Positions 1 to 64,000 of a stretch of DNA of 64,000 bases are shown here, one piece after another. The DNA is taken from NCBI RefSeq assembly GCF_000270245.1, contig NC_015635.1, forward strand, positions 5,146,001-5,210,000. The letters run 5' to 3'. Source of the stretch: Microlunatus phosphovorus NM-1 (lineage in GTDB: Bacteria > Actinomycetota > Actinomycetes > Propionibacteriales > Propionibacteriaceae). The position numbers were made by a program, and so were the translations under genes. The notes below the pieces were generated by a model. The model had not been told where the DNA came from and made no database searches. It saw only the letters and a program-made list of their open reading frames with translations. Each line of letters begins with the position of its first letter. Position 1 is the first letter of the stretch.

Positions 1-142
1 GTTCGAGGCCGTGCACGATCGCGTCGTCGGGGTCCAGCCACTCGCCCCCATCGGAGAACGAATCCGGAGTGACATTGACGACGCCCACCACCAGAGTCCG
101 CCCGGGATGGGGCAGCCCGTCCACCCGCAGCTCAGCCGTCAT
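1..142 (-). CDS. folP: Dihydropteroate synthase, N-terminal part (runs off window)
   Basis: Condenses 6-hydroxymethyl-dihydropterin pyrophosphate with p-aminobenzoate in folate synthesis. Only the first 47 codons are present. They start at ATG 142-140 and contain the family signature VGVVNVTPDSFSDGG, the first pterin-binding motif of DHPS. It lies 15 bp downstream of folE on the same strand, so both folate genes are probably co-transcribed after ftsH. The 3' part is outside the window. Confidence 0.93.
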   Translation of the reverse strand, partial: MTAELRVDGLPHPGRTLVVGVVNVTPDSFSDGGEWLDPDDAIVHGLE

Positions 143-157
143 AGCTGGGGTCCGCTA

Positions 158-819
158 TCAACGCTGCGCCATGATCAGGCTGAGCGCCTCGGCCCGGGTG
201 GCGGCATTGCGCAACTGGCCACGGACGGCGCTCGTCACGGTCCGCGATCCGGGCTTGCGGACGCCCCGCATCGTCATGCAGAGGTGCTCGCACTCGAGCA
301 CCACGATCACCCCGCGAGGTTGCAGGATGCGCTGCAGGGCATCGGCGACCTGGGTGGTCAGCCGCTCCTGCACCTGGGGCCGCTTGGCGTAGACGTCGAC
401 CAGCCGGGCCAACTTGCTCAGCCCGGTGATCCGGCCGTCCGCGCTGGGAATGTAACCCACGTGCGCGACTCCGGTGAACGGCACCAGGTGGTGCTCACAG
501 CACGACCAGACCTCCATGTCCTTGACCAGGACGAATTCGTCATGCCCCAGGTCGAAGGTGGTGGTGAGGACGTCTTCAGGCTCCTGAGAGAGTCCCGCGA
601 ACATCTCTGCGTACGCCCGCGCAACCCGCTCCGGAGTGTCCCGAAGTCCGTCCCGATCCGGGTCTTCGCCGATCCCGGCCAGGATCTCGCGGACGGCTGC
701 GACAACCCGCGGATGGTCGTACGACCGTGCCGTTCCAGCCGCCACCGCGCTCTCACCTTGACCGTCCACGTGCGCACGATCGGAAGCCGTACGGTCAACC
801 TGCGTCCGGTTCGACAGAG

Positions 820-823
<4 letters not shown>
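158..823 (-). CDS. folE: GTP cyclohydrolase I
   Basis: Converts GTP to dihydroneopterin triphosphate, the first folate step. Typical motifs are visible: [20 protein letters not shown], then [10 protein letters not shown] with the zinc and catalytic Cys/His residues, then [12 protein letters not shown] with the second zinc Cys. Start choice: the open frame reaches a TTG at 850, but GTG 823 overlaps the ftsH stop as GTGA. A further GTG at 745 has a better ribosome site (AAGGTGAG, 6 nt upstream) and would give a length nearer the family norm. The stop and the identity are certain; the start is not. Confidence 0.93.
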
Positions 824-3015
<2,192 letters not shown>

Positions 3016-3136
3016 GTCCTACCTAGTCGGAGGGGCCGTGGCGACCCCGTATTCGGCAAGGCTATCGTCCGAACCGAAACGACCCCACTTTTCGCCCATG
3101 ACAGAGCCGAAGCGGACCCCAGCAGAAGGTGGAGTC

Positions 3137-3688
3137 TCAGCTGTAGACGTGGGGCGCCAGGGTCGCGACCGAGGTCAGGTTTCGGTAGCGGCCGTTGTAG
3201 TCCAGGCCGTAGCCGACGACGAAGTCATTGGGGATGTCAAAGCCCACGTACGCGACGTCGACCGCGTTCTTGGCCGCATCGGGCTTGCGGAACGCGGTCA
3301 TGATCTTGAGGCTGGCCGGGTTGCGAGACATCAGGTTGCCGACCAGGTACGACAACGTGAGGCCGGTGTCGATGATGTCCTCGACCACCAACACGTGCAT
3401 GCCGCTGATGTCGGTGTTGAGGTCCTTCAGGATCCGCACCACTCCGGAGGACTGCGTACCGGAGCCGTAGGAGGAGATGGCCATCCAGTCCATCTGGCAG
3501 TGGCTCTTGAGCGCTCGGGAGAGGTCGCCCATCACCATCACGGCGCCGTTGAGCACCCCCACCAGGAGCAGCTCCTTGCCTTCGTAGTCGGTATCGATCT
3601 CGGCGGCCAGCTCAGCGATCCGCTTGGCGATCTGGTCCTTGGTGAACAGCACCCGAGAGAGGTCCCCGCTGATCTGCGCGTCATCCAC
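3137..3688 (-). CDS. hpt: Hypoxanthine phosphoribosyltransferase
   Basis: Purine salvage: hypoxanthine or guanine plus PRPP gives IMP or GMP. The PRPP-binding signature VLVVEDIIDTGLTLSYL is present, as are the GVLNGAVMVMGDL loop and the C-terminal DFVVGYGLDYNGRYRNL motif. The open frame extends upstream to 3817, but that extension is low-complexity. GTG 3688 follows a GGGAGG ribosome site and gives 183 aa, typical for the family. The gene lies between tilS and ftsH, a conserved actinobacterial order. Confidence 0.95.
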   Translation of the reverse strand: MDDAQISGDLSRVLFTKDQIAKRIAELAAEIDTDYEGKELLLVGVLNGAVMVMGDLSRALKSHCQMDWMAISSYGSGTQSSGVVRILKDLNTDISGMHVLVVEDIIDTGLTLSYLVGNLMSRNPASLKIMTAFRKPDAAKNAVDVAYVGFDIPNDFVVGYGLDYNGRYRNLTSVATLAPHVYS

Positions 3689-3755
3689 AGTGGCTAGCCT
3701 CCCACAGCCTCGGGTGGCTGGTTGCCCTGACCATCTGACCCGACCCGCCCTACCT

Positions 3756-4721
3756 CTACCCGAGGTGGAGGCCGCCATTGGCGCGGCGAACGCGTACTCC
3801 GCCGGGCAGATCGACACCCGACTGGCCGTGCCAGTCGGTCAGCAATGCATCGACGGCGAACAGATGTCCCGCCGAAAGGTCGCCGAGACCATGCTCCAGC
3901 CGGAGCCAGCGGGCCAGCATCCGACGCCGCAACGCCGGCGGCAGGCTCTCCAGCTGTAGGCAGTCCAGGGCCGCGGTCCCTGGATCGGCCTCCGCCGCGA
4001 GCGCATCCAACAGGTCGGCGTCGTCCCTGGCCAGCATCGCGGTCCGGGCCAGGGCGTCGGCGACCCCAGGCCCGAGCTCAGCTTCCAGCATGGGCAAGAC
4101 CGTGCGCCGTACGCGGACGCGGGCATAGGCCGGGTCGAGATTGTGCGGGTCCTGCCAGGGCTTCAGTCCGTTCTCCCGGCACGCCTGTTCGGTGACCTTC
4201 CGGCCGATGCCCAGCAAGGGCCGCAGCCAGCGGCCATCCGGACCGTTCCGGACGGCCATGCCGGCGAGCGACCTGATACCCGAGCCACGGGCGAGACCGA
4301 GCAGCACCGTCTCTGCCTGATCGTCACGGGTATGCCCGAGCAGCACGGTCGCCCCGCCGCGCTCTCCCGCCTCCAGTTCCAGCGCGCGATAACGTGCCGT
4401 CCGCGCATCGCCCTCGGGCCCGGCTCCCGAGTCAATGACCTCGACAGGGCGTACGGAAACCTGGGTGAATCCCATCCTGGCCAGGGACGATGACGCGGCA
4501 GCGGCCTGCTCGGCGGACCCTGCCTGCAGCCCGTGATCGACGACGACGGCGGCAATCGGCAGTTGTCGACGCCGGCCGACATGCACAACTGCCTGGGCCA
4601 GCGCGAGGGAATCAGGCCCACCTGAACAGGCGACCAGCAGACAGCGGTCGCTGTCGGCCAAGGCGGTCTCGACCGCTTGGACCAGGGTCAGCGTCGCGTG
4701 GCCGAGCGCCCGCCGTGCCAC
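3756..4721 (-). CDS. tilS: tRNA(Ile)-lysidine synthase
   Basis: Modifies C34 of the CAU-anticodon tRNA(Ile) to lysidine, using ATP and lysine. The N-type PP-loop SGGPDS is at residues 33-38. The family stretch LLGHTRDDQAETVLL follows at about 130, then RPLLGI and a basic NLDPAYARVRVR segment. The 321-aa length fits the short actinobacterial form without the full C-terminal domains. Start is GTG at 4721. It is 12 bp downstream of the DUF2342 gene, so the two are likely one transcript with hpt. Confidence 0.95.
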   Translation of the reverse strand: MARRALGHATLTLVQAVETALADSDRCLLVACSGGPDSLALAQAVVHVGRRRQLPIAAVVVDHGLQAGSAEQAAAASSSLARMGFTQVSVRPVEVIDSGAGPEGDARTARYRALELEAGERGGATVLLGHTRDDQAETVLLGLARGSGIRSLAGMAVRNGPDGRWLRPLLGIGRKVTEQACRENGLKPWQDPHNLDPAYARVRVRRTVLPMLEAELGPGVADALARTAMLARDDADLLDALAAEADPGTAALDCLQLESLPPALRRRMLARWLRLEHGLGDLSAGHLFAVDALLTDWHGQSGVDLPGGVRVRRANGGLHLG

Positions 4722-4733
4722 CGGAATCCGTCC

Positions 4734-5951
4734 TCAGACACCAGATCCGTCGGGGCCTCCGGGGTCGACACCGGGTCCGGCGGGCGTGACGCCTGGTTCA
4801 TCGGCGTTGCTCCGGCCCTCGATTGCCTCATTGGAGCCGTCCGAGTCCATCCGCGCCAGCCACAGCTTCGGGTCTGCGATCTCGTCCTTCGTCGGCAGGG
4901 TCGCCGGCGACGTCCAGACCCGGTTCAGCCCGTCCATCCCCACCTCGGCGATCACGGCCTTGCAGAAGGCGGCGCCGTCGCGGTACTGCCGCATCTTCGC
5001 GTCCAAGCCCAGCAGCCGGCGGATGATCTTGTCGAAGCCCTGTCCCTGGCTGCGCACGGTGAAACGGCGGCGGATCTCGGCGATCGTTCCGATCACCTCC
5101 GGTCCGACCCCGTCCATCACCACGTCCGCGTGGCCTTCCAGCAGCGACATCACGGCGGTGATCCGGTCGATGATCTCCCGCTGCTCGGGCGTCTGGACGA
5201 GATCGACGATCGACACCTCCGAGTCTCCACGGGCGGCATCGGCGATCCGCTTGACGGCCTCACGCAGCATGGACGCCAACGCGCTCGCGTCGACCTCGGC
5301 GGTGGCGACGACCTCGGCGATCTGAGAGTTCAGATAGCCACGCAGCCACGGCACGGCGGTGAACTGCACCCGATGGGTCTCCTCGTGCAGGCAGACCCAG
5401 AGCCGGAAATCGGCCGGTACGAGCTCGAGCTCGCGCTCCACGGCAACGATGTTGGGCGCCACCAGCAGCAGTCGGCCACCCGGCGGCAGCTCCGCCGCAC
5501 CGGCGTTGCCATCGGAGTCGGCTGCGCCAGTGCTATTCGTGCCGACCGCGAGCTCGGGATAGAAGGGGTCGAACTGGCCCAGCACCTTGGGGGCCAGATA
5601 GCTGAGCAGAGCCCCGACCTCTACTCCCGTCACCCGAGCCCCGAGGTTCGCCAAGACGGCATTCGAAGTCTTGGTTTCGGCCAGCTTGGCGCTGAGCGGC
5701 GCCAGAACCTGCCGGAATCCCTCGATATTCGCTTCGATCCACCGAGGCCGGTCCACCACCAGCACGGGCGCCGTACCGCGAGGAACGGTCAGCCCGGTGA
5801 CCTGCTGAACGTATTCCTCCGCACGAACTGCGTAGCTGCGCAGATCGGCGACGGCAGTGGCCGCACCCTCGCGGGAGATCTCGGGCCCCGGCTTCACCAG
5901 TCTGCTGGCCGTACTGAGAGCGACGGTCCAGTCGACCATGGACGTTGACAT
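4734..5951 (-). CDS. DUF2342 / zincin-like metalloprotease-family protein
   Basis: Actinobacterial protein of the DUF2342 family, often labelled zinc-dependent metalloprotease or coenzyme F420 biosynthesis-associated protein. The HExxH zinc motif is seen as LHEETHRVQF in the middle of the protein. Further on is LLEGHADVVMDGVG, which probably supplies further ligands. The N terminus (MVDWTVALSTASRLVKPGPEIS) is characteristic. Length is 405 aa; ATG 5951 follows AGGTCGAG. It sits directly upstream of tilS, as in other actinobacteria. The substrate is not known from sequence. Confidence 0.85.
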   Translation of the reverse strand: MSTSMVDWTVALSTASRLVKPGPEISREGAATAVADLRSYAVRAEEYVQQVTGLTVPRGTAPVLVVDRPRWIEANIEGFRQVLAPLSAKLAETKTSNAVLANLGARVTGVEVGALLSYLAPKVLGQFDPFYPELAVGTNSTGAADSDGNAGAAELPPGGRLLLVAPNIVAVERELELVPADFRLWVCLHEETHRVQFTAVPWLRGYLNSQIAEVVATAEVDASALASMLREAVKRIADAARGDSEVSIVDLVQTPEQREIIDRITAVMSLLEGHADVVMDGVGPEVIGTIAEIRRRFTVRSQGQGFDKIIRRLLGLDAKMRQYRDGAAFCKAVIAEVGMDGLNRVWTSPATLPTKDEIADPKLWLARMDSDGSNEAIEGRSNADEPGVTPAGPGVDPGGPDGSGV

Positions 5952-6047
5952 GGCTCGACCTTATGCGCCTTACCCCTGCCCCGCTCCCCCAGATCGCTCC
6001 CTGGCTACGCGACGAGCCCGCTTGCCTGCGCCACCCGCACGATCGTC

Positions 6048-6290
6048 TTTGGCCCGCGGCCCCAGACGTACGTACGCCCGCCCGACCCGCGTACGTCCCT
6101 GGCCCCGCGGCGCGAAACGTACCCACATCCCGCCCGATCCCCGGTCGCCTTTGGCCCCGCGGCGCGAAACGTACCCACATCCCGCCCGGCCCGCGTACGT
6201 CCTTGGCCCCGCGGCGCAAGACGACCATCCCGCCCGCCCGACCCGCGTGCATCTTTGGCCCGCCGGCGCGAAACGTACGCCAAACCAGGC
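6048..6290. repeat. Imperfect tandem repeat, five units of about 52 bp
   Basis: Five consecutive units begin at 6048, 6098, 6150, 6202 and 6254 and are 50, 52, 52 and 52 bp long, with a truncated last unit. Each opens with a version of TTTGGCCCCGCGGCGC and continues with GAAACGTAC and CCCGCCCG blocks. Units 2 and 3 are the most alike. No stable gene fits; the open frames across it are repeat artefacts. The array abuts the DUF4143 remnant at 6294. Confidence 0.85.
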
Positions 6291-6293
6291 CAG

Positions 6294-6446
6294 CTTCACC
6301 AGTCGGCTGAGTCGATTGCTGCTCCAGGCGGGAACTCGGTCGATGACACACAGGTCATCAAGCAGGTTGAGATAGGTCCTCGTTGTCCGGTAATTCAAAC
6401 CGGCCGCGCTGGAGAGGGTGGACAGATCAGGTTGTCCAGCTGTGTT
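6294..6446 (-). pseudogene. Remnant of a DUF4143-type AAA ATPase
   Basis: About 51 codons read AGQPDLSTLSSAAGLNYR and then TTRTYLNLLDDLCVIDRVPA, followed by WSSNRLSRLVK. This matches the helix-turn-helix-like start of DUF4143, which follows the ATPase domain in a widespread AAA family. The pattern there is a Tv..YL..Le.l.lv..lpaW..N...RlvK series. There is no ATPase domain upstream and no continuation, because the match ends where the 52-bp repeat begins. Family assignment is from memory of the motif. Confidence 0.6.
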
Positions 6447-6468
6447 GTAAGTAAGAGTGCCGCAAGCC

Positions 6469-7998
6469 TCAGCCGGTGCACCCACAGGTAGCGACGGCGG
6501 TAGAAACGTTGTCGAGCCAGTTCTTGGCGGCGTACTCGCTGGTGGCGCCGTTGGCGATGAAGGCGTACACCACCAGGGTCCCGTCGGCGGTGCGGACGAA
6601 GCCGGCAAGTGAATAGACCTGTCGCAAGGTGCCCGTCTTGCCGCGCACCATGCCCCGTGCCGCAGAGGAGTCCTGGCCGTCGAACCGGTGCTCCAGGCTG
6701 CCCTCCACCCCGGCGACGGGCAGACCGGTGATGACTCCGCGCAGCTCGGGATGTGAGTCCTGGGCGGCCAGCCGAAGCAGCCGGGTCAGCGTCGAGCCAC
6801 TGATCCGGTTGTCGCGGGAGAGCCCGCTGCCGTCATGGATGACGGTTCCGTCCTGCCATGCTCCGAGCCTGGTCAGCGTGGCCTTCATCGCTCGCTGGGC
6901 CTCCTTGATGGAGCCAGGCCGGCCGGCCGCGATCGCGACCTGACGGAACAGCACCTCGGCGCCGTCATTGTCGCTGACCATCAAGACTCGCTCCACGATG
7001 CGCTCCAGGGGCATCGATCGCACCGCGGCCACCTTCGCGTACTTCTTGCTGGCCTTCGCCTGGCCGACGCCGGTGACCTTGATCCCCTTCTTCTCGAGCG
7101 CAGCCGCAAACGTACGGGCGGCCTGCCCAGCCGGATCAATGGTCCGCGGACCCGGTGAATATCCCGCCAGCCGGCCCTCATCGACCCACAGGGCGGAGGT
7201 CCTCGTGGTCTGGTCGCCGTATCCGCTCGGCCAGCTCGGATTCCAACTGGGGCCGCTGAACAACGAGGCGTCGTAGCCGAGCTTGACAGTGGTGACCTTG
7301 GACTTCTTCAAGGCGGCTGCGGTCAGTTTGGCGAGGTCGGCGACCGAGGCGCGCGCCGGATAGGTCTTGGCCGTGGTCTTGCTGGCCAGGTACGGGTCGC
7401 CGCCACCGACCAGGATGATCTGCTTCCCAGAGCGCACCACCGAGGTGGTGAAACGGTGCTCGGGACCGAGTTCGGACAACACGGCCGACGAGGTGAGGAT
7501 CTTGGTCACCGAGGCCGGGATCTCACCCACGCCAGCGCGATGGGAGAACAGCTTCTTTCCGGTGCCCACGTCGACGGCCGACCCGGAATAGACGCCACCG
7601 ACCCCCTTGCGGCTGACTGCCTCGATCCGCGCCGCGACCGTGGCCGCGTCCGGCTTGTCGCCCGGTCTGGCAGCCAGCAGCACAGCGCCGGGGAGTTCAG
7701 CCGAAGCAGTGGCACCGTTCGTCCCGGCTCCGTCCGTCGGCCCAGTCGTCGGCACGTCGCTGCCCGCGCTCCCTGCGGTGCTGCCAGATGGAGCGGACTC
7801 GCCGGCGGCCTCCGAAGGGCCGGAGGAACTGGCAGGGCCGGCCGGCGACGAGCCGCCCGCGCTCTCCCCGGCGACCGCCGAGTTGTGGCCGAAGAGACGC
7901 CCGAAGGTGCCAGTGATCAGACCCAGAGCCAGCGCCGAAACGACGACGAACGCCGCGATCCCGATCGCCAGTCGCTTGAGACCCACGTACGTCCGCAC
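6469..7998 (-). CDS. dacB: D-alanyl-D-alanine carboxypeptidase/endopeptidase (PBP4, peptidase S13)
   Basis: Trims peptidoglycan cross-bridges outside the membrane. A membrane anchor or signal is at residues 10-30. A long Ser/Gly/Ala-rich linker follows (about 40-105). The three penicillin-binding motifs are intact: SVTK at 163-166, SDN in LMVSDNDGAEV, and KTG in VRGKTGTLRQVYSLAGF. DGSGLSRDNRIS is a further PBP4 hallmark. Length is 509 aa with a GTG start at 7998 after GGAAGAAG. It is divergent from ppa, as is common in actinobacteria. Confidence 0.93.
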   Translation of the reverse strand: MRTYVGLKRLAIGIAAFVVVSALALGLITGTFGRLFGHNSAVAGESAGGSSPAGPASSSGPSEAAGESAPSGSTAGSAGSDVPTTGPTDGAGTNGATASAELPGAVLLAARPGDKPDAATVAARIEAVSRKGVGGVYSGSAVDVGTGKKLFSHRAGVGEIPASVTKILTSSAVLSELGPEHRFTTSVVRSGKQIILVGGGDPYLASKTTAKTYPARASVADLAKLTAAALKKSKVTTVKLGYDASLFSGPSWNPSWPSGYGDQTTRTSALWVDEGRLAGYSPGPRTIDPAGQAARTFAAALEKKGIKVTGVGQAKASKKYAKVAAVRSMPLERIVERVLMVSDNDGAEVLFRQVAIAAGRPGSIKEAQRAMKATLTRLGAWQDGTVIHDGSGLSRDNRISGSTLTRLLRLAAQDSHPELRGVITGLPVAGVEGSLEHRFDGQDSSAARGMVRGKTGTLRQVYSLAGFVRTADGTLVVYAFIANGATSEYAAKNWLDNVSTAVATCGCTG

Positions 7999-8117
7999 CT
8001 TCTTCCCACGTTAGGCTCAGCCGGAGCCCACCCACCGAACCCCGGGCCAACTGTCATCGGCGACCGAACCGTCGGCAACCGAGCTATCCGGGGTTGCGCC
8101 CATCCTAAGGAGCCGCG

Positions 8118-8651
8118 ATGACCTCGCCGAGCAGCGACGACACCCGACACCCACTGAGTGGCTTGACGTTCGACGTGACGGTCGAGATTCCCAAGGGCAA
8201 CAAGAACAAGTACGAGGTGGACCACGAGACGGGCCGGATCCGGCTCGACCGCACCTTGTTCACCTCCACGGCCTATCCGGCCGACTACGGCTTCATCGAG
8301 GGCACCCTCGGGCAGGACGGCGATCCGCTCGACGCACTGGTGCTGGTCTCCGAGCCGACCTTCCCGGGCTGCCTGATCAACTGCCGTGCCATCGGCATGT
8401 TCCGGATGCGCGACGAGGCCGGCGGCGACGACAAGGTGCTCTGCGTGCCGGCCAACGATGTCCGTCGCAGCCACCTGCGCGACATCGACGACGTACGCAA
8501 ATACCTCCGGCTCGAGATCGAGCACTTCTTCACCGTCTACAAGGACCTGGAGCCCGGCAAATCGGTCGAGGGCGCCACCTGGACCGGAGTCGACGAGGCA
8601 GAGACAGAGGTCCGGGCGAGCTTCGAGCGCGCCAAGGCGCACGACTTCTGA
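8118..8651 (+). CDS. ppa: Inorganic pyrophosphatase
   Basis: Soluble family I enzyme hydrolysing PPi to phosphate, which drives biosynthetic reactions. The signature with metal-binding aspartates, DGDPLDALV, begins at residue 67, preceded by [30 protein letters not shown] forms part of the substrate site. Length is 177 aa, typical for the family. ATG 8118 is preceded by AAGGAG at a normal distance. Confidence 0.96.
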
Positions 8652-8675
8652 GGGAACGACGCATCCCACCGGTTG

Positions 8676-8724
8676 TTGATACCTCGGCATCCCATTGACA
8701 CCTCCGGCTGGCCGCCGCTTTGAT
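8676..8724 (+). promoter_or_regulatory. Promoter and repeated operator-like boxes of the subtilase operon
   Basis: TTGACA at 8695-8700, an 18-nt spacer and TTTGAT at 8719-8724 form a good sigma-70-type promoter. Only 5 nt separate it from ATG 8730, so the transcript is probably leaderless. The decamer TTGAYACCTC occurs twice, at 8676 and 8695, 19 bp apart and nearly two helical turns. The second copy contains the -35 box, as expected for an operator. Confidence 0.55.
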
Positions 8725-8729
8725 GTGCC

Positions 8730-9776
8730 ATGGCATTTGAGCAGTCGACCGCTGTCGACGCATGGCAGGCCGCTCTCGAGCAGGTCGAAGGCCTCCTCGA
8801 TTTCGACAGCTGGGCCACGACGCCGGGCCTGAGTCCCGCGAGCGCAGGCGAGGTCGAGGTGGCAGACGCGGTGATTCCGGTGCTGGACCGGTTCGCCGAG
8901 CAGTCCAGCGTGGCTGAGGCCGCCGCGCGGGAGATCTCCGATCGTGACGAGCGCTCCAGGGTGATGTCGACCCTGGCGATGGGCGATATCGAGGCGGCCT
9001 ACGTCGCGCTCGAACTCTCCCGGGAGTTCGAGGACGGTGGCACCGTGGTCGCCAGTGCCGGTGAATCACCGGAGGTCGGATCGCAGACCGGCATCGCCGC
9101 GGACCTAGCCCAGGTTTTGCGCGGCGGCCAGGGCGCCGGCAGCCAGCCCGACCCTGAATGGCTGACGTCGCTGTCGGACTCGTTGGACAAAGTCGTTGAG
9201 CGTTCCGCAGACGGAATCGTCAAGGTCGGTACCGATACCGTGACTGCGGCTGTCGCCGGCGCACTCGTGGATTCGCTGGCCCGCGTCTTGAGCGGTGCGC
9301 TCGGTGATCTCCTCGATGCCGTGAAGGAGAAATTCACCCTGATCAAGGAGAAGGCTGTCGAACTCCTCAAGAAGGGCCTGGCGAAGGTCACCGAACTCTT
9401 CGGCGAGAAGGTCGGTAAGGCCCTCCAGGAGTGGATCGACGGACGGCTGGACGAGTTGCCGACACAGTTGGTGGCCGCCGCCGCTGGCGTCCCTGCAACG
9501 GAGCAGGCCTGGCGCTCAGCGGCCGACAAAGGCACCGACGTCGCCTCGCTGATCCCGCGAGTCAGAGAACTCGAATCCACGAAGCTACGACTGCTGACCT
9601 GGTCGGACCGGGGCGTCTGGGTCTACCGCTACCTGGCACCGGCACTGATCGGCGTACAGGTGGTCGGCGTCCCCGGCGGCGTCATCGTCGGCGCGATAGC
9701 TCTGGCACTGGTGGGATGGATGATGTGGGCAGCGGTCGACCACAGCGGCGATGCCCGTCGGCTGGTCGCGAGCTGA
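8730..9776 (+). CDS. Unrecognised helical membrane-associated protein, first gene of subtilase operon
   Basis: I do not recognise this 348-aa protein. It is predicted to be largely alpha-helical. The acidic N-terminal half contains DFDSWATTPGLSPASAGEVE. A central lysine-rich amphipathic stretch includes KEKFTLIKEKAVELLKKGL. Near the C terminus two hydrophobic segments (about residues 295-337) look like a membrane hairpin. There is no signal peptide. Four bp separate it from the next gene. Its role may be to hold or sense for the protease encoded downstream; this is inference from context only. Confidence 0.8.
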   Translation: MAFEQSTAVDAWQAALEQVEGLLDFDSWATTPGLSPASAGEVEVADAVIPVLDRFAEQSSVAEAAAREISDRDERSRVMSTLAMGDIEAAYVALELSREFEDGGTVVASAGESPEVGSQTGIAADLAQVLRGGQGAGSQPDPEWLTSLSDSLDKVVERSADGIVKVGTDTVTAAVAGALVDSLARVLSGALGDLLDAVKEKFTLIKEKAVELLKKGLAKVTELFGEKVGKALQEWIDGRLDELPTQLVAAAAGVPATEQAWRSAADKGTDVASLIPRVRELESTKLRLLTWSDRGVWVYRYLAPALIGVQVVGVPGGVIVGAIALALVGWMMWAAVDHSGDARRLVAS

Positions 9777-9779
9777 CCC

Positions 9780-10319
9780 ATGTCCGTTCTGCGTATCTCG
9801 GAGCAGGCCCACTTGCTGGACTGTCCCATCGATCCGGCTGTCTGGCTCGAAACGGCCGAGTTCGGCGAGGCCGAGGTGGTCATCGAGGTACAGGCAGGAG
9901 CGAGCCTCGCGTTCCTGGCCGCAGAGCTCAGCGGGGAACTCGACACAGTACCGATCGTGCTGGACCGATTCATTCTTAGCGTGGTCAGTCTCGATGATGC
10001 CCTCGTCGTGCTCCTGCCACTGACCAGGTGGGGTGACTTCCTCCTCCGTGTGCCAGGCGTTCCGCCAACGAGCGATTCAACGGACGTTGGCGATCCCGGG
10101 GAGTCTGCGACGACAAGCGAACTACGCCGCGTGCCGTGGAGCACGCATGATGAGCGACGTAAGGATTGGCTCGAACTGCTGGTGGCCAGTGCCCGCGAGA
10201 AGGGCACGACACGGCATACGTTCGACGAGCTCGTGGCGACCTGTCGACAGCGAGTGCCAACGAATCACGAGCAACCGATCGCGGGCGTCTCCCTCAACCG
10301 GCGCGTGGACAGCACATGA
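9780..10319 (+). CDS. Unrecognised protein, second gene of subtilase operon
   Basis: A 179-aa soluble protein with no family that I recognise. The N-terminal 100 residues alternate beta-like segments (AEVVIEVQAGASLAFLAAEL, then VPIVLDRFILSVVSLDDALVVLLPL). A low-complexity Ser/Thr/Asp linker follows, and then a charged helical C terminus (DERRKDWLELLVASAREKG). Its stop overlaps the protease start as ATGA, indicating translational coupling. It could be an adaptor, inhibitor or chaperone for the protease; nothing in the sequence decides this. Confidence 0.8.
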   Translation: MSVLRISEQAHLLDCPIDPAVWLETAEFGEAEVVIEVQAGASLAFLAAELSGELDTVPIVLDRFILSVVSLDDALVVLLPLTRWGDFLLRVPGVPPTSDSTDVGDPGESATTSELRRVPWSTHDERRKDWLELLVASAREKGTTRHTFDELVATCRQRVPTNHEQPIAGVSLNRRVDST

Positions 10320-11512
10320 TCAGGAGTCGTTCGATCGTCAAGATCGACGCGGTTGACCAACTCTTTCCGGATGACCTGGCGCCGATCACCTGGGCGGTCG
10401 TCGACACCGGGATCGACAGTCGCCACCCGGCGTTCCGCAACCATTCCAGCGACGACCCGAACGCGAGCCGCGTCGTGCTGACCATTGACATTCGGAAAGG
10501 TCTGACGGCGCAGGGCGATCCGGCCGAGACCTTTCAGCGGCTCGTGGGAGATGAGTCATGGACCCGTTTCCTGCTGAGTGCCATGGACTCGGGCTCGCAG
10601 TCACCGGGACAGCCCCGGTATGGAGAGACGTCATTCGGCACCGTGAACCCGCCAGGGGGTCCACACGACGACCACGGCACCCATGTCGCCGGGATCATCG
10701 GGGCCGATGCAATCGGTGTCCGCCAGATCGACCCACTGGACAACACGGCACAGCTGCCGGAGCGGATCCGCGGCATGCACCCCACCGTCAACCTGGTCGA
10801 CATCAAGGTGTTCGGCGACGGAGGTGTCACAGACGAGTTCTCGGTCATCGTCGCGCTCGCTCTCATCCGTTGGCTCAATGACGGTGATCGCTACCAGCAG
10901 ATCTCGGGCGCCCGTGGACGTATCAATGGAGTGAATCTCTCCCTGTCGGCGCCCTTCGACGCGAACAAGGACGCGTGCGGCTGGACGCCGCTGTGTCAGG
11001 AGGTCGACCGACTCGTGAAGTCGGGTGTTGTGGTCGTAGCGGCTGCCGGCAACGCAGGTTGGGACGCTCGCTATCGGTCGAGCCCGGGGGTCGGCTACCG
11101 GATGGTGTCCATCACCGATCCCGGCAACACCGAGAGCGCCATCACGGTTGGTGCCACCGACTCCACGTCGCCCTATCGCCACGGGCCGATCGGATTGTCG
11201 AGCCGCGGACCCACGGCTGATGGTCGGCACAAGCCGGACCTGCTGGCGCCTGGACGGCAGGTCGTCGGGCCGGCGCCAGGCGGTGGCTGGGTGATCGCCA
11301 GCGGCACCAGCCAAGCGGCCGCGCATGTCAGCGGCGTGGCGTCACGACTGCTGGCCCGATTTCCCGAGCTCATCGGGCAGCCCGAGCGGGTGAAGCAGAT
11401 CTTGATGTCCTCGGCGTCTGACCTGGGACGACTGCCCGATTTCCAGGGCTCTGGGCTCGTCGATGCCCTGCGAGCGATGCAGGCGACATGGATCCGCGGC
11501 GGAGTACCATGA
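10316..11512 (+). CDS. Cytoplasmic subtilisin-like serine protease (S8)
   Basis: A 398-aa subtilase with all catalytic elements. Asp30 is in VVDTGID, His120 in DDHGTHVAG, the oxyanion-hole Asn246 in AAAGNAG, and Ser332 in GTSQAAAHVSG. There is no signal peptide, propeptide or membrane segment, so it should act in the cytoplasm and may need no self-cleavage to mature. An insert of about 35 residues lies between the Asp and His motifs (65-100). The open frame extends upstream to 10166, but ATG 10316 overlaps the previous stop as ATGA and starts just before the domain. Confidence 0.92.
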   Translation: MIRSRSIVKIDAVDQLFPDDLAPITWAVVDTGIDSRHPAFRNHSSDDPNASRVVLTIDIRKGLTAQGDPAETFQRLVGDESWTRFLLSAMDSGSQSPGQPRYGETSFGTVNPPGGPHDDHGTHVAGIIGADAIGVRQIDPLDNTAQLPERIRGMHPTVNLVDIKVFGDGGVTDEFSVIVALALIRWLNDGDRYQQISGARGRINGVNLSLSAPFDANKDACGWTPLCQEVDRLVKSGVVVVAAAGNAGWDARYRSSPGVGYRMVSITDPGNTESAITVGATDSTSPYRHGPIGLSSRGPTADGRHKPDLLAPGRQVVGPAPGGGWVIASGTSQAAAHVSGVASRLLARFPELIGQPERVKQILMSSASDLGRLPDFQGSGLVDALRAMQATWIRGGVP

Positions 11513-11534
11513 GATGTGCCGGGAGGAGGCGATC

Positions 11535-11891
11535 ATGACGATCCATGACGATGATCTCACGTTCGACGTCGATGAAGTCACGTACGAAGTCGCTGCTCGA
11601 CTAGCTGCTCGCAAGCCGTCCTCGGCGAGGAATCCGGGTTTGCGTCGCAAGCAGCCCACGCCTGAGAGCGCCTCCGGCAGTGCGGGACCGGCCCTCGACG
11701 GTAAAGTTCTCGCCTTCGACCCAGTGACTGGCAAGGGCCTGGTCGGGGTCAACGGTGACATGATCAGCGTCGACCTGAGCCGAACGAAGCTCCTCAACAA
11801 GGGCTACACCACGCTGCGCGTGGGTCAAGCGGTTCAAGTTCAGCCTCCCGAGGATCACGACAGGTATGCCATCTCGCTGGAAGCCGTCTGA
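11535..11891 (+). CDS. Small protein with cold-shock/OB-like C-terminal domain
   Basis: A 118-aa protein starting at ATG 11535 after GGGAGGAGG; the longer frame from 11463 lacks a ribosome site. The N-terminal part is charged (MTIHDDDLTFDVDEVTYEVA) with a basic Ser/Arg linker. Residues 55-118 (GKVLAFDPVTGKGLVGVNGD, then ISVDLS, then LRVGQAVQVQP) follow the strand pattern of a cold-shock or other small OB fold: a GkV..fd...G.G.i start and a ...l..Gq.V.f end. The aromatic RNA-binding motifs are not conserved. It is probably the last gene of the protease operon. Confidence 0.7.
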   Translation: MTIHDDDLTFDVDEVTYEVAARLAARKPSSARNPGLRRKQPTPESASGSAGPALDGKVLAFDPVTGKGLVGVNGDMISVDLSRTKLLNKGYTTLRVGQAVQVQPPEDHDRYAISLEAV

Positions 11892-12017
11892 CCAAGTCCC
11901 TCGGCACACTGGTTGCCGCCGTTGCGGTGTCGAGTTCGATCGACAACTGTCCGTCGCTCAGTCGACCCAGTTCGGCGCCAAATAGCCTGCTCGGCCCAAG
12001 TAACCTACTATTCCCAC

Positions 12018-12980
12018 ATGTCTACTCGGGAATTGTTCCCTGACGCCTTGCTCATCGGGGCGCCCAAGGCCGGCACCAGCGCCCTGCATGTGGCACTGGC
12101 CGGTCACCCGGAGGTGTATGCCTCGCCGGTCAAGGAGCCCAAGTACTACCTGTGCGGCGACGCTCCCCCACCGGCGTACTGCGGTCCGGGCGACGCCCAC
12201 TCGCAACAGGAGTGGATCTGGCGACGTGCGGACTACCGCGCGCTGTTCGCCGCGGCGCCGGCGGGATCGGTGCGTCTGGAGAGCACGCCCTTCTATCTCT
12301 ATCTCCCCGACGCCCGTCGCCGGATCGCCGAGGACCTGCCGAACGCCAAGCTGGTGGCGGTCGTCCGAGATCCGGTCGACCGGGCCTATTCCAATTGGAT
12401 GCACCTCTGGGTCGACGGACTCGAACCGGAAGCCGACTTCGCCGCTGCTTGGCGGGCCGAGGACGCGCGGGTCGACGCCGGCTGGGCGCCCTTTTGGCAC
12501 TACCAACGCATGGGCCGCTACGGCGAGCAGTTCGCCGATCTCTTCACCCGCATCGACCGTGACCGCGTCCTGGTGCTGCGCTATCGCGAACTGGTGTCGG
12601 AGGCGACCCGAACCTTGGACCGGGTGTCGGACTTCCTCGGCATCTCGACCGGTCAGATCGCCGTGGTCCCGCCGGACAACTTGCGGCCGTTCGTCCGCCC
12701 CGGGCTCCGGTCAGCGGCGCTCGGTCGAGCGGTACGGCTCGGGGCCCGCGCCGGAGCCTACGCACGGCCTGAGATCTGGCGCCAGGCGGTGAAGCCCTTC
12801 TACTGGGCCCTGCAGCACAACGGCCCGCGACAGCGACCGAAGCTCGCACCCGAGGTACGCGCCGAACTGGTCACCGACTGTCTCGACGACATCGCGCTGC
12901 TGGAGGACGTGCTTCACGAGTCCTTCGACGACTGGCGATCCACGACCGGACGCGGGTCCTTTCGAGAGCGAACCGCTTAG
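12018..12980 (+). CDS. PAPS-dependent sulfotransferase
   Basis: Transfers sulfate from PAPS to a carbohydrate or lipid acceptor. The 5'-phosphosulfate loop is GAPKAGTS at residues 14-21, and the 3'-phosphate motif is [15 protein letters not shown] at about 115. The acceptor is unknown. The nearby polysaccharide loci make a surface glycan plausible. The open frame extends to 11913, but ATG 12018 begins just before the domain. TACTAT lies exactly 6 nt upstream, fitting a leaderless mRNA. The stop overlaps that of the convergent gene. Confidence 0.9.
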
Positions 12981-13876
12981 CCGATCGACGTCATGAGGTC
13001 GTGCGATCCGTCTGCCCGAGCCGCCTCGAAATAGAACCTGGTCCGTCCGTCGGACAGCGGCACGGCACTGACATAGCGGAAGGCGCCGTCACCTTCTGGG
13101 GAAACCAAAACCGGCCCGTCGCCGATTGGCACGAGCACGCCGTCACGATCGACCGCGATCCCGGTCGTCTCGAACCAGTTGTCCTCCGCGGTGGCGCGGC
13201 CGTCATAGAACACCGCCAGCGGCTCCTCAGCTACGACCGCGGTAACCCTCGCACCCCGGGCATCCCAAGAACTGGAAGGCCGGAGCACATCGCTCTCCAC
13301 GGTCCAGGCCAGACCATCAGAGCTCGTTGCGTAGGAGGTCCACATCCGGTCCTCCGCGCCACGGACATCCAGCGGGTGGCAGCACACCCACATCCGCCAA
13401 CCATGCGTCTCGTCGACGGTGATGACCGGATCCTTCACTGCGACGGTCTCATCACCCGGCAGCACGACTGTCCGTTGGCCGTCGGGGAGAGCATCTGGCC
13501 TCGCTGCCTCGATCGCCTCGATCCACCAGTGTTTGGAGTTCGGTGTCGCGCAGCTGAGATAGAGCCGCCAACCACCCGTCGGCAACGGCACCAGCACGGG
13601 CCGCTCGAACGAGTCGGCGCTGAAGACCTCGCGTTGGATCTCGCACACTGTATCGAAGCTCACTCCGTCCGCCGAGCGCGCGACCACCACACTCACGCCG
13701 CGACCGGCCATGATCGGTCGCCGGACACGGTAGGTCAGCCAGAAGGTGCCCTCATGCAAGACCGCACTCGCCGCTCCCGCCCAGTTGCCGGCACCCGAGT
13801 CCGGCGCCGGAACCACCACGCGAGCCTGATCGAAGCTGGGAAGAACGAGATCGCTGCGCAGAACCACGACTCGCAC
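12977..13876 (-). CDS. Five-bladed beta-propeller glycosidase-like protein (GH43/32/68 fold)
   Basis: A roughly 299-aa protein with repeated blade-like units: [20 protein letters not shown] at the N terminus, then [56 protein letters not shown] and [12 protein letters not shown]. This resembles the clan of GH43/GH32/GH68-type propellers. No export signal is clear. An acidic catalytic set cannot be assigned safely by eye. Start is uncertain: GTG 13876 has GGTGG six nt upstream, while ATG 13909 would add 11 residues. Confidence 0.65.
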
Positions 13877-14478
13877 TGTAAGCCACCAACCCCACGTGGT
13901 CGGCGACATTCCAGCCTGCCCGCGACTCCGGTCGCCACCGCAACCCCTCCGAGCTCGGGAGGGTGGCGAGGAATCGGAAAGGGCTTGAAACAGCAACGAC
14001 GTGGCACCTCAGAACCGTCGTACGTGAAAGGCTGTAACTGGGCCAGCGGAGCGTCGTCCGGCTGGATGACGTCTTCCGCCTCACTCGCCGCGTGAGTCGT
14101 CCCCATCGTGGCGTGAAGTCGTCGCGAGCCGTCTACCTTCAGGTGCGTCCGGCTCGAGTAGGTTCGTTCGACCGGTCGCGGATGTTCGTCGCCGCTTGTC
14201 CCCCGCTGCCCTCCACGTACCGACGCTCTCCACATCGCAAGCTGGCTTGCTTCGCGGTCTCGAGCGAACTGGTCGGTGATAAGGGTTACGATTCGGTCAC
14301 GATGGAATAAGGATCGGAGCCTCACGCTAATCTCCGATTAGCTGGTTGCAACGGGTTGCGTATCAGGCGGGGAACGGTTCGCTCTTGGTCTCAAGGACGG
14401 ACTCGCACTGTAGGCCCGTTCAGCTAGTTATGCGACCTGCCGGGGGGCGGCAGGTTCGATTCCGGGGGAGACGTGGGG
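13877..14478. other. Intergenic region before the first polysaccharide locus
   Basis: About 600 bp with no convincing gene. It lies between a minus-strand and a plus-strand gene, so it should hold two divergent promoters. The clearest structure is a perfect hairpin at 14436-14454, followed by a G-rich leader motif directly before the sugar transferase. Confidence 0.6.
14436..14470 (+). promoter_or_regulatory. Hairpin plus GTTCGATTCCGGGGGA leader motif
   Basis: CCTGCCG (14436-14442) and CGGCAGG (14448-14454) form a 7-bp stem with a GGGGG loop. The motif GTTCGATTCCGGGGGAG at 14454-14470 follows and provides the ribosome site for ATG 14479. A 15-of-16 copy of the motif lies at 63459 behind another hairpin, before the second priming transferase. 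Confidence 0.45.
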
Positions 14479-16149
14479 ATGGCACAGCGCGCTAGCGGAC
14501 TAGTCGCGCCCTCAAGCAGAGGGCAACTCAAGACACTCGATCTAGATGTGGCAGGTGCTCACACCGTTCACGGCGGGTTTCCTGCGACAGTCACCGCCGA
14601 GGAGATTCCGGCACCACAGGTTCAGCGGTCTAGCCCACACCTTGTGGGTCACCCGCACAGCCCCATCACGGCACCAACCCTGAGCGGTGTCGACACACCG
14701 ATGCCGGTAGGGCACACATCGGCTCCGCCGTCGGCAAGCCTACGACGACGCAACTTCATCGCTTGGAGCCGCCGGTACGTCCTGACCTTGGTCCTTGCCG
14801 ATGGACTCATCGGAGCCGCCGCGGCTGTTGTACCAAGTCGCTTCAGCAACAGCCTCGACGGTGAGTTCGCGCTGGTAGCCGTCCTCGCGATTCTCGGGGC
14901 AATCGCGTGGCCGACGTCCATCAGCCTTGCCCGTGGCTATGTGCGCAACCGTGTTGGCGTGGGCTCCGAGGAACTTCGAGCGGTCCCACGTGCCGGGGTC
15001 GCTCTCGTCGTTGCCGGTGCATTTCCAGCAGGCTTGCTTGGGCAGCAGACCCTTCTCACGCTCGTCGTGGTCGGCGTGCCATTCGCGGTGCTGCTGAGTA
15101 CTTCGATTCGATACTTTGCACGTAAAGCACTTCATCGTCGACAGCGGACTGGATTCGATGTGCGCCATGTCGTGGTGGTCGGCTCATCGCGAGCGGTACG
15201 AGAACTGACAGATCGGCTCAACCGTGAGAAGCAATGCGGGATGAAGGTGGTTGGTGCGTGCCTCCCGAGCCACGAGGTCGGAGACGTGAGCGACTTCGGG
15301 ATCCCGGTCCTGGGCGACCTGAGCAGCGTGGCGCGGATAGTCCGCCGACTCGATTGCGACGCCGTCGCTGTCACCAGCGATGACTCAACCCGGGACACGT
15401 ACCTCAGAAAGCTGGCCTGGTCCCTTGAAGGCACCGGAGTCGAGATGCTCGTTGACCCCGGCCTGGTCGAGGTCGCCGGTCCTCGAATGCACATTCGACC
15501 CTTGATGGGTGCTCCGCTCCTGCACATCGAGCAACCGCACTTCAGCGGTTGGCGAAGGGTGATCAAGCGCGGCAGCGACTTGGTGATCACGTCGCTCGGA
15601 CTGGTCCTGATCTCCCCGGTAATACTCGTCATCGCTCTCCTGATCAAGCTGCAGGACGGTGGCCCCATCCTCTTCAGGCAGAAGCGGGTCGGCCGGGACG
15701 GCGAAGAGTTCTGGATGTACAAGTTCCGGTCGATGGTCATTGACGCCGAGGCTCGCAAGGCAGCGCTGATGGCCCACAACGAAGGCAAGGGTGGACTCTT
15801 CAAGCTGACCGAAGACCCGCGAATCACCCCGCTGGGCAAGTTCCTTCGGGACTTCTCGCTGGATGAGCTGCCGCAGTTGTTCAACGTCTTGAACGGCTCG
15901 ATGTCTCTGGTTGGTCCACGGCCTCATCTCGCAAATGAGATCGCCCAAATGCCAAGCGAGGCGACACGACGTGCCCTCGTCACGCCCGGCTTGACCGGGC
16001 TCTGGCAGGTCAGCGGGCGGTCTGACCTCGAAGGCGACGAGGCCGTCCGCCTCGATCTCCGGTACGTCGAAAACTGGACTTTCACTCTCGACATCCTCAT
16101 CCTCTGGAAGACAGCGTCCGCGGTACTCGCCAAGCGCGGAGCCAGGTAA
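14479..16149 (+). CDS. Polyprenyl-phosphate sugar phosphotransferase (priming enzyme, WcaJ type)
   Basis: Starts a surface-glycan repeat unit by moving a sugar-1-phosphate onto undecaprenyl phosphate. Residues 1-90 are polar and probably disordered. Several TM helices and a Rossmann-like central part follow ([20 protein letters not shown]). The catalytic domain covers about 358-556: [48 protein letters not shown] and [15 protein letters not shown] 14479 is preferred to GTG 14473 because the GGGGGAG site is 8 nt upstream. It opens the first polysaccharide locus. Confidence 0.93.
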
Positions 16150-16239
16150 CTGCCCGCGGTAGCCTGCGTTACTACCGCGTTCGGTGTCGGGCGTGGCCAC
16201 CAGGGCAAGTTCCGCGGGGCAAGGAAGGCGAGTGACCGA

Positions 16240-16842
16240 ATGGGCAACTTCGCGGTTGATCTTGACAAGATCTACACAGTCAAGCTCAAGACCCATCATC
16301 CGAGCCTGCAGGCTCGGCTTGGTCTTCTGCTGCTCAACTCGGAGCTTCATTGCCTGGCGTGCTACCGATACGGTCAGTTCGCTGATGCGCTCCGCGCCCG
16401 AAATAGATTCCTCGGCACGCTCGCCGTGGTCACCCACCGGACCTGGAACCGGTGGGTGACGAATCTCCATCACGTCGATATCAGCAGGAAGGCCAAGATC
16501 GGCCCAGGGCTCTTGATCATGCACCGCCACGGCATCGTGTTGGGTCCATCTCAGATTGGTAGCAACTGCCTCATCCATCAGAACGTGACCATCGGGCAAC
16601 GCATTGCCGCTGGAGACCAAGGTGTGCCCGTCATCGGGGACAACGTCTGGATCGGCCCGGGTGCGATCATCACAGGTGCGATAGTCGTTGGCGATGGAGC
16701 GGTGATCTCTGCCGGAACAGTCTTGTCGAAAGACGTTCCCCCAGGATCGTTGGTCGGTGGCAATCCTGGTCGCGTGATCACTCGTGACTATGACACCGGG
16801 GGAATGATGAGCTACTCGATTCCACCAGAACTCCTACCCTAA
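16240..16842 (+). CDS. Hexapeptide-repeat O-acetyltransferase (serine acetyltransferase-like)
   Basis: A 200-aa left-handed beta-helix acyltransferase. Hexapeptide repeats run from about residue 85 (AKIGPGLLIMHRHGIVLGPS) to VIGDNVWIGPGAIITGAIVV and end in the usual VPPGSLVGGNPGRVI. The probable catalytic His is in the HRHGIVLG stretch. It probably acetylates a sugar of the repeat unit made with the priming transferase 90 bp upstream, though true CysE activity cannot be excluded. ATG 16240 follows GGAAGGCGAG. Confidence 0.82.
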   Translation: MGNFAVDLDKIYTVKLKTHHPSLQARLGLLLLNSELHCLACYRYGQFADALRARNRFLGTLAVVTHRTWNRWVTNLHHVDISRKAKIGPGLLIMHRHGIVLGPSQIGSNCLIHQNVTIGQRIAAGDQGVPVIGDNVWIGPGAIITGAIVVGDGAVISAGTVLSKDVPPGSLVGGNPGRVITRDYDTGGMMSYSIPPELLP

Positions 16843-17177
16843 CGAAGGTCGCCCTACAACCCACCCGGGCGGGCCCCAACGTCACTGCCAGGCAGCAAGA
16901 CTCCTGAGTTGTCGATACCGGTGGCCGATCCGGCGGCCGGGCCGGTGCGCAGGCGCCACCGCCCAGACCGTACAGATTGCTACCTTCCGCGTGGTTCGGA
17001 TCCGGATCAGGCACGAAACCAGGCACGCCGTTCGCCACGGACCAGGGCGGCTCTCGACGCCATCGACGGCCCAGCCGACCCACGTCCGGCGCATCCCGGG
17101 TAGCCAACGACAGCCGCGCCGGCCCCAACGCCACTGCCAGGCAACAAGACTGGGTCCGAGTCCTTGATCGACATCAA
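16843..17177. other. Intergenic region between convergent genes, with a 31-bp direct repeat
   Basis: Holds no convincing gene. A 31-bp sequence occurs twice in direct orientation, at 16872-16902 and 17121-17151, differing at two positions. The copies are 249 bp apart. Both genes end here, so terminators are expected, but I saw no strong hairpin with a T-run. Confidence 0.6.
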
Positions 17178-18665
17178 TCAAGAGGCTGGTGAGGAGCGCT
17201 TCGCCAGGAAGCGAGTACTCCACCGCGGATGACCAGGAGCGAACGCTGGCGGCGCCACACAGCGGTCATCCGGCGACCATTCCAGAGTGCGTTCACCCCG
17301 ATCCCCTTGCAATCGCCACAAAGCTCCGACCACGCCGACCAGCACGAACACTAGACCGGTGAAGGTGGCAAAACTCAGCGCATCGAACGTGAAGGAAGCC
17401 ATTAGCGCGGCCGGAAGAGCCGCGGCCAATGCCTGGCCGAGGTGCCTTCCCTCTTCTGTTACTGCCCTCAGCCGAACGCTGCGGGCCATCATGTATGGCA
17501 CGATGAAGAGGCTGATCAGTGCGACCACCCCAAGAATGCCGCCACCAATAAGCGTGACGAAAATCTGATTGTCGAGTAGTAGGTACCGGTCTGGAAGGAT
17601 CATCCCGGCACCGCGGCCCAGTATGGGTCGCTGCGACCACATTTCATATACAAAGGCCTGGTCTGATATCCGGTTCTGGATGCTTGGATCGTCGTCCGCG
17701 TGGCGGAAGAGCGAGATAATTGTCCCGAATAGGCCGCGAGTCAGGAAGTGGAGGGCGGTGAGCGCGACCAGCCCGATCACTGCAGCGTTGTATCGAAGTC
17801 TCCACTTCCACACCATGAACAAGAGTGCTATGGCCACAACCGTGGTCAGAATGGCCGAGCGCGAGATCGACATCGGGATCGCAGCACCGATCAGGCCAAC
17901 CTGACACCAAGCGATCAACTTGCGGCCGGTGGGGGCGAATAGCGCGAAGTGCAGCGCTAACGGCAAAACCACGGCAAGCACGACACCGAACTCGATGTAG
18001 TGGTTCGCGGTGCCCGCGACTCTGGTCAGATCAGTCGCCCCCCGGACACCAGCACCAAAGAGGTCGCGATTGGCCGTCAAACCCGGAATCCGGATATATC
18101 GCGTGACATCGACGATCCGGAAATACTGCAATATCCCCGTGAAGGCCATGACGGCTGTGAGACCGACCAATACACGAAGGATAGTATTCAAGTGTTCGCG
18201 AGTACGCACACCATCGGCCAGCAGGAGCACCACGCCAGCCATCGAAACTATCAAAATCATGTACCTATCGCCCGCGCTGGCCTCGACCTCCACTGGCAGT
18301 CGAGCCATCCCCACCGCGTATCCGACCATTTGCACTCCAACAAAGCCACCGATTAGCCACCGGACCGGTTGCCGACCGGCCGGAAGGCCACCAGGTTGTA
18401 GCATGCTGAGGAACCACAGGAATGCGAATAGTAGGCCCATCGCCACCGAAGGGCGACCCACCGCGCCCATGCCCCCGATCACAAGCCGAGCGGGAATCAT
18501 GAATTGCAGCACAAGGAAGGCTATGGCGAGTCCGGTCGCCGTAATCCGGTGCGGCCGCAAGATCACAGGGGTGACATCGTCCCGTCGCGTCCACCATCGC
18601 CTGAGGAGCAAGGGCCGCCAGTCGGCATGCCCAGCCGGACTTCTCACGGGTCGGACTTTGCTCAC
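17178..18665 (-). CDS. O-antigen ligase / polysaccharide polymerase family (Wzy-like)
   Basis: A 495-aa polytopic membrane protein with about eleven hydrophobic segments. A large extracytoplasmic loop (about 295-335: LTRGLFGTIISLFRHADDDP, then QNRISDQAFVYEMWSQRPIL, then GRGAG) carries the pattern of WaaL/Wzy proteins, in which an Arg-containing loop precedes a W...p..G.G motif. It probably polymerises or ligates lipid-linked repeat units. Its GTG start overlaps the stop of the Wzz-like gene as GTGA, so the two are translationally coupled. Confidence 0.85.
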   Translation of the reverse strand: MSKVRPVRSPAGHADWRPLLLRRWWTRRDDVTPVILRPHRITATGLAIAFLVLQFMIPARLVIGGMGAVGRPSVAMGLLFAFLWFLSMLQPGGLPAGRQPVRWLIGGFVGVQMVGYAVGMARLPVEVEASAGDRYMILIVSMAGVVLLLADGVRTREHLNTILRVLVGLTAVMAFTGILQYFRIVDVTRYIRIPGLTANRDLFGAGVRGATDLTRVAGTANHYIEFGVVLAVVLPLALHFALFAPTGRKLIAWCQVGLIGAAIPMSISRSAILTTVVAIALLFMVWKWRLRYNAAVIGLVALTALHFLTRGLFGTIISLFRHADDDPSIQNRISDQAFVYEMWSQRPILGRGAGMILPDRYLLLDNQIFVTLIGGGILGVVALISLFIVPYMMARSVRLRAVTEEGRHLGQALAAALPAALMASFTFDALSFATFTGLVFVLVGVVGALWRLQGDRGERTLEWSPDDRCVAPPAFAPGHPRWSTRFLAKRSSPAS

Positions 18666-19711
18666 TGGCCGCGTTGGGGCTGCGACGTGCTCACATAATC
18701 GGAGTCTGCCGCTGAGTCCTGTCCGTTCACCTCGAGCGAAGCAGAAGCGGCTTCAGATTCGTCTACATCGACCGAATCTGGGCCATCAGTCGCGCCGCTG
18801 CCCTGGGTACCAGAATCCTCATTCTCGTGCAGCTCCACCTCAACAGCTACATCCTCGGACGCAGCGGGCTGTGAATCCGGGCCCGTATCGACTTGTTTTG
18901 CACCCGGAGAGTCGGACGATACGCCCGCCTCATTGGACGACTCCAAATCGGCAACTGGCACAGTCCCAGTTGGGGATTGCTCTTCATTGATCGAGTCTTC
19001 CGACTGATTGGGTGGCTTGGAATCCGATTCTTCACCGTCGCCAGTTCCAGCCTCTACCTTGTCTTCAAGACCCTTACGCTTCTTTCCTCGCTTTCCGCCT
19101 GGAACGCCGCCCTGGCGCTCTCCGCGGCGCCTTCTGATGAAACCCATGATATCGTCAAACAACACGGCCAGCGTAACACCAACAACTGCTCCCAGACCAA
19201 GAATCACGGCCTGCACTCGGACCGCCGTATCGTTAGCTATTCCCGTGATGGAGGGTGCCGCTAGCACCTCCATTCCAATGTAGGAGCTTTTTGCGATCCC
19301 CGCTTCATCCTGCCGGGTCTCCAATTCGTGCTCGCCGATCTCGATTGCGGCGTCGATCAAACCCAAAGCATTTGCTTGATCGCCAGCTGTCGATCGCATC
19401 ACGATGACAGAAGTACGCGAGCCAGAAGTGACGATCACACCGCCGGTCAGCCCTCGCTCATCGAGTTGAGCTGCGGTTTCGGGGCCGTTCAAGATCACCG
19501 TTAGGGCCTCGCTTGCGCCCTGTACGTTGATGAAGGGGTTAGCGATCTCCGAACTCACCCTGGGGGGCGTGAGCATCACAGTGCCAGTAGCGTCATATTC
19601 CGGACTGGCGGTACGACCGGCCAGAAGCGCCATCAAGACCGCCACTGCCACGATCGGCAAGCAAACATACCAGCGCCTCAGGGTCGCAAGCGTGATTCCC
19701 CAGACGTCCAT
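18662..19711 (-). CDS. Chain-length determinant (Wzz-like) protein with acidic tail
   Basis: Probably sets polysaccharide chain length together with the Wzy-like partner downstream. TM1 is at about 12-30 (YVCLPIVAVAVLMALLAG) and the extracytoplasmic segment runs from about 31 to 165. TM2 is at about 166-185. A basic patch (RRRRGERQGGVPGGKRGKKR) is followed by about 140 residues that are very acidic and Ser-rich, surely disordered and cytoplasmic. There is no Walker kinase domain. ATG 19711 follows GGAGG; the frame extension to 19762 is not needed. Confidence 0.8.
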   Translation of the reverse strand: MDVWGITLATLRRWYVCLPIVAVAVLMALLAGRTASPEYDATGTVMLTPPRVSSEIANPFINVQGASEALTVILNGPETAAQLDERGLTGGVIVTSGSRTSVIVMRSTAGDQANALGLIDAAIEIGEHELETRQDEAGIAKSSYIGMEVLAAPSITGIANDTAVRVQAVILGLGAVVGVTLAVLFDDIMGFIRRRRGERQGGVPGGKRGKKRKGLEDKVEAGTGDGEESDSKPPNQSEDSINEEQSPTGTVPVADLESSNEAGVSSDSPGAKQVDTGPDSQPAASEDVAVEVELHENEDSGTQGSGATDGPDSVDVDESEAASASLEVNGQDSAADSDYVSTSQPQRGQ

Positions 19712-19815
19712 CGAGCCTCCAAAAAGCGTGGTGGCAGTGTGCATCCACCACCGACGCGACACTCTACCCGCAGAAACACATCACCGGTCCTGCAAAGAGA
19801 AATGTTAGCGCCGAC

Positions 19816-21099
19816 TCAGGGCTGTTCAAGGTCCCCTCGTCCGGGCTCCGGACGACGCAAGCCCCTGCTGACGATTCGCCGCACCGTCCCCAGCACGGAA
19901 CTGCGCTTACGCTTGAACGACAGCGCCCACCACAACCGTGCCGACGGCAGGTTCTCGTACAACGGGGTCCGTAACCCGGCCAGTCGCATGGTGAGGACAC
20001 GCGCCCATACGGCGCCACGGGCCATCTGCAGGTGGGGCTGAGCTTCTGGTAGGTACTGGGTGGCGATCGGACCGCCCTGCAATGCTCCATCACGTAGTGC
20101 CCGATCAAGCGCCGCTTGGCCCCTAGAGGTACGGACAACGACTAGCGATCGGCCTGGCTCGTCCTCGGCGACCTCGCGGTACCAGGGGTCACCGACCGAT
20201 AGGTCGGCGAACTCTCCGGTGTGGTCGGGACAGATCTGGCAGCGCCACTGACGGTGCTTCGCCAACGTCCCGCCCCACGCCTCAGCATAGGTAGTCTCAC
20301 CACGACGTCCATCGCTCGTTTCGACTCGAAAACTGCCAGGCCAACCCTCTCCTCGGTAGTCCACGCGCACGGTGCTGGCTGGATCGAGTCCTAGGGATGC
20401 AATGACCTGTTCGGTGGCCTGGGTTGAAGGAGTCCCCGCGCAGAAGATGCCAATAGTCAACGCGACCTTGTCCCCCAGCGCCGGCCGGAGAGTGGCCGCC
20501 GATCGGGTTGCGGCAATGTCGCACGGTTTCCCAACAACGACGCATGGCCCTTCAGCGTTCTCCACAAGATCCAATCGCTGGCAAGGGCTCGCCGGCGCAT
20601 ATCTGGATCCAGCCGAGTTCAAGACATCTTCGCGAGATCGATTCAGAACTGTCTCATTTAGAAGCGGGGCGTCTCGGCGAGCCCTCACGCCCAGCGTCCC
20701 GACAGCGGAGCCAGATTCGAGTGCGTGGACAGCAAGAGCACTGATCACTCCCCCAGAGGATCCTCGATATCGCAACTCATCATCCGTGGCCCAACATTCA
20801 TATACGCCCAACACCGGCCCCCATGCGCCTCCGAAGGGGGAATCAACCAAGACTTCTGGTGGGTGGGCGAGCCTCCGTCCCGGGCAAGCCGCCACCGCTT
20901 CGGGTGTTGGGCCCCCGGTTACTCCGACGATCTGAAGAGGGCGTCGGCCCACACCAGGGACCTCGTCCATACGAAATTGGTCCGGCTCTAGATATGCGCA
21001 GGCTCCGCATCCGCAACACAAATGCGCATCTACAACATCCCGGATCGTATCAAGACCCGAAGGCTTCGAATTCACGGCACTAGACTCGAACATTCGCAT
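19816..21099 (-). CDS. Coenzyme F420 hydrogenase beta-subunit-like (FrhB-type) protein
   Basis: A 427-aa member of the FrhB/FdhB family, with a ferredoxin-like cluster motif at the N terminus (CCGCGAC at about 28-34). C-terminal-domain motifs are RGSSGGVISALAVHALE, VVGKPCDIAA and CQICPDHTGEFADLSVGDPW. Family members inside polysaccharide loci commonly accompany a pyruvyl transferase, which is present here at 28070. They may use flavin, iron-sulfur or F420 chemistry on a sugar or its modifier, but the reaction is unproven. It overlaps the upstream nucleotidyltransferase-fold gene by 20 bp. Confidence 0.85.
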   Translation of the reverse strand: MRMFESSAVNSKPSGLDTIRDVVDAHLCCGCGACAYLEPDQFRMDEVPGVGRRPLQIVGVTGGPTPEAVAACPGRRLAHPPEVLVDSPFGGAWGPVLGVYECWATDDELRYRGSSGGVISALAVHALESGSAVGTLGVRARRDAPLLNETVLNRSREDVLNSAGSRYAPASPCQRLDLVENAEGPCVVVGKPCDIAATRSAATLRPALGDKVALTIGIFCAGTPSTQATEQVIASLGLDPASTVRVDYRGEGWPGSFRVETSDGRRGETTYAEAWGGTLAKHRQWRCQICPDHTGEFADLSVGDPWYREVAEDEPGRSLVVVRTSRGQAALDRALRDGALQGGPIATQYLPEAQPHLQMARGAVWARVLTMRLAGLRTPLYENLPSARLWWALSFKRKRSSVLGTVRRIVSRGLRRPEPGRGDLEQP

Positions 21100-22216
21100 T
21101 TGTCATCTCAACGTCTGTCAGGAATGCTTGTAATGTCTCTGCGGAAGCGGGGACACGGTTCTTCCGCAAGGCCGGACGCTTGATTCGATCCCGGACACCC
21201 AGTGCAACATTATGCACTAGAGCAATAGCTGTCGCGCCGAGCGCGGGGCGAAGTGCGCGTGCCACCAATCGGGCCAGACCGTGCTCCGATCGGATTGATG
21301 TGATAGGCGCCACGCGATCCACCGCCGTCAAGAATCTTTGCAATGTGGTGGGCACACCGAGCGCTTCGGCCAAATTGGACGGCAACGGAGTCCCAAGTAC
21401 ACCACGGCACCGACTCAACACTAGCCAGACCTGCGCGCTCGCTCGCCATTCCCGCGCACGAGTGGTGACCGTTGCCCAATCGGTAGTCTCACGCACCAAG
21501 CCATCAGCGTCCACCAACTGTAGCAACCGGTTGGCTCCGTCGAGCGCCGCGTGTACGCAGGTATGGATCAACGCATCGCAGTGGTCCAGCACTGGCACGT
21601 CAACGAAACCCAGCGTCTGATTTCTTCGTCGATCGATGAGCTTTGCGTCGGGTATGCGGAAGCGGACTCGGCGCGGCTCGCGGTTGATCATAGACCAGTG
21701 AAGATCGACCAAGAAGCCGTTCGGGCTTATCCAGTGCATCTCACCTGGAGCCGGACGAGCGGCGAGCATATCCTCGCGATCCAACAACGTCCATCCTGCC
21801 GCCGCGAGCCGCTCGCAGGCGTGGCGTAGATGCACCGGTGAAGTCAGTACATCAATGTCATTGAAGGAGCGCAGCCCTGGGACTGGGTGTGAAGCCATCG
21901 ACAGGGATGCGCCCTTAAAGGTCACCCAGGGAATATCTCCTAGCAGGCGGGTGAGCTCGGCCAGCAGGGCGCATGCGGCGAGATTCTTGGCGAAGGCCCG
22001 ATCTCGGTCCGGCTTCAGCAACTGCGAAACGCTCGGCGCCACCTCGCGGGTCACCACATGCGCAAGTGGCGCAATCCGGTGTAGTCGCGCAGCATCGACG
22101 AACTCGTCCACTTCGATAGGCGTGAGTGCGACGTTGCTCCAGACGCCTCGGCACACCTGACCAAGTGCAGTAGATACTGCCGGGGATCGCCGTCGGCGTC
22201 GCTGCGACAGACTCAT
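21080..22216 (-). CDS. Nucleotidyltransferase-fold protein (NTP_transf_5-like)
   Basis: A 378-aa protein of the uncharacterised nucleotidyltransferase family common in polysaccharide and peptide gene clusters. The hallmark is VTFKGASLSMASHPVPGLRS followed by FNDIDVLT, where DID provides metal-binding aspartates. EMHWISPNGFLVDLHWSMIN adds the third acidic position. A conserved His-Cys pattern (DALIHTCVHAALDG) follows. The acceptor is unknown. ATG 22216 overlaps the stop of the acetyltransferase gene, so the three genes form one operon. Confidence 0.8.
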   Translation of the reverse strand: MSLSQRRRRRSPAVSTALGQVCRGVWSNVALTPIEVDEFVDAARLHRIAPLAHVVTREVAPSVSQLLKPDRDRAFAKNLAACALLAELTRLLGDIPWVTFKGASLSMASHPVPGLRSFNDIDVLTSPVHLRHACERLAAAGWTLLDREDMLAARPAPGEMHWISPNGFLVDLHWSMINREPRRVRFRIPDAKLIDRRRNQTLGFVDVPVLDHCDALIHTCVHAALDGANRLLQLVDADGLVRETTDWATVTTRAREWRASAQVWLVLSRCRGVLGTPLPSNLAEALGVPTTLQRFLTAVDRVAPITSIRSEHGLARLVARALRPALGATAIALVHNVALGVRDRIKRPALRKNRVPASAETLQAFLTDVEMTNANVRV

Positions 22217-22848
22217 CCTCCGTCCTGAGATGTCGAACTGTGAGCGTCGATAAACCCTTGGATGTCATCCGACATCATCAGTTCGAGCGCATCCGAAATC
22301 TTTGCGACCGGCCAATCCCACCACTTGATCCTCAGCAGCGCCTCGATCTGCTCCCGCGAGAAGCGGTAGCCGGCCACGCGGCCAGGGTTACCAGCGACGA
22401 TAGCGTAGGCAGGAACGTCCTGACGCACCACGCTTCTGGCTCCGATCACCGCACCATCCCCGATGGTAACCCCCGACAGGATGAGCGCCTCGTTGCCGAT
22501 CCAGACATCGTTGCCAACCTTGACACTTCCGCGACTGACACTGGACCTCGCCGCGAGATGGCCGGCGTCACCTCGAAATTCCTCATACGCGGGGAAACGG
22601 TATGTTGACACGAAATCAGTTCGATGCTCGCCACCCAGGAGAATGTGCACTCCGTACGCAAAGGAGCAGAACTGACCCACCTCCAGTCGCGATCCAGGCG
22701 TCCGATTCGACACTGTTAAGTGACCCCAGGCATAACGTCCAATCGCGAACTGCTTGAGATCCTTGCGACGGTCGAGCCGCTGTGCAGGCGGCAGACCCGA
22801 GGGTCGAGGCTTCAGCAGCCGTCGGACCATTGGAGCGAGTCTCTTCAT
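22213..22848 (-). CDS. CatB-related O-acetyltransferase
   Basis: Left-handed beta-helix acetyltransferase related to xenobiotic acetyltransferases, of a kind common in glycan loci. The body shows GRYAWGHLTVSNRTPGSRLE, VGQFCSFAYGVHILLGGEHR (with the catalytic His), VKVGNDVWIGNEALILSGVT, IGDGAVIGARSVV and VAGNPGRVAGYRF. The C terminus (IEALLRIKWWDWP) is typical of the family. ATG 22848 follows an AGGTAGG site and gives 211 aa; the frame runs on to 22926 without support. Confidence 0.88.
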   Translation of the reverse strand: MKRLAPMVRRLLKPRPSGLPPAQRLDRRKDLKQFAIGRYAWGHLTVSNRTPGSRLEVGQFCSFAYGVHILLGGEHRTDFVSTYRFPAYEEFRGDAGHLAARSSVSRGSVKVGNDVWIGNEALILSGVTIGDGAVIGARSVVRQDVPAYAIVAGNPGRVAGYRFSREQIEALLRIKWWDWPVAKISDALELMMSDDIQGFIDAHSSTSQDGG

Positions 22849-22935
22849 TACGCTGCCTACCTCATATCCCGGTTCATGCGCTCCGAGTCTACACCTCGAT
22901 GATTCCGTTGGTGGCCGAACCGGCAATACCCGAGC

Positions 22936-24498
22936 CTAACCGAGGTTGACCTCGGTGTTGCCGGACCACGAAACGTTGGAACCGATGCCGGTCCGCACTC
23001 CGTAGCGGTAGTCCCTTCCGAATACGTTCCCGGCGAACTGACCACTGGCGATGTTCCCAGACTCGCCACCGTTGATCGTGTAGTTGCCGCCGTTCATGTA
23101 GTTATTGATGACCCGCAGGTTCTGTAGTGGACTGCTGGTCAGTGAGCCAATCTGAATCGCGGCGTTCATCGGGTCGTCCGTGCTTCTGACATAAGCAAGC
23201 AAGGAATTCCCACGAATTGTGACGTTGTTACCCGAACGGATTTGAATGACGTCATGATGACCGCCGGGCATCCGATGTAGATCATGAATATAGGACTGTT
23301 CGATGGTCACGTTGTCGGCGCCAACTCGAACCCCATCCTCAGCCGAGTGTATATCGGCGTATCGGACCGTCCCTGAACCGCGGTTGAAAAAGATGCCAAT
23401 CCCGGTGGAGTTGAGATTGTCTATGTCAACGTACTCAATCAACGCGTTACGCACACCCGGGGCAACCCGAATGGGATAACCATTGCCGCCACCTCGGATG
23501 AGGGTGTCCCGAATCACCACGTCGTTAGCGCTCACGGTGATCGTGCCGTTAACGCGCAGGCCTTGAATCACTGCACCCGGGGTGGTCACCGTGATCGAAC
23601 CGGAATCACGCAGAGTCACACCTGAGCGCACGCCGGTGTTGGATGCATTCGGGAAACCCGGAGGAATTCCAGGGACGTTGCCGGGTCCTGGTGTTGGCTC
23701 TGGAGCGCGGGTGGTTGTCGCTGAAGGAGTTGGAGTCGTCGACGAAGGAGCTGGGGAAGCCGACGAAGGAGCTGGGGAAGCCGACGAAGGAGCTGGCACA
23801 ACTGTTGGCGACGTGCTTGACACAGGCCCCGTGGTCGAAGTCGGCACGGTAGTCGGGGGGCGCGTCGTGGCGGTCGACGTGGGTTCGTGGCCACCCTGTG
23901 GGATGAACGAGACATCTACCAAGAAGTTCATGCCGTGGTTGACACCACTTGAGGGCCATTGGGACGTGTTCGTGAATCTCCGTATCCCGCCGTTGACAGG
24001 CACCGTCAGACCCGACTGGCCATACTCCCTGGTGAACGTCCTTGATACGGGGTAGCGCCCTCCCTCTGCGAAGTAGGAAACACTGAACGGCTCGCCCGCC
24101 TTAACCGACACTGGAGACGCGAGAGTCGCGACCTGCCACCCAGTTTCAGAGGTGGCGGCGAAGGTGACTCGCGCAAGTCGGGTGCCTGACGCCGACCAGA
24201 CCGAGCCGCTGAATGCCCTATCCCTCTGCTTCGCTCCACGATAGAACTGCACAGCGTTGACCGTGCCGTCAGTCGTCGGATAGATCCTCACTCCAACCTC
24301 AGCTGAAGTAGAGTGGCCGACTGCAGACACTTCGGGCACCACCGCATTGCTGAAGAGTCCCTCAGCTGGCTCGTCGGCCTGTGCGGGCATCCCGACGACT
24401 GCTGCTGCCAGCAGTGCCACAATCGTCGCGGTGGACCATCGCACAAGACGCGCTGGGGTCAGGGCGCGCTGGTCGGATGGGCGCGGAGTGCATGGCAT
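22936..24498 (-). CDS. Exported DUF4082 plus right-handed beta-helix surface protein
   Basis: A 520-aa secreted protein. The signal peptide is about 1-41 (PAQA end). DUF4082-like beta-sandwich covers about 46-200 (VGVRIYPTTDGTVNAVQFYR, then GWQVATLASPVSV). A Pro/Ser/Thr linker covers 201-281 and includes three copies of a PSSASPA repeat. Residues 288-520 form a parallel beta-helix (NDVVIRDTLIRGGGNGYPIR, NVTIEQSYIHDL, GHHDVIQIRSGNNVTIRGN). The beta-helix is paralogous to that at 25693. It may bind or cleave polysaccharide. ATG 24498 follows AAGGAC. Confidence 0.85.
   Translation of the reverse strand: MPCTPRPSDQRALTPARLVRWSTATIVALLAAAVVGMPAQADEPAEGLFSNAVVPEVSAVGHSTSAEVGVRIYPTTDGTVNAVQFYRGAKQRDRAFSGSVWSASGTRLARVTFAATSETGWQVATLASPVSVKAGEPFSVSYFAEGGRYPVSRTFTREYGQSGLTVPVNGGIRRFTNTSQWPSSGVNHGMNFLVDVSFIPQGGHEPTSTATTRPPTTVPTSTTGPVSSTSPTVVPAPSSASPAPSSASPAPSSTTPTPSATTTRAPEPTPGPGNVPGIPPGFPNASNTGVRSGVTLRDSGSITVTTPGAVIQGLRVNGTITVSANDVVIRDTLIRGGGNGYPIRVAPGVRNALIEYVDIDNLNSTGIGIFFNRGSGTVRYADIHSAEDGVRVGADNVTIEQSYIHDLHRMPGGHHDVIQIRSGNNVTIRGNSLLAYVRSTDDPMNAAIQIGSLTSSPLQNLRVINNYMNGGNYTINGGESGNIASGQFAGNVFGRDYRYGVRTGIGSNVSWSGNTEVNLG
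23741..23798. repeat. 21-bp tandem repeat encoding a Pro/Ser linker
   Basis: Nearly three consecutive copies of a 21-bp unit (GACGAAGGAGCTGGGGAAGC plus C) encode the PSSASPA repeats in the linker of the minus-strand beta-helix protein. In-frame expansion or loss would only alter linker length. Confidence 0.85.
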
Positions 24499-25692
24499 AA
24501 AAAGTCCTTGTTCTGGGGATCAGATCGGGGGGAACCTTCCGAGAAGCTATGGGACGGCTGAAGTCCTCGTCAACTTTCGAGTGCCCACCATGGTCACGCG
24601 CTCGACCTCGACACGGTGCTGTGCGCGGCGTCCTAGCTGGGGTAGCCGCGGCGCTGAGATTCGACCAATCTAGTCGATCGATCGGGCCGGAATAGTGCTC
24701 TGACTTGGGAAAACGCGAGGAGGCTGGCGAGTGCGCCCAGGAGCCGTCTCAGTATCGTCGTGGTGCCCTTCATCGAAGCGCTCGAGAGAGTTCTCGGGTT
24801 CGGCATGCAACTACCGGTTCGCGACGGCATTCCTCCTGCACCTGAGTCGAGGCCAGCGCAAACCAAGCTGCTCGACGTTGCCATACAACGCCCGGTCTGG
24901 GCGCCTGATCTGGACCGCGATCGCAGTCCTCACCTCAACTCAAACATGGACCGCCACGCCGACGACGATCTGATGGTCGGTTCGGCGGATCCGTTCCAGC
25001 CGCCCCCGTATATATGGCAACGGCCAAGGACTCCTCCGTGCCATCCGAGATCTATCCCTGGCCAGACGGCTACCTACTAAGGAACCTGCCGGGAGAGATT
25101 CAGGTCCATGGGCCGGAGCACCTTGAATCGGTCCGGTCGCAACACCTTCGTCCAGCACCACGCCAGACACGCCAGAAGCGCCATGGTCCAGGTCGGTGTC
25201 CACTCGACCATCGCAAGGCTCGACCAGCACTGCCCCCATCGATCCGCCGAGACCGCATCCTCCGGCCAGTCGCCCACGGCTCACAAACCCGGCGGACGCC
25301 CGGTTCTGGCCTGGGTGTGGGCGGGCCCGAGATGCTAATGTGGCCACACGCCTTTCTGGATCGTGTGTGCCGAGGCCGGTCTGCTGCTGGGCTGGAACTT
25401 CGAACTACGTCTACGCGTTTAGGTGTTGACAATTCACTGTCTGATCCGGCCCGCCGGGATCTTCAAGGACGTGCATGACGTCGTGGATGTTCTTGGTAGG
25501 TACGTTGGCTGGCCGTGCTGCTCAGCGTGGCGGACGGGCCTGACCGGCGACAGCTACCAACGTCGATCACAAGCTCGACCGGCTCCCGACCAGCACCGGC
25601 TTCCTGATCAGAATCGCAAGAATGACATCATGCAAGTGGGAGAATGGCGGTCTCGGTTAACCCGAGCCTCCTCACCCGAGTGAAGGGACCAT
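24499..25692. other. 1.2-kb region without a convincing gene between two beta-helix genes
   Basis: Several overlapping open frames exist on both strands, but none has a ribosome site with recognisable protein content, and their amino-acid make-up is rich in Arg, Pro and Ser as expected for shadow frames of G+C-rich DNA. The genes on both sides point away from it, so both promoters should be here. It may hold a decayed gene; I could not identify one. Confidence 0.5.
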
Positions 25693-26682
25693 ATGGTGAA
25701 GGTGTCCAAGGGCAGCGTCAGCCTAGCGGTTGGCGCAGCCCTCGTCGGAGCGCTGGTCACAGCGGGGATCGGGCTCAGTTGGCAATCGCTCAGGCAACCC
25801 GCGGTGGAACCATCGCCAATAGCCGCCACCCCGACGCCAGAGCCGTCAATCGCAACTCCGACGTCAGATCGATCGTCAGTCACCCCGACATCAGACCCGT
25901 CGACCACCACCCCAAGGTCAGATCCGTCGACACCGGCTCGGCCATCGTCGAAAGGGTTTCCGAGTGAGGATACAACGGGCGTGCGTCCCGGGGTCACCTT
26001 GACCAATTCGGATTCCATCGTGGTCGACAAGGCCGGCACCGTGATAGAGGGCCTTCGCGTCAAAGGCCGTATAGTGGTCGAAGCTGACAATGTGACTATT
26101 CGCGACACTCTCGTAGAGGGCGGCGGCACGCACTATCCGATCCGCATTGCGAAGGGTGTCAAAAACGCGCTGATCGAGCACGTTGAGGTGCACAATGATC
26201 CAGGTGGTGGTATCGGAATCTTCTTCAACGGTGGCACCGGGACGGTCCGTCACGCCAATATCCACACCGCCACCGACGGCATCCGAGTGCAGGCAGATAA
26301 CGTCACAATTGAGTACTCCTATGTTCACGACCTACGCCGCAGTGAAGGTGGTCATCACGACTCGATCCAAATTCGATCGGGCACGAATACCACGATCAGG
26401 GGAAATACCCTGCTACCTTATGTCGCCGGCACAAATGATCCGATGAACGCCGCCATCCAGATCGGCTCGCTGGCCAAAGGACCATTAGTCAACCTGGTCG
26501 TTGAGCAGAACTTTATGGATGGTGGGAACTATACGATCAACGGCGGGAAAGCCGTGGAGAGCGGGTCTTTTGTGGGCAATGTATTTGGTCCTCACGCCCG
26601 ATACGGAGTTCGCTCGAGCATGCCTGCTGAAATAGAGTGGCGTGACAATAAGATGGCGCAAACCGGGAAGCTCGTGGAGTAG
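25693..26682 (+). CDS. Membrane-anchored right-handed beta-helix protein
   Basis: A 329-aa paralogue of the 22936-24498 product lacking the DUF4082 domain. A TM anchor or signal is at about 9-30, a TPTSDxS-rich linker at 36-85 and the beta-helix at 95-329. Shared blocks include AGTVIEGLRVKGRIVVEADN, VTIRDTLVEGGG, GGHHDSIQIRSGTNTTIRGN, NDPMNAAIQIGSL and GGNYTINGG. The fold is that of polysaccharide lyases and phage tailspikes, so glycan binding or cleavage is plausible. ATG 25693 follows GAAGGGA. Confidence 0.85.
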   Translation: MVKVSKGSVSLAVGAALVGALVTAGIGLSWQSLRQPAVEPSPIAATPTPEPSIATPTSDRSSVTPTSDPSTTTPRSDPSTPARPSSKGFPSEDTTGVRPGVTLTNSDSIVVDKAGTVIEGLRVKGRIVVEADNVTIRDTLVEGGGTHYPIRIAKGVKNALIEHVEVHNDPGGGIGIFFNGGTGTVRHANIHTATDGIRVQADNVTIEYSYVHDLRRSEGGHHDSIQIRSGTNTTIRGNTLLPYVAGTNDPMNAAIQIGSLAKGPLVNLVVEQNFMDGGNYTINGGKAVESGSFVGNVFGPHARYGVRSSMPAEIEWRDNKMAQTGKLVE

Positions 26683-26747
26683 CACCGCGCGCTGGGCTCC
26701 TCTTAATCTCATGATCTTCTAAACCAGCTATCGCGAAAGGGGGTTGA

Positions 26748-27638
26748 ATGTCTGCAGGCTCCGCCGCGCACGGGCAGATCAGTGTCATCATCGCCGCGCA
26801 TGATGAAGAGCACGTGATTGGGGCAACCCTCGATTCACTGCTTGCTCAAGATGTTGATTCGCCATTGGAGATCATCGTCAGCGCGAACGGTTGTACCGAT
26901 CGAACGGTGGCGGTCGCCTCCCGCCCGATGGTGCGCGTGATCAATCGCGAGGCTCCCGGGAAGGCGGGCGCGCTAAATGCTGCCGAGGCACTGGCAACTG
27001 GTTTTCCACGCCTCTATCTCGATGCAGACATTGTGGTGCCGACGGGCGGAATTGCAGCTATGCTCAAGGTACTCGAGTCCGATCCGAAGGCTGCGGCCGT
27101 CATGCCACGAAGAAGACTCAATGTCGCGGGCCGGCCATGGCCAGTGCGGGGTTACAGCGCCATCCATGAGAGACTGCCCACCTTCCGCACCGGACTCTTT
27201 GGCCGCGGGATGGTCATGATCTCTGAAGCTGGCCGCGCTCGGTTCGAGCGCTTTCCTGAACTCATTGCCGACGATCTCTTCCTCGACGGTCAGTTCTCAG
27301 ACGACGAGAAGGTGCAGGTCGACGAAGTGGAGGTTTTGGTTGAAGCTCCTTACGCGACCGCCGACCTATTGCGGCGACTGGTTCGAGTGCGGCGGGGGAA
27401 CGCACAACTACGCCGGCTCGCGGCCACAGGTGAGGTCTTCGCCGCGGTTCGCGCGCCAGATCGGTTGGCGTGGCTCCGAGATGTGGTATTGCCTGAGCCT
27501 CGGCTAGTGTTCGCGGGCGTCACCTATGCCGCGGTTTCCCTCGTCGCTGCCTTCCTTGCCCGTCGACCAGACAAAACTCGGTTGGGGTGGGGGCGCGACG
27601 AATCCACTCGCCGCGCAGCTGCCAGCAACAAGGAGTGA
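26748..27638 (+). CDS. Glycosyltransferase family 2
   Basis: A 296-aa inverting GT-A enzyme. The N terminus is ISVIIAAHDEEHVIGATLDS. Nucleotide-sugar contacts are SANGCTDRT and PGKAGALNAAE, and the metal-binding motif is YLDADIVVP. A later acidic stretch, IADDLFLDGQFSDDEK, fits the catalytic base region. One hydrophobic segment near the C terminus may attach it to the membrane. It probably adds a sugar to the lipid-linked repeat unit. ATG 26748 is preceded by AAAGGGGG. Confidence 0.88.
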   Translation: MSAGSAAHGQISVIIAAHDEEHVIGATLDSLLAQDVDSPLEIIVSANGCTDRTVAVASRPMVRVINREAPGKAGALNAAEALATGFPRLYLDADIVVPTGGIAAMLKVLESDPKAAAVMPRRRLNVAGRPWPVRGYSAIHERLPTFRTGLFGRGMVMISEAGRARFERFPELIADDLFLDGQFSDDEKVQVDEVEVLVEAPYATADLLRRLVRVRRGNAQLRRLAATGEVFAAVRAPDRLAWLRDVVLPEPRLVFAGVTYAAVSLVAAFLARRPDKTRLGWGRDESTRRAAASNKE

Positions 27639-28069
27639 CGTTCCCACAAGCCTAGGCCCTCCCTCCAGGCACTCTCGCACGGTCGACCGAGGGCGAGGGA
27701 GCCGGAACTGCGGGTCGCAGATCTCGCCCAACCGACCCACACCAAGCTCAGCGGCTGGAGATGTACAAGCGGCTGGCCGCCGAGATGCGCTCCGATCCTG
27801 ACATCGTTTCATTGCCTAGCGCGCCGTCGGGACCTTCATGCCTGGGGAACGGGCTCTGTGGACGGCTGCCTGCGCAAGCACAGGAATGGGACAGCGATAC
27901 TGTTAGAGCGCATTTGCATCCAGCCGTCCTGGGTCGGCCTGGACCTCACCACGCTGAATCCACCAAGGCGAAGCCTCCCATTTGTGGGTAGGCTTCGCTC
28001 GGTACGGTTCAGTGAACGCCAGGCGGCCCCCGAGATCCCGCCCGGTCATCAGATTCCAGCGAGGTGGCG
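27639..28069. other. Intergenic region with a strong hairpin
   Basis: About 430 bp without a convincing gene. An open frame from 27761 (MYKRLAAEMRSDPDIV at its start) lacks a ribosome site and loses protein-like composition after about 20 residues. It could be a gene fragment. The main structure is the hairpin at 27968-27998. Confidence 0.5.
27968..27998 (+). terminator. Strong hairpin, probable terminator or attenuator
   Basis: GCGAAGCCT (27968-27976) pairs perfectly with AGGCTTCGC (27990-27998). Inside, CCCA pairs with TGGG around a TTTG loop, with one bulged T. There is no T-run after it, as is common in high-G+C bacteria. It lies between one glycosyltransferase gene and the pyruvyl transferase gene. 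Confidence 0.55.
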
Positions 28070-29245
28070 ATGAGGGTCGGATTTCTAGGCGTCCAGTGCG
28101 GCAACCCCAACTTGGGTGTCGCCGCGCTCGGATACTCGGTCCTGAGGATCATGCACCAGCTCCTACCTGACGCCGCGGAGTTTGTCCTGTTCTCGCCTGA
28201 CACTCAGTCGGCACTGGATCGAGTGGGCCGGACCCTGAGTTTGGATGGCAAGCGACTTGTGGCTGCAACGATTCGACACCGTCACATCTGGAAGTTGCAC
28301 AAAGCGATGAGGTCATGTGACCTGATCATTGATCTCACCGGAGGTGACAGCTTCTCCGACATTTATGGTTTACGTCGGCTCATGGTCAATCTTGCCGATA
28401 AAGAGATGGTTCTCTTGTCGGGAACACCGCTGGTAATCGCCCCTCAGACGATCGGGCCGTTTCGTAGTCGATTGACTCGTCCGGTGGTGCGTCATGTCCT
28501 CAACAATTCGGCATTAGTATTCGCCCGCGATGAGTTGTCTCGCGACGCCGCGGCCGCTGTAACCCGTCGCGAGGTCGTGGTGGCCACCGATGTGGCGCTT
28601 GCACTCCCCTTTGATCGAAGCCTCTACCCGCTACCACCAGCATCTACAGTTCGGGTCGGCGTGAACGTCTCTGGTCTACTCTGGAATGGCGGCTACACCA
28701 AGAACAACCAGTTCGGCCTACTTACCGACTATCGGAAGTACTGTTCGTTGCTGGTTGATCGGCTACATGCAGACGGCCTGGAAGTGCACCTCATCCCGCA
28801 TGTCATTGGCCGAGGGGGGAGTCTTGACGAAGATGATGTCACGGCCTGCGAGCAGATCCTCGCGAACCAGCCTGGCTGTACGCTGGCGCCCCGCTTTCGC
28901 GACCCAGTAGAGGCGAAGTCGTATATCGCCAGCCTGGATGTTATGGTCGGTGCGCGCATGCACGCCACGATTGCTGCATTCACCGCTGGCTTAGCGACTA
29001 TCCCACTGGCTTACAGCCGCAAATTTGCCGGATACTACTCAAATCTCGGCTATGCTGATCTAGTGGATCTGACCGAGCTTGACACGGCCTCGGCGCTAGA
29101 TCGCACCGCCGAACTGATCAATGATCGCGAGCGGCTGCAGGAGGCTGCTCGGCGCAGCCACGGCGTTGCAGACAAGAAGCTCGCCGAGTTCACCATGCGG
29201 CTGGCAGAAATCTTGCCCGCTGGGAACGCGAATTCAGTTAAGTAA
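28070..29245 (+). CDS. Polysaccharide pyruvyl transferase family protein
   Basis: Transfers pyruvate from phosphoenolpyruvate to form a ketal on a glycan sugar (CsaB/WcaK family). Motifs: MRVGFLGVQCGNPNLGVAAL at the N terminus, DLIIDLTGGDSFSDIYG, TPLVIAPQTIGPF, and the C-terminal MVGARMHATIAAFTAGLATI with the GxRxHxxI catalytic Arg and His. Length is 391 aa from ATG 28070; GTG 28064 would add two residues. The FrhB-like gene that often accompanies this family is 7 kb away on the other strand. Confidence 0.9.
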   Translation: MRVGFLGVQCGNPNLGVAALGYSVLRIMHQLLPDAAEFVLFSPDTQSALDRVGRTLSLDGKRLVAATIRHRHIWKLHKAMRSCDLIIDLTGGDSFSDIYGLRRLMVNLADKEMVLLSGTPLVIAPQTIGPFRSRLTRPVVRHVLNNSALVFARDELSRDAAAAVTRREVVVATDVALALPFDRSLYPLPPASTVRVGVNVSGLLWNGGYTKNNQFGLLTDYRKYCSLLVDRLHADGLEVHLIPHVIGRGGSLDEDDVTACEQILANQPGCTLAPRFRDPVEAKSYIASLDVMVGARMHATIAAFTAGLATIPLAYSRKFAGYYSNLGYADLVDLTELDTASALDRTAELINDRERLQEAARRSHGVADKKLAEFTMRLAEILPAGNANSVK

Positions 29246-29254
29246 GGGGATCTG

Positions 29255-30187
29255 TTGACGAGTTCGGGGACCTTCGTTGGGCCAGGAGAATCAGCCAAGG
29301 TTGCAGTACTTGTGGTTACGCACCAAAGCGAGGTCGTAATCGACAGACTGATCGCCTCCTTACGACGGGAAGCAGTTGAGCACGCACTTCGTGTGATTGT
29401 GGCTGACAACGCGTCGACCGATGGGACGCTTTCCAAACTTTCCGCGCATCCCGATGTGAGCTGGCTGTCGACCGGCGGAAACTTGGGATATGCGGCTGGC
29501 ATCAACGTGGCCGCCCGTGCTTGCGTCGGGGACGAAGCTCAACTAATCCTCAACCCGGATCTTGAGGTCGAGCAAGGATGCATAGGGGCACTTCTTCTGC
29601 GCATGCGAGATTCGGGTGCTGCGGTCGTTGTTCCGCAGCTTCTCGATTCAAATGGCCAGATATATCCTTCGCTGCGGCGCGAACCGAACGTGTTGGGTGC
29701 GTTGGGTGATGCCTTGTTCGGAAACCGATTCGGCTGCCGGCCAGCGGCCTTGAGCGAAACGATCCAGCGCCGAAAGAGCTACGAGTCGGCGCAGCGAGTG
29801 GATTGGGCCACCGGCGCCGCGCTTCTGGTCGACGGCTGGGCTGCTGCTCAAGTCGGAATCTGGGACGAATCGTACTTTCTATACTCCGAGGAAACCGACT
29901 TCCTGCGGCGTGTACGGGAGCTGGGTGGCCAAGTCTGGTATGAGCCAACGGCGAAGGCCCGGCATGATAAAGGGGGATCTGGAACCTCCCTAGCACTAGC
30001 CAAGCTGCTCGCCGTGAACCGAATCAAATATGTACGCAAGTACCACCGCGGACTCTACGCCGGTATTTACCGCGGAGTGGTTGCCCTCAGGGAGCTAATA
30101 CGTTCGTATAGTGCGCACCATCGTGCCATTCTGATCGCGGTGATCTCGGAGCGCAGATGGGATTCGTTACCGGGACCGCCACGCTGA
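29255..30187 (+). CDS. Glycosyltransferase family 2 (rhamnosyltransferase-like)
   Basis: A 310-aa GT-A enzyme. KVAVLVVTHQSEVVIDRLIA starts the nucleotide-binding fold, ADNASTDGT follows, and the metal site is LNPDLEV. The catalytic region is YFLYSEETDFLRRVRELGGQ with an acidic EETDF base motif, and ARHDKGGSG follows, all typical of WbbL/RfbF-like rhamnosyltransferases. Start is TTG 29255 after AAGGGGATC, 9 bp behind the pyruvyl transferase stop, so the two are co-transcribed. The donor is inferred only. Confidence 0.88.
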   Translation: MTSSGTFVGPGESAKVAVLVVTHQSEVVIDRLIASLRREAVEHALRVIVADNASTDGTLSKLSAHPDVSWLSTGGNLGYAAGINVAARACVGDEAQLILNPDLEVEQGCIGALLLRMRDSGAAVVVPQLLDSNGQIYPSLRREPNVLGALGDALFGNRFGCRPAALSETIQRRKSYESAQRVDWATGAALLVDGWAAAQVGIWDESYFLYSEETDFLRRVRELGGQVWYEPTAKARHDKGGSGTSLALAKLLAVNRIKYVRKYHRGLYAGIYRGVVALRELIRSYSAHHRAILIAVISERRWDSLPGPPR

Positions 30188-30296
30188 CCGTGAGTCATCC
30201 CGAAACATTTCACCAACTTGCAGACACCTGGAACGCGAGCCAGTGTGCAGCCTGCCTATCCAGCAGCACGGCCCAGAACTCCTGGCGCGCCCCAGG

Positions 30297-30941
30297 TCAA
30301 CTACCAGCGATCGGCACCGATAGCCGGTCAGTAGCCACCTGCTTGGCGAGGTCACGGCCCTCTTCGCCCTGATTCACTTCAAGCAGGAACTCGTAGGTCA
30401 AGTCGATGCCAACGCGGACGGCTTCCCTGTTCACCGCTGGGATGTCGAAGTTCTGACTGTACGTATTGGGAGACGTTACGATGTAGCCTGGCTGAACACT
30501 CGCAGCGTCGATGATGGGTTGCGGTACGTCGAGCGGTCCAGACTCATCGTACGAAGTAGCCGCAATCGTGACTCTGGTCAGGTAAATCTTCTGCTTGCGC
30601 TTGCGATCATTCGAAGCGGTAAGAGTTATCCGCAACGGTTTCGTTGTGTCGGCGCGCCAATCCTCAATCGGCAGGGTGGTGTCATACTCGGCCTCGACCG
30701 ATATCGGACCTGTCTCAAGGGAGCGCCGACGGGGTAGTTTGCGAAGGTCGTTCTTCGGTGGCTTGGTCGTATCCGCTGATTCCGGTGTAGCTGGGCTGCT
30801 GGAGGGCTTCGGCGTCGTTCGCCCCCCTTGTTGCGAGACAGATGGAGCCTGTCCATCGCTGCAGCCTCCGACCACCCCAACCAGAACGAGCGCAATTGCC
30901 GACGCCAGCATGCGTCGTCCAAGCCGATTGGTCGTGGCCAT
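30297..30941 (-). CDS. Lipoprotein of unknown function
   Basis: A 214-aa predicted lipoprotein. The signal sequence ends in VGVVGGC, giving a lipidated Cys27. A Ser/Thr/Pro linker with KPSSSPATPESADTTKPP follows. The C-terminal 140 residues look like a beta-sandwich (ISVEAEYDTTLPIEDWRADT, LRITLTASNDRKRKQKIYLT, VGIDLTYEFLLEVNQGEEG), similar in pattern to DUF4352-type extracellular domains but not assigned. ATG 30941 is preferred to the TTG 18 nt upstream. It is convergent with the glycosyltransferase at 29255. Confidence 0.75.
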   Translation of the reverse strand: MATTNRLGRRMLASAIALVLVGVVGGCSDGQAPSVSQQGGRTTPKPSSSPATPESADTTKPPKNDLRKLPRRRSLETGPISVEAEYDTTLPIEDWRADTTKPLRITLTASNDRKRKQKIYLTRVTIAATSYDESGPLDVPQPIIDAASVQPGYIVTSPNTYSQNFDIPAVNREAVRVGIDLTYEFLLEVNQGEEGRDLAKQVATDRLSVPIAGS

Positions 30942-31896
30942 ACTCCCCGTCCATTTCAAGTCAACGATCTACGAATCTAGGCTGTCACCGAGGCAACCGC
31001 GACCCGTTTGGGGCAACGATACGGACACAGTTCAACCCGCAGGTGCTCTGTCGACCGCGGAGTCGGCGAGGGACCGCAGACTACCGACACACTGGCAACA
31101 ACGATACTCTGATGCCGCAATGATGGTGCCCTGACGCGAAGATCACTGCAAGGGTTTGACAACGTGCATTCTCCCGTACTAGAGAAGCCCAGCCGCCAGC
31201 CGCCAGCCGCCCTCGAGGAGGGGACGCACTTTGACGGTCATCGACCGGCACATCCGGTCCGCGCCGTCCATGCCCGGCTACAAGACGTCGCCTGAACTCA
31301 ACGCAACCGTGACGTATGCGAACCAAGGACCGCTAGAAGATCTGCCCTCCCCCCTGCGCCGGCCTGAGTTGCACAAGTTGGGGCTTGTCTTAGCGCCCCG
31401 GCGGGTCGGCGGTGGCGGTGAGGGTCTGCGAGGTCTCCCAGGAGCGCGGCTGTTTCGGGGTCGAGTCGGGGTTGCGCGGTGATCTGATGGCCTGCGATGT
31501 GACGCTCCGCGGTGGCCGCAGTGTCCGCACGAAGTCGTTTGATGGTCCAGCCGGTGGGGCCTCGCAGGTAGCGGGCCACCGCTAGCGCGGCGGAACACCG
31601 CGTCATCGATCGAATCCGAGCCGGCGATACGCGCCGGCCAGGACCGACCACAACACCGCCGACGCCGACGAGAGTCCTGCGTCACCCGTTCCGCTTCTCC
31701 GCGATCTGGACCCCGATCGCCCCGCCTTTCAGGCCCAACTTGTGCAACTCAGGCCAGGGTCGCTGAACTGGGGTCACTTCGAAACATTGCCTGAGGCGAA
31801 CTTGACGGAATCGCTACATTCGGTCCCGGCAGCGGGGTACGATGCGCTCGGTGCAACGCGATCGGGGGTGTCGCGGCGCCGTTCCAGGGGGAAACC
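30942..31896. other. Intergenic region containing a small inverted-repeat element
   Basis: About 950 bp without an intact gene. The segment 31361-31755 is bounded by perfect 22-bp inverted repeats and is listed separately. Open frames on both strands inside it are Arg/Pro-rich and broken. The last 30 bp hold the leader motif of the RCC1 protein gene. Confidence 0.6.
31361..31755. mobile_element. 395-bp MITE-like element or IS remnant with 22-bp inverted repeats
   Basis: Bases 31361-31382 (beginning GGCCTGAGTTGCACAAGT) recur as a perfect reverse complement at 31734-31755, at the outer ends of a 395-bp segment. The interior has no intact transposase. A minus-strand stretch (VARYLRGPTGWTIKRLRADT, then ETAALLGDLAD) looks like decayed coding sequence. 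No target-site duplication is obvious at the borders, so this could be an old or internally deleted insertion. Confidence 0.55.
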
Positions 31897-34200
31897 ATGT
31901 CCTACAGCACAAGCACGCCCGCACAGGGGGGGCAAATGCCACGCGTGTTCAGCCTATCAGGCAAGATTCTCAGGCGATTGAACGCGTCGTACGCGGCGTG
32001 GCGTCGGCTGCTGGTGGGAGCCATGGCACTGTCGTTTGTCGCGGTGTCCATGCTCATGGTCGAAGCGCCAAAAAGCGCCGCCGCCGAGACACCCAAGACT
32101 GTCATAGGCTGGGGGCGAAACACGTGGGGCGAAGCCGCAGTGCCAAATGGAATGTCCAACGTGAAGGCAATCTCCGGGACCGCGCACAGCATGGTGCTCA
32201 AGAACGACGGCACCGTCATCTCCTGGGGTCACAACAAGTACGGCGAAGCGACAGTTCCTGCTGGCTTGTCAGACGTGACTGCAATTGCCGCCGGAGGCTT
32301 CCATAGCCTCGCGCTGCGAAGCAACGGAAATGTCGTCGCATGGGGTCAGAACGACTACGGCCAGTTGTCTGTCCCGGCCGGACTCGACGACGTCATCGCC
32401 ATCTCTGGTGGTCGCTATCACAGCCTGGCTTTGCGGAGTAATGGAACTGTCGTGGCCTGGGGAGCCAACGAATTTGGTCAGTCGACGGTCCCGGCCGGCT
32501 TGCACGACGTGATTGCAATCGACGGCGGCGGATATCACAGCCTGGCTTTGCGGAGTGATGGAACTGTGGTGGCGTGGGGGGCCAACGAATTTGGTCAGTC
32601 GACAGTTCCGGCCGGCTTGCACGACGTGACAGCGATCGCTGCGGGCTGGTACCACAACCTCGCACTAACGCGTGATGGATCGGTGATCGCTTGGGGCGAC
32701 GATGAGAATGGTCAGGCGTCGGTTCCAGCGGGATTGGCGCCTGCGGCAGCGATCTCAGCCGGTGCTACGCACAGTCTCGTCGCATTGCAGGACGGCACGG
32801 TCGCAACCTGGGGCGACAACTTGTGGGGACAGATGAATGTTCCTGCAGCGATAACAGGTGTCACGCAGATTAGCGGCAAGGCGATGAACAGCCTGATCCT
32901 TGCGGATGACCCTGCCCCCACCCCTGTTACCAATCTGGCGGCGTCGATCGTGACATCGAGCAAGGTGACTTTGAACTGGGGATACCCTAACCAGCCAACG
33001 GACCGAGACATTGCGCGGATCATTGTGCGGGGGGCACCGGGTGAGGTCGCACCTGCGCAGGTCACTGACGGCGTGGCAGTTCCAACGGGCCGGGCGATGA
33101 CAACTCTGGTGAATGACACGACTGGGTTGCAGCCCGGGCAGCGGTACTCCTATTCGGTGTTCGCCGAAGATCAAGCCGGCAACGTTGGGACCCCGGCGAG
33201 CATCACTGTTCCGGTGAGCTTCCGCGAACCGGTGACAGAGGCGACGGCGACGGTCGAGAGCGCCACCAGCGTCAAGATCTCCTGGCACAATCCCAACAAC
33301 AATCAGTTGAAGAGGATCACTGTGCGGCGAGCTGTCGGAGCCACACCTCCGGCGTCATCGACGAGTGGCACCAACGTGACCTTGGCGACCGCGCTGGCTG
33401 AGTCGGTGACGAACACCGGTCTAGCTCCGAACACCAAGTACAGTTATGCGATCTTCGCGCAGGACCAGATCGGCAACATCAGCCCGCTAGCCGACGGAAG
33501 CAGCGTGACGGTCACGACGACGGATCCCAACACTCCTCCTGAGCCTAGTGACCCCCCGACTGATCCTGGTGACGGTGGCCCAACCTGGAACGTCTCGGTT
33601 ACCAATCTGGCGGCGTCGATCGTGACATCGAGCAAGGTGACGTTGAACTGGGGATACCCGTCAAACGCCGGCATTGCGCGGATCATTGTGCGGGGGGCAC
33701 CGGGTGAGGTCGCACCTGCGCAGGTCACTGACGGCGTGGCAGTTCCAACGGGCCGGGCGATGACAACTCTGGTGAATGACACGACTGGGTTGCAGCCCGG
33801 GCAGCGGTACTCCTATTCGGTGTTCGCCGAAGATCAAGCCGGCAACGTTGGGACCCCGGCGAGCATCACTGTTCCGGTGAGCTTCCGTGAACCGGTGACA
33901 GAGGCGACGGCGACGGTCGAGAGCGCCACCAGCGTCAAGATCTCCTGGCACAATCCCAACAACAATCAGTTGAAGAGGATCACTGTGCGGCGAGCTGTCG
34001 GAGCCACACCTCCGGCGTCATCGACGAGTGGCACCAACGTGACCTTGGCGACCGCGCTGGCTGAGTCGGTGACGAACACCGGTCTAGCTCCGAACACCAA
34101 GTACAGTTATGCGATCTTCGCGCAGGACCAGATCGGCAACATCAGCCCGCTAGCCGACGGAAGCAGCGTGACGGTCACCCTGCCCGCAGCGACCCAGTAG
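31897..34200 (+). CDS. Exported RCC1-propeller and fibronectin type III surface protein
   Basis: A 767-aa secreted protein. The signal or anchor is at about 37-63 (ending SAAAE). Seven RCC1-like repeats of about 39 residues (pattern VVAWGxNxxGQxxVPAGLxD followed by VxAIxxGxxHSLAL) give a complete seven-bladed propeller at about 66-345. Four FnIII-like domains follow in an A-B-A-B order, joined by a linker containing EPSDPPTDPGDGG. The second A-B pair duplicates the first almost exactly in DNA. It is probably an adhesin or glycan-binding protein. ATG 31897 is preceded by CAGGGGGA. Confidence 0.88.
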   Translation: MSYSTSTPAQGGQMPRVFSLSGKILRRLNASYAAWRRLLVGAMALSFVAVSMLMVEAPKSAAAETPKTVIGWGRNTWGEAAVPNGMSNVKAISGTAHSMVLKNDGTVISWGHNKYGEATVPAGLSDVTAIAAGGFHSLALRSNGNVVAWGQNDYGQLSVPAGLDDVIAISGGRYHSLALRSNGTVVAWGANEFGQSTVPAGLHDVIAIDGGGYHSLALRSDGTVVAWGANEFGQSTVPAGLHDVTAIAAGWYHNLALTRDGSVIAWGDDENGQASVPAGLAPAAAISAGATHSLVALQDGTVATWGDNLWGQMNVPAAITGVTQISGKAMNSLILADDPAPTPVTNLAASIVTSSKVTLNWGYPNQPTDRDIARIIVRGAPGEVAPAQVTDGVAVPTGRAMTTLVNDTTGLQPGQRYSYSVFAEDQAGNVGTPASITVPVSFREPVTEATATVESATSVKISWHNPNNNQLKRITVRRAVGATPPASSTSGTNVTLATALAESVTNTGLAPNTKYSYAIFAQDQIGNISPLADGSSVTVTTTDPNTPPEPSDPPTDPGDGGPTWNVSVTNLAASIVTSSKVTLNWGYPSNAGIARIIVRGAPGEVAPAQVTDGVAVPTGRAMTTLVNDTTGLQPGQRYSYSVFAEDQAGNVGTPASITVPVSFREPVTEATATVESATSVKISWHNPNNNQLKRITVRRAVGATPPASSTSGTNVTLATALAESVTNTGLAPNTKYSYAIFAQDQIGNISPLADGSSVTVTLPAATQ
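32926..33515. repeat. Direct repeat, copy 1 (FnIII pair)
   Basis: First copy of a long in-gene duplication. The core 33010-33515 (506 bp) matches 33673-34178 with a single difference that I could find, a silent C/T at a Phe-Arg-Glu codon. A shorter upstream part (32926-32990) also matches. The copies differ around 32990-33009, where copy 1 is 9 bp longer. Confidence 0.92.
33598..34178. repeat. Direct repeat, copy 2 (FnIII pair)
   Basis: Second copy of the same duplication. Near-identity over more than 500 bp, including synonymous positions, shows a recent duplication or ongoing gene conversion. Recombination between the copies would delete 663 or 672 bp, both in frame. Confidence 0.92.
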
Positions 34201-34288
34201 GCGTGGAACGGTTTCTGGAAGGACGCGAGACCATGGCGGAGCCCGCCAACGCTAAGGTGGCAGCGGCGGGCCAAATGACGGAGAGGGC

Positions 34289-35137
34289 ATGAAGCGACGA
34301 GCAGACGTTGTGATGATCACTTATCGCAGTGCAGGCTATCTGCATCTGAGCCTGCCCCTGCTTCTCGATTCACTTGGCGAGAACGACCGTGTCTGGCTGT
34401 GGCACAACGGAGATGACGAGGCCACTCTCGAGGCATTGCGCCCCTACACATCAGATCCACGTGTGGCGCGATTCCACCACAGTCGCGAAAACGTTCGCTT
34501 ACACGAGCCGACCAACTGGTTGTGGCAGGAGTCCGACGCCGAGTTTGTCTCCAAAGTTGATGACGACTGCTTGATCAGCACTGAATGGCTGGACACCTTC
34601 GCTGCGGCGCACCGGGATATACCTGACCTGGGAGTGGTAGGCAGCTGGCGACACTGGCCTGAAGAATTTCGTCCGGATCTCGCGGAACGCAAAATCCAGA
34701 CCTTTCCCGGTGGTCACCGCCTAATGCGCAACCCTTGGGTCCAGGGGTCAGGCCACCTGTTGCGTCGCCAAATGGCGGTTAAAGCCGGGTACTTGCGTGC
34801 GGGTGAGTCTTTCACGGAGTTCTGCCTCCGTCTAGCCATGGAAGGCGCCGTTATCGGATTCTATTATCCGTTCATCCGAGAAGACCACATGGACGATCCG
34901 CGCTCACCTCACAGCCTGATCACGACTGATGCAGATCTAGCGGACCGGCTCCCCCTCTCGGCCCAACGTAATGGGATCCGCACGGTTGAGGAGTGGATTG
35001 CTCAACTCGAACGAAGCGCCGTCGTGCTTCAGGGAGCGCCGTATGCACCTAAGCACTACCACGGCTGGCGTCCGAAGGTCCGGCATGCTCGCCAGCGGAT
35101 CGGAAAAGCGCTTGGCCTGCGAGTCGTCCCCTGGTGA
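34289..35137 (+). CDS. Glycosyltransferase, GT-A fold (family 2-like)
   Basis: A 282-aa enzyme. ADVVMITYRSAGYLHLSLPL begins the fold, and the metal motif is FVSKVDDDCLISTEWLDTF. WVQGSGHLLRRQMAVKAGY is an acceptor-site pattern of GT2-like enzymes, and the acidic EDHMDDPRSPHSL region may hold the catalytic base. It has no membrane segment. ATG 34289 follows GGAGAGG. It lies 88 bp after the RCC1 surface protein gene and could glycosylate that protein or the polysaccharide. Confidence 0.8.
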   Translation: MKRRADVVMITYRSAGYLHLSLPLLLDSLGENDRVWLWHNGDDEATLEALRPYTSDPRVARFHHSRENVRLHEPTNWLWQESDAEFVSKVDDDCLISTEWLDTFAAAHRDIPDLGVVGSWRHWPEEFRPDLAERKIQTFPGGHRLMRNPWVQGSGHLLRRQMAVKAGYLRAGESFTEFCLRLAMEGAVIGFYYPFIREDHMDDPRSPHSLITTDADLADRLPLSAQRNGIRTVEEWIAQLERSAVVLQGAPYAPKHYHGWRPKVRHARQRIGKALGLRVVPW

Positions 35138-35453
35138 CGTCGCTCGTCAGCGTCGTGAGGTCGAGCCGTTGTACTCAGGTCGGCTGTCGTCGATACGAAC
35201 TCGCTGACTCAGCTCCAGCGTGGTCTACTCTTATTGACCGACGAGGTAGACGGGCCTAGGCATGATCGGACTGAACCATGGGATGCGCTCGGCCGAGGGC
35301 TGCTGCGGTGACCTACATCACTGAAGAACGGGACTAGAGGGTGCATCACTATCTTGAGAAGAATCGAAAGAAGAACGATCACCTGAAGTTGGCGCTCGGA
35401 CCCACTATGAGTATCGCTGGGATGACCGGTCAGCTTCGGCTTGAGGAAGCGGC
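35138..35453. other. Intergenic region before the ABC exporter
   Basis: About 316 bp without a gene. It contains an imperfect inverted repeat, GTCTAC with GTAGAC, at about 35222-35250, and presumably the promoter of the exporter and kinase genes. I could not fix promoter boxes with confidence. Confidence 0.45.
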
Positions 35454-37259
35454 ATGAGCCAACACGACTCCAAGAACAGAGCGAACAAAGGCTTCCGCGC
35501 ACTCGCCAGCACGAGGGTGGCCTGGCAGCGTTTGTCGCCGTTCTTCCGCGGTTCTCGAGGACGGATCGTCCTACTGGTATTCTTGGCAGTCACTACGGGC
35601 CTAGTTGAAGCCTCAGTTTTGGCGCTAATCGCCGCGATGACCATCTCGCTGTCGGAGGGTGCGGCCTCAACACAAATGAGTTTCGGGCCGCTTGACCTTG
35701 AACTGCCCCAACCGACGACATTTGCGGTCGCTATCTCACTAACTGTGATTCGCGCGGTACTGCAAATCTTCTTAGCCCGCGTGCCGGCCTATATGAGTTC
35801 TCGAGTAATGGCCGATCTTCGAATTCAGCTATTTGACGCATTCATCAAAAGTGCGTGGTCGGTCAAGACCACTGAACGTGACGGCGCCTTCCAGACGCTC
35901 ATGACCCAGAGCATCACCAATGCCGCCCAATCGGTGATCGGTCTCGGCAACGGCGTGACTGCGACGATCATGTTCGCGATGATGGTGGCCGCTGCGTTCA
36001 TGCAGAACGCTGTAGCCGCCGCAGTTCTAGCAGTCGCTGCTCTCGTTCTATTCGTTGCACTACGGCCATTGTCTCGGACCCTGAGGCGGCACGCGAAGCG
36101 GTTGAGCACCGAAGCAATGGAATTCACGGAGAGCGTGCAGGACGTCGTGCTGGTCGCTGAGGAAACTGAAGTCTTCGGTGCGACACCGACCTACGTCGCT
36201 AGATTTCAGGACCGGGTAGCCGCAGTCCGACAACCGCACGCTCGTACGCGATTTCTCTCGGGCGCGCTCCCTGCGTTGTATCAAAGTGTGGCACTCTTCA
36301 TGTTGGTGGTTGCGCTCATCGCCGTCTCGGTGGCCGGATCAGCCCAACTCGCAGCGCTAGCAGCAGTCATCCTGATGTTGATCCGGGCACTCACCTACGC
36401 GCAGCAGATTCAGACCGCGGTAACTGCCATTGACGAACGGGTACCGTTTATGAACCAGGTAGTCGACGCGCTCCAGCGGTACCGAGACAACCCGCAGCAG
36501 GACGGATCCGAAGAACTCACCGACGTCGCGACACTTTCGCTCGCAGACGTTTCTTTCGCTTATCGTCCCGAGACGAAGGTGCTGCACGACGTGAGCTTCG
36601 GGGTGAGCAAGGGAGAGGCGATCGGAGTCGTGGGGCCCTCAGGCGCCGGCAAGTCGACAATCGTCCAATTGCTGTTGCGGCTGCGAGAGCCGAGTTCTGG
36701 TGCCGTTCTGGTCAATGGTTCCGATGTCCGGGGAATCAAGCGCTCGTCCTGGCAACGAAAGGTCGCATACGTGCCGCAGACCTCCCAGTTGGTTTGGGGA
36801 ACAGTGCGCGACAATATTCGCTTCAACCGCGACTGGCTCAACGACGACCAAGTCGAGCAAGCGGCTCGGCGGGCGCGCATTCATGACGAGATCATGACCT
36901 GGCCCAATGGATATAACACTGAGATCGGACAGCGTGTCGGCGCGATCTCCGGGGGACAGCGACAGCGGATCTGCCTCGCTCGCGCGCTGGCCGGTGACCC
37001 GCAGGTGCTTGTCCTTGACGAGCCTACAAGTGCTCTTGACGTTCGCTCGGAGGATGCTGTCAGCGACTCCCTACACGAGATCAAGTCCGAGGTGCTGCTC
37101 GTCTTGATTGCACATCGACTGTCCACTCTGTCGATGTGCGACAAGATCGTTGTGATGGTGGACGGCCGAGTCTCGGCGATCGGTTCCCACGCCGATTTGA
37201 TGGAACATAGCGACTTCTTCCGTGAAGTCAATGAGATCACGCAGCGGCAGAACAAGTAG
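35454..37259 (+). CDS. ABC exporter, fused membrane and ATPase domains (MsbA/PglK-like)
   Basis: A 601-aa half-transporter. The membrane domain covers about 30-340 with six helices. In the ATPase domain, Walker A is GPSGAGKST at about 394-402, the Q-loop lies in VAYVPQTSQLVWG, the signature is ISGGQRQR at about 498, Walker B is VLVLDEPTSALD, and the switch His is in IAHRLSTL. The N-terminal 25 residues are polar. In a glycan locus it probably flips a lipid-linked oligosaccharide, but a peptide or lipid substrate is possible. ATG 35454 follows GAGGAAG. Confidence 0.9.
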   Translation: MSQHDSKNRANKGFRALASTRVAWQRLSPFFRGSRGRIVLLVFLAVTTGLVEASVLALIAAMTISLSEGAASTQMSFGPLDLELPQPTTFAVAISLTVIRAVLQIFLARVPAYMSSRVMADLRIQLFDAFIKSAWSVKTTERDGAFQTLMTQSITNAAQSVIGLGNGVTATIMFAMMVAAAFMQNAVAAAVLAVAALVLFVALRPLSRTLRRHAKRLSTEAMEFTESVQDVVLVAEETEVFGATPTYVARFQDRVAAVRQPHARTRFLSGALPALYQSVALFMLVVALIAVSVAGSAQLAALAAVILMLIRALTYAQQIQTAVTAIDERVPFMNQVVDALQRYRDNPQQDGSEELTDVATLSLADVSFAYRPETKVLHDVSFGVSKGEAIGVVGPSGAGKSTIVQLLLRLREPSSGAVLVNGSDVRGIKRSSWQRKVAYVPQTSQLVWGTVRDNIRFNRDWLNDDQVEQAARRARIHDEIMTWPNGYNTEIGQRVGAISGGQRQRICLARALAGDPQVLVLDEPTSALDVRSEDAVSDSLHEIKSEVLLVLIAHRLSTLSMCDKIVVMVDGRVSAIGSHADLMEHSDFFREVNEITQRQNK

Positions 37260-37334
37260 GAGTGGGACAGAAGTCGCTACTCTCAATGCTGCACTAGCGA
37301 CTCCCGGACCTCGAGCCAGGAGATTGGTTACTCG

Positions 37335-38378
37335 ATGACTAAAGGGCCCAGCCCGTCTGATCTCGACATATCGACCGCGCATGCGCTATCGGTGGCATCG
37401 GGAGCTTACGGTTTCAACGCGGCGGACGCCGATATCGAACGCTTGGTGCAGCGCATCAAGAACGTGAACTTCCGCATTCGACTTGGCCAACAGGACTGGA
37501 TCCTGAAGTGTCATAGACCCGGCAGTGTAAAGAATCTTGGGTTCTCTCAGGGGCTTGAGGAACTGCTGGTCAACGCCGGATTCCCTGTGGCAAAATTGCA
37601 GATTTCTCAGAACGGACAGGCACTAGTTCAGCACGGAGAGATGTTCTTCACTCTGCATGATTGGGTACCCGGGCAACAGATCACAATCGATCAACGGGAC
37701 AAGACGCTCGAGCGGCACCCTGACCTGACTCAAGAGTTGGGGGCAGCACTCGGCAGGCTGCACCGACTAGGCGAGCCGCTACTGACGAGCGCGTCGGCGC
37801 CGATCGACGGTCGTTGGCTGCTGACTGGCCCGCGTCGAACTGTCACCAGCATTCGGCGCGGACGCCCACCGCAGGTCTTCAAAGCTGCGCGGCTGCGAGT
37901 GCGCCCACGAAAGTCAGAATTTGATCAGTGGATCTTGAGCGAGTTGCCGCGGCTATATCGGGTGGCAAACCGACTAGCAGATGAGACGTCAGTGGCTCTG
38001 TTGGATTCAGACGACGTTGTGGTAGCACACAACGACCTAAACTGGGAGAATTTGATTTTCGGTCCCACATTTAGATTGCGCGCATTGCTGGACTTCGACA
38101 ACGCGACTCCTCTACCGCGCGCACTGGACGTCGGCGCCGCCGTGGCAGTCCTAGTTGGGAGTGCCACAGCCCGCATCGACCAATTCCTAGCTAGCTACGC
38201 CTCGGAGTCAGGACACCACGTGGATCGTGACCTCGTCACCTTGGGGATGCGTTGGAAGTGCGCCCGATCGATGCTGTGGTCAATCGACTCCTATCTGAGT
38301 GGCCGCATCGCCGACAGCCGCATGGTGGCGAACTGGTGCCGTCACCTAGACGATTGCCTCAAGGCCATCGCGGATTGA
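37335..38378 (+). CDS. Aminoglycoside phosphotransferase/choline kinase-like protein
   Basis: A 347-aa kinase-fold protein. The N lobe contains VNFRIRLGQQDWILKCHRPG with the ATP-binding Lys. The catalytic loop is VVAHNDLNWENLIF (HxDxxxxN), and the metal-binding motif is LLDFDNATPLPRALDVG, replacing the usual DxD with DFD. Such enzymes in glycan loci phosphorylate sugars or choline; the substrate is unknown. It lies 75 bp behind the ABC exporter and is likely co-transcribed. Confidence 0.85.
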   Translation: MTKGPSPSDLDISTAHALSVASGAYGFNAADADIERLVQRIKNVNFRIRLGQQDWILKCHRPGSVKNLGFSQGLEELLVNAGFPVAKLQISQNGQALVQHGEMFFTLHDWVPGQQITIDQRDKTLERHPDLTQELGAALGRLHRLGEPLLTSASAPIDGRWLLTGPRRTVTSIRRGRPPQVFKAARLRVRPRKSEFDQWILSELPRLYRVANRLADETSVALLDSDDVVVAHNDLNWENLIFGPTFRLRALLDFDNATPLPRALDVGAAVAVLVGSATARIDQFLASYASESGHHVDRDLVTLGMRWKCARSMLWSIDSYLSGRIADSRMVANWCRHLDDCLKAIAD

Positions 38379-38465
38379 GCAGTCCCTCCCCCAAGTGGTG
38401 CCTACTGCACAGAACTGCCCCCAGCCGGATTTGGACTGCTGGCCACTTGCTTTCCTAAGTGGTGA

Positions 38466-39614
38466 CTACGACGCCCCGATCGCTATCAGTCTGTCGTCAT
38501 CTTTGGCGGGATCCCCCCCAGACGTATTGTTGGTGAGCAACCAGAGTTCATCTCCAACGACCTCCACCGCACGCAGGCGTCCCACTCCGTCGAAGTAGAC
38601 GTCATCGGTCATCCGATCTCCATCCCATCGTGCTCGCCAAAGTCGTTCCCCTCGGAGCGAGGCGAGGAACACCGTGCCGTTCGGCATGACGGCGATGCCG
38701 CTCGGGGACGCATCATCGGTGCTCCAAGTTAGGAGTGGCTCAATGAAGTCGGGGTTGTCGGACCGACCCTCGGCCTCCGGCCAGCCGTAGTTGCCACCCT
38801 TCTTGATCAGGTTCAGTTCGTCAAACTCGCCGCTCCCGAACTCGCTCGCGTACATCCGGCCCTTAGCGTCCCAGCCAATCCCCTGTACGTTGCGATGACC
38901 GTAAGACCACACCTCATTTTCAAATGGGTTATCCTCCGGCGCTTTGCCAGACGGCGTGACTCGGAGGATCTTGCCGTCCAGGGTCTGAGTGTTCTGGGCG
39001 TTGTAGGCCGGCTTCGCGTGATTGTCACCGGTGGTGACGTAGAGCATCTGGTCTGGGCCGAACCGGATCCTACCTCCGTTATGGTTGCTGGCGCGGGGGA
39101 TCCCCGAGAGAATCGGCTCCGCCGAGGTCAGGCTGCCGTTCGCATACTTGTAGCGCACCACCCGGTTGTCCTGGTCAGCCGTGAAATAGAGGTAGACGAA
39201 CTGGTCGTCGACGAAGTCTGGCGAGAGGGCAATGCCCATAAGCCCGCCTTCGCCCTCGGGGCGCGCGTCGTCGATCCGGGCCACCACGGTCGGCACCTCG
39301 CCTGGCGCGATCAGCACAACTTCCGCCCGATCACGCAACGTGACTAGCGCGTCGCCGCCCGGCAGCATCGCCAGATCCCACGGAACGCCGAGGCCAGTAG
39401 CCACCACCCGAAACTTACCGGGCTCATCGGTGAGCACCGTCGGCGCTGCCCCACTGGGCACCGGAGTTTTCGGCCCGCTAGTGGACGGCGGGGCAGACTC
39501 CGGCCCGGCCGCAGGGGGTTGGCCAGCGCATCCCGCGAGAAGCACGGCAACGGTCGCTGCGACCAGCCCGCGGCGGGCGAGTCCTAGCGCGGACAGCCTC
39601 GGTGACGTGATCAT
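38466..39614 (-). CDS. PQQ-dependent sugar dehydrogenase-like lipoprotein
   Basis: A six-bladed propeller of the glucose/sorbosone dehydrogenase family. The lipobox LLAGC gives lipidated Cys29. Signature segments are GLGVPWDLAMLPGGDALVTL, EGEGGLMGIALSPDF, NHNGGRIRFGPDQMLYVTTG, SYGHRNVQGIGWD and ELNLIKKGGNYGWP. It probably oxidises sugars at the outer membrane face, if PQQ is supplied. ATG 39614 is chosen; a TTG at 39641 would add nine residues. It is convergent with the kinase gene. Confidence 0.88.
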   Translation of the reverse strand: MITSPRLSALGLARRGLVAATVAVLLAGCAGQPPAAGPESAPPSTSGPKTPVPSGAAPTVLTDEPGKFRVVATGLGVPWDLAMLPGGDALVTLRDRAEVVLIAPGEVPTVVARIDDARPEGEGGLMGIALSPDFVDDQFVYLYFTADQDNRVVRYKYANGSLTSAEPILSGIPRASNHNGGRIRFGPDQMLYVTTGDNHAKPAYNAQNTQTLDGKILRVTPSGKAPEDNPFENEVWSYGHRNVQGIGWDAKGRMYASEFGSGEFDELNLIKKGGNYGWPEAEGRSDNPDFIEPLLTWSTDDASPSGIAVMPNGTVFLASLRGERLWRARWDGDRMTDDVYFDGVGRLRAVEVVGDELWLLTNNTSGGDPAKDDDRLIAIGAS

Positions 39615-39745
39615 AACTCGCAAGTGTGCCTCAATGATCAACTCTCGTTTCTCGGCTCAAATCACGAACCCGCCGAACCGGGCCCAGCAGCCGCGGATCA
39701 CCGCATCGCCGCCCGGCTGCAGGTGGGTCGGGATCGCCCGCCGCC

Positions 39746-40762
39746 TCACGTGGCTGAGCGACGGCTGAGCGAGTGACTGATCTCGGGGATACCCTTGATG
39801 AGTTCCGGCTCCAGATGCAGGTATAGGGTGGTCTTGCGCTTCTGATCAATGTCGCGGAACACGCGGACCACCTGCTCCTCGGTCAGTCCCGTTGCTACGG
39901 CGATTTCCGTTAGCGGCACGTCGTTGTTCTTGCCATACAAGCACAGGTCCATACGCTGGTACGGCAACGAGAAATAGAACTCCTCTTGAGACTGCGGCAA
40001 CGAGTAGGTGTCCGTCGTTGAGGGACGGGTCCGAATGGTCTCTGGGACGCCAAGATGCTCAGCAAGCGCATAGACTTGCGACTTGTAGAGATGGGCGATG
40101 GGCTTGATGTCCGCCGACCCATCGCCCAGCTTCACGAAGAAACCTTGGTCATACTCAAGTCGGTTCGGCGTTCCCGTGGTGACGTAGTTCAGCCGGTCGG
40201 CGTGGTAGTACTCCATCATCTTGCGGACTCGTTGTTTGAAGTTGGTGGCGGCTACAACACCCAGGTAGGCCTCGGTGGAGAGCCGGTGTCGGCTCTGGTT
40301 GCCATCCGGATCCTCGACTACAACGGAGTAGATCCGCAGCGCATCCGACTCGGTGACGCTGGGTAGCACGATCTTCGACTTCCAGCCAGCGCCGTAGTCG
40401 GGAACCACTTTGCGGACCGACTCATCGTATCGGCGGTAACAGCCCGCCGCCTCGAGCGCGTCTGCAATTTCCTCGACCGTGGAGTCAAAGCCGAACGTGT
40501 CGGACACGGACGTACTGAGCTCGATGGTCTCAGGCGACGAGGCTCGCTCTGGCATGTGCAACCCGAAAACTCGCTGTTTGCCTACGGCCCGCACGCAGAG
40601 CGCGGCGGTCACGCTCGAGTCGATTCCCCCTGACAGCGCGATCACGGCACCCTTCCGCTTGGTAGCGGTCAGGTAGGCACGGATGCGTTCGCTGATGCGT
40701 TCGGTTTCCGCCGCCAAATCGATGGCGAGGCTCTCAGGCCCGAACGGGGTGGGCTGTGTCAT
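39746..40762 (-). CDS. nadE: NAD+ synthase, ammonia-dependent type
   Basis: A 338-aa N-type ATP pyrophosphatase without a glutaminase domain. The PP-loop SGGIDSS is at 44-50. NAD-synthase motifs follow: NYVTTGTPNRLEYDQGFFVK, LGDGSADIKPIAHLYKSQVY and RPSTTDTYSLPQSQEEFYF. ATG 40762 lies 29 bp inside the end of asnB, so translation is coupled. The frame extension to 41008 is an asnB shadow. Overlap with an amidotransferase gene suggests it may instead make an amide on a pathway intermediate; authentic NadE activity is equally possible. Confidence 0.85.
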   Translation of the reverse strand: MTQPTPFGPESLAIDLAAETERISERIRAYLTATKRKGAVIALSGGIDSSVTAALCVRAVGKQRVFGLHMPERASSPETIELSTSVSDTFGFDSTVEEIADALEAAGCYRRYDESVRKVVPDYGAGWKSKIVLPSVTESDALRIYSVVVEDPDGNQSRHRLSTEAYLGVVAATNFKQRVRKMMEYYHADRLNYVTTGTPNRLEYDQGFFVKLGDGSADIKPIAHLYKSQVYALAEHLGVPETIRTRPSTTDTYSLPQSQEEFYFSLPYQRMDLCLYGKNNDVPLTEIAVATGLTEEQVVRVFRDIDQKRKTTLYLHLEPELIKGIPEISHSLSRRSAT

Positions 40763-42752
40763 CGGTTTCCCTTTCAGCTGAAACAAAGTCAATGATGTGG
40801 ACTGGCTCTGGCGGCGTCTGAGCACCAACCCACGCTGGGTCGATGATGAACTGCCGATGGATGAGTTGGGTGGACAAAATGGCAAGGACTCGCATGTTGT
40901 CGGTGTTTCCGAACCGGCCGCTGCGAATCCTCGCCTTCGCGACCAGGCTTCCGACCTGTTTCGGGTCGAAGATCCCGCTTGCCCGGAGCGCCGCCGGGGA
41001 GACCACATCCTCCACCCAATCAGATGGCGAGCCGTCAGTGAAGAAGCTCGCAGCGTCCGGCGCTCGGTAAGGTTGCTTGGATCGATCGCGAATCTCGTCT
41101 GGGATCAGATCTGCGAAGGCGACTTTGAGGAGGAACTTCTCATCCAGGCCGAAGAGCTTATGGCGGGCCGGCAGGGTGTTGGCAAACTCAACGACATCCC
41201 GGTCCAGGAACGGGAAGCGTCCCTCGACCGAGTTTGCCATCAGCATCCGATCGCCCTGAGACGCGAGGATGTAGCCAGGCAGTAGCGTCGTCATTTCCAA
41301 CCACTGCGCTCGTGTTAGCGGGTCCCACCGCTGACTGGCTTCAGGTAGCTCATTAGCCAGATCCTGCTGGTTCTCTGTCCCGATCGCATCCCGAACTGCG
41401 GCCGTGAGCATGGTCTTGAGCGCGGAAGTCGATTTCCACCGTGGTCGATGGGACATCGCCGGATCGGCGGCATCCAGATCCTGGCCGAAAAAGCCTCGAG
41501 CGAATGCCGGTGCCTGGCCTGGGTTGCGTGCCATCCACGGATAGAGGAGTTCCGCTGCCCTACTGCGAACCGTGGAGTCTGGATCGCGTGCCCAGAAGTC
41601 ACGTACCTTGGCTTCGCGATAGATGTCGTAGCCGCCGAGGACCTCGTCTGCACCTTCGCCGGTGACAACCACTTTATAGCCACTGGAGCGCACCAGCTTC
41701 GACAGCAGAAAGAGCGGTGCGGGCGCCGACCGGAGGATTGGCGCTTCCGCGTGCCAAACGACGTCCGGGAACACAGTTGCGATGTCGCGATGGGTCACCA
41801 CGATGTCTTGATGATGGGTCCCCAGCTGTTCGACCATGCGCTGCTGATAGATGCCTTCATCGAACTCGGTATCCGCGAACCGCAATGAAAAGGTATCGAG
41901 ATCGGCATCGGTGAAGTGCCGGATCGCAGCTGCCGTGACGGCGGAGTCGATTCCTCCGGACAGGTACGCGCCCACCGGGAAGTCACTTCGCTCGAAACGG
42001 AGCCGGGTCGCGCGGACGACGAGCTCGCGCAAGATCTCGGCGTTCTCCTGTAAGTCCTGACTGGGCTCCTGCCCGCGCGCAGGAAAGTCGATCCGCCAGT
42101 ACGGCTCACACCGAAACCCATCCGCGTCGAAGACTGCGAAATGGCCCGGCGGAAGCTGACTGACACCCTCGAACACCGTCCGTGGCGCGACCGTGGACCA
42201 GTAAGTGAGAATCTGATCGAGTCCGATCGGGTCAAAGGCTCGCGGCACTGATGGATCCGCGAAGATCGCCTTTACCTCGGAGGCGAAGGTGATGCCACTA
42301 TCAGTCAGCCGGTAGAAGAGCGGGCGCACACCCAATCGGTCTCGGGAGAGGATCAACTGGCGCTGGCGGCGATCCCACAGACCGATGGCCCACTGGCCGT
42401 TGAATCTGTTGAAACAATCGGCACCCCACTCCTCCCAGGCATGCACGATCACCTCGGTGTCGCTGTGCGTGGTGAAACGGTGGCCGCGATCGCGGAGTTC
42501 TACAGCCAGTTCGACGTAGTTGAAAATCTCGCCGTTGAACGTCACCCAGAGGCTGCCGTCCTCGTTGCCAATCGGCTGTGCACCCCCGGCAAAGTCGATC
42601 AACGAAAGCCGTGTGTGTCCCAAGATGGCCTGGTGGTCACGAAGGTAACCGCTGCCGTCCGGTCCGCGATGGCTTAGCCGTCCGATCATTGCTGTTGCCA
42701 CGTCCAGATCGGGAGGCGGACCGTTGGTGACGATCCCACATATGCCACACAT
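40734..42752 (-). CDS. asnB: Asparagine synthase-like glutamine amidotransferase
   Basis: A 672-aa class II amidotransferase. Cys2 is the nucleophile (MCGICGIV), and the glutaminase domain includes RLSHRGPDGSG and VTFNGEIFNYVELAVEL. The synthetase PP-loop is YLSGGIDSAVTAAAI, and later GEGADEVLGGYD completes the ATP site. It could make asparagine. However, its start overlaps the stop of a carrier-like gene as TGATG, and it sits with a carrier protein and AMP ligase. An amide-forming role on a carrier-bound or sugar substrate is therefore reasonable. Confidence 0.88.
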   Translation of the reverse strand: MCGICGIVTNGPPPDLDVATAMIGRLSHRGPDGSGYLRDHQAILGHTRLSLIDFAGGAQPIGNEDGSLWVTFNGEIFNYVELAVELRDRGHRFTTHSDTEVIVHAWEEWGADCFNRFNGQWAIGLWDRRQRQLILSRDRLGVRPLFYRLTDSGITFASEVKAIFADPSVPRAFDPIGLDQILTYWSTVAPRTVFEGVSQLPPGHFAVFDADGFRCEPYWRIDFPARGQEPSQDLQENAEILRELVVRATRLRFERSDFPVGAYLSGGIDSAVTAAAIRHFTDADLDTFSLRFADTEFDEGIYQQRMVEQLGTHHQDIVVTHRDIATVFPDVVWHAEAPILRSAPAPLFLLSKLVRSSGYKVVVTGEGADEVLGGYDIYREAKVRDFWARDPDSTVRSRAAELLYPWMARNPGQAPAFARGFFGQDLDAADPAMSHRPRWKSTSALKTMLTAAVRDAIGTENQQDLANELPEASQRWDPLTRAQWLEMTTLLPGYILASQGDRMLMANSVEGRFPFLDRDVVEFANTLPARHKLFGLDEKFLLKVAFADLIPDEIRDRSKQPYRAPDAASFFTDGSPSDWVEDVVSPAALRASGIFDPKQVGSLVAKARIRSGRFGNTDNMRVLAILSTQLIHRQFIIDPAWVGAQTPPEPVHIIDFVSAERETDDTAHPVRA

Positions 42753-42961
42753 CAGTCTGGACTGGTGGTGCTGGCCACGAGTTCGCGCAAAGCGACCGGA
42801 TCGGTGAGAACTGCTGGGTTGATCTGGTCGTCGCTCAGCGTCAGGCCGAAGACATCTTCAACAAAGATCGCTGTCCGCACCGCCTCCAACGCGGGGTCGG
42901 CATATGCCTTCCGCTGGTGCTCGTACTCCGCGAGCACGTGATCGATCAGACCGATGTTCAC
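42752..42961 (-). CDS. Small acyl-carrier-like protein lacking the serine
   Basis: A 69-aa protein. Its segment LEAVRTAIFVEDVFGLTLSD aligns by eye with helix II onward of the neighbouring carrier protein (VLELIEFLEDTFEISVEDS). At the phosphopantetheine Ser position it has Ala (ADPAL instead of LDSTG). It thus resembles a carrier that cannot be loaded. GTG 42961 overlaps the carrier stop as GTGA, and its stop overlaps the asnB start, so it is made between the two. It may be a docking or regulatory subunit; this is inference. Confidence 0.72.
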   Translation of the reverse strand: MNIGLIDHVLAEYEHQRKAYADPALEAVRTAIFVEDVFGLTLSDDQINPAVLTDPVALRELVASTTSPD

Positions 42962-43227
42962 ACTGCTCCCGCGGCCTGACCGGTCTTCGACTGGACGAAT
43001 CGTGTCAGCCCGGCGATACTGCCCAAGTTCTCCGGGATGGTCTCGGAGTCCTCGACCGAGATCTCGAACGTGTCCTCAAGAAACTCGATCAATTCGAGCA
43101 CTCCGGTGGAGTCCAAGACTCCGGCTTCGAGCAACGATTCATCTGCCTCCGGCAACCTCGACTCGTCCCCGAATAAGTAGGCAGTCGTGATGAAGTCAGT
43201 AAGCTGCCCTGCAATCAACGTTTCCAT
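42958..43227 (-). CDS. Acyl carrier protein
   Basis: An 89-aa four-helix carrier. The phosphopantetheine attachment site is Ser40 in AGVLDSTGVLEL, followed by the recognition helix IEFLEDTFEISVEDS. It probably receives an acyl or aminoacyl group from the AMP ligase encoded divergently at 43377, after activation by the dedicated transferase at 46551. It is the first gene of a minus-strand operon running into the serine-less homologue, asnB and nadE. Confidence 0.88.
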   Translation of the reverse strand: METLIAGQLTDFITTAYLFGDESRLPEADESLLEAGVLDSTGVLELIEFLEDTFEISVEDSETIPENLGSIAGLTRFVQSKTGQAAGAV

Positions 43228-43326
43228 GAATGTCCGCCCGACTATCTTGTAATACAGATTCTTCGACCGTGCATGTCTGCCAGCCCGGCCGGTCCCGGCC
43301 AGTCAGGCCTACGGGACGCTCGATTG

Positions 43327-43354
43327 TACTATACGGTTGAGGGCCCCTGGGGCC
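43327..43354 (+). promoter_or_regulatory. Possible -10 box and palindromic operator of the acyl module
   Basis: TACTAT at 43327-43332 could be a -10 box; no good -35 was seen. A perfect palindrome, GGCCCC T GGGGCC, occupies 43342-43354, just where transcription would begin, in the divergent region between the carrier and AMP-ligase operons. It could be a repressor site or simply a hairpin in the leader. Confidence 0.35.
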
Positions 43355-43376
43355 GAATTCGCAGAGTCGTTGGCGC

Positions 43377-44918
43377 ATGGCGGTCGACCTCTCATCCGAC
43401 GGAAGACGGGTGCTATCAATGCTGGACAAGGTCAACGTCAGCGACTTCTTGCTGGCTACCGGCGAAGACGACGCGGTCGCCGTGGTGGACGCTCAGCGAC
43501 GCCACACCTATGCCGACCTGCGTCGCGCCGCGGCCCGGCTCGTCGCCGAGTTGCGCCGGGCAGGAGTCGGTCCTGATGCCCGGATCGGCCTGCTCGGCGG
43601 GAACTCGTTGTTCTGGGTCGCCGGCTACCTCGCCGCGATGAAGCTAGGGGTGGTAGTGCCGTTCTCGGACAAGAACGGTGTCGATGACCTTGCTGCCCAG
43701 GCCGATTGGGTGGATTGCGCGGCGGTGCTGATCGATCGCCGCCAGCAACGTCGCCTCGGACCAGCGTTCGGTGACCGTCCGGTTGTCACCGACGCGGTGC
43801 TCGCTGAGGTGGGGGAGTCTAGTTGGCCCACGACAGCATCCGACGCACTCGGAGATGCTGCCTTGATGTTCACCTCCGGCACGACATCACGTCCCAAAGC
43901 CGTGCGAGTGACGCACCAGAATCTAGTCGCGAACACTACCTCGATCACGGAATACCTCAACTTGACGGCAAGCGACCGAATGCTGGTGATCTTGCCATTC
44001 CACTATGTGTTCGGCGCTTCCCTCCTGCACAGCCATCTGGCGGTCGGCGGCAGCCTCGTGTTGTGCAACAGCTACACGTTCCCGGAGACGGCGGTCGATC
44101 TCATCGATAGGGAGGCGTGCACGGGCTTCGCCGGGGTGCCATCGTCCTATCAGCTGTTGCTGCGCGCGAGCAGCTACGGCGCACGACGCTTGCCCACCCT
44201 GCGGAAGATCCAGCAGGCAGGTGGCCGGCTCGCGCCGGCGCTGATAGAGGAGCTTGCAGCTGCCCAGCCTGACGCCGAGTTGTTCGTCATGTACGGGCAG
44301 ACGGAGGCCACTGCGCGGCTTTCCTACCTGCCGCCGCAAGTGCTAGGAGAGAAGCTGGGATCGATTGGCCGGGGGATCCCAGGAGTCACGCTCGAGGTCT
44401 TGGACGAGAACGGAAGACCAGTCGCTCCTGGCGAGCAGGGCGAGATCATTGCTCGAGGCGCCAATATCTCACCGGGGTACTACAACGACCCTGAGGAGAC
44501 GGCGCGCAAGTTTCCCGGCGGAACGCTACGCACGGGAGACTTGGCAACGGTGGATGGTGATGGGTACATCTACATCGTCGGCAGGAGCGGGGATTTCATC
44601 AAGTCCTGGGGCTACCGGATCTCACCGCAACAAATAGAGGAGGTCGCCCTGTCTCATCCGGGAGTGTCGGAAGCGGCAGCGGTCGGACTCCCTGACCCTG
44701 ATGCCGGAGAGTCCGTCACCTTGGCCATCGTCTCCGCACCGGGGACGACACCGGCGGAGGTCGCGAGTCTGCTGGAATTCTTGCGCGCTCGGCTGCCCAA
44801 GCACATGGTCCCAGTGGCCGTCCAAGTGCTCGATGTGTTCCCGCTGACCGCCAGCGGCAAGATCGCCAAGCAAGAACTTCGGGAACTGCTTGCGGGCGTC
44901 GGCTCTGAGGTACCCTGA
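43377..44918 (+). CDS. Class I adenylate-forming acyl (or aminoacyl) ligase
   Basis: A 513-aa ANL-family enzyme activating a carboxylate as AMP ester and passing it to a thiol, presumably the carrier protein at 42958. Motifs: A3 MFTSGTTSRPKAVRVTHQNL, A5 VMYGQTEATARLSYLP, A7 TLRTGDLATVDGDGYIYIVG, and A10 LTASGKIAKQEL with the catalytic Lys. Its size and arrangement compare with DltA or acyl-CoA ligases. The substrate cannot be read by eye. ATG 43377 is used; ATG 43419 has a somewhat better ribosome site. Confidence 0.9.
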   Translation: MAVDLSSDGRRVLSMLDKVNVSDFLLATGEDDAVAVVDAQRRHTYADLRRAAARLVAELRRAGVGPDARIGLLGGNSLFWVAGYLAAMKLGVVVPFSDKNGVDDLAAQADWVDCAAVLIDRRQQRRLGPAFGDRPVVTDAVLAEVGESSWPTTASDALGDAALMFTSGTTSRPKAVRVTHQNLVANTTSITEYLNLTASDRMLVILPFHYVFGASLLHSHLAVGGSLVLCNSYTFPETAVDLIDREACTGFAGVPSSYQLLLRASSYGARRLPTLRKIQQAGGRLAPALIEELAAAQPDAELFVMYGQTEATARLSYLPPQVLGEKLGSIGRGIPGVTLEVLDENGRPVAPGEQGEIIARGANISPGYYNDPEETARKFPGGTLRTGDLATVDGDGYIYIVGRSGDFIKSWGYRISPQQIEEVALSHPGVSEAAAVGLPDPDAGESVTLAIVSAPGTTPAEVASLLEFLRARLPKHMVPVAVQVLDVFPLTASGKIAKQELRELLAGVGSEVP

Positions 44919-44930
44919 GTAGATCTGTTT

Positions 44931-44951
44931 GTTCTAGGGGGGAGAACGATC
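44931..44951 (+). promoter_or_regulatory. GTTC-NN-GGGGGA leader motif before the SGNH gene
   Basis: The sequence GTTCTAGGGGGGAGAACG runs directly into GTG 44952 and contains its ribosome site. Similar motifs precede starts at 14479, 31897, 52219 and 63478, so it may be a shared leader. Confidence 0.4.
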
Positions 44952-45776
44952 GTGAAGACCAGTTTCTGGTCACGCTTGGTCATGGGTGTCGCAGCGGTAG
45001 GCATCCTCGGGGCAGTCTCGCTGTACTTCTTGTGGGATCCCAAAAGGAGCTATGAGCCTGCGCCGGACACAGCCGCATCGACGATCACTACCGAGGTCCT
45101 CGGCAAGGCATCTGGGGCCAGGATCTACTTCGGTCACAGGTCGGTCGGCAAGAATATTCTCTCGGGCGTCTCAGACGTGTACGCCGCCAAAGGGGTGACT
45201 CAGCCCGAGGTGGTTGAGGTTCCGATTGGTGGCTCAGTTCCAAAGGTGGCCGGTGAGGGCACCATCTTACATACGCAGATCGGCGAGAACGGGAATCCGG
45301 CTGGCAAGCTGGTCAATTTCGACTCCATGGTGCGATCTGGCATCGCCGATCAGGTCGATATAGCGCTGCTCAAGTTCTGTTATGTCGACATCAAGTGGAA
45401 CACCGATGTGGATGCTCTATTCGCTGAGTACAAGCAGACGATGGCTGACTTGGAGCGGGATTACCCGAATGTTCGATTCCTGCACGCCACAGTCCCCCTG
45501 ACCGTTGGTCCAGTCGGAATCAAGGGTCACATCAAAGCGGTGGTGGGGCGTGACGATAATGCAACGCGCACGCGGTACAACGAACTGATCCGAGGCAACT
45601 TCGATGCCGACCAGGTGTTCGATCTGGCTGCCGTCGAGGCAACCTCCCCTGACGGTGAGGCGCTCACATCCCTGTATCCTGGCTATAGCAGTGACGGCGC
45701 ACACCTGAACGCAAGCGGCGCCTCGAAGGTTGCGGTGGTGCTGCTGGAGACGGTTGCCCGGACCGGGCAAGCCTGA
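44952..45776 (+). CDS. Membrane-anchored SGNH-hydrolase-like protein
   Basis: A 274-aa protein with an N-terminal TM anchor (about 8-27) and an extracytoplasmic domain of SGNH type. A GHRSVGKNILSGV motif replaces the usual GDS block. A central ALLKFCYVDIKWNTD segment follows, and DGAHLNASGASKV near the end supplies the expected Asp and His. The equivalent membrane SGNH protein in D-alanylation systems is DltD. It could transfer or remove an acyl group on a surface glycan. GTG 44952 follows a strong GGGGGGAG site. Confidence 0.72.
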   Translation: MKTSFWSRLVMGVAAVGILGAVSLYFLWDPKRSYEPAPDTAASTITTEVLGKASGARIYFGHRSVGKNILSGVSDVYAAKGVTQPEVVEVPIGGSVPKVAGEGTILHTQIGENGNPAGKLVNFDSMVRSGIADQVDIALLKFCYVDIKWNTDVDALFAEYKQTMADLERDYPNVRFLHATVPLTVGPVGIKGHIKAVVGRDDNATRTRYNELIRGNFDADQVFDLAAVEATSPDGEALTSLYPGYSSDGAHLNASGASKVAVVLLETVARTGQA

Positions 45777-45790
45777 ACCGAACCCTAGCC

Positions 45791-46540
45791 ATGACCGATT
45801 GGGCATTGAAGGTTCCCCGGCTCAGCAACGAGGATCTGCGGACCGTGGGGGCCTCGCGCATCTTCTTCGCCCACCAGTCCGTTGGTCGGAACGTCCTAAG
45901 CGGGATCAATCCCCTGTATGCGACCGCGGGTGAGATCGCGCCTCAGATCGTCGAGACTCGAGGCCCACTACGCACATCTCGCTCCGTACTTGCGCATGCC
46001 GGGGTCGGCAAGAACCGCGACCCGCTCAGCAAGCTAACTGAGTTCGCTGACATCTTGAACGACGGGCTCGGCGCCAACCTCGATGCTGCAGCGCTGAAGT
46101 TCTGCTATGCCGATGTGACTGCGGACACAGACATAGACGCACTTTTTGACGCCTACTGGACTACGCTCAACGGCCTCCAGGAGCGGTATCCGGACGTCAG
46201 ATTCGTTCATGCGACGGTGCCATTGACGACTGACCGCGGCTGGAAAGCCAAGACGAAGGCGCTGCTGGGTCAGAGCGACCGGCGGGGCCCTGCTGACAAC
46301 CTCGCCCGTGAACGTTACAACTCCCTGATGCGAGCCCGCTGCGGCGGTGCCGGCATGTTGTTCGACATCGCCGCAGTGGAGGCGACCATCGAGCACCGGC
46401 CGATGGTGCGTCGCCTGAAGGGTGAGCGGTACTTCGTCCTCAACCGCGCGCTGAGCACGGATGCGGGACATCTCAACAGTGTTGGCTGCAAGGCGGCCGC
46501 CAACGAGTTTATCCGTGTTTTCGCACTGGCTCTTCGCTAG
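45791..46540 (+). CDS. Second SGNH-like paralogue, without membrane anchor
   Basis: A 249-aa paralogue of the preceding protein. Shared blocks are FFAHQSVGRNVLSGINPLYA, ALKFCYADVTADTDIDALFD, RYPDVRFVHATVPLT and TDAGHLNSVGCKAA. It lacks any TM or signal, so it should be cytoplasmic. It retains the Ser, the Asp and His of the last block, and the aligned Cys. The gene starts 15 bp after the first copy ends. A cytoplasmic partner could load or edit the carrier-bound acyl group; this is inference. Confidence 0.7.
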   Translation: MTDWALKVPRLSNEDLRTVGASRIFFAHQSVGRNVLSGINPLYATAGEIAPQIVETRGPLRTSRSVLAHAGVGKNRDPLSKLTEFADILNDGLGANLDAAALKFCYADVTADTDIDALFDAYWTTLNGLQERYPDVRFVHATVPLTTDRGWKAKTKALLGQSDRRGPADNLARERYNSLMRARCGGAGMLFDIAAVEATIEHRPMVRRLKGERYFVLNRALSTDAGHLNSVGCKAAANEFIRVFALALR

Positions 46541-46550
46541 TTTCTGCTCG

Positions 46551-46928
46551 GTGGGCCTGCACGGGATTGGTATCGACGTTGCGGACGTGCATCGCATCGC
46601 CCGGTTGATCGAGCGCTACGGGGCGCGATTCACCCATCGTTGGTTTGTGCCTGAGGAAGTGGCGCAGTGCGACGCCAGTGAGTCACCCACGCACGCTTTC
46701 GCGGTCAGATTCGCTGCAAAAGAGGCAGTCTGGAAATCGCTTGGAATGAAGTGGGATGGCTCCGTGCCATGGCGATCGATCATGATCCTCCACACCGACA
46801 AGGTGCCTACCGTCGATCTAGTTGGGGATGTGGCTGTTGCCGCTCGTGCGCTCGGGGCGTTGAAGATCAGCGTTGCCGTCTCGGTACGCGATGGCCGCGC
46901 CTTCGCTGTTGCGATGGCGGAGTTCTGA
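46551..46928 (+). CDS. acpS: Phosphopantetheinyl transferase, AcpS type
   Basis: Attaches 4'-phosphopantetheine from CoA to a carrier-protein serine. The family start GLHGIGIDVADVHRIARLIE supplies the metal-binding Asp9. FAVRFAAKEAVWKSLGM supplies the catalytic Glu58 and Lys. Length is 125 aa from GTG 46551; the frame extends upstream inside the preceding gene. A copy here, 3.3 kb from the carrier gene, is probably dedicated to it, unless this is the genome's only AcpS. Confidence 0.9.
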   Translation: MGLHGIGIDVADVHRIARLIERYGARFTHRWFVPEEVAQCDASESPTHAFAVRFAAKEAVWKSLGMKWDGSVPWRSIMILHTDKVPTVDLVGDVAVAARALGALKISVAVSVRDGRAFAVAMAEF

Positions 46929-47016
46929 GACGTCCGCGAATCACGCTCCTGACAGTAAAATCAAGTCTCGTGAAATGTAGGCCCAACATCTGGTGCGACA
47001 CGTCGAGGCCTCATGG

Positions 47017-48870
47017 TCAACTATCGGCCATGCCAACTCGCACCGTGCTCTGCAACCGATACAACTCTGCGTAACGCCCCTCTTCGCGGATCAACTCCGC
47101 GTGGGTGCCCTGCTCGACAACCTTCCCCTCATGCATCACATAGATGCGATCAGCACCCCGAACCGTGGCAAAGCGGTGCGAGATGAAGAGTGCCGTGCGT
47201 CCGCGCAACGCCGCACGCAATGTGGTGAACAGGTCATGCTCCGCCCGCGGATCTAGTGACGCCGTTGGCTCGTCCAGGATCACCAAGGGTGCGTCCCGAT
47301 AGAACGAACGTGCGAGGGCCACGCGCTGCCACTGTCCTCCTGACAGGTCATGGCCACCGGAGAACATGCGCGACAGGATCGTGTCGAAGCCGTTCGGTAG
47401 TCCGTCGAGCGCCCGTTCCGCGCCGGCGGACCGAGCCGCAAAGCGGACTCTCTCCGGATCAATAGGCATCCCGATCCGACCGGCCGCGATGTTCTCAGTT
47501 CCGGTGAGGGCGAAGCGTACGAAGTCCTGGAAGACGACGGTGACTCGTTCGCGGACGCTGGACGGGCTGAACTCCGAAAGATCGTGGTCGTCCCATCGGA
47601 TGCTGCCAGCAGTGGGCTCATAGAGACCTGCGATGATCTTGGCCAGCGTGGTCTTCCCGGAGCCGTTCTCCCCCACCAGCGCGACAATCTCTCCCGCATT
47701 GAGCTCCAGATCGACTCCGCACAGCGCCGGTCTGGGGGACTCAGGGTAGGAGAAGGTCACTCCACCCACTCGAATGGTCTGGAATCCATCAGGTGCCTCT
47801 GCGCCGCGGTCCTCCTCCAGTGCCTGCGCACCGAGGGCGAGGAAGTCATCCAGGTCATCGAGGAAGAGCCCCGACTCGAAGACCGACTGTGCGCCGCGGA
47901 ACACCAGCTGGACCTGAGTCGTCAGCATCCGGATGGCGACCAACGCCGCTCCGGCTCCTGCGATGTCGAGAGACCCGCGCGAGATCAGCCAGATCATCAC
48001 CGTCAAGGTCGCGCCCAAGACGACGGCTGCGCCGAGCTGGCCCAACACGCTCAGGCTGGTCCTGCGGCGCACGTGGTCACCGAGGTCAGTCAGATAGGCG
48101 GCGTAGAGGTCGTTGAAGCGTCCCGTGAGCCAGGGCCCGAGGCCGAGTGATCGGACCTCCTTCGCCTCGTCTCGACCGAGCTGGAGCAGGCCGAAGTACG
48201 ACCGCAGGCGGAGGGCAGGGGTTTGCTTGACCGAGAAATCGAACTCGAGTCTGGACTCGCGTCGACTCGCCAGCAACACAGGCACCCCACCGATTGCGAC
48301 CAACGGCAGGAGCACCGGGGCGAGGGTGAACAGTGCCGCCCCGAGCGCCACGCTGGCGACCAACGCCCCTGCCATGGACAGCAGTCCTTGTGTCACCTGA
48401 TATGGCCTGCTGAGTGCACTCATCTGCACCCGACTGAGTTGGTTGAAGAACTCCGACGACTCGAAGTGACGCAGGCTGACCGTGGTCGAGACACCCAGCA
48501 CTCGATTCCACATCGCGCGAGCAACGTGTTCGCCGAGCAGTCGTTGAAGCTGAGTCTGAAATGAACTGCAGATCGAGGAGAGACCAGTCAGAATCGCAAG
48601 CACGATGATCGGCACGACCACTCGAGATGTGTCAGCGTGCTCATTCAAGGCCAGGATTGCCTGCAGAACCGATCTCACAGCGAGCACCTGAGCGACTAGC
48701 AACCCGGCCGCCGCGAGCTGAAGGACGATGAGTCCGACGAAGAGCCGACGACCCGCTGACCAGACAAGGCCCACGCTGGTGAATACGAGTCTCTTGAGCT
48801 GCCCTAGTGACTTCCGCCTGTATCTCGCGGCTGCGCGCAGCGTTAGCGGATCAATAGCTCCGGTGTCCAT
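47017..48870 (-). CDS. ABC exporter, probable lasso peptide exporter
   Basis: A 617-aa half-transporter. The TM domain covers about 35-330. In the ATPase domain, Walker A is VGENGSGKTT at about 400, the Q-loop is in VTVVFQDFVRFAL, the signature is LSGGQWQR, Walker B is LVILDEPTASLD and the switch His is in FISHRFATV. No C39 peptidase domain is fused, fitting lasso systems where B2 removes the leader. It is the last gene of the minus-strand lasso set, 135 bp after the kinase-like gene. Substrate is inferred from position. Confidence 0.85.
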   Translation of the reverse strand: MDTGAIDPLTLRAAARYRRKSLGQLKRLVFTSVGLVWSAGRRLFVGLIVLQLAAAGLLVAQVLAVRSVLQAILALNEHADTSRVVVPIIVLAILTGLSSICSSFQTQLQRLLGEHVARAMWNRVLGVSTTVSLRHFESSEFFNQLSRVQMSALSRPYQVTQGLLSMAGALVASVALGAALFTLAPVLLPLVAIGGVPVLLASRRESRLEFDFSVKQTPALRLRSYFGLLQLGRDEAKEVRSLGLGPWLTGRFNDLYAAYLTDLGDHVRRRTSLSVLGQLGAAVVLGATLTVMIWLISRGSLDIAGAGAALVAIRMLTTQVQLVFRGAQSVFESGLFLDDLDDFLALGAQALEEDRGAEAPDGFQTIRVGGVTFSYPESPRPALCGVDLELNAGEIVALVGENGSGKTTLAKIIAGLYEPTAGSIRWDDHDLSEFSPSSVRERVTVVFQDFVRFALTGTENIAAGRIGMPIDPERVRFAARSAGAERALDGLPNGFDTILSRMFSGGHDLSGGQWQRVALARSFYRDAPLVILDEPTASLDPRAEHDLFTTLRAALRGRTALFISHRFATVRGADRIYVMHEGKVVEQGTHAELIREEGRYAELYRLQSTVRVGMADS

Positions 48871-49005
48871 CTGACCGCCTTCCGTATCGCAGTCTTTCGT
48901 GCATTCGTCAAGCTGCCCGAACTCTGGCCTCGACTACCGAATGCGAGTGTCTCGACTGAATCTATGACCTGCCGTCGCCTGAACTAAATCTATGCCGCAG
49001 GTGCA

Positions 49006-50004
49006 TCACTGTGGCGAATCGGCAACATCGGCAGAGTCCACGACCCGCGATTCACGTCTGTTGACGCTGACGCCCATCCGATCCAGCAGGGTATCGACCA
49101 AGTCATCGGGAAAGGGCGGTCCCCACGGCAGTTCGGCAACATGCACCGGCACCTGAGTGACGACATCGGCCAGCTGGTCGAATTGGCGTCGGACCGCAGC
49201 CGCATCCTTCCAGCCGAGGAGTCGTGGAAACCGAGACAGCAGCAGCAGCGCCTCTGAGGCGCGAAGTCGCGTGACCGAGGTCGAGTCCGCGGTCGCTGAC
49301 TTGTCCGGAATCGGCACCACAATCGCCGCGAGCGGAATGGTCTCGTCGACGGCAGTTGCCGTTGCCAAGGCATCGCGGGCATCGCCCGTCAACCGCCGAT
49401 CCGGGGCGACATCGAACTGTTCCATCAACTCTGCAGCCGACTTGCGTAGACGCACCTCCGTAGCACCGAGGGCACAGCGGAACTGCCCTTCGCCTGGAGT
49501 CAGACGGAGCAGGTCATCGGTGATGAGGAGAGCGCCGCGGGAGCAGAACAGGGTAGCCAGAGTTGACTTGCCCATGCCCGAGCCGCCGATGAACGCGACG
49601 GCGCCCTGATCCACCTGCACGGCGCTGGCGTGCAACACCGTTGCCCCCCGCAACGTCAGCAGCAGCGCCAAGACTGTGCCGGCCACCAGCACCGACAGCA
49701 GGCTTAGGTCCACACCTTGCACGGGATGAACGGTCAGGGTGGACAAACTGGCATCGAACCGGACATCGCAAGATCCGTAGAAACGAGCCACATACACACC
49801 GTCGGTGTGACCGATGGTGTAGTGCTGCTTCTTCGTCTGAAGGTGAAGAATCGGTGTACCGCTCGGTCGGTCGTCGACAGCTTGGATCGGCGCGCCGAGA
49901 CGCACCTCGACGTCAATGTCACCACCTGGTGGGACCGGGCGATATTGATACAGAGGCAACTCGGATGAGATATTCAGGTCATAGAGACGACACTCGTAGG
50001 TCAC
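49006..50004 (-). CDS. HPr kinase-like protein of the lasso cluster
   Basis: A 332-aa protein with an HPr kinase/phosphorylase-type P-loop, IGGSGMGKSTLA at about 139-150, preceded by VLHASAVQVDQGAVAFIGG, and an acidic ITDDLLRL segment at about 163. In paeninodin-type clusters such kinases phosphorylate the C-terminal Ser of the lasso precursor, and the precursor here does end in Ser. The N-terminal 120 residues look like a beta-rich recognition part. GTG 50004 overlaps the B2 stop as GTGA. Confidence 0.82.
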   Translation of the reverse strand: MTYECRLYDLNISSELPLYQYRPVPPGGDIDVEVRLGAPIQAVDDRPSGTPILHLQTKKQHYTIGHTDGVYVARFYGSCDVRFDASLSTLTVHPVQGVDLSLLSVLVAGTVLALLLTLRGATVLHASAVQVDQGAVAFIGGSGMGKSTLATLFCSRGALLITDDLLRLTPGEGQFRCALGATEVRLRKSAAELMEQFDVAPDRRLTGDARDALATATAVDETIPLAAIVVPIPDKSATADSTSVTRLRASEALLLLSRFPRLLGWKDAAAVRRQFDQLADVVTQVPVHVAELPWGPPFPDDLVDTLLDRMGVSVNRRESRVVDSADVADSPQ

Positions 50005-50492
50005 GGCGCCATTCCGGTCGGTGGAGTGGAGAGCGGGAGGTAGGTCCCGGCAGCCCGCATCGGGTCGATCACGGTGTCACCTACCGTGAGCCATGCGTGG
50101 GCACGGACCTCTGACCCGACCTTCGCGACACCAACGTGCAGATTCGGGTTCAGTCCACGGATCCGCTGACCGCTGACAAGCGCCTGCCGCAGGCAGGTGT
50201 CACCGAGGGGCCAGTGCCGCATCACCGTCCTGGTCGCTCGAATCCTCCGGCGGGCCGCTGCCGGCAGGACAACGCGCTCTGGACCGGCACTCGTCGAAGG
50301 TCGGTTCCACCCGGCATCACCATCCATCGCTAGCGGTACCCCGAGGAACTTCGCCAGGCGCGTCAGTGTCGTGACACGCAGGCCGACCTCGACGCAGACG
50401 GCGACCGCCGCCGCGGTGAGCAGGTCAAAAGCACGGAGCAGCCGGCTACGGATCCCCGGACGCAAGACGCCTCGTACGAGCGAGCGCGTCAT
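50001..50492 (-). CDS. Lasso peptide B2 protein (transglutaminase-like leader protease)
   Basis: A 163-aa cysteine protease that cuts the leader from the lasso precursor. The catalytic Cys100 is in LGDTCLRQALVSGQRIR, His132 in EVRAHAWLTVGDT and a probable Asp143 in VIDPM, the usual C-H-D set. The N-terminal hydrophobic AFDLLTAAAVAVCVEVGLR segment may bind the partner or the membrane. ATG 50492 overlaps the cyclase stop as ATGA. The longer frame to 50570 would overlap the cyclase by 80 bp and is rejected. Confidence 0.88.
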   Translation of the reverse strand: MTRSLVRGVLRPGIRSRLLRAFDLLTAAAVAVCVEVGLRVTTLTRLAKFLGVPLAMDGDAGWNRPSTSAGPERVVLPAAARRRIRATRTVMRHWPLGDTCLRQALVSGQRIRGLNPNLHVGVAKVGSEVRAHAWLTVGDTVIDPMRAAGTYLPLSTPPTGMAP

Positions 50493-51652
50493 CCGTCTCG
50501 GCCTGTCGTACCCAGCCAAGCCGCGTGCAACAGCATGCCGGTAGCCATCGTCGGTTGGTCCGAGAGCCACACCTCACGCAACTTATCAACGTCGACCAGA
50601 CTCCGGTCCACGCCGGTTCCGTCCCACTGACGAGCGAACCGGCGCGTCGTATCCGTTGCGTGGGCCTGGTTGAACCATGCCTTCGTGGCTCGGCTGAGCA
50701 CCGCTGCAGGAAGGACGTCCGCGAAGAGGAACCTCATCGTCGCCGTGCGACTGTTGAACCCCCACCGTCCACCATCGCGCGCCAATGTCGACACGAACCG
50801 ATGATCGAGCAACGGGTCGCTCGCCCTGATCCCGTACTCAGATGCGGCAGCCGCATGGTTGTGGGAGATGGTTGCGAACGACCGTTTGGTCGCCACAGCC
50901 CAGGTTGCCGAGTCACTGCGTAGCGGCTCGGTGGACTCGTCATCGGCAACTCGACTCGCGTGTTCCGCCAACGCCGTCGGTTGGAGCCAACGGCTCTGAA
51001 CCGACTGGGCCGCGAGCTTGGCCACCTTCCGACGTCGGATCGGTCGCGGCACGATGGCGGTCGCGGCATGCTTGAGCAGTGTCCGCGTCGGCCGGCGGCG
51101 GTTCCGCAGCCGGGTCAGCGGCGTGCCCCGATGCGAGCCCAGCACCGCGTCTCCCCCCTCGCCCGTCAGCAGGGATCCGCCGCGTGCGTGTTGGAACATC
51201 ACGTCGTGTGATTGGAGCGCGGGTGGCCAGATGAGCCCGCGGGCTCGCAACCCGGCGAGCGCTGCCGCACCGAGCAAGTCGGACTCTCCCTGGCGTAGCT
51301 CCAGCCGAATCCACTCGGTCAGCTCGAGGTGATCAATGACCATCCGCTGCCACGAGGACTCATCAGTGTCCGGCAGGTCAGGATAGATGCGGGTGATCGG
51401 CACAGGAAGGTCGAAGCCCTCGCGCCGCGCCAGATCGGTTGCCGCCGCCAGCACGGCCGATGAGTCTCGCCCACCGGAGAAGGTCACATAGCAGGGACCA
51501 TGCTGCAGCGCCGGCCTGATGGCATCGTCCAACGCCTGACGCGCCGACTTCCCAGGCTCCGGTCGAGCGACGTCCTGATGGCCATAGACCCAGCCGACGG
51601 CGACCTCGAGTGGGTCACAGCGTAGGTAGCCACTCGCGAGCCCGCTGATCAC
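50489..51652 (-). CDS. Lasso cyclase (asparagine-synthase-like C protein), without glutaminase domain
   Basis: Activates the ring Asp or Glu side chain with ATP and closes the macrolactam. The PP-loop FSGGRDSSAVLAAA is at 58-71, with SLLTGEGGDAVLGSHRG at about 166 and the typical KAWFNQAH segment near the C terminus. It has 387 aa and lacks nearly all of the degenerate glutaminase domain that lasso cyclases usually retain. Only about 50 residues precede the PP-loop domain. GTG 51652 is chosen for its GGAGGAGG site. Confidence 0.87.
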   Translation of the reverse strand: MISGLASGYLRCDPLEVAVGWVYGHQDVARPEPGKSARQALDDAIRPALQHGPCYVTFSGGRDSSAVLAAATDLARREGFDLPVPITRIYPDLPDTDESSWQRMVIDHLELTEWIRLELRQGESDLLGAAALAGLRARGLIWPPALQSHDVMFQHARGGSLLTGEGGDAVLGSHRGTPLTRLRNRRRPTRTLLKHAATAIVPRPIRRRKVAKLAAQSVQSRWLQPTALAEHASRVADDESTEPLRSDSATWAVATKRSFATISHNHAAAASEYGIRASDPLLDHRFVSTLARDGGRWGFNSRTATMRFLFADVLPAAVLSRATKAWFNQAHATDTTRRFARQWDGTGVDRSLVDVDKLREVWLSDQPTMATGMLLHAAWLGTTGRDG

Positions 51653-51724
51653 TCCTCCTCCTGCCTGCACAACAGCACGGGAGCTGCACTCCAGGTGGAT
51701 GGAGCTCCCGGCTCGGCGATTGCA

Positions 51725-51892
51725 CTACGACAACTCTCCGTACGAGATGGAGATCTGGTGGCCCCAGATGGAGAAGACGAATGTGTCGTCATTCCCCCTG
51801 ATGCCCTCACCCAGGGTCAGATCCTTCACCGACCCAACTTCGGTCAGTCGCGGGCTTTCATACTGCGGTCGAGGCTGAACTGATTCGCTCAT
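51725..51892 (-). CDS. Lasso peptide precursor
   Basis: A 55-aa peptide. The leader has the lasso RRE-binding pattern YxxPxLxxxGxxxxLT, seen as YESPRLTEVGSVKDLT. Thr26 would be the conserved penultimate leader residue. Cleavage after Leu27 leaves a 28-residue core starting GEGIRGNDDTFVFSIWG. Gly1 with Asp8 or Asp9 can form the 8- or 9-residue ring, Phe11, Phe13 and Trp16 are candidate plugs, and the last residue is Ser. ATG 51892 follows AGAGGGGGTGAG. It lies between the RRE and cyclase genes on the same strand. Confidence 0.93.
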   Translation of the reverse strand: MSESVQPRPQYESPRLTEVGSVKDLTLGEGIRGNDDTFVFSIWGHQISISYGELS

Positions 51893-51961
51893 GTGCACTC
51901 ACCCCCTCTACAAGTGTTGTTCCTCAAGCCGCACGGCCGCGGCTGGACATGGGAATGCCAA

Positions 51962-52219
51962 TCAGGAGTGAACGAGCAGTCCGCGGCGATCAAGGTCGTC
52001 CACGAAGGCGCGCACATCGCGCTCGGCATCAGTTTGCGAAATCGCGAACTGGTTCATCAGGGCGTCGGTAAGCTCGGCAGCAGACTTCTCCACGGCCAGC
52101 TGCTTCATCAAGAAGGTGGCGCTGGCGTTGGTCGTCAAGTACGTCGACGAGCGCAGATCCAAGACGACGAGCTCGCTGTCGATCTCCCGCCACGTCAAGT
52201 CATCGGCACGGAGCTTCAT
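51962..52219 (-). CDS. Lasso peptide B1 protein (PqqD-like RRE)
   Basis: An 85-aa PqqD-fold protein that binds the precursor leader and presents it to B2. The start LTWREIDSELVVLDLRSSTY gives the three-stranded sheet with the family LDL..stY pattern, followed by LTTNASATFLMKQL and a helical C terminus (AERDVRAFVDDLDRRGLL). ATG 52219 follows GGGGGAAAC. It is the first gene of the lasso operon; its stop is 69 bp before the precursor start. Confidence 0.9.
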   Translation of the reverse strand: MKLRADDLTWREIDSELVVLDLRSSTYLTTNASATFLMKQLAVEKSAAELTDALMNQFAISQTDAERDVRAFVDDLDRRGLLVHS

Positions 52220-52328
52220 GTTTCCCCCAGAACTTCAAGGAACTCGCCCCCGCGAGATCCCTTGGGCAGGAGCATAGAGCACCTGAGTCACTCGTGGGGA
52301 GTATCCGCAAATTTCCTGCGCTCGCCTG

Positions 52329-53648
52329 TCATCGCCTTCCAAGAGCTCGATAGGTCCAGCCTGCGCTGCGCCAAGCCTCCACGTCGAGCGCGTTGCGGCC
52401 ATCCAGAATCCGGGGCAACTTGACCCAGCGCTTCACCTCGGTCGGATCCAGTGACACGTACTGCTTCCACTCGGTCAGCAGCAGCACCAGCTCAGCATCA
52501 GCGACCGCCTCTTCGACGGTCTCGACGAAGCGAAGATCGGGCCACTTGGCTGCGGCGTTCTCGATCGCCTTTGGATCGGTGACCACCACGTCCGCGCCTT
52601 GCAGCGACATCTGCGCCGCCACGCTCAGCGCCGGGGAGTCACGAACGTCGTCGCTCTCAGGCTTGAATGCGGCCCCCAGGACGGCGATCCGGCGTCCGAC
52701 GATCGACCCGTCGCAGACCTCGCGCGCCAGGTCGACCATGCGGACCCTGCGGCGCAGGTTGATCGAGTCGACCTCACGCAGGAAGGTCAGCGCCTGGTCG
52801 ACGCCGAGCTCGCCGGCTCGTGCCATGAACGCCCGGATGTCCTTGGGCAGGCAGCCACCGCCGAAGCCGAGGCCGGCGTTGAGGAACTGACGACCGATCC
52901 GGGCATCGTGCCCGATCGCGTTCGCGAGCTGCACGACGTCACCGCCGGTTGCCTCACACAGCTCGGCCATGGCATTGATGAAGGAGATCTTGGTCGCCAA
53001 GAACGAGTTCGCCGCAACCTTGACCAGCTGCGCGGTCGAATAGTCGGTAACGATCAACGGCGTGCCGTCAGCGAGCGTCTTGGCATAGACCCGACTGAGC
53101 AGGGCGGTCGCTCTCTCGCCGGCAGCGTCATCAGGAACTCCATAAACCAGGCGGTCTGGATGGAAGGTGTCCTTGACCGCGTGACCCTCCCGCAGGAACT
53201 CCGGGTTCCAAGCCAAGGTCGCGGTGGGCTCCGCTTCGGCCAGCATCTCTGCCAGTCGCTCAGCGGTGCCCACCGGCACCGTTGACTTCCCGACCACCAG
53301 GTCGCCCGGTTTCACCACGGCGAGCAGGGCGGTCATCGCCGCATCGACCGCCCGCAGGTCGGCTTTGTTCTCGCCCCGCTTCTGCGGCGTGCCGACGCAG
53401 ATGAAGTGGATGGTCGCTGCCGCAGCGTCGGTGATGTCGCTGGAGAATTGCAGCCGTCCCGTCGCCACCGTCTCAGCCAGCAGCTCGGGCAGCTCGGGCT
53501 CGAAGAACGGCGGCTTACCGCCGGCGAGCGCTTCGACCTTACGCGCATCGACGTCGACGCCGATCACATCGTGGCCGAGCGCCGCCATACAGGCAGCGTG
53601 CACCGCTCCCAGATAGCCGCAACCGATCACGGAGATGTGCAGGGTCAT
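52329..53648 (-). CDS. ugd: UDP-glucose 6-dehydrogenase
   Basis: Oxidises UDP-glucose to UDP-glucuronate with two NAD+. The Rossmann motif VIGCGYLGAVHA is at the N terminus. GKSTVPVGTAERL and WNPEFLREGHAVKDTFHPDR follow. The catalytic Cys is in AGLGFGGGCLPKDIRAF at about residue 265, and the second nucleotide domain holds VLGAAFKPESDDVRDSPAL. Length is 439 aa, typical. It supplies a uronic acid donor to the second locus. Its start overlaps the stop of the upstream glycosyltransferase gene by 4 bp. Confidence 0.95.
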   Translation of the reverse strand: MTLHISVIGCGYLGAVHAACMAALGHDVIGVDVDARKVEALAGGKPPFFEPELPELLAETVATGRLQFSSDITDAAAATIHFICVGTPQKRGENKADLRAVDAAMTALLAVVKPGDLVVGKSTVPVGTAERLAEMLAEAEPTATLAWNPEFLREGHAVKDTFHPDRLVYGVPDDAAGERATALLSRVYAKTLADGTPLIVTDYSTAQLVKVAANSFLATKISFINAMAELCEATGGDVVQLANAIGHDARIGRQFLNAGLGFGGGCLPKDIRAFMARAGELGVDQALTFLREVDSINLRRRVRMVDLAREVCDGSIVGRRIAVLGAAFKPESDDVRDSPALSVAAQMSLQGADVVVTDPKAIENAAAKWPDLRFVETVEEAVADAELVLLLTEWKQYVSLDPTEVKRWVKLPRILDGRNALDVEAWRSAGWTYRALGRR

Positions 53649-54973
53649 CGGGCACTCCTCTCGCGGATGAACCGCTCGAACTCAACGTCATCATCAAGCG
53701 GCACATAGGTCCTGCCGCGTTGGTCGGTCTGGCCGGTGTCACGCCGCCCATCAGGCAGCTCAGCCTGGGTCCTGCCGGTCAGCTCAGCGTAAACGCCAAG
53801 GTAGGCCGCAGCTTGCGGCCGCCAGTCGAGTTCAGTGGACACGCGTTCGCGAGCCCGTTGTGCCATGGCGATCCGCAACTCGGGATCGTCCAGCAGCCTC
53901 TCGACCGCATCGGCGAACGCACCGACATCTCCCGAAGGGACGTACAGCACAGAGTCTCCGCCGGAGACCCGCGTCTCGACCAGGTCGAAGGAGACCGACG
54001 GCAGTGCGTACGACATGTACTCCATCGTCTTGTTCATGGTGGACACGTCGTTCAACGGCGTCTTCAGATCCGGGCACAGGCCCACATCAGCGACGCTCAG
54101 GTGATCGGCGATCATCGCTTTGTCCGCCCGACCGGTGAAAGTGACGTAGTCGTCAAGACCCAGCTGTGTGCAACGCGCCCGCAGGTCCACGTAGCAGTCA
54201 CCAAAGCCGAGCAGTGTCGCCTCGAGATCGGCCCTCCCCCGTCGGTGCACGAGTTCTTCCATCACGTCCAGGACGACATCCACGCCGTCTTGCGGACCCA
54301 TGATGCCCAGATAGGCGAGGCTGAACCTACGGTCACCGGTAGCGACCGTCGACGGATAGACCGGCCGCATCTGCTGAGTGTCCGGTCCGCTGCGTACGAC
54401 GGTGACCTCGGCCGGCTTCCGCCCACCGCGACGGACCGCGACCGCCTTGTACGACTCGTTGGTGGAGATCACCCGCTTCGCGGTCTTGAAGGTCATCCGC
54501 TCCAACCAGCGCAGCCCGGCGTACTCGACCTTCTTCAGTGTGCTGCTCGGTTCTCCGAACCGGGAGATGAACAGCTCCGGATTCAAGTCGTGGTGGTCAA
54601 AGACGAAGGTGACGCCCCGGAGCTTCCAGAGCAACGCCAGCGCCCAGTAGGTATCTGGTGGGTTGCAGGCTTGCATGATCGTAAAGTTTTGGCGCCGCCA
54701 GACCTTGAGCGACAGTCCCGCAGTTCGGAGCCAGCTGTAGACGAACTCCACTACAAAACCCGCCAGCCCCCTGGCTTCGGGTGCCGGCTTGTACTTGTAG
54801 ATATGGACGCCATCCAGCTCTTGATAATCCGGATCGTCCGGCCCCTTGGGGCAGATGACGCTCACGTCATATCCTGCCGACGTCAATGCCTGACACTCGA
54901 GCCACACTCGCCGATCCAGTGGGACCGGGAGATTCTGCACGATGATCAAGACATGGTCGGCTCGACTCGCCAC
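53645..54973 (-). CDS. Glycosyltransferase family 4
   Basis: A GT-B retaining enzyme of about 442 aa. VLIIVQNLPVPLDRRVWLEC opens the acceptor domain. The donor domain holds RFSLAYLGIMGPQDGVDVVL, VTFTGRADKAMIADHLSVAD and the family motif TMEYMSYALPSVSFDLVETR with the E(x7)E-type positions partly replaced. It probably adds one sugar to the repeat unit on the cytoplasmic face. GTG 54973 begins at the domain; the frame continues to a TTG at 55057 with no convincing protein content. Confidence 0.85.
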   Translation of the reverse strand: MASRADHVLIIVQNLPVPLDRRVWLECQALTSAGYDVSVICPKGPDDPDYQELDGVHIYKYKPAPEARGLAGFVVEFVYSWLRTAGLSLKVWRRQNFTIMQACNPPDTYWALALLWKLRGVTFVFDHHDLNPELFISRFGEPSSTLKKVEYAGLRWLERMTFKTAKRVISTNESYKAVAVRRGGRKPAEVTVVRSGPDTQQMRPVYPSTVATGDRRFSLAYLGIMGPQDGVDVVLDVMEELVHRRGRADLEATLLGFGDCYVDLRARCTQLGLDDYVTFTGRADKAMIADHLSVADVGLCPDLKTPLNDVSTMNKTMEYMSYALPSVSFDLVETRVSGGDSVLYVPSGDVGAFADAVERLLDDPELRIAMAQRARERVSTELDWRPQAAAYLGVYAELTGRTQAELPDGRRDTGQTDQRGRTYVPLDDDVEFERFIRERSAR

Positions 54974-55269
54974 AACTCGGCTCAATCCAGTCCACCCTAC
55001 CCTGTTTCGTGCTGGTGCCGCACGTTCGACTTGATGTTCACGAAGCTCCCTGACCAACCCGGCGACCGCCCATGCGTCGCCAGCAGCAACGTCCCGGAGA
55101 TCGACAGCTGTCCCGAGCCCGCCACGTTACATTCTGCCAACCACGCCCCGGATTCGTCAGCCAAACTCAGGAAAAGTCCGAGCCAGGACAGATCCCTCCA
55201 TCACCCGGCTGCGAGTGCCTCCGCCGGAAGGTTCTTCTGCTATCGCGATCTTGCCGTGGGTTAGGCCGT

Positions 55270-55281
55270 TAGGCTATATCG
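55270..55281 (+). promoter_or_regulatory. Probable -10 box of a leaderless glycosyltransferase transcript
   Basis: TAGGCT at 55270-55275 lies 6 nt before ATG 55282, the spacing expected if transcription begins at the start codon. The sulfotransferase gene has the same arrangement (TACTAT, 6 nt, ATG 12018). No clear -35 box was found for either. Confidence 0.35.
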
Positions 55282-56421
55282 ATGCCTCGAAAGATCCTAC
55301 TCGTCAGTCAGCCGGGCGACGCCGGCGTGGCTCATGTCGTCGCCAACCACGTGGAGTGGGCTGTAGAGCGCGGTTGGCAGCCCACTGTGGCATGCGACCC
55401 CGAGAGCAGGCTTGCCGAGTTGGCTGTGGAGCGTGGCGGGAGAGTTGAACCCTGGAAAGCCAAGCGAAGTCCCGCGAGCGGTGTCCACTCCGAGATGAGG
55501 GCACTTCGAGGCATCCTCGAGCGCACCTCTCCAGACGTCGTCCATCTGCACAGCAGCAAGGCCGGCCTAGTGGGACGCCTGCTCATCCGTGGCTCACGCC
55601 CGACTGTGTTCCAGCCCCACGCTTGGTCATTCCAAGCATCCCGAGGGATGTCGAAGGCCCTGGCGGTTCGATGGGAACGCTGGGCCCAGCGCTGGACCGA
55701 CGTGACCGTCTGTGTCAGTCGAGCAGAGCAAGCTGCAGGGACGCAGTTCGGTGTCGAAGCAACCACCGCGATGGTGCCCAACTCGGTTGACAGCGCTCGG
55801 TTCCACCCGCTTCCCGGAAACGCGGATCGAGCCGCGCTCCGAGCCGAGATGGGCTTTGCACCCGATGCCTCGCTGGCAGTCTGCGTCGGACGGCTTTGCG
55901 AACAGAAGGGGCAAGACCTTCTTCTGGCCGCGTGGCCCAGGGTCCTCGATGCGGTGCCATCCGCCCAGCTCGTGCTGGTCGGCGACGGTCCCAAACGGGA
56001 TCAACTCGAATCTCAGCGCGTGGCGAATGTCGTGTTCGCCGGTGCATCTCCTCACTCTGCACGCTGGTTTCAACTCGCAGACCTCGCGGTCGTGCCAAGT
56101 CGTTGGGAGGGCCAGGCACTGGTGATCTTGGAGGCCATGTCTTGCGCTGTCCCGATAGTGGCAAGCGACATCGCGCCCAACGCCGAGACGCTGCCTCTCA
56201 ACGTTGGCGCAACGGTGTCCGCAGATCAACCGGAGATCCTTGCCGCCGCAATCGTGGAGCGGCTCCAGACAGATGCCCATGAACGTGTCACCGAGGGCCT
56301 CAGTGGCCGCAAACACGTTCAAGAGTTCCACGATCGAGCTCAACTGGCCGACAAGCTGACGGAAGTCTGGGAGGCCGTCGCTGACGCTCATCGGGTCTCT
56401 CCGATTCATCTGGCCCGGTGA
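55282..56421 (+). CDS. Glycosyltransferase family 4
   Basis: A 379-aa GT-B enzyme. The N-terminal fold shows ILLVSQPGDAGVAHVVANHV, and DVVHLHSSKAGLVGRLL forms the acceptor-side loop. The donor domain has LAVCVGRLCEQKGQDLLLAA, FAGASPHSARWFQLADLAVV and PSRWEGQALVILEAMSCAVP, the classic E(x7)E motif. It opens a plus-strand operon (GT4, flippase, deacetylase, GT4, Wzz, Wzy) in which almost all junctions overlap by 4 bp. Confidence 0.92.
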   Translation: MPRKILLVSQPGDAGVAHVVANHVEWAVERGWQPTVACDPESRLAELAVERGGRVEPWKAKRSPASGVHSEMRALRGILERTSPDVVHLHSSKAGLVGRLLIRGSRPTVFQPHAWSFQASRGMSKALAVRWERWAQRWTDVTVCVSRAEQAAGTQFGVEATTAMVPNSVDSARFHPLPGNADRAALRAEMGFAPDASLAVCVGRLCEQKGQDLLLAAWPRVLDAVPSAQLVLVGDGPKRDQLESQRVANVVFAGASPHSARWFQLADLAVVPSRWEGQALVILEAMSCAVPIVASDIAPNAETLPLNVGATVSADQPEILAAAIVERLQTDAHERVTEGLSGRKHVQEFHDRAQLADKLTEVWEAVADAHRVSPIHLAR

Positions 56422-58019
56422 GCGCCGACGAGGCTGCCGACGTTCCGCACGGACAGGCATCATCCGGCGATCCCAGCGCAAAAGTCCCTCCCGAGAACAG
56501 AGGGTTGGCAGTAGCTGCGGCGGCCGTTGCTGCGCTGTCGGTCCTGAGCTCGCTGCTAGGACTCGTGCGCGATCTCAGCCTCGCTGGCTTGTTCGGCGCA
56601 TCGGGAGCGACAGACGCATTTCTGGTGGCATGGACAGTGCCGGAGACCGTCACGCCATTGTTACTCGAAGGTGCGATGACCTTCCTCCTCGTGCCACTGT
56701 TCGTAGCAGAGATCGTGCGCGTGGGATCGATCACCAGGCTGGTGCGGTTGACTCTTCTCCCCTACCTGCTGTTGTTGCTGATCCTGACTGCGCTGACCAT
56801 AGTCGGCGCGCCGGTGTTGGTGAGGTTGCTCGCGCCGGCATTGAGCGACCCAGAACTCGCCGTCCAGTGTTTTCGCTACGCATGTCTGACAATCTTCTTC
56901 ATGGGCGTTGCAGGCTATCTCGTGGCAGCACTACGCGCACACGACTCGTTCGTCCGTCCGGCGCTCATCTACGCCGCATACAACGTCGGCATCCTGAGTT
57001 GCATGTTTCTCTTGCGTGACCGCCTAGGCGTCTTGAGTGCCGCGATCGGATTAGCTGTCGGTAGCGTCATGATGGTTGCTGTCCAGTTGCCACAGTTCTT
57101 ACGACTGGTCTCGCTAAAAGGTCTTGAATGCCGGATGAGTCGGAAGTTCTTCACTGCCTCGATGGTTTTTCTACCGATTGCGATCTACACTTTGGGCCGA
57201 CAGGCTCAGGTTTTTGTCGAGCGTATCGTCGGGTCGACACTCGACGCCGGCTCGATTTCGCACATGAACTACGCGAGCAAAATCGGGCAAATCCCCTTGC
57301 TTCTTGTGCTTCCGATTGCCACAGTGGCGTTTCCGTCCCTCGCGCGAGCCGCGGCCACCTCTGCCGGAGTGGCGTCGCAAGCTGATCGAGTGCTGCGGCT
57401 AGTTGTGCTCATGACGTTGCCGGCGATGATGTTTCTGATCATGTTTGCCTATCCAGCTGTGCAATTCATGTTCGAGCGGGGTGCCTTCGACGCCTCGGAC
57501 ACTGCGGCAACGTCTGGTGTGTTGACGCTGTACGGCTTTGGGCTACTCGGTCAAGTCCTGGTCAGCGTCGGCACTCTTGTCGCCTTTGCGCACCGGGGAC
57601 AGGTGTGGATGCCGGCTATCGCAGCCGGCGCCTGCTTGGTGGTGACGATCGTCTTGGACGTCGCGCTGAGTCCGGCGCTCGGCGTGCGGGCGCTGGGCAT
57701 CGGCAACGCCGGCGGCATCACCGTTGCCGCGATCGTGGTCCTCATCGGGCTCACCCGAAGTGTCGGTTGGCAGCCGCGAAGTCTCACCCGCTTGCTTCTC
57801 TTGGCCACCCCGTTGGCAGTGACAGCTGCACTTGCTGCTCGTCTGCTGTCCGATGTTCTCGGCCTCACGGGTCTTCCGGCGCTCCTACTGGGAAGCGCAT
57901 CAACTAGCATATTGTTCGTCACGGCTACAATCCTCGTGCGAATACCAGAAGCGCGTGATCTGGCTGGCGCCCTGACCAGGTTCGTTAAGAATCCACGCGA
58001 GATGAAGAGGCTGCGATGA
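56418..58019 (+). CDS. MurJ/MviN-type lipid-linked glycan flippase (Wzx role)
   Basis: A 533-aa MOP-superfamily membrane protein with about 13-14 TM segments after a polar 30-residue N terminus. It begins LSSLLGLVRDLSLAGLFGAS followed by GATDAFLVAWTVPE, the MurJ family start. FMFERGAFDASDTAATSGVL is the typical loop near TM8-9. In this operon it most likely flips the lipid-linked repeat unit rather than lipid II, although the family cannot tell the two apart. GTG 56418 overlaps the upstream stop as GTGA. Confidence 0.88.
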   Translation: MSADEAADVPHGQASSGDPSAKVPPENRGLAVAAAAVAALSVLSSLLGLVRDLSLAGLFGASGATDAFLVAWTVPETVTPLLLEGAMTFLLVPLFVAEIVRVGSITRLVRLTLLPYLLLLLILTALTIVGAPVLVRLLAPALSDPELAVQCFRYACLTIFFMGVAGYLVAALRAHDSFVRPALIYAAYNVGILSCMFLLRDRLGVLSAAIGLAVGSVMMVAVQLPQFLRLVSLKGLECRMSRKFFTASMVFLPIAIYTLGRQAQVFVERIVGSTLDAGSISHMNYASKIGQIPLLLVLPIATVAFPSLARAAATSAGVASQADRVLRLVVLMTLPAMMFLIMFAYPAVQFMFERGAFDASDTAATSGVLTLYGFGLLGQVLVSVGTLVAFAHRGQVWMPAIAAGACLVVTIVLDVALSPALGVRALGIGNAGGITVAAIVVLIGLTRSVGWQPRSLTRLLLLATPLAVTAALAARLLSDVLGLTGLPALLLGSASTSILFVTATILVRIPEARDLAGALTRFVKNPREMKRLR

Positions 58020-58714
58020 GGACTCGCCCAGTCTTCATGTACCATGCGGTTGCGGAAGAGTTGGATCCATTGATGGTTCAGGTGACGCCTCGCCGCCTCC
58101 GACAACAGATGGCAACGCTGAAGCGACTCGGCTATCGGGGTGTGTCGATGGAGCAACTGCTGGCTGAGCACGACGCCGAATCTCGGCTGGTCGGCTTGAC
58201 CTTCGATGATGGTTACGCGGACTTCGCCGAGCGCGCGGCGCCGATCCTCGACGAATTCGGATTCAACGCGACAGTGTTCGTCGTGGCCGGTCACGTTGGC
58301 GGAATCAACGACTGGGACTCACCGCCAGTTCGTCGGCTCATGGACGCTTCAGATATCCGCGCCATGCAGCAGGCAGGTCATGAGATCGGCTCGCACGGAG
58401 TCAGCCATACAGCGATGAGCAAGATCTGCAATGAGGAGGTGGACACGGAGCTCAAGCTAAGCAAGAGCATGCTCGAGACCATCACTGGCCACTCGGTGAA
58501 GGGATTCTGCTATCCCTATGGTGCCGTGTCCGCCCACGCGCTCTCAGAGGTGACGCGTCACTATGACTACGCTTGTGCCGTCTCGTCGCCTCTGCCTGCA
58601 AATCAGTGGGCTATTCCACGCTTCTTCGTGGGTGAGGAAGACGGGCCGAGTCGATTGCTTGCCAAGATCGCCTTGCGCAGGTTACGCGAACGCAGAAATC
58701 ACGGCGAGCTGTGA
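58016..58714 (+). CDS. Polysaccharide deacetylase (CE4)
   Basis: A 232-aa NodB-domain enzyme removing N- or O-acetyl groups from sugars. Motif 1 is TFDDGY at 62-67, with catalytic and metal-binding aspartates. Motif 2 is SHGVSHTAM, with His127 and His131 as zinc ligands. Motif 3 is FCYPYGAVS. There is no signal peptide, so it may act on a cytoplasmic lipid-linked or nucleotide-linked sugar. It is coupled by 4-bp overlaps to the flippase upstream and the GT4 downstream. Confidence 0.92.
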   Translation: MRTRPVFMYHAVAEELDPLMVQVTPRRLRQQMATLKRLGYRGVSMEQLLAEHDAESRLVGLTFDDGYADFAERAAPILDEFGFNATVFVVAGHVGGINDWDSPPVRRLMDASDIRAMQQAGHEIGSHGVSHTAMSKICNEEVDTELKLSKSMLETITGHSVKGFCYPYGAVSAHALSEVTRHYDYACAVSSPLPANQWAIPRFFVGEEDGPSRLLAKIALRRLRERRNHGEL

Positions 58715-59808
58715 AGGTCGTTCACATCATCACCGGCCTGCGCATCGGCGGTGCCGAGAACCAACTCCAGCTTCTGCTGCGCAATAGCCGAACAGACGCG
58801 GAGGTGATCGCTCTCACGAACGCCGATGAGATCGCCGATGCGATTCGACACGATGGAACACCCGTGCATGCGCTCAACATGAGGAGCAATCGTGACGTCT
58901 TCGCCGTCATCAGGCTGGCACGCTGGTTGCGGGCTCTGAGACCGGACGTTGTGCATCTGCACCTCTACCGGGCGACGCTGTACGGACGTCTCGCGGCTCG
59001 GCTCGCGAACGTCCCAGCGGTCGTCACCACGGAGCACTCATTGCTGGACGGGCGCATCGAGGGACGCCGGGCCACGAAAGGCGTACGTGCGCTCTATATG
59101 GCAACCGAGCCTTTCAATGCGGCGACGATTGCCGTGTCGAGAGACGTGCACTCCAGACTCCTCGATTGGGGGGTGCCTGACAGCAAACTCCGGATCATTC
59201 CCAACGGCATCGAGATCGTTGGTCCCCAAGCATCCGACCGTATCCGGGGGGAAGTTCGCCAGGAGCTCGGCTGGGCCGATAGCTTACGAGTCATCGCTGG
59301 TGTTGGTCGGCTCTCTCCGGAGAAAAGGTGGGATCTGTTGCTGGAGGCGGCGGCACCGCTGCTGAGTCCCAGGCTGCGGCTTGCGCTGATCGGCGCTGGC
59401 GCGGAGGAGCGGCGTCTGCGTGACCTGGCTGCCTCGCTTCGCATCGAAGACCACGTCAGTTTCCTTGGCCCACGGGCAGACGTGAGCAGGATGCTGGCAG
59501 CGGTGGATCTGGTGGTTTCGACATCGCCGCAAGAGACTTTCGGTCTTGCCGTTCTCGAAGCTGTCGTGGCCGGCCGGCCGGTAGTGTACGTGCGAGCCCC
59601 TGCTGTCGACGACATCGGTGTGCTGCCTGGAGTGATCAAGGTTTCCGAAGGCGTTGAAGGGGTGCGTGCCGGCCTGTTGGAGGGGTTGGAGACGACGTGC
59701 TCGCTTCCGCTCGCGGACGAACTCAACATCTATGACATTCGAAAGGTGGCATCCCGAGTGGATCACGTCTATGCAGAACTCTTGGAGCCGAAGGGAAGAA
59801 GTAAGTGA
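58711..59808 (+). CDS. Glycosyltransferase family 4
   Basis: A 365-aa GT-B enzyme. VVHIITGLRIGGAENQLQLL is the classic GT4 start with the GGAE acceptor loop. IPNGIEIV and VIAGVGRLSPEKRWDLLLEA follow, then VSFLGPRADVSRMLAAVDLV and STSPQETFGLAVLEAVVAGR with the E(x7)E motif. GTG 58711 overlaps the deacetylase stop, and its own stop overlaps the Wzz-like start. The specific donor and acceptor are unknown. Confidence 0.92.
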   Translation: MKVVHIITGLRIGGAENQLQLLLRNSRTDAEVIALTNADEIADAIRHDGTPVHALNMRSNRDVFAVIRLARWLRALRPDVVHLHLYRATLYGRLAARLANVPAVVTTEHSLLDGRIEGRRATKGVRALYMATEPFNAATIAVSRDVHSRLLDWGVPDSKLRIIPNGIEIVGPQASDRIRGEVRQELGWADSLRVIAGVGRLSPEKRWDLLLEAAAPLLSPRLRLALIGAGAEERRLRDLAASLRIEDHVSFLGPRADVSRMLAAVDLVVSTSPQETFGLAVLEAVVAGRPVVYVRAPAVDDIGVLPGVIKVSEGVEGVRAGLLEGLETTCSLPLADELNIYDIRKVASRVDHVYAELLEPKGRSK

Positions 59809-60443
59809 CAGTGCATGAGGACAGTTCGACGACCTCACCGAATCCGGGTCAGCCACATGCGGACGCCGGTCGCCCAACTCGGAAATCCATGGGGCGGTTC
59901 ATCCTGCTTCTGGTCGCGCTCCCGATCCTGGGTGCGGCAGTGGGTCTTCTTGTTGCCACGCTGATGCCGACAACCTACGCGGCGCACTCCTACGTGATCT
60001 TGATCACCAATTCTGGCGGATCCGACGGCTCGGCGACGAATGCAGCACAGGCCACAGCCCGGGTGGCGACCAAGACCAGTGTTCTCGCCTCCGCGGGTGC
60101 TGACGCGTCGTTGATCCGTGCCGCGGAGGAGGGACGACTCACTGTCACCGCATCACCTGATGCCCCGTTGGTGGATCTGGTGGCCCGAGCCGGGACGGCT
60201 GAGGAAGCAGCCAAGCTCTCCGATGAGTTGGCTCGCTGCACTGAGATCCAGGTCAACAACTTCAGCAAAGAGACCGCCGTGAGCGCGCGAGTCTTCGCAA
60301 CGGCTTCAATGCCTCTCGACCCGACTCTTCCCAACTATCCGGTGAACGTTCTCGCTGGTGCGGCACTTGGTGTCCTGGCCAGCGCGGTGATCTTCATTCT
60401 GCGGAGGCCCCGGGAGGGCCTGAGGCCACGAGCCCGCATGTGA
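59805..60443 (+). CDS. Wzz-like chain-length/co-polymerase protein
   Basis: A 212-aa protein with TM1 at about 31-51 (FILLLVALPILGAAVGLLVA), an extracytoplasmic domain including TNAAQATARVATKTSVLAS and a second TM at about 183-200 preceded by the Pro-rich motif LDPTLPNYPVN, as in Wzz/YveK proteins. No kinase domain is attached. It is paired with the Wzy-like protein encoded 25 bp downstream and is a second, distinct Wzz besides the one at 18662. Confidence 0.85.
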   Translation: MTVHEDSSTTSPNPGQPHADAGRPTRKSMGRFILLLVALPILGAAVGLLVATLMPTTYAAHSYVILITNSGGSDGSATNAAQATARVATKTSVLASAGADASLIRAAEEGRLTVTASPDAPLVDLVARAGTAEEAAKLSDELARCTEIQVNNFSKETAVSARVFATASMPLDPTLPNYPVNVLAGAALGVLASAVIFILRRPREGLRPRARM

Positions 60444-60468
60444 TGGCACTGAGAGCCGGCTCGTAATC

Positions 60469-61809
60469 GTGTTCACCCGAGTTCGTCGGCCGGTCCTGCT
60501 GGCTGTGATCGTCGTCGCATTGGTGGCATACCCGAATGACTCGTTGAGCACCGCAGTCCGACTAGCGAATGTCACGCCCACCGACCTTGCCTCCCTGGCT
60601 TTGGTCGGAGTCGCCGCAATCGATGTCTTGCGAGGCCGAAACATCGAGGTCTTGCGATCGAGAATCATGCTGTGTCCGGTCTTGGTGGTCGGTGCTGCTG
60701 GCTTCACGACTTTGTTCTCGACTGACCCTGTGCTCAGCCTGGTGGCTGTGATTCGCTATGCCCAGGTGTTCTTGCTGGTTCCGGTAGCGGTCGTTCTAGT
60801 GCTCCGGACCTGGTCCGATGTCAGGATCTTGCTGGGTACGGTGGTCGGCCTGGCAGCAGTTGAGGGGATTATCGGCACATATCAGGCTGTGACCAAGACT
60901 GGCGCGGGTTATGATGGAGAGACCATCCGCGCGATTGGGACGTTCGGTATCGGCGACCAAATCGCGATCGGAATCGTCGTCAGTTGCGGTCAAATCGTGC
61001 TACTGGCGGTGGCGCTGAAAGGCAGACGGAAACATAGGATCTATGCAATAGCAGGTGTCGCCCTTCTCTTTGTGCCATTGCTGCTCAGTTTGAGCCGTGG
61101 TGCTGTATTGGCAGCCGTGGCAGCGGCGGGGGTGATGGTGCTGTCAGCAGGATTTCGGCGGGCGTTGAAGATCGGTGTCATCGCCGCCGTTCTCGTGGTC
61201 CTCGCAGCTCCGCTTGTTGCCTCGTTTGATTCGACAGTTGGGGAGCGATTCACTTCGATCGTAGACTCGAGTTCCGCTCCCGACCGATCGGTTCAGGACC
61301 GTTACGATCTGTGGCGCGCCGCAACCAGAATTTGGCAAACCTCTCCAGTGGTGGGTGTCGGGCTCAAGCAGTTCCCAGCCTATCGTGACAGTCTTGCGCC
61401 GCTGGGCACCTCATCTGGGAGCGATCAAGTCGGTGCCGACAGCTATGTTCGGGTCCAGCTTCTTAGTCCCCATAATGAGTACCTGCTATTGCTCAGCGAG
61501 CAAGGTCTTCTCGGACTAGGCAGTCATCTCCTGCTGCTTGCAGTCTTAGGAATTCGGCATATTTCGAGACTTCGCCAACCTGAGACGAATCTGACGGACA
61601 ATTTCTTGCGGCTAGTCTGCGTTGGCGCATTCTCCTTCTATGCGATCAGTAATCTTTGGGGCGACCTGGCCGGGCCGACGACGATGCTCTATTCGGTGTT
61701 CTTGGGTATCATGTTGCGGTCGGCCGTGATTTATGGATCGCCACTTGAGCGGTCCTTGGTGGACGACTTCACCAGCCCTGCGAAGCGCCCGGCAGATGCA
61801 GATATTTGA
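60469..61809 (+). CDS. O-antigen ligase / polymerase family (Wzy-like)
   Basis: A 446-aa membrane protein with about eleven TM segments. The large loop at about 265-345 carries DRYDLWRAATRIWQTSPVVG, VGLKQFPAYRDSL and SPHNEYLLLLSEQGLLGLGS, which is the WaaL/Wzy pattern with the conserved Arg, H-N-Y/E and G residues. It probably polymerises the repeat units flipped by the MurJ-like protein. GTG 60469 has only a weak ribosome site. Confidence 0.88.
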   Translation: MFTRVRRPVLLAVIVVALVAYPNDSLSTAVRLANVTPTDLASLALVGVAAIDVLRGRNIEVLRSRIMLCPVLVVGAAGFTTLFSTDPVLSLVAVIRYAQVFLLVPVAVVLVLRTWSDVRILLGTVVGLAAVEGIIGTYQAVTKTGAGYDGETIRAIGTFGIGDQIAIGIVVSCGQIVLLAVALKGRRKHRIYAIAGVALLFVPLLLSLSRGAVLAAVAAAGVMVLSAGFRRALKIGVIAAVLVVLAAPLVASFDSTVGERFTSIVDSSSAPDRSVQDRYDLWRAATRIWQTSPVVGVGLKQFPAYRDSLAPLGTSSGSDQVGADSYVRVQLLSPHNEYLLLLSEQGLLGLGSHLLLLAVLGIRHISRLRQPETNLTDNFLRLVCVGAFSFYAISNLWGDLAGPTTMLYSVFLGIMLRSAVIYGSPLERSLVDDFTSPAKRPADADI

Positions 61810-61957
61810 AACCAGGTCGTGCTGCTGCAATCCGGGTCCGCGCGGTCGTGGCTGGTCATCCGATGTGCCAGCTGGGCAGGCAGGGCTGATGCCGGGATCG
61901 TTGTGCGTCCCTGACGTCCCACCACGATCGATCGGCGACCTGCCGTGCCTGGTCGCA

Positions 61958-61990
61958 AGCCGGTTGTAGTCGCCGCAGGCGACACCGGTG
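61958..61990 (+). terminator. Probable terminator hairpin of the plus-strand glycan operon
   Basis: GTCGCC (61969-61974) pairs with GGCGAC (61978-61983) around a GCA loop. Outside it, GCCGGT can pair with ACCGG beyond a few unpaired bases. There is no T-run. It lies about 150 bp after the Wzy stop. Confidence 0.4.
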
Positions 61991-62046
61991 GCTGGGCGTC
62001 TGCCTGTCCATGCCGGCACTGATATTTGGTGCTCTCCGCTGACGAC

Positions 62047-62075
62047 TTGCATGACTGGGCGACCGGGATTAATAT
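62047..62075 (+). promoter_or_regulatory. Strong sigma-70-type promoter for the GH16 gene
   Basis: TTGCAT at 62047-62052, a 17-nt spacer and TAATAT at 62070-62075 form the best consensus promoter in this part of the window. Transcription would begin near 62082, leaving a leader of about 125 nt before ATG 62208. Confidence 0.6.
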
Positions 62076-62207
62076 TTCGAAGGTCGACACCTTGACGCAT
62101 CCACTCCAGCGCATACGCGACGAGCCGCGGGGGTCACTCGGATCAAGTAGCTTCGGAGGATCTGCGTCGGCGTCGGCTCCCCCACCCCCGAAGACGGAGC
62201 CCCCCAA

Positions 62208-63113
62208 ATGTTCCCCCGTTCAAAAATTGAATCATCGCTGTGCGCACCCCGCGAAAGAAGCAAGAAGCGCGGCGAGATCGTTGACGAAGATTCCTCGTCA
62301 CGCCCCGCCTGGCGCCGTGGCGGCTGGATTGTGCTCGCCGCAGTCATCCTGGGAACTCTGATCGCAGCACCGGCGGATCTCGGTGCACCAACTCCTGACG
62401 CTTCCGCTGCCGTACCAAAACCACTCGGGCCGACTGGGAACTGGAAGCTCGTCTTCTCGGACGATTTCAATGGCAAGTCTGTCAACCGGAAGAAGTGGAC
62501 TGATCGATCTTCTTCGCAGTCCGACCACGGTCGGGGCAACAAGAAGAACAAGCAGCTTGAATGGAACCGGCATTCAAACTGCTCGGTGTCGAAGGGGGTT
62601 CTTACCCAAACCGCCAAGCGGACGAACATCAAATCACCATCTGGCGTCAAGTACAAGTGGACATCATGCTTGTTGACGAGCACACCTTCGTTCTCCTTTC
62701 AGTACGGCTATATCGAGATTCGATCGAAGCTGCCAGCAAAGAGAGGGTTTTGGCCGAGTTTCTGGACTTGGCAAACGCCGTCAAATAACCGGTGGACCGA
62801 GACTGATGTATACGAGTTCTTCTCGGACAACCCCAAGGCCTTGTATGTGGCACAGCAATCTGGCAGGGCTGCCGGGTGCACCGTGAAGAACCACAAATTC
62901 AATCCGAGCAAGGCCTTTCATGTCTACGGTGCCGACATCAAGCCGACCGGCACGGTCTTTTATGTTGATGGCAAGCAGGTATGTTCGACCTTGAGCACGT
63001 CGACCGGACCGACCAACATCGTGATCTCGAACTTCGTCTACTCCAAGAGGCCGCCGTCACCCAAGGCGAAGGGCAAGCATCACGTCGACTATGTGCGTGC
63101 CTGGCAGCGATAG
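62208..63113 (+). CDS. Exported glycoside hydrolase family 16
   Basis: A 301-aa beta-jelly-roll endo-glycosidase or transglycosylase. A TM/signal segment is at about 38-58 after a charged N terminus. The domain begins WKLVFSDDFNGKSVNRKKWT. The catalytic ExDxxE motif is ETDVYE, with Glu198, Asp200 and Glu203. It probably trims or remodels the surface polysaccharide made by this locus, as GH16 enzymes often do in glycan loci. ATG 62208 is preceded by GGAG at 7 nt. Confidence 0.9.
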   Translation: MFPRSKIESSLCAPRERSKKRGEIVDEDSSSRPAWRRGGWIVLAAVILGTLIAAPADLGAPTPDASAAVPKPLGPTGNWKLVFSDDFNGKSVNRKKWTDRSSSQSDHGRGNKKNKQLEWNRHSNCSVSKGVLTQTAKRTNIKSPSGVKYKWTSCLLTSTPSFSFQYGYIEIRSKLPAKRGFWPSFWTWQTPSNNRWTETDVYEFFSDNPKALYVAQQSGRAAGCTVKNHKFNPSKAFHVYGADIKPTGTVFYVDGKQVCSTLSTSTGPTNIVISNFVYSKRPPSPKAKGKHHVDYVRAWQR

Positions 63114-63734
63114 TTAGTTGGTGCGTGAAGGCTTGGCGTGCTCACGAGGCGCCCAGGTCTGGTCGGCTTCGAAAGGAGGGTGGTGGTGCGCCGGCCGGCA
63201 GCGGTTACCTCACCGAAGGTGAAGAGTGGTCGTTCCACGAGGTGAGATGATGACTGATGTCGAGACGCGGCCGCTGGTTAAGCCGGAAGTCGCCCGAAGT
63301 TCTTGTGTGTAAAGGAATTACCTGGTCAGCGGGTTTCCGGGCACCGCCGAACTCGTGGTGGCAGACCGTCGAAACGGCAGCGACTGAGCTCGCCATGCCG
63401 TAGCCTGGCTGTGTTGACGCTCGGGGGGAGCGCGAACCGCGCTCAGCGGCAACGGTGTGTTCGATTCGGGGGGATCGGTGACCACAACCCACGACTCAGT
63501 CGTTGGCGGATCAAGGATCGTCGGGCTATGCACTGCGGGCGCCTTGGCGTCACGCCTGCCGCTGTCTGCGGCGAAGCGAACGTCCTTGATTTCCGGTTTG
63601 TGGAATCCACCGCGCCCGGCGTGTTCTGAATTGGTCGAGTCGGGCGATGCCCGCACCCGCACGTGCTCCTGGATTGGACACAGCTCACACCACCAGTTCC
63701 GTGCCACGCTGAGGAATCGGGGGATCCCACAGCA
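63114..63734. other. Intergenic/leader region before the second priming transferase
   Basis: About 620 bp. It contains a perfect hairpin at 63428-63444, the leader motif at 63459-63474 and a doubtful small ORF at 63478-63738. Earlier parts hold only very short frames, including one of 21 codons at 63247 behind a GAGGTGAG sequence, which I cannot support as a gene. Confidence 0.5.
63428..63474 (+). promoter_or_regulatory. Hairpin plus GTTCGATTCGGGGGGA leader motif
   Basis: GAGCGCG (63428-63434) and CGCGCTC (63438-63444) form a 7-bp stem with an AAC loop. GTTCGATTCGGGGGGA follows at 63459-63474. This repeats the arrangement at 14436-14470, with 15 of 16 motif bases identical, ahead of the other priming transferase. 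Confidence 0.45.
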
Positions 63735-63738
63735 ATGA
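63478..63738 (+). CDS. Doubtful small ORF coupled to the priming transferase
   Basis: An 86-codon frame from GTG 63478, four nt after GGGGGGA, ends in TGA that overlaps the next start as ATGA. Those two signals favour translation. The protein (start MTTTHDSVVGGSRIVGLCTA) has no recognised domain, is rich in Ser, Arg and Thr and has no predicted membrane segment beyond a weak one. It may be a leader peptide or chance. Confidence 0.3.
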   Translation: MTTTHDSVVGGSRIVGLCTAGALASRLPLSAAKRTSLISGLWNPPRPACSELVESGDARTRTCSWIGHSSHHQFRATLRNRGIPQQ

Positions 63739-64000
63739 CCGTCATCAGAGATTCGTATCACCCGTCCTGGACGGTGACGCCGTCCAAGCCAAGCGGAACT
63801 GCGCTCAAACCTGATGACGCTGCCCGTCGCTCACTTGGTCGGCCGAACGAGCCTGGGCGCCCAGGCGGACGCTTCGCGCCGTTGCTGCGCGACGGAGTGC
63901 GGCCGCTGTTCCTGACCGGCGACATTGTTGCCTGCGTCGCAACAGCGCTCGTCATGCACGCAAGCGTCGCGTCCTCGACGGGTACCGCGCTGATAATGGC
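63735..64000 (+). CDS. Second polyprenyl-phosphate sugar phosphotransferase, N-terminal part (runs off window)
   Basis: 88 codons from ATG 63735. A polar N terminus of about 50 residues (MTVIRDSYHPSWTVTPSKPS at the start) is followed by FAPLLRDGVRPLFLTGDIVA, which leads into a first TM helix (CVATALVMHAS). This layout matches the beginning of WcaJ-type priming enzymes, as at 14479, but the catalytic domain is outside the window, so the assignment rests on the N-terminal pattern and the context. Confidence 0.6.
   Translation, partial: MTVIRDSYHPSWTVTPSKPSGTALKPDDAARRSLGRPNEPGRPGGRFAPLLRDGVRPLFLTGDIVACVATALVMHASVASSTGTALIM

Follow-up and report, generated by a model that had tools for sequence, protein, structure and literature searches.

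Phosphorylated lasso peptides have been described from Firmicutes/Bacillota and from Proteobacteria including Bradymonadales, and have been predicted in Acidobacteriaceae (PMC8498205, PMC10368454, PMC13381572). Paeninodin-type kinases, in which a His-Lys-Asp-Asp motif is essential, place phosphate on the C-terminal Ser of their precursor (PMC9266682). The kinase BsfK places its phosphate on Ser3, not at the end of the peptide (PMC10368454), so that the presence of a kinase gene is not enough to tell which residue is phosphorylated. Paeninodin-type clusters of Bacilli have been linked to polysaccharide loci in a report that gives the role of paeninodins as unknown (PMC13381572).

Here we analyze a six-gene lasso-peptide cluster of Microlunatus phosphovorus NM-1, located on the minus strand at 47017-52219 of a 64-kb stretch of DNA (the window) and similarly situated inside a surface-polysaccharide locus. 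We think it likely that this cluster makes a C-terminally phosphorylated lasso peptide, that it represents a family, probably of Actinobacteria, that runs parallel to the paeninodins of Bacillota, and that the peptide works at or with the envelope polysaccharide.

Results

Gene content of the cluster

A sequence-only reading of this DNA had proposed the gene order RRE protein, precursor, cyclase, B2 protease, HPr-kinase-like protein and ABC exporter, and six open reading frames are indeed found at these positions on the minus strand (Table 1). Family models match the precursor, B2, RRE and cyclase, confirming that this is a lasso cluster: the RRE, the B2 peptidase and an Asn-synthetase-like cyclase of the lasso class are all present. 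The RRE protein also matches the solved lasso B1 proteins TfuB1 (9e-8) and TbiB1 (6e-6). B2 is the only Transglut_core3 match of the genome, and we take its triad to be the Cys in GDTCLRQAL, the His in AHAWL and the Asp in VIDP. Separately, a count of two B2 motifs gave 24/31 for each; as it considered just one matched stretch in each frame, we draw nothing from it. A promoter and terminator scan stayed at about the level of shuffled sequence (1 vs 0.5 and 1 vs 2.3).

Table 1. Positions and family matches of the lasso genes and of associated genes in the window.
Feature	Position (strand)	Length	Role or context	Family match
NTP_transf_5 nucleotidyltransferase	21080..22216 (-)		Predicted phosphate modifier (PsmN-like step)	PF14907 1.1e-41
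MsbA-like ABC exporter	47017..48870 (-)			PF00005 1e-33; TIGR02203 3e-76, below TIGR02203 cut-off
HPr-kinase-like protein	49006..50004 (-)		Predicted precursor kinase	HprK-related models 3e-6 to 7e-5, all below cut-off
B2 protein	50001..50570 (-)		Leader peptidase	NF033537 3e-13; PF13471 5e-12
C protein	50489..51670 (-)	393 aa	Predicted ATP-dependent lasso cyclase	PF00733 5e-15, residues 44-370 only
Precursor	51725..51892 (-)	55 aa		NF033521 lasso leader 2.1e-7, 30.6 bits (cut-off 19)
B1/RRE protein (PqqD-like)	51962..52219 (-)		Predicted leader binder	PF05402 2e-15
UDP-glucose/GDP-mannose dehydrogenase	52329..53648 (-)		Directly upstream of cluster, same direction	PF03721/PF00984/PF03720
GT4 glycosyltransferase	53645..55057 (-)		Polysaccharide-locus marker	PF13692

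Precursors and cores in related loci

The precursor begins with an ATG at 51892, behind a AGAGGGGG stretch, with an in-frame GTG 6 nt upstream. Its leader (residues 1-27) contains YESPRLTEVGSVKDLTL and carries both the YxxPxL motif and Thr(-2), while the core (residues 28-55) reads GEGIRGNDDTFVFSIWGHQISISYGELS, with the cut predicted after Leu27.

For comparison, 43 loci were examined: the window, one locus found by its precursor (L002) and 41 fetched through kinase matches. Homologous precursors do stand beside the same enzymes in relatives. Leader-motif precursors on the strand of the cyclase occur in 31 of the 43 loci (the window, L002 and 29 of the 41 kinase-fetched loci), which exceeds chance, and these 31 loci hold 41 precursor genes encoding 35 distinct cores; because sequences within the family are related, counts across loci and cores are not independent. 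Matches to RRE, cyclase, B2 and kinase co-occur in 30 of 43 loci. The leader Tyr is present in 41/41 strict precursors, the strict pattern having allowed F and H, not W, and a looser scan having allowed W as well.

Among the 35 distinct cores, 34 end in Ser, 34 have Asp9 and 33 have Gly or Ala at position 1 (32/33, 32/33 and 31/33, respectively, without the window and L002). The exceptions include one core that ends in Arg (L049) and one with Asn at position 9 (L048); a second L083 precursor, encoded on the other strand from the cyclases and left out of the count, ends in Gly. The 28-residue core of the window falls inside the family range of 18-40 residues, and the closest core found has 21 of 28 residues in common with it. 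The proposed Thr(-2) and Gly1 are both supported. Asp8 and Asp9 had been put forward as alternative ring acceptors with a tail of 19-20 residues; Asp8 was rejected on conservation, position 8 being variable. Since Asp9 is so widely kept, the ring is most likely nine-membered, joining Gly1 to Asp9 and leaving a 19-residue tail. The calculated monoisotopic mass of the core is 3083.462 Da when linear, 3065.452 Da as a lasso and 3145.418 Da as a lasso carrying one phosphate.

The cluster belongs to a scattered family of kinase-bearing lasso clusters. This family is probably actinobacterial, because L002 is labeled Pseudonocardiales, the best solved match of the RRE is TfuB1 (from Thermobifida), and Streptomyces plasmid genes are the closest to one control cyclase of this class.

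Kinase and nucleotidyltransferase

The HPr-kinase-like protein reaches the curated cut-off of none of the HPr(Ser) kinase models in NCBIfam or of PF07475: it scores 24.2 bits (2.8e-5) against a cut-off of 33.3 for PF07475, and at best 26.5 bits against a cut-off of 200 (TIGR04355) in NCBIfam. Residues H125, K146, S147, D163 and D164 are nevertheless kept in 39-42 of 43 sequences, and the His-Lys-Asp-Asp set (H125, K146, D163, D164) is intact in the window kinase and kept in 41-42 of 43. Solved structures gave no sequence match to kinase or cyclase at E 0.01, and AlphaFold models of both, built from two-sequence alignments, were discarded (mean pLDDT 36.5 and 38.6).

As controls we used 60 lasso loci, for which only better-scoring B2 genes were sampled; 54 of them have no kinase match. 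Where control loci lack a kinase match, 0 of the 28 precursors found end in Ser, and the three control loci with both a distant kinase match and a precursor comprise two that end in Ser and one that ends in Gly (L175). The earlier suggestion of a possible phosphate is upheld, and the phosphate is most likely carried at the C-terminal end of the peptide, on the predicted site, core Ser28.

The cluster had been called complete, but it probably has a further member: a nucleotidyltransferase encoded 25 kb away probably belongs to it. This gene, the only PF14907 of the genome, lies among sugar genes. Its product shares 40.6-46.7% identity with its counterparts in ten loci of relatives, and less with the others. 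Such an enzyme is present in 20 of the 42 loci other than the window, compared with 0 of the 54 control loci without a kinase match. A strong PF14907 match was found in all 15 kinase-bearing genomes asked (two already known from loci), and in 10 of these it lies on the contig of the kinase within 38 kb. In the genus itself, kinase and strong PF14907 both occur only in the genome of the window (1/20). Plasmid searches returned two partial matches below 30% identity for the nucleotidyltransferase and no match for the kinase or the short cyclase. Together, these gene neighborhoods suggest that the nucleotidyltransferase is probably an outlying member of the lasso pathway.

We consider it distinctly improbable that the product is an ordinary unphosphorylated lasso peptide, with the kinase-like protein and the nucleotidyltransferase working for the polysaccharide locus instead. 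The sub-threshold kinase scores and the distance of the nucleotidyltransferase would fit such a reading; however, the kinase and B2 genes run in one direction and share a few bases, kinase presence tracks C-terminal Ser (34/35 vs 0/28), and the nucleotidyltransferase adjoins the kinase in ten relatives' loci that have a cyclase.

A short cyclase

The cyclase is a short form without the N-terminal amidotransferase-like region. Only 64 residues precede its PP-loop motif, and at most 56-195 do so across the family, compared with at least 213 in control cyclases (37 ORFs from 36 of the 60 control loci); family cyclases are thus short by about 150-200 N-terminal residues, the long region being a common trait of control cyclases and not a formal definition of the class. 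This shortness would fit an enzyme that threads no lasso and yields a plain head-to-side-chain macrolactam, or a peptide that stays linear, as in the cyclase-less kinase/RRE/NTP-transferase relatives reported in Bacilli (PMC13381572). We regard this as unlikely, given that Asp9 and Gly/Ala1 are conserved and that the active site is intact: SGGRDSS (65-71), G170, E171, G173, D174 and K330 are kept in at least 32 of 33 sequences. The short cyclases raise the question of whether lasso cyclases need their N-terminal region to thread the peptide.

Linkage to the polysaccharide locus

The marker glycosyltransferase was found in 22 genomes, in 13 of which (own included) it lies on the contig of the kinase, each time within 45 kb. 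It is quite possible, if short of probable, that the lasso cluster is a passenger here, inherited in place without working with the polysaccharide. Consistent with this, 6 of 28 genomes have no marker match, linkage is absent from G040, G055 and G046, same-family genomes whose contigs are long, six of the 13 linked genomes come from one family, and the fetched slices of just 7 of the 42 other loci hold strong matches to the locus genes of the window. On the other hand, no such match was found in 60 control loci, one-contig linkage extends to six families besides its own (five without G446, where there is no short cyclase), and gene order differs among linked genomes, with distances of 3.5-45 kb. 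Second B2 genes without a kinase match are 1.6 Mb (G558) and 4.0 Mb (G471) away from the marker, and the same association has been reported in Bacilli (PMC13381572). Nine control loci also gave acyl-CoA ligase matches, which at 1e-29 to 1e-37 were discounted as generic AMP-binding enzymes; the matches in G294, G300 and G146 are at 1e-150 or lower.

Discussion

What is observed comprises the genes with their catalytic residues, the conservation of Asp9 and of C-terminal Ser, the association of the kinase with both this Ser and the nucleotidyltransferase, and the polysaccharide-locus linkage. The chemical steps and the role of the peptide, predicted from the genes, most likely run as follows. 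The RRE protein would hold the YxxPxL leader. On the still linear precursor, the HPr-kinase-like enzyme would add phosphate to the side chain of the C-terminal residue, Ser28, and the nucleotidyltransferase would then move a hexose or nucleotide onto this phosphate. B2 would cut after Leu27, and the short cyclase would activate Asp9 with ATP and close the ring onto the Gly1 amine around the tail. The ABC protein would export the finished product. Because the lasso genes lie inside a surface-polysaccharide locus, the cell-envelope polysaccharide is the most likely site of action or partner of the peptide.

A more speculative and rather unlikely extension is that, in two phyla, kinase-type lassos take a working part in assembling surface polysaccharide: the nucleotidyltransferase would couple the lasso to sugar via its terminal phosphate, so that the peptide would serve as cap, anchor, conjugate or export regulator and not as a secreted antibiotic. 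The shared kinase-Ser-nucleotidyltransferase logic and polysaccharide-locus habit make a cell-surface function genetically testable outside Bacilli.

Compared with ordinary lasso clusters, fusilassin-like and others, the window shares the leader motif, RRE (with its TfuB1 match), B2 and cyclase; those clusters have a longer cyclase, and among our controls 54/60 loci lack a kinase match, with no C-terminal Ser in the 28 precursors found in these. The linear polyphosphorylated peptides (lpp) of Bacilli have in common with the window an RRE, an HprK-like kinase, an NTP transferase, an MsbA-like exporter and capsular polysaccharide loci, but are described with no cyclase, a signal-peptidase-like leader peptidase and phosphorylation of Ser3 (PMC13381572). 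In pseudomycoidin, a kinase (PsmK) and a nucleotidyltransferase (PsmN) act on the C-terminal phospho-Ser (PMC9266682, PMC8498205). The window also encodes both kinds of enzyme, but its nucleotidyltransferase, likened to PsmN by its predicted role, lies 25 kb away. The paeninodin family of Bacillota (PadeA/K/B1/B2/C; ThcoK) resembles the window in its split B1/B2, H-K-D-D kinase and C-terminal Ser (PMC9266682, PMC13381572), and its clusters, too, often lie in capsular polysaccharide loci (PMC13381572). The window differs in its cyclase, short as measured against control lasso cyclases, and in a YxxP leader (YESP) where paeninodins have a nearly invariant WxxP (PMC13381572). Finally, paeninodins are reported as restricted to Bacillota (PMC13381572), whereas the family of the window probably belongs to another phylum.

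Gene content of the lasso peptide cluster and its relatives

The gene order proposed by the sequence-only reading for 52219 to 47017 of the minus strand (RRE protein, precursor, cyclase, B2 peptidase, HPr-kinase-like protein, ABC exporter) was borne out. The window covers positions 5146001-5210000 of a single contig 5,683,123 bases long, on which Transglut_core3 has one match. Both flanks of the cluster consist of polysaccharide genes.

Genes of the lasso peptide cluster, its flanks and the outlying nucleotidyltransferase
Feature	Position	Strand	Support or remark
RRE (PqqD-like) protein	first of 52219-47017	minus	PF05402; solved lasso B1 proteins TfuB1 and TbiB1 matched
Precursor, 55 residues	second	minus	leader matches NF033521 (2.1e-7, above cut-off)
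Cyclase (Asn-synthetase-like)	third	minus	PF00733
B2 peptidase	fourth	minus	NF033537, PF13471
HPr-kinase-like protein	fifth	minus	HprK models weakly, below cut-offs
ABC exporter	sixth	minus	family models
UDP-glucose dehydrogenase, then GT4 (53645-55057)	directly upstream of cluster	cluster's direction	domain matches
GT4, MurJ-like flippase, deacetylase, GT4, Wzy-type ligase, GH16	beyond upstream pair		
Holo-ACP synthase, amidotransferase, acyl-CoA ligase, GT2	opposite flank		
Pyruvyl transferase, more GT2, hexapeptide acetyltransferase-like gene, Wzy	opposite flank		
Asn synthetase, full-length amidotransferase type	40734-42752	minus	GATase_7, Asn_synthase
Gene row of acyl-CoA ligase, a pair of related proteins and holo-ACP synthase	43377-46928	plus	no Pfam match for the related pair (44952-45776, 45791-46540)
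Nucleotidyltransferase	21080-22216		PF14907

Relatives were searched with a profile of two kinases, that of the window and that of locus L002. At E 1e-8 the family sample gave 11 matching genomes out of 198; with the threshold at E 1e-20, the order, class and phylum samples gave 13/391, 20/394 and 6/396. Each count includes the window's genome, the samples overlap and are not additive, and the counts are lower bounds because only 5-11 first-look candidates were scored per genome. Within its genus, the window's genome alone carries the kinase (1/20).

We examined 43 loci: the window, L002 (reached via its precursor) and 41 regions reached via kinase matches (L042-L077, L083-L087). RRE, cyclase, B2 and kinase matches occur together in 30, of which 23 also have an ABC match; a cyclase is present in 32. 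A scan with a strict leader pattern, for precursors near the cyclase and on its strand, yielded 41 precursors in 31 loci, representing 35 distinct cores. The same scan gave no precursor in 12 loci, 11 of them lacking a cyclase match (L047, L050, L051, L066, L069, L070, L072, L084-L087); the twelfth, L068, has a cyclase, at which its contig begins. Tandem precursor pairs were found in 10 of the 31 precursor-bearing loci. In family f23 (L052-L056, L058-L064; genome sizes 4.7-7.7 Mb) tandem precursors are present in 10 of 12 loci, each of a pair ending in Ser and many with Gly/Pro-rich tails.

Core peptide and predicted phosphorylation site

The ring had been placed between Gly1 and either Asp8 or Asp9. 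Among the 35 distinct cores, position 9 is Asp in 34 (Asn in L048), position 1 is Gly or Ala in 33 and position 8 is free to vary; this pattern favours Asp9 over Asp8 and makes a Gly1-Asp9 ring, with a 19-residue tail in the window, the most likely arrangement. Cores of the family span 18-40 residues, and the nearest to the window's among those found, that of L042, is identical at 21 of 28 residues.

The last core residue is Ser in 34 of 35 distinct cores (L049 ends Ser-Arg), or 32 of 33 with the window and L002 left out. Controls were drawn from the B2 genes of the class sample (97 places in 75/296 genomes); the 60 places used are E-value ranks to 66 minus six omitted, and the lower-scoring places left out hold kinase-type B2 genes and further kinase-free ones. 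No kinase match was present in 54 of the 60 control loci, and none of the strict precursors in 28 of these 54 ends in Ser (0/28); in three more control loci, with a distant kinase match, the precursors end in Ser, Ser and Gly. Window kinase residues H125, K146, S147, D163 and D164 are kept in 42, 42, 39, 41 and 42 of 43 sequences. For paeninodin-type kinases, passages of PMC9266682 describe a His-Lys-Asp-Asp motif as essential and the precursor's C-terminal Ser as the phosphorylation site. We strongly infer that the window precursor is likewise phosphorylated at its C-terminal Ser, a prediction and not a result because BsfK, a diverged kinase relative, uses Ser3 according to a passage of PMC10368454.

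Locus L083 (2290-2613 and 133-1296, both minus) holds a second precursor, cysteine-containing and lasso-like, with Asp9 and a C-terminal Gly; it lies on the strand opposite to the cyclases, outside the 41-precursor count, in the neighbourhood of a diverged kinase and of another short cyclase.

A short cyclase

In the window cyclase 64 residues precede the SGGRDSS motif, and Pfam finds no amidotransferase domain in it. Counted from the upstream stop, which gives an upper bound, the stretch before the motif spans 56-195 residues in the family (median 83; 32 of 33 sequences with motif). Control cyclases have at least 213 residues from the first possible start to the motif (37 ORFs in 36/60 loci; pattern excluding Arg after SGG), and control ORFs matched by the short-cyclase profile all measure at least 566 residues. 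The PP-loop, G170, E171, G173, D174 and K330 are kept in at least 32 of 33 family sequences. For the N-terminal/glutaminase domain of lasso cyclases, one general review was the sole match of a literature search.

A nucleotidyltransferase associated with the kinase

In genome G740, the frame of a PF14907 nucleotidyltransferase abuts the end of the kinase frame. An iterated profile built from this enzyme matched in 20 of the 42 non-window loci; in ten of these, all with a cyclase, the enzyme adjoins the kinase directly (0-71 bases apart). Five of 60 control loci matched, all within the six that match the kinase, leaving 0/54 among those without a kinase match. In the window the profile matched one ORF, 21080-22216, the sole PF14907 of the genome. 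Its identity to the enzymes of other loci is 40.6-46.7% for ten (G740 included) and 23-30% for seven; for three more the aligned stretch is too short to give a value. PF14907 was found at E 3e-33 or better in all 15 kinase-bearing genomes checked (13 without a slice match plus the known cases G740 and G531), on the kinase's contig in ten, adjacent to 38 kb apart, and on another contig of fragmented assemblies in five (G521, G486, G500, G485, G429). In the genus, a strong match is confined to the window's genome, and four other genomes have weak ones (best 1.9e-9). Since contig-linked PF14907 genes lie up to 38 kb away in relatives, the 25 kb in the window fits the family habit, and 21080-22216 is probably the missing member of this lasso pathway.

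Loci L161 and L162 carry B2, kinase and nucleotidyltransferase genes, and their candidate cores are very short, rich in Gly, Ile and Asp, and terminate in Gly-Ser; a cyclase motif was looked for and none found. They possibly represent another kind of phosphorylated peptide.

Polysaccharide setting

Genes of the window's locus have matches below 1e-50 in the fetched slices of 7 of the 42 other loci (L057, L065, L066, L073, L074, L076, L083) and in 0/60 control loci, for which most slices were a little shorter. The GT4 gene at 53645-55057, taken as a marker, matched at a single place each in 22 of 28 genomes (window's included) and in none of the other six (G146, G121, G109, G294, G300, G385). 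Marker and kinase share a contig in 13 genomes, the window's included, always 3.5-45 kb apart (G446, G362, G000, G740, G878, G650, G331, G623, G600, G531, G576, G558, G471); the linkage is weaker in G446 because neither short cyclase nor precursor was found at its locus. These genomes belong to seven families, and the linkage events number fewer than 13 because one family supplies six. Nine genomes have marker and kinase on separate contigs; the two are clearly unlinked in G040, G055 and G046, and the case is ambiguous in G485, G486, G631, G521, G615 and G608. A second B2 gene, without kinase match, lies 1.6 Mb (G558) and 4.0 Mb (G471) from the marker. Ten ORFs were scanned in the interval separating cluster and marker of G531. 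Three lack a Pfam match; among the others are two GT2 genes together with a polysaccharide-synthesis flippase, an FrhB-type gene and an Asn synthase.

The window gene 45791-46540 has matches in 9 of the same 28 genomes, five on other contigs than the kinase; the remaining four are the window's genome, G300 (4 kb from the kinase), G146 (19 kb) and G109 (31 kb). Homologs of the gene row 43377-46928 occur near some kinase-type lasso clusters. The Asn synthetase at 40734-42752, also part of the polysaccharide locus, has a sub-cut-off match to exosortase-system amidotransferases; G300 and G146 carry homologs of it close to their lasso clusters.

Comparison with known systems

No paper on the kinase-type YxxP lasso family was found in open-licence full texts, among the matches listed. 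The window cluster is predicted to work like paeninodin and pseudomycoidin biosynthesis. A recount did not change the likelihood given to this reading. We keep it out of the paeninodin family because its leader is YxxP and not the nearly invariant WxxP, and because that family is described, in passages of PMC13381572, as confined to Bacillota. The same passages report that in Bacilli paeninodin and its linear relatives often lie within capsular polysaccharide loci, in a role described there as unknown; the polysaccharide link of kinase-type lasso peptides is therefore already known, and what is new is its recurrence in a second group. In pseudomycoidin biosynthesis, according to passages of PMC9266682 and PMC8498205, an annotated nucleotidyltransferase (PsmN) adds one or two hexoses to the terminal phosphate; 21080-22216 is predicted to carry out a comparable step.
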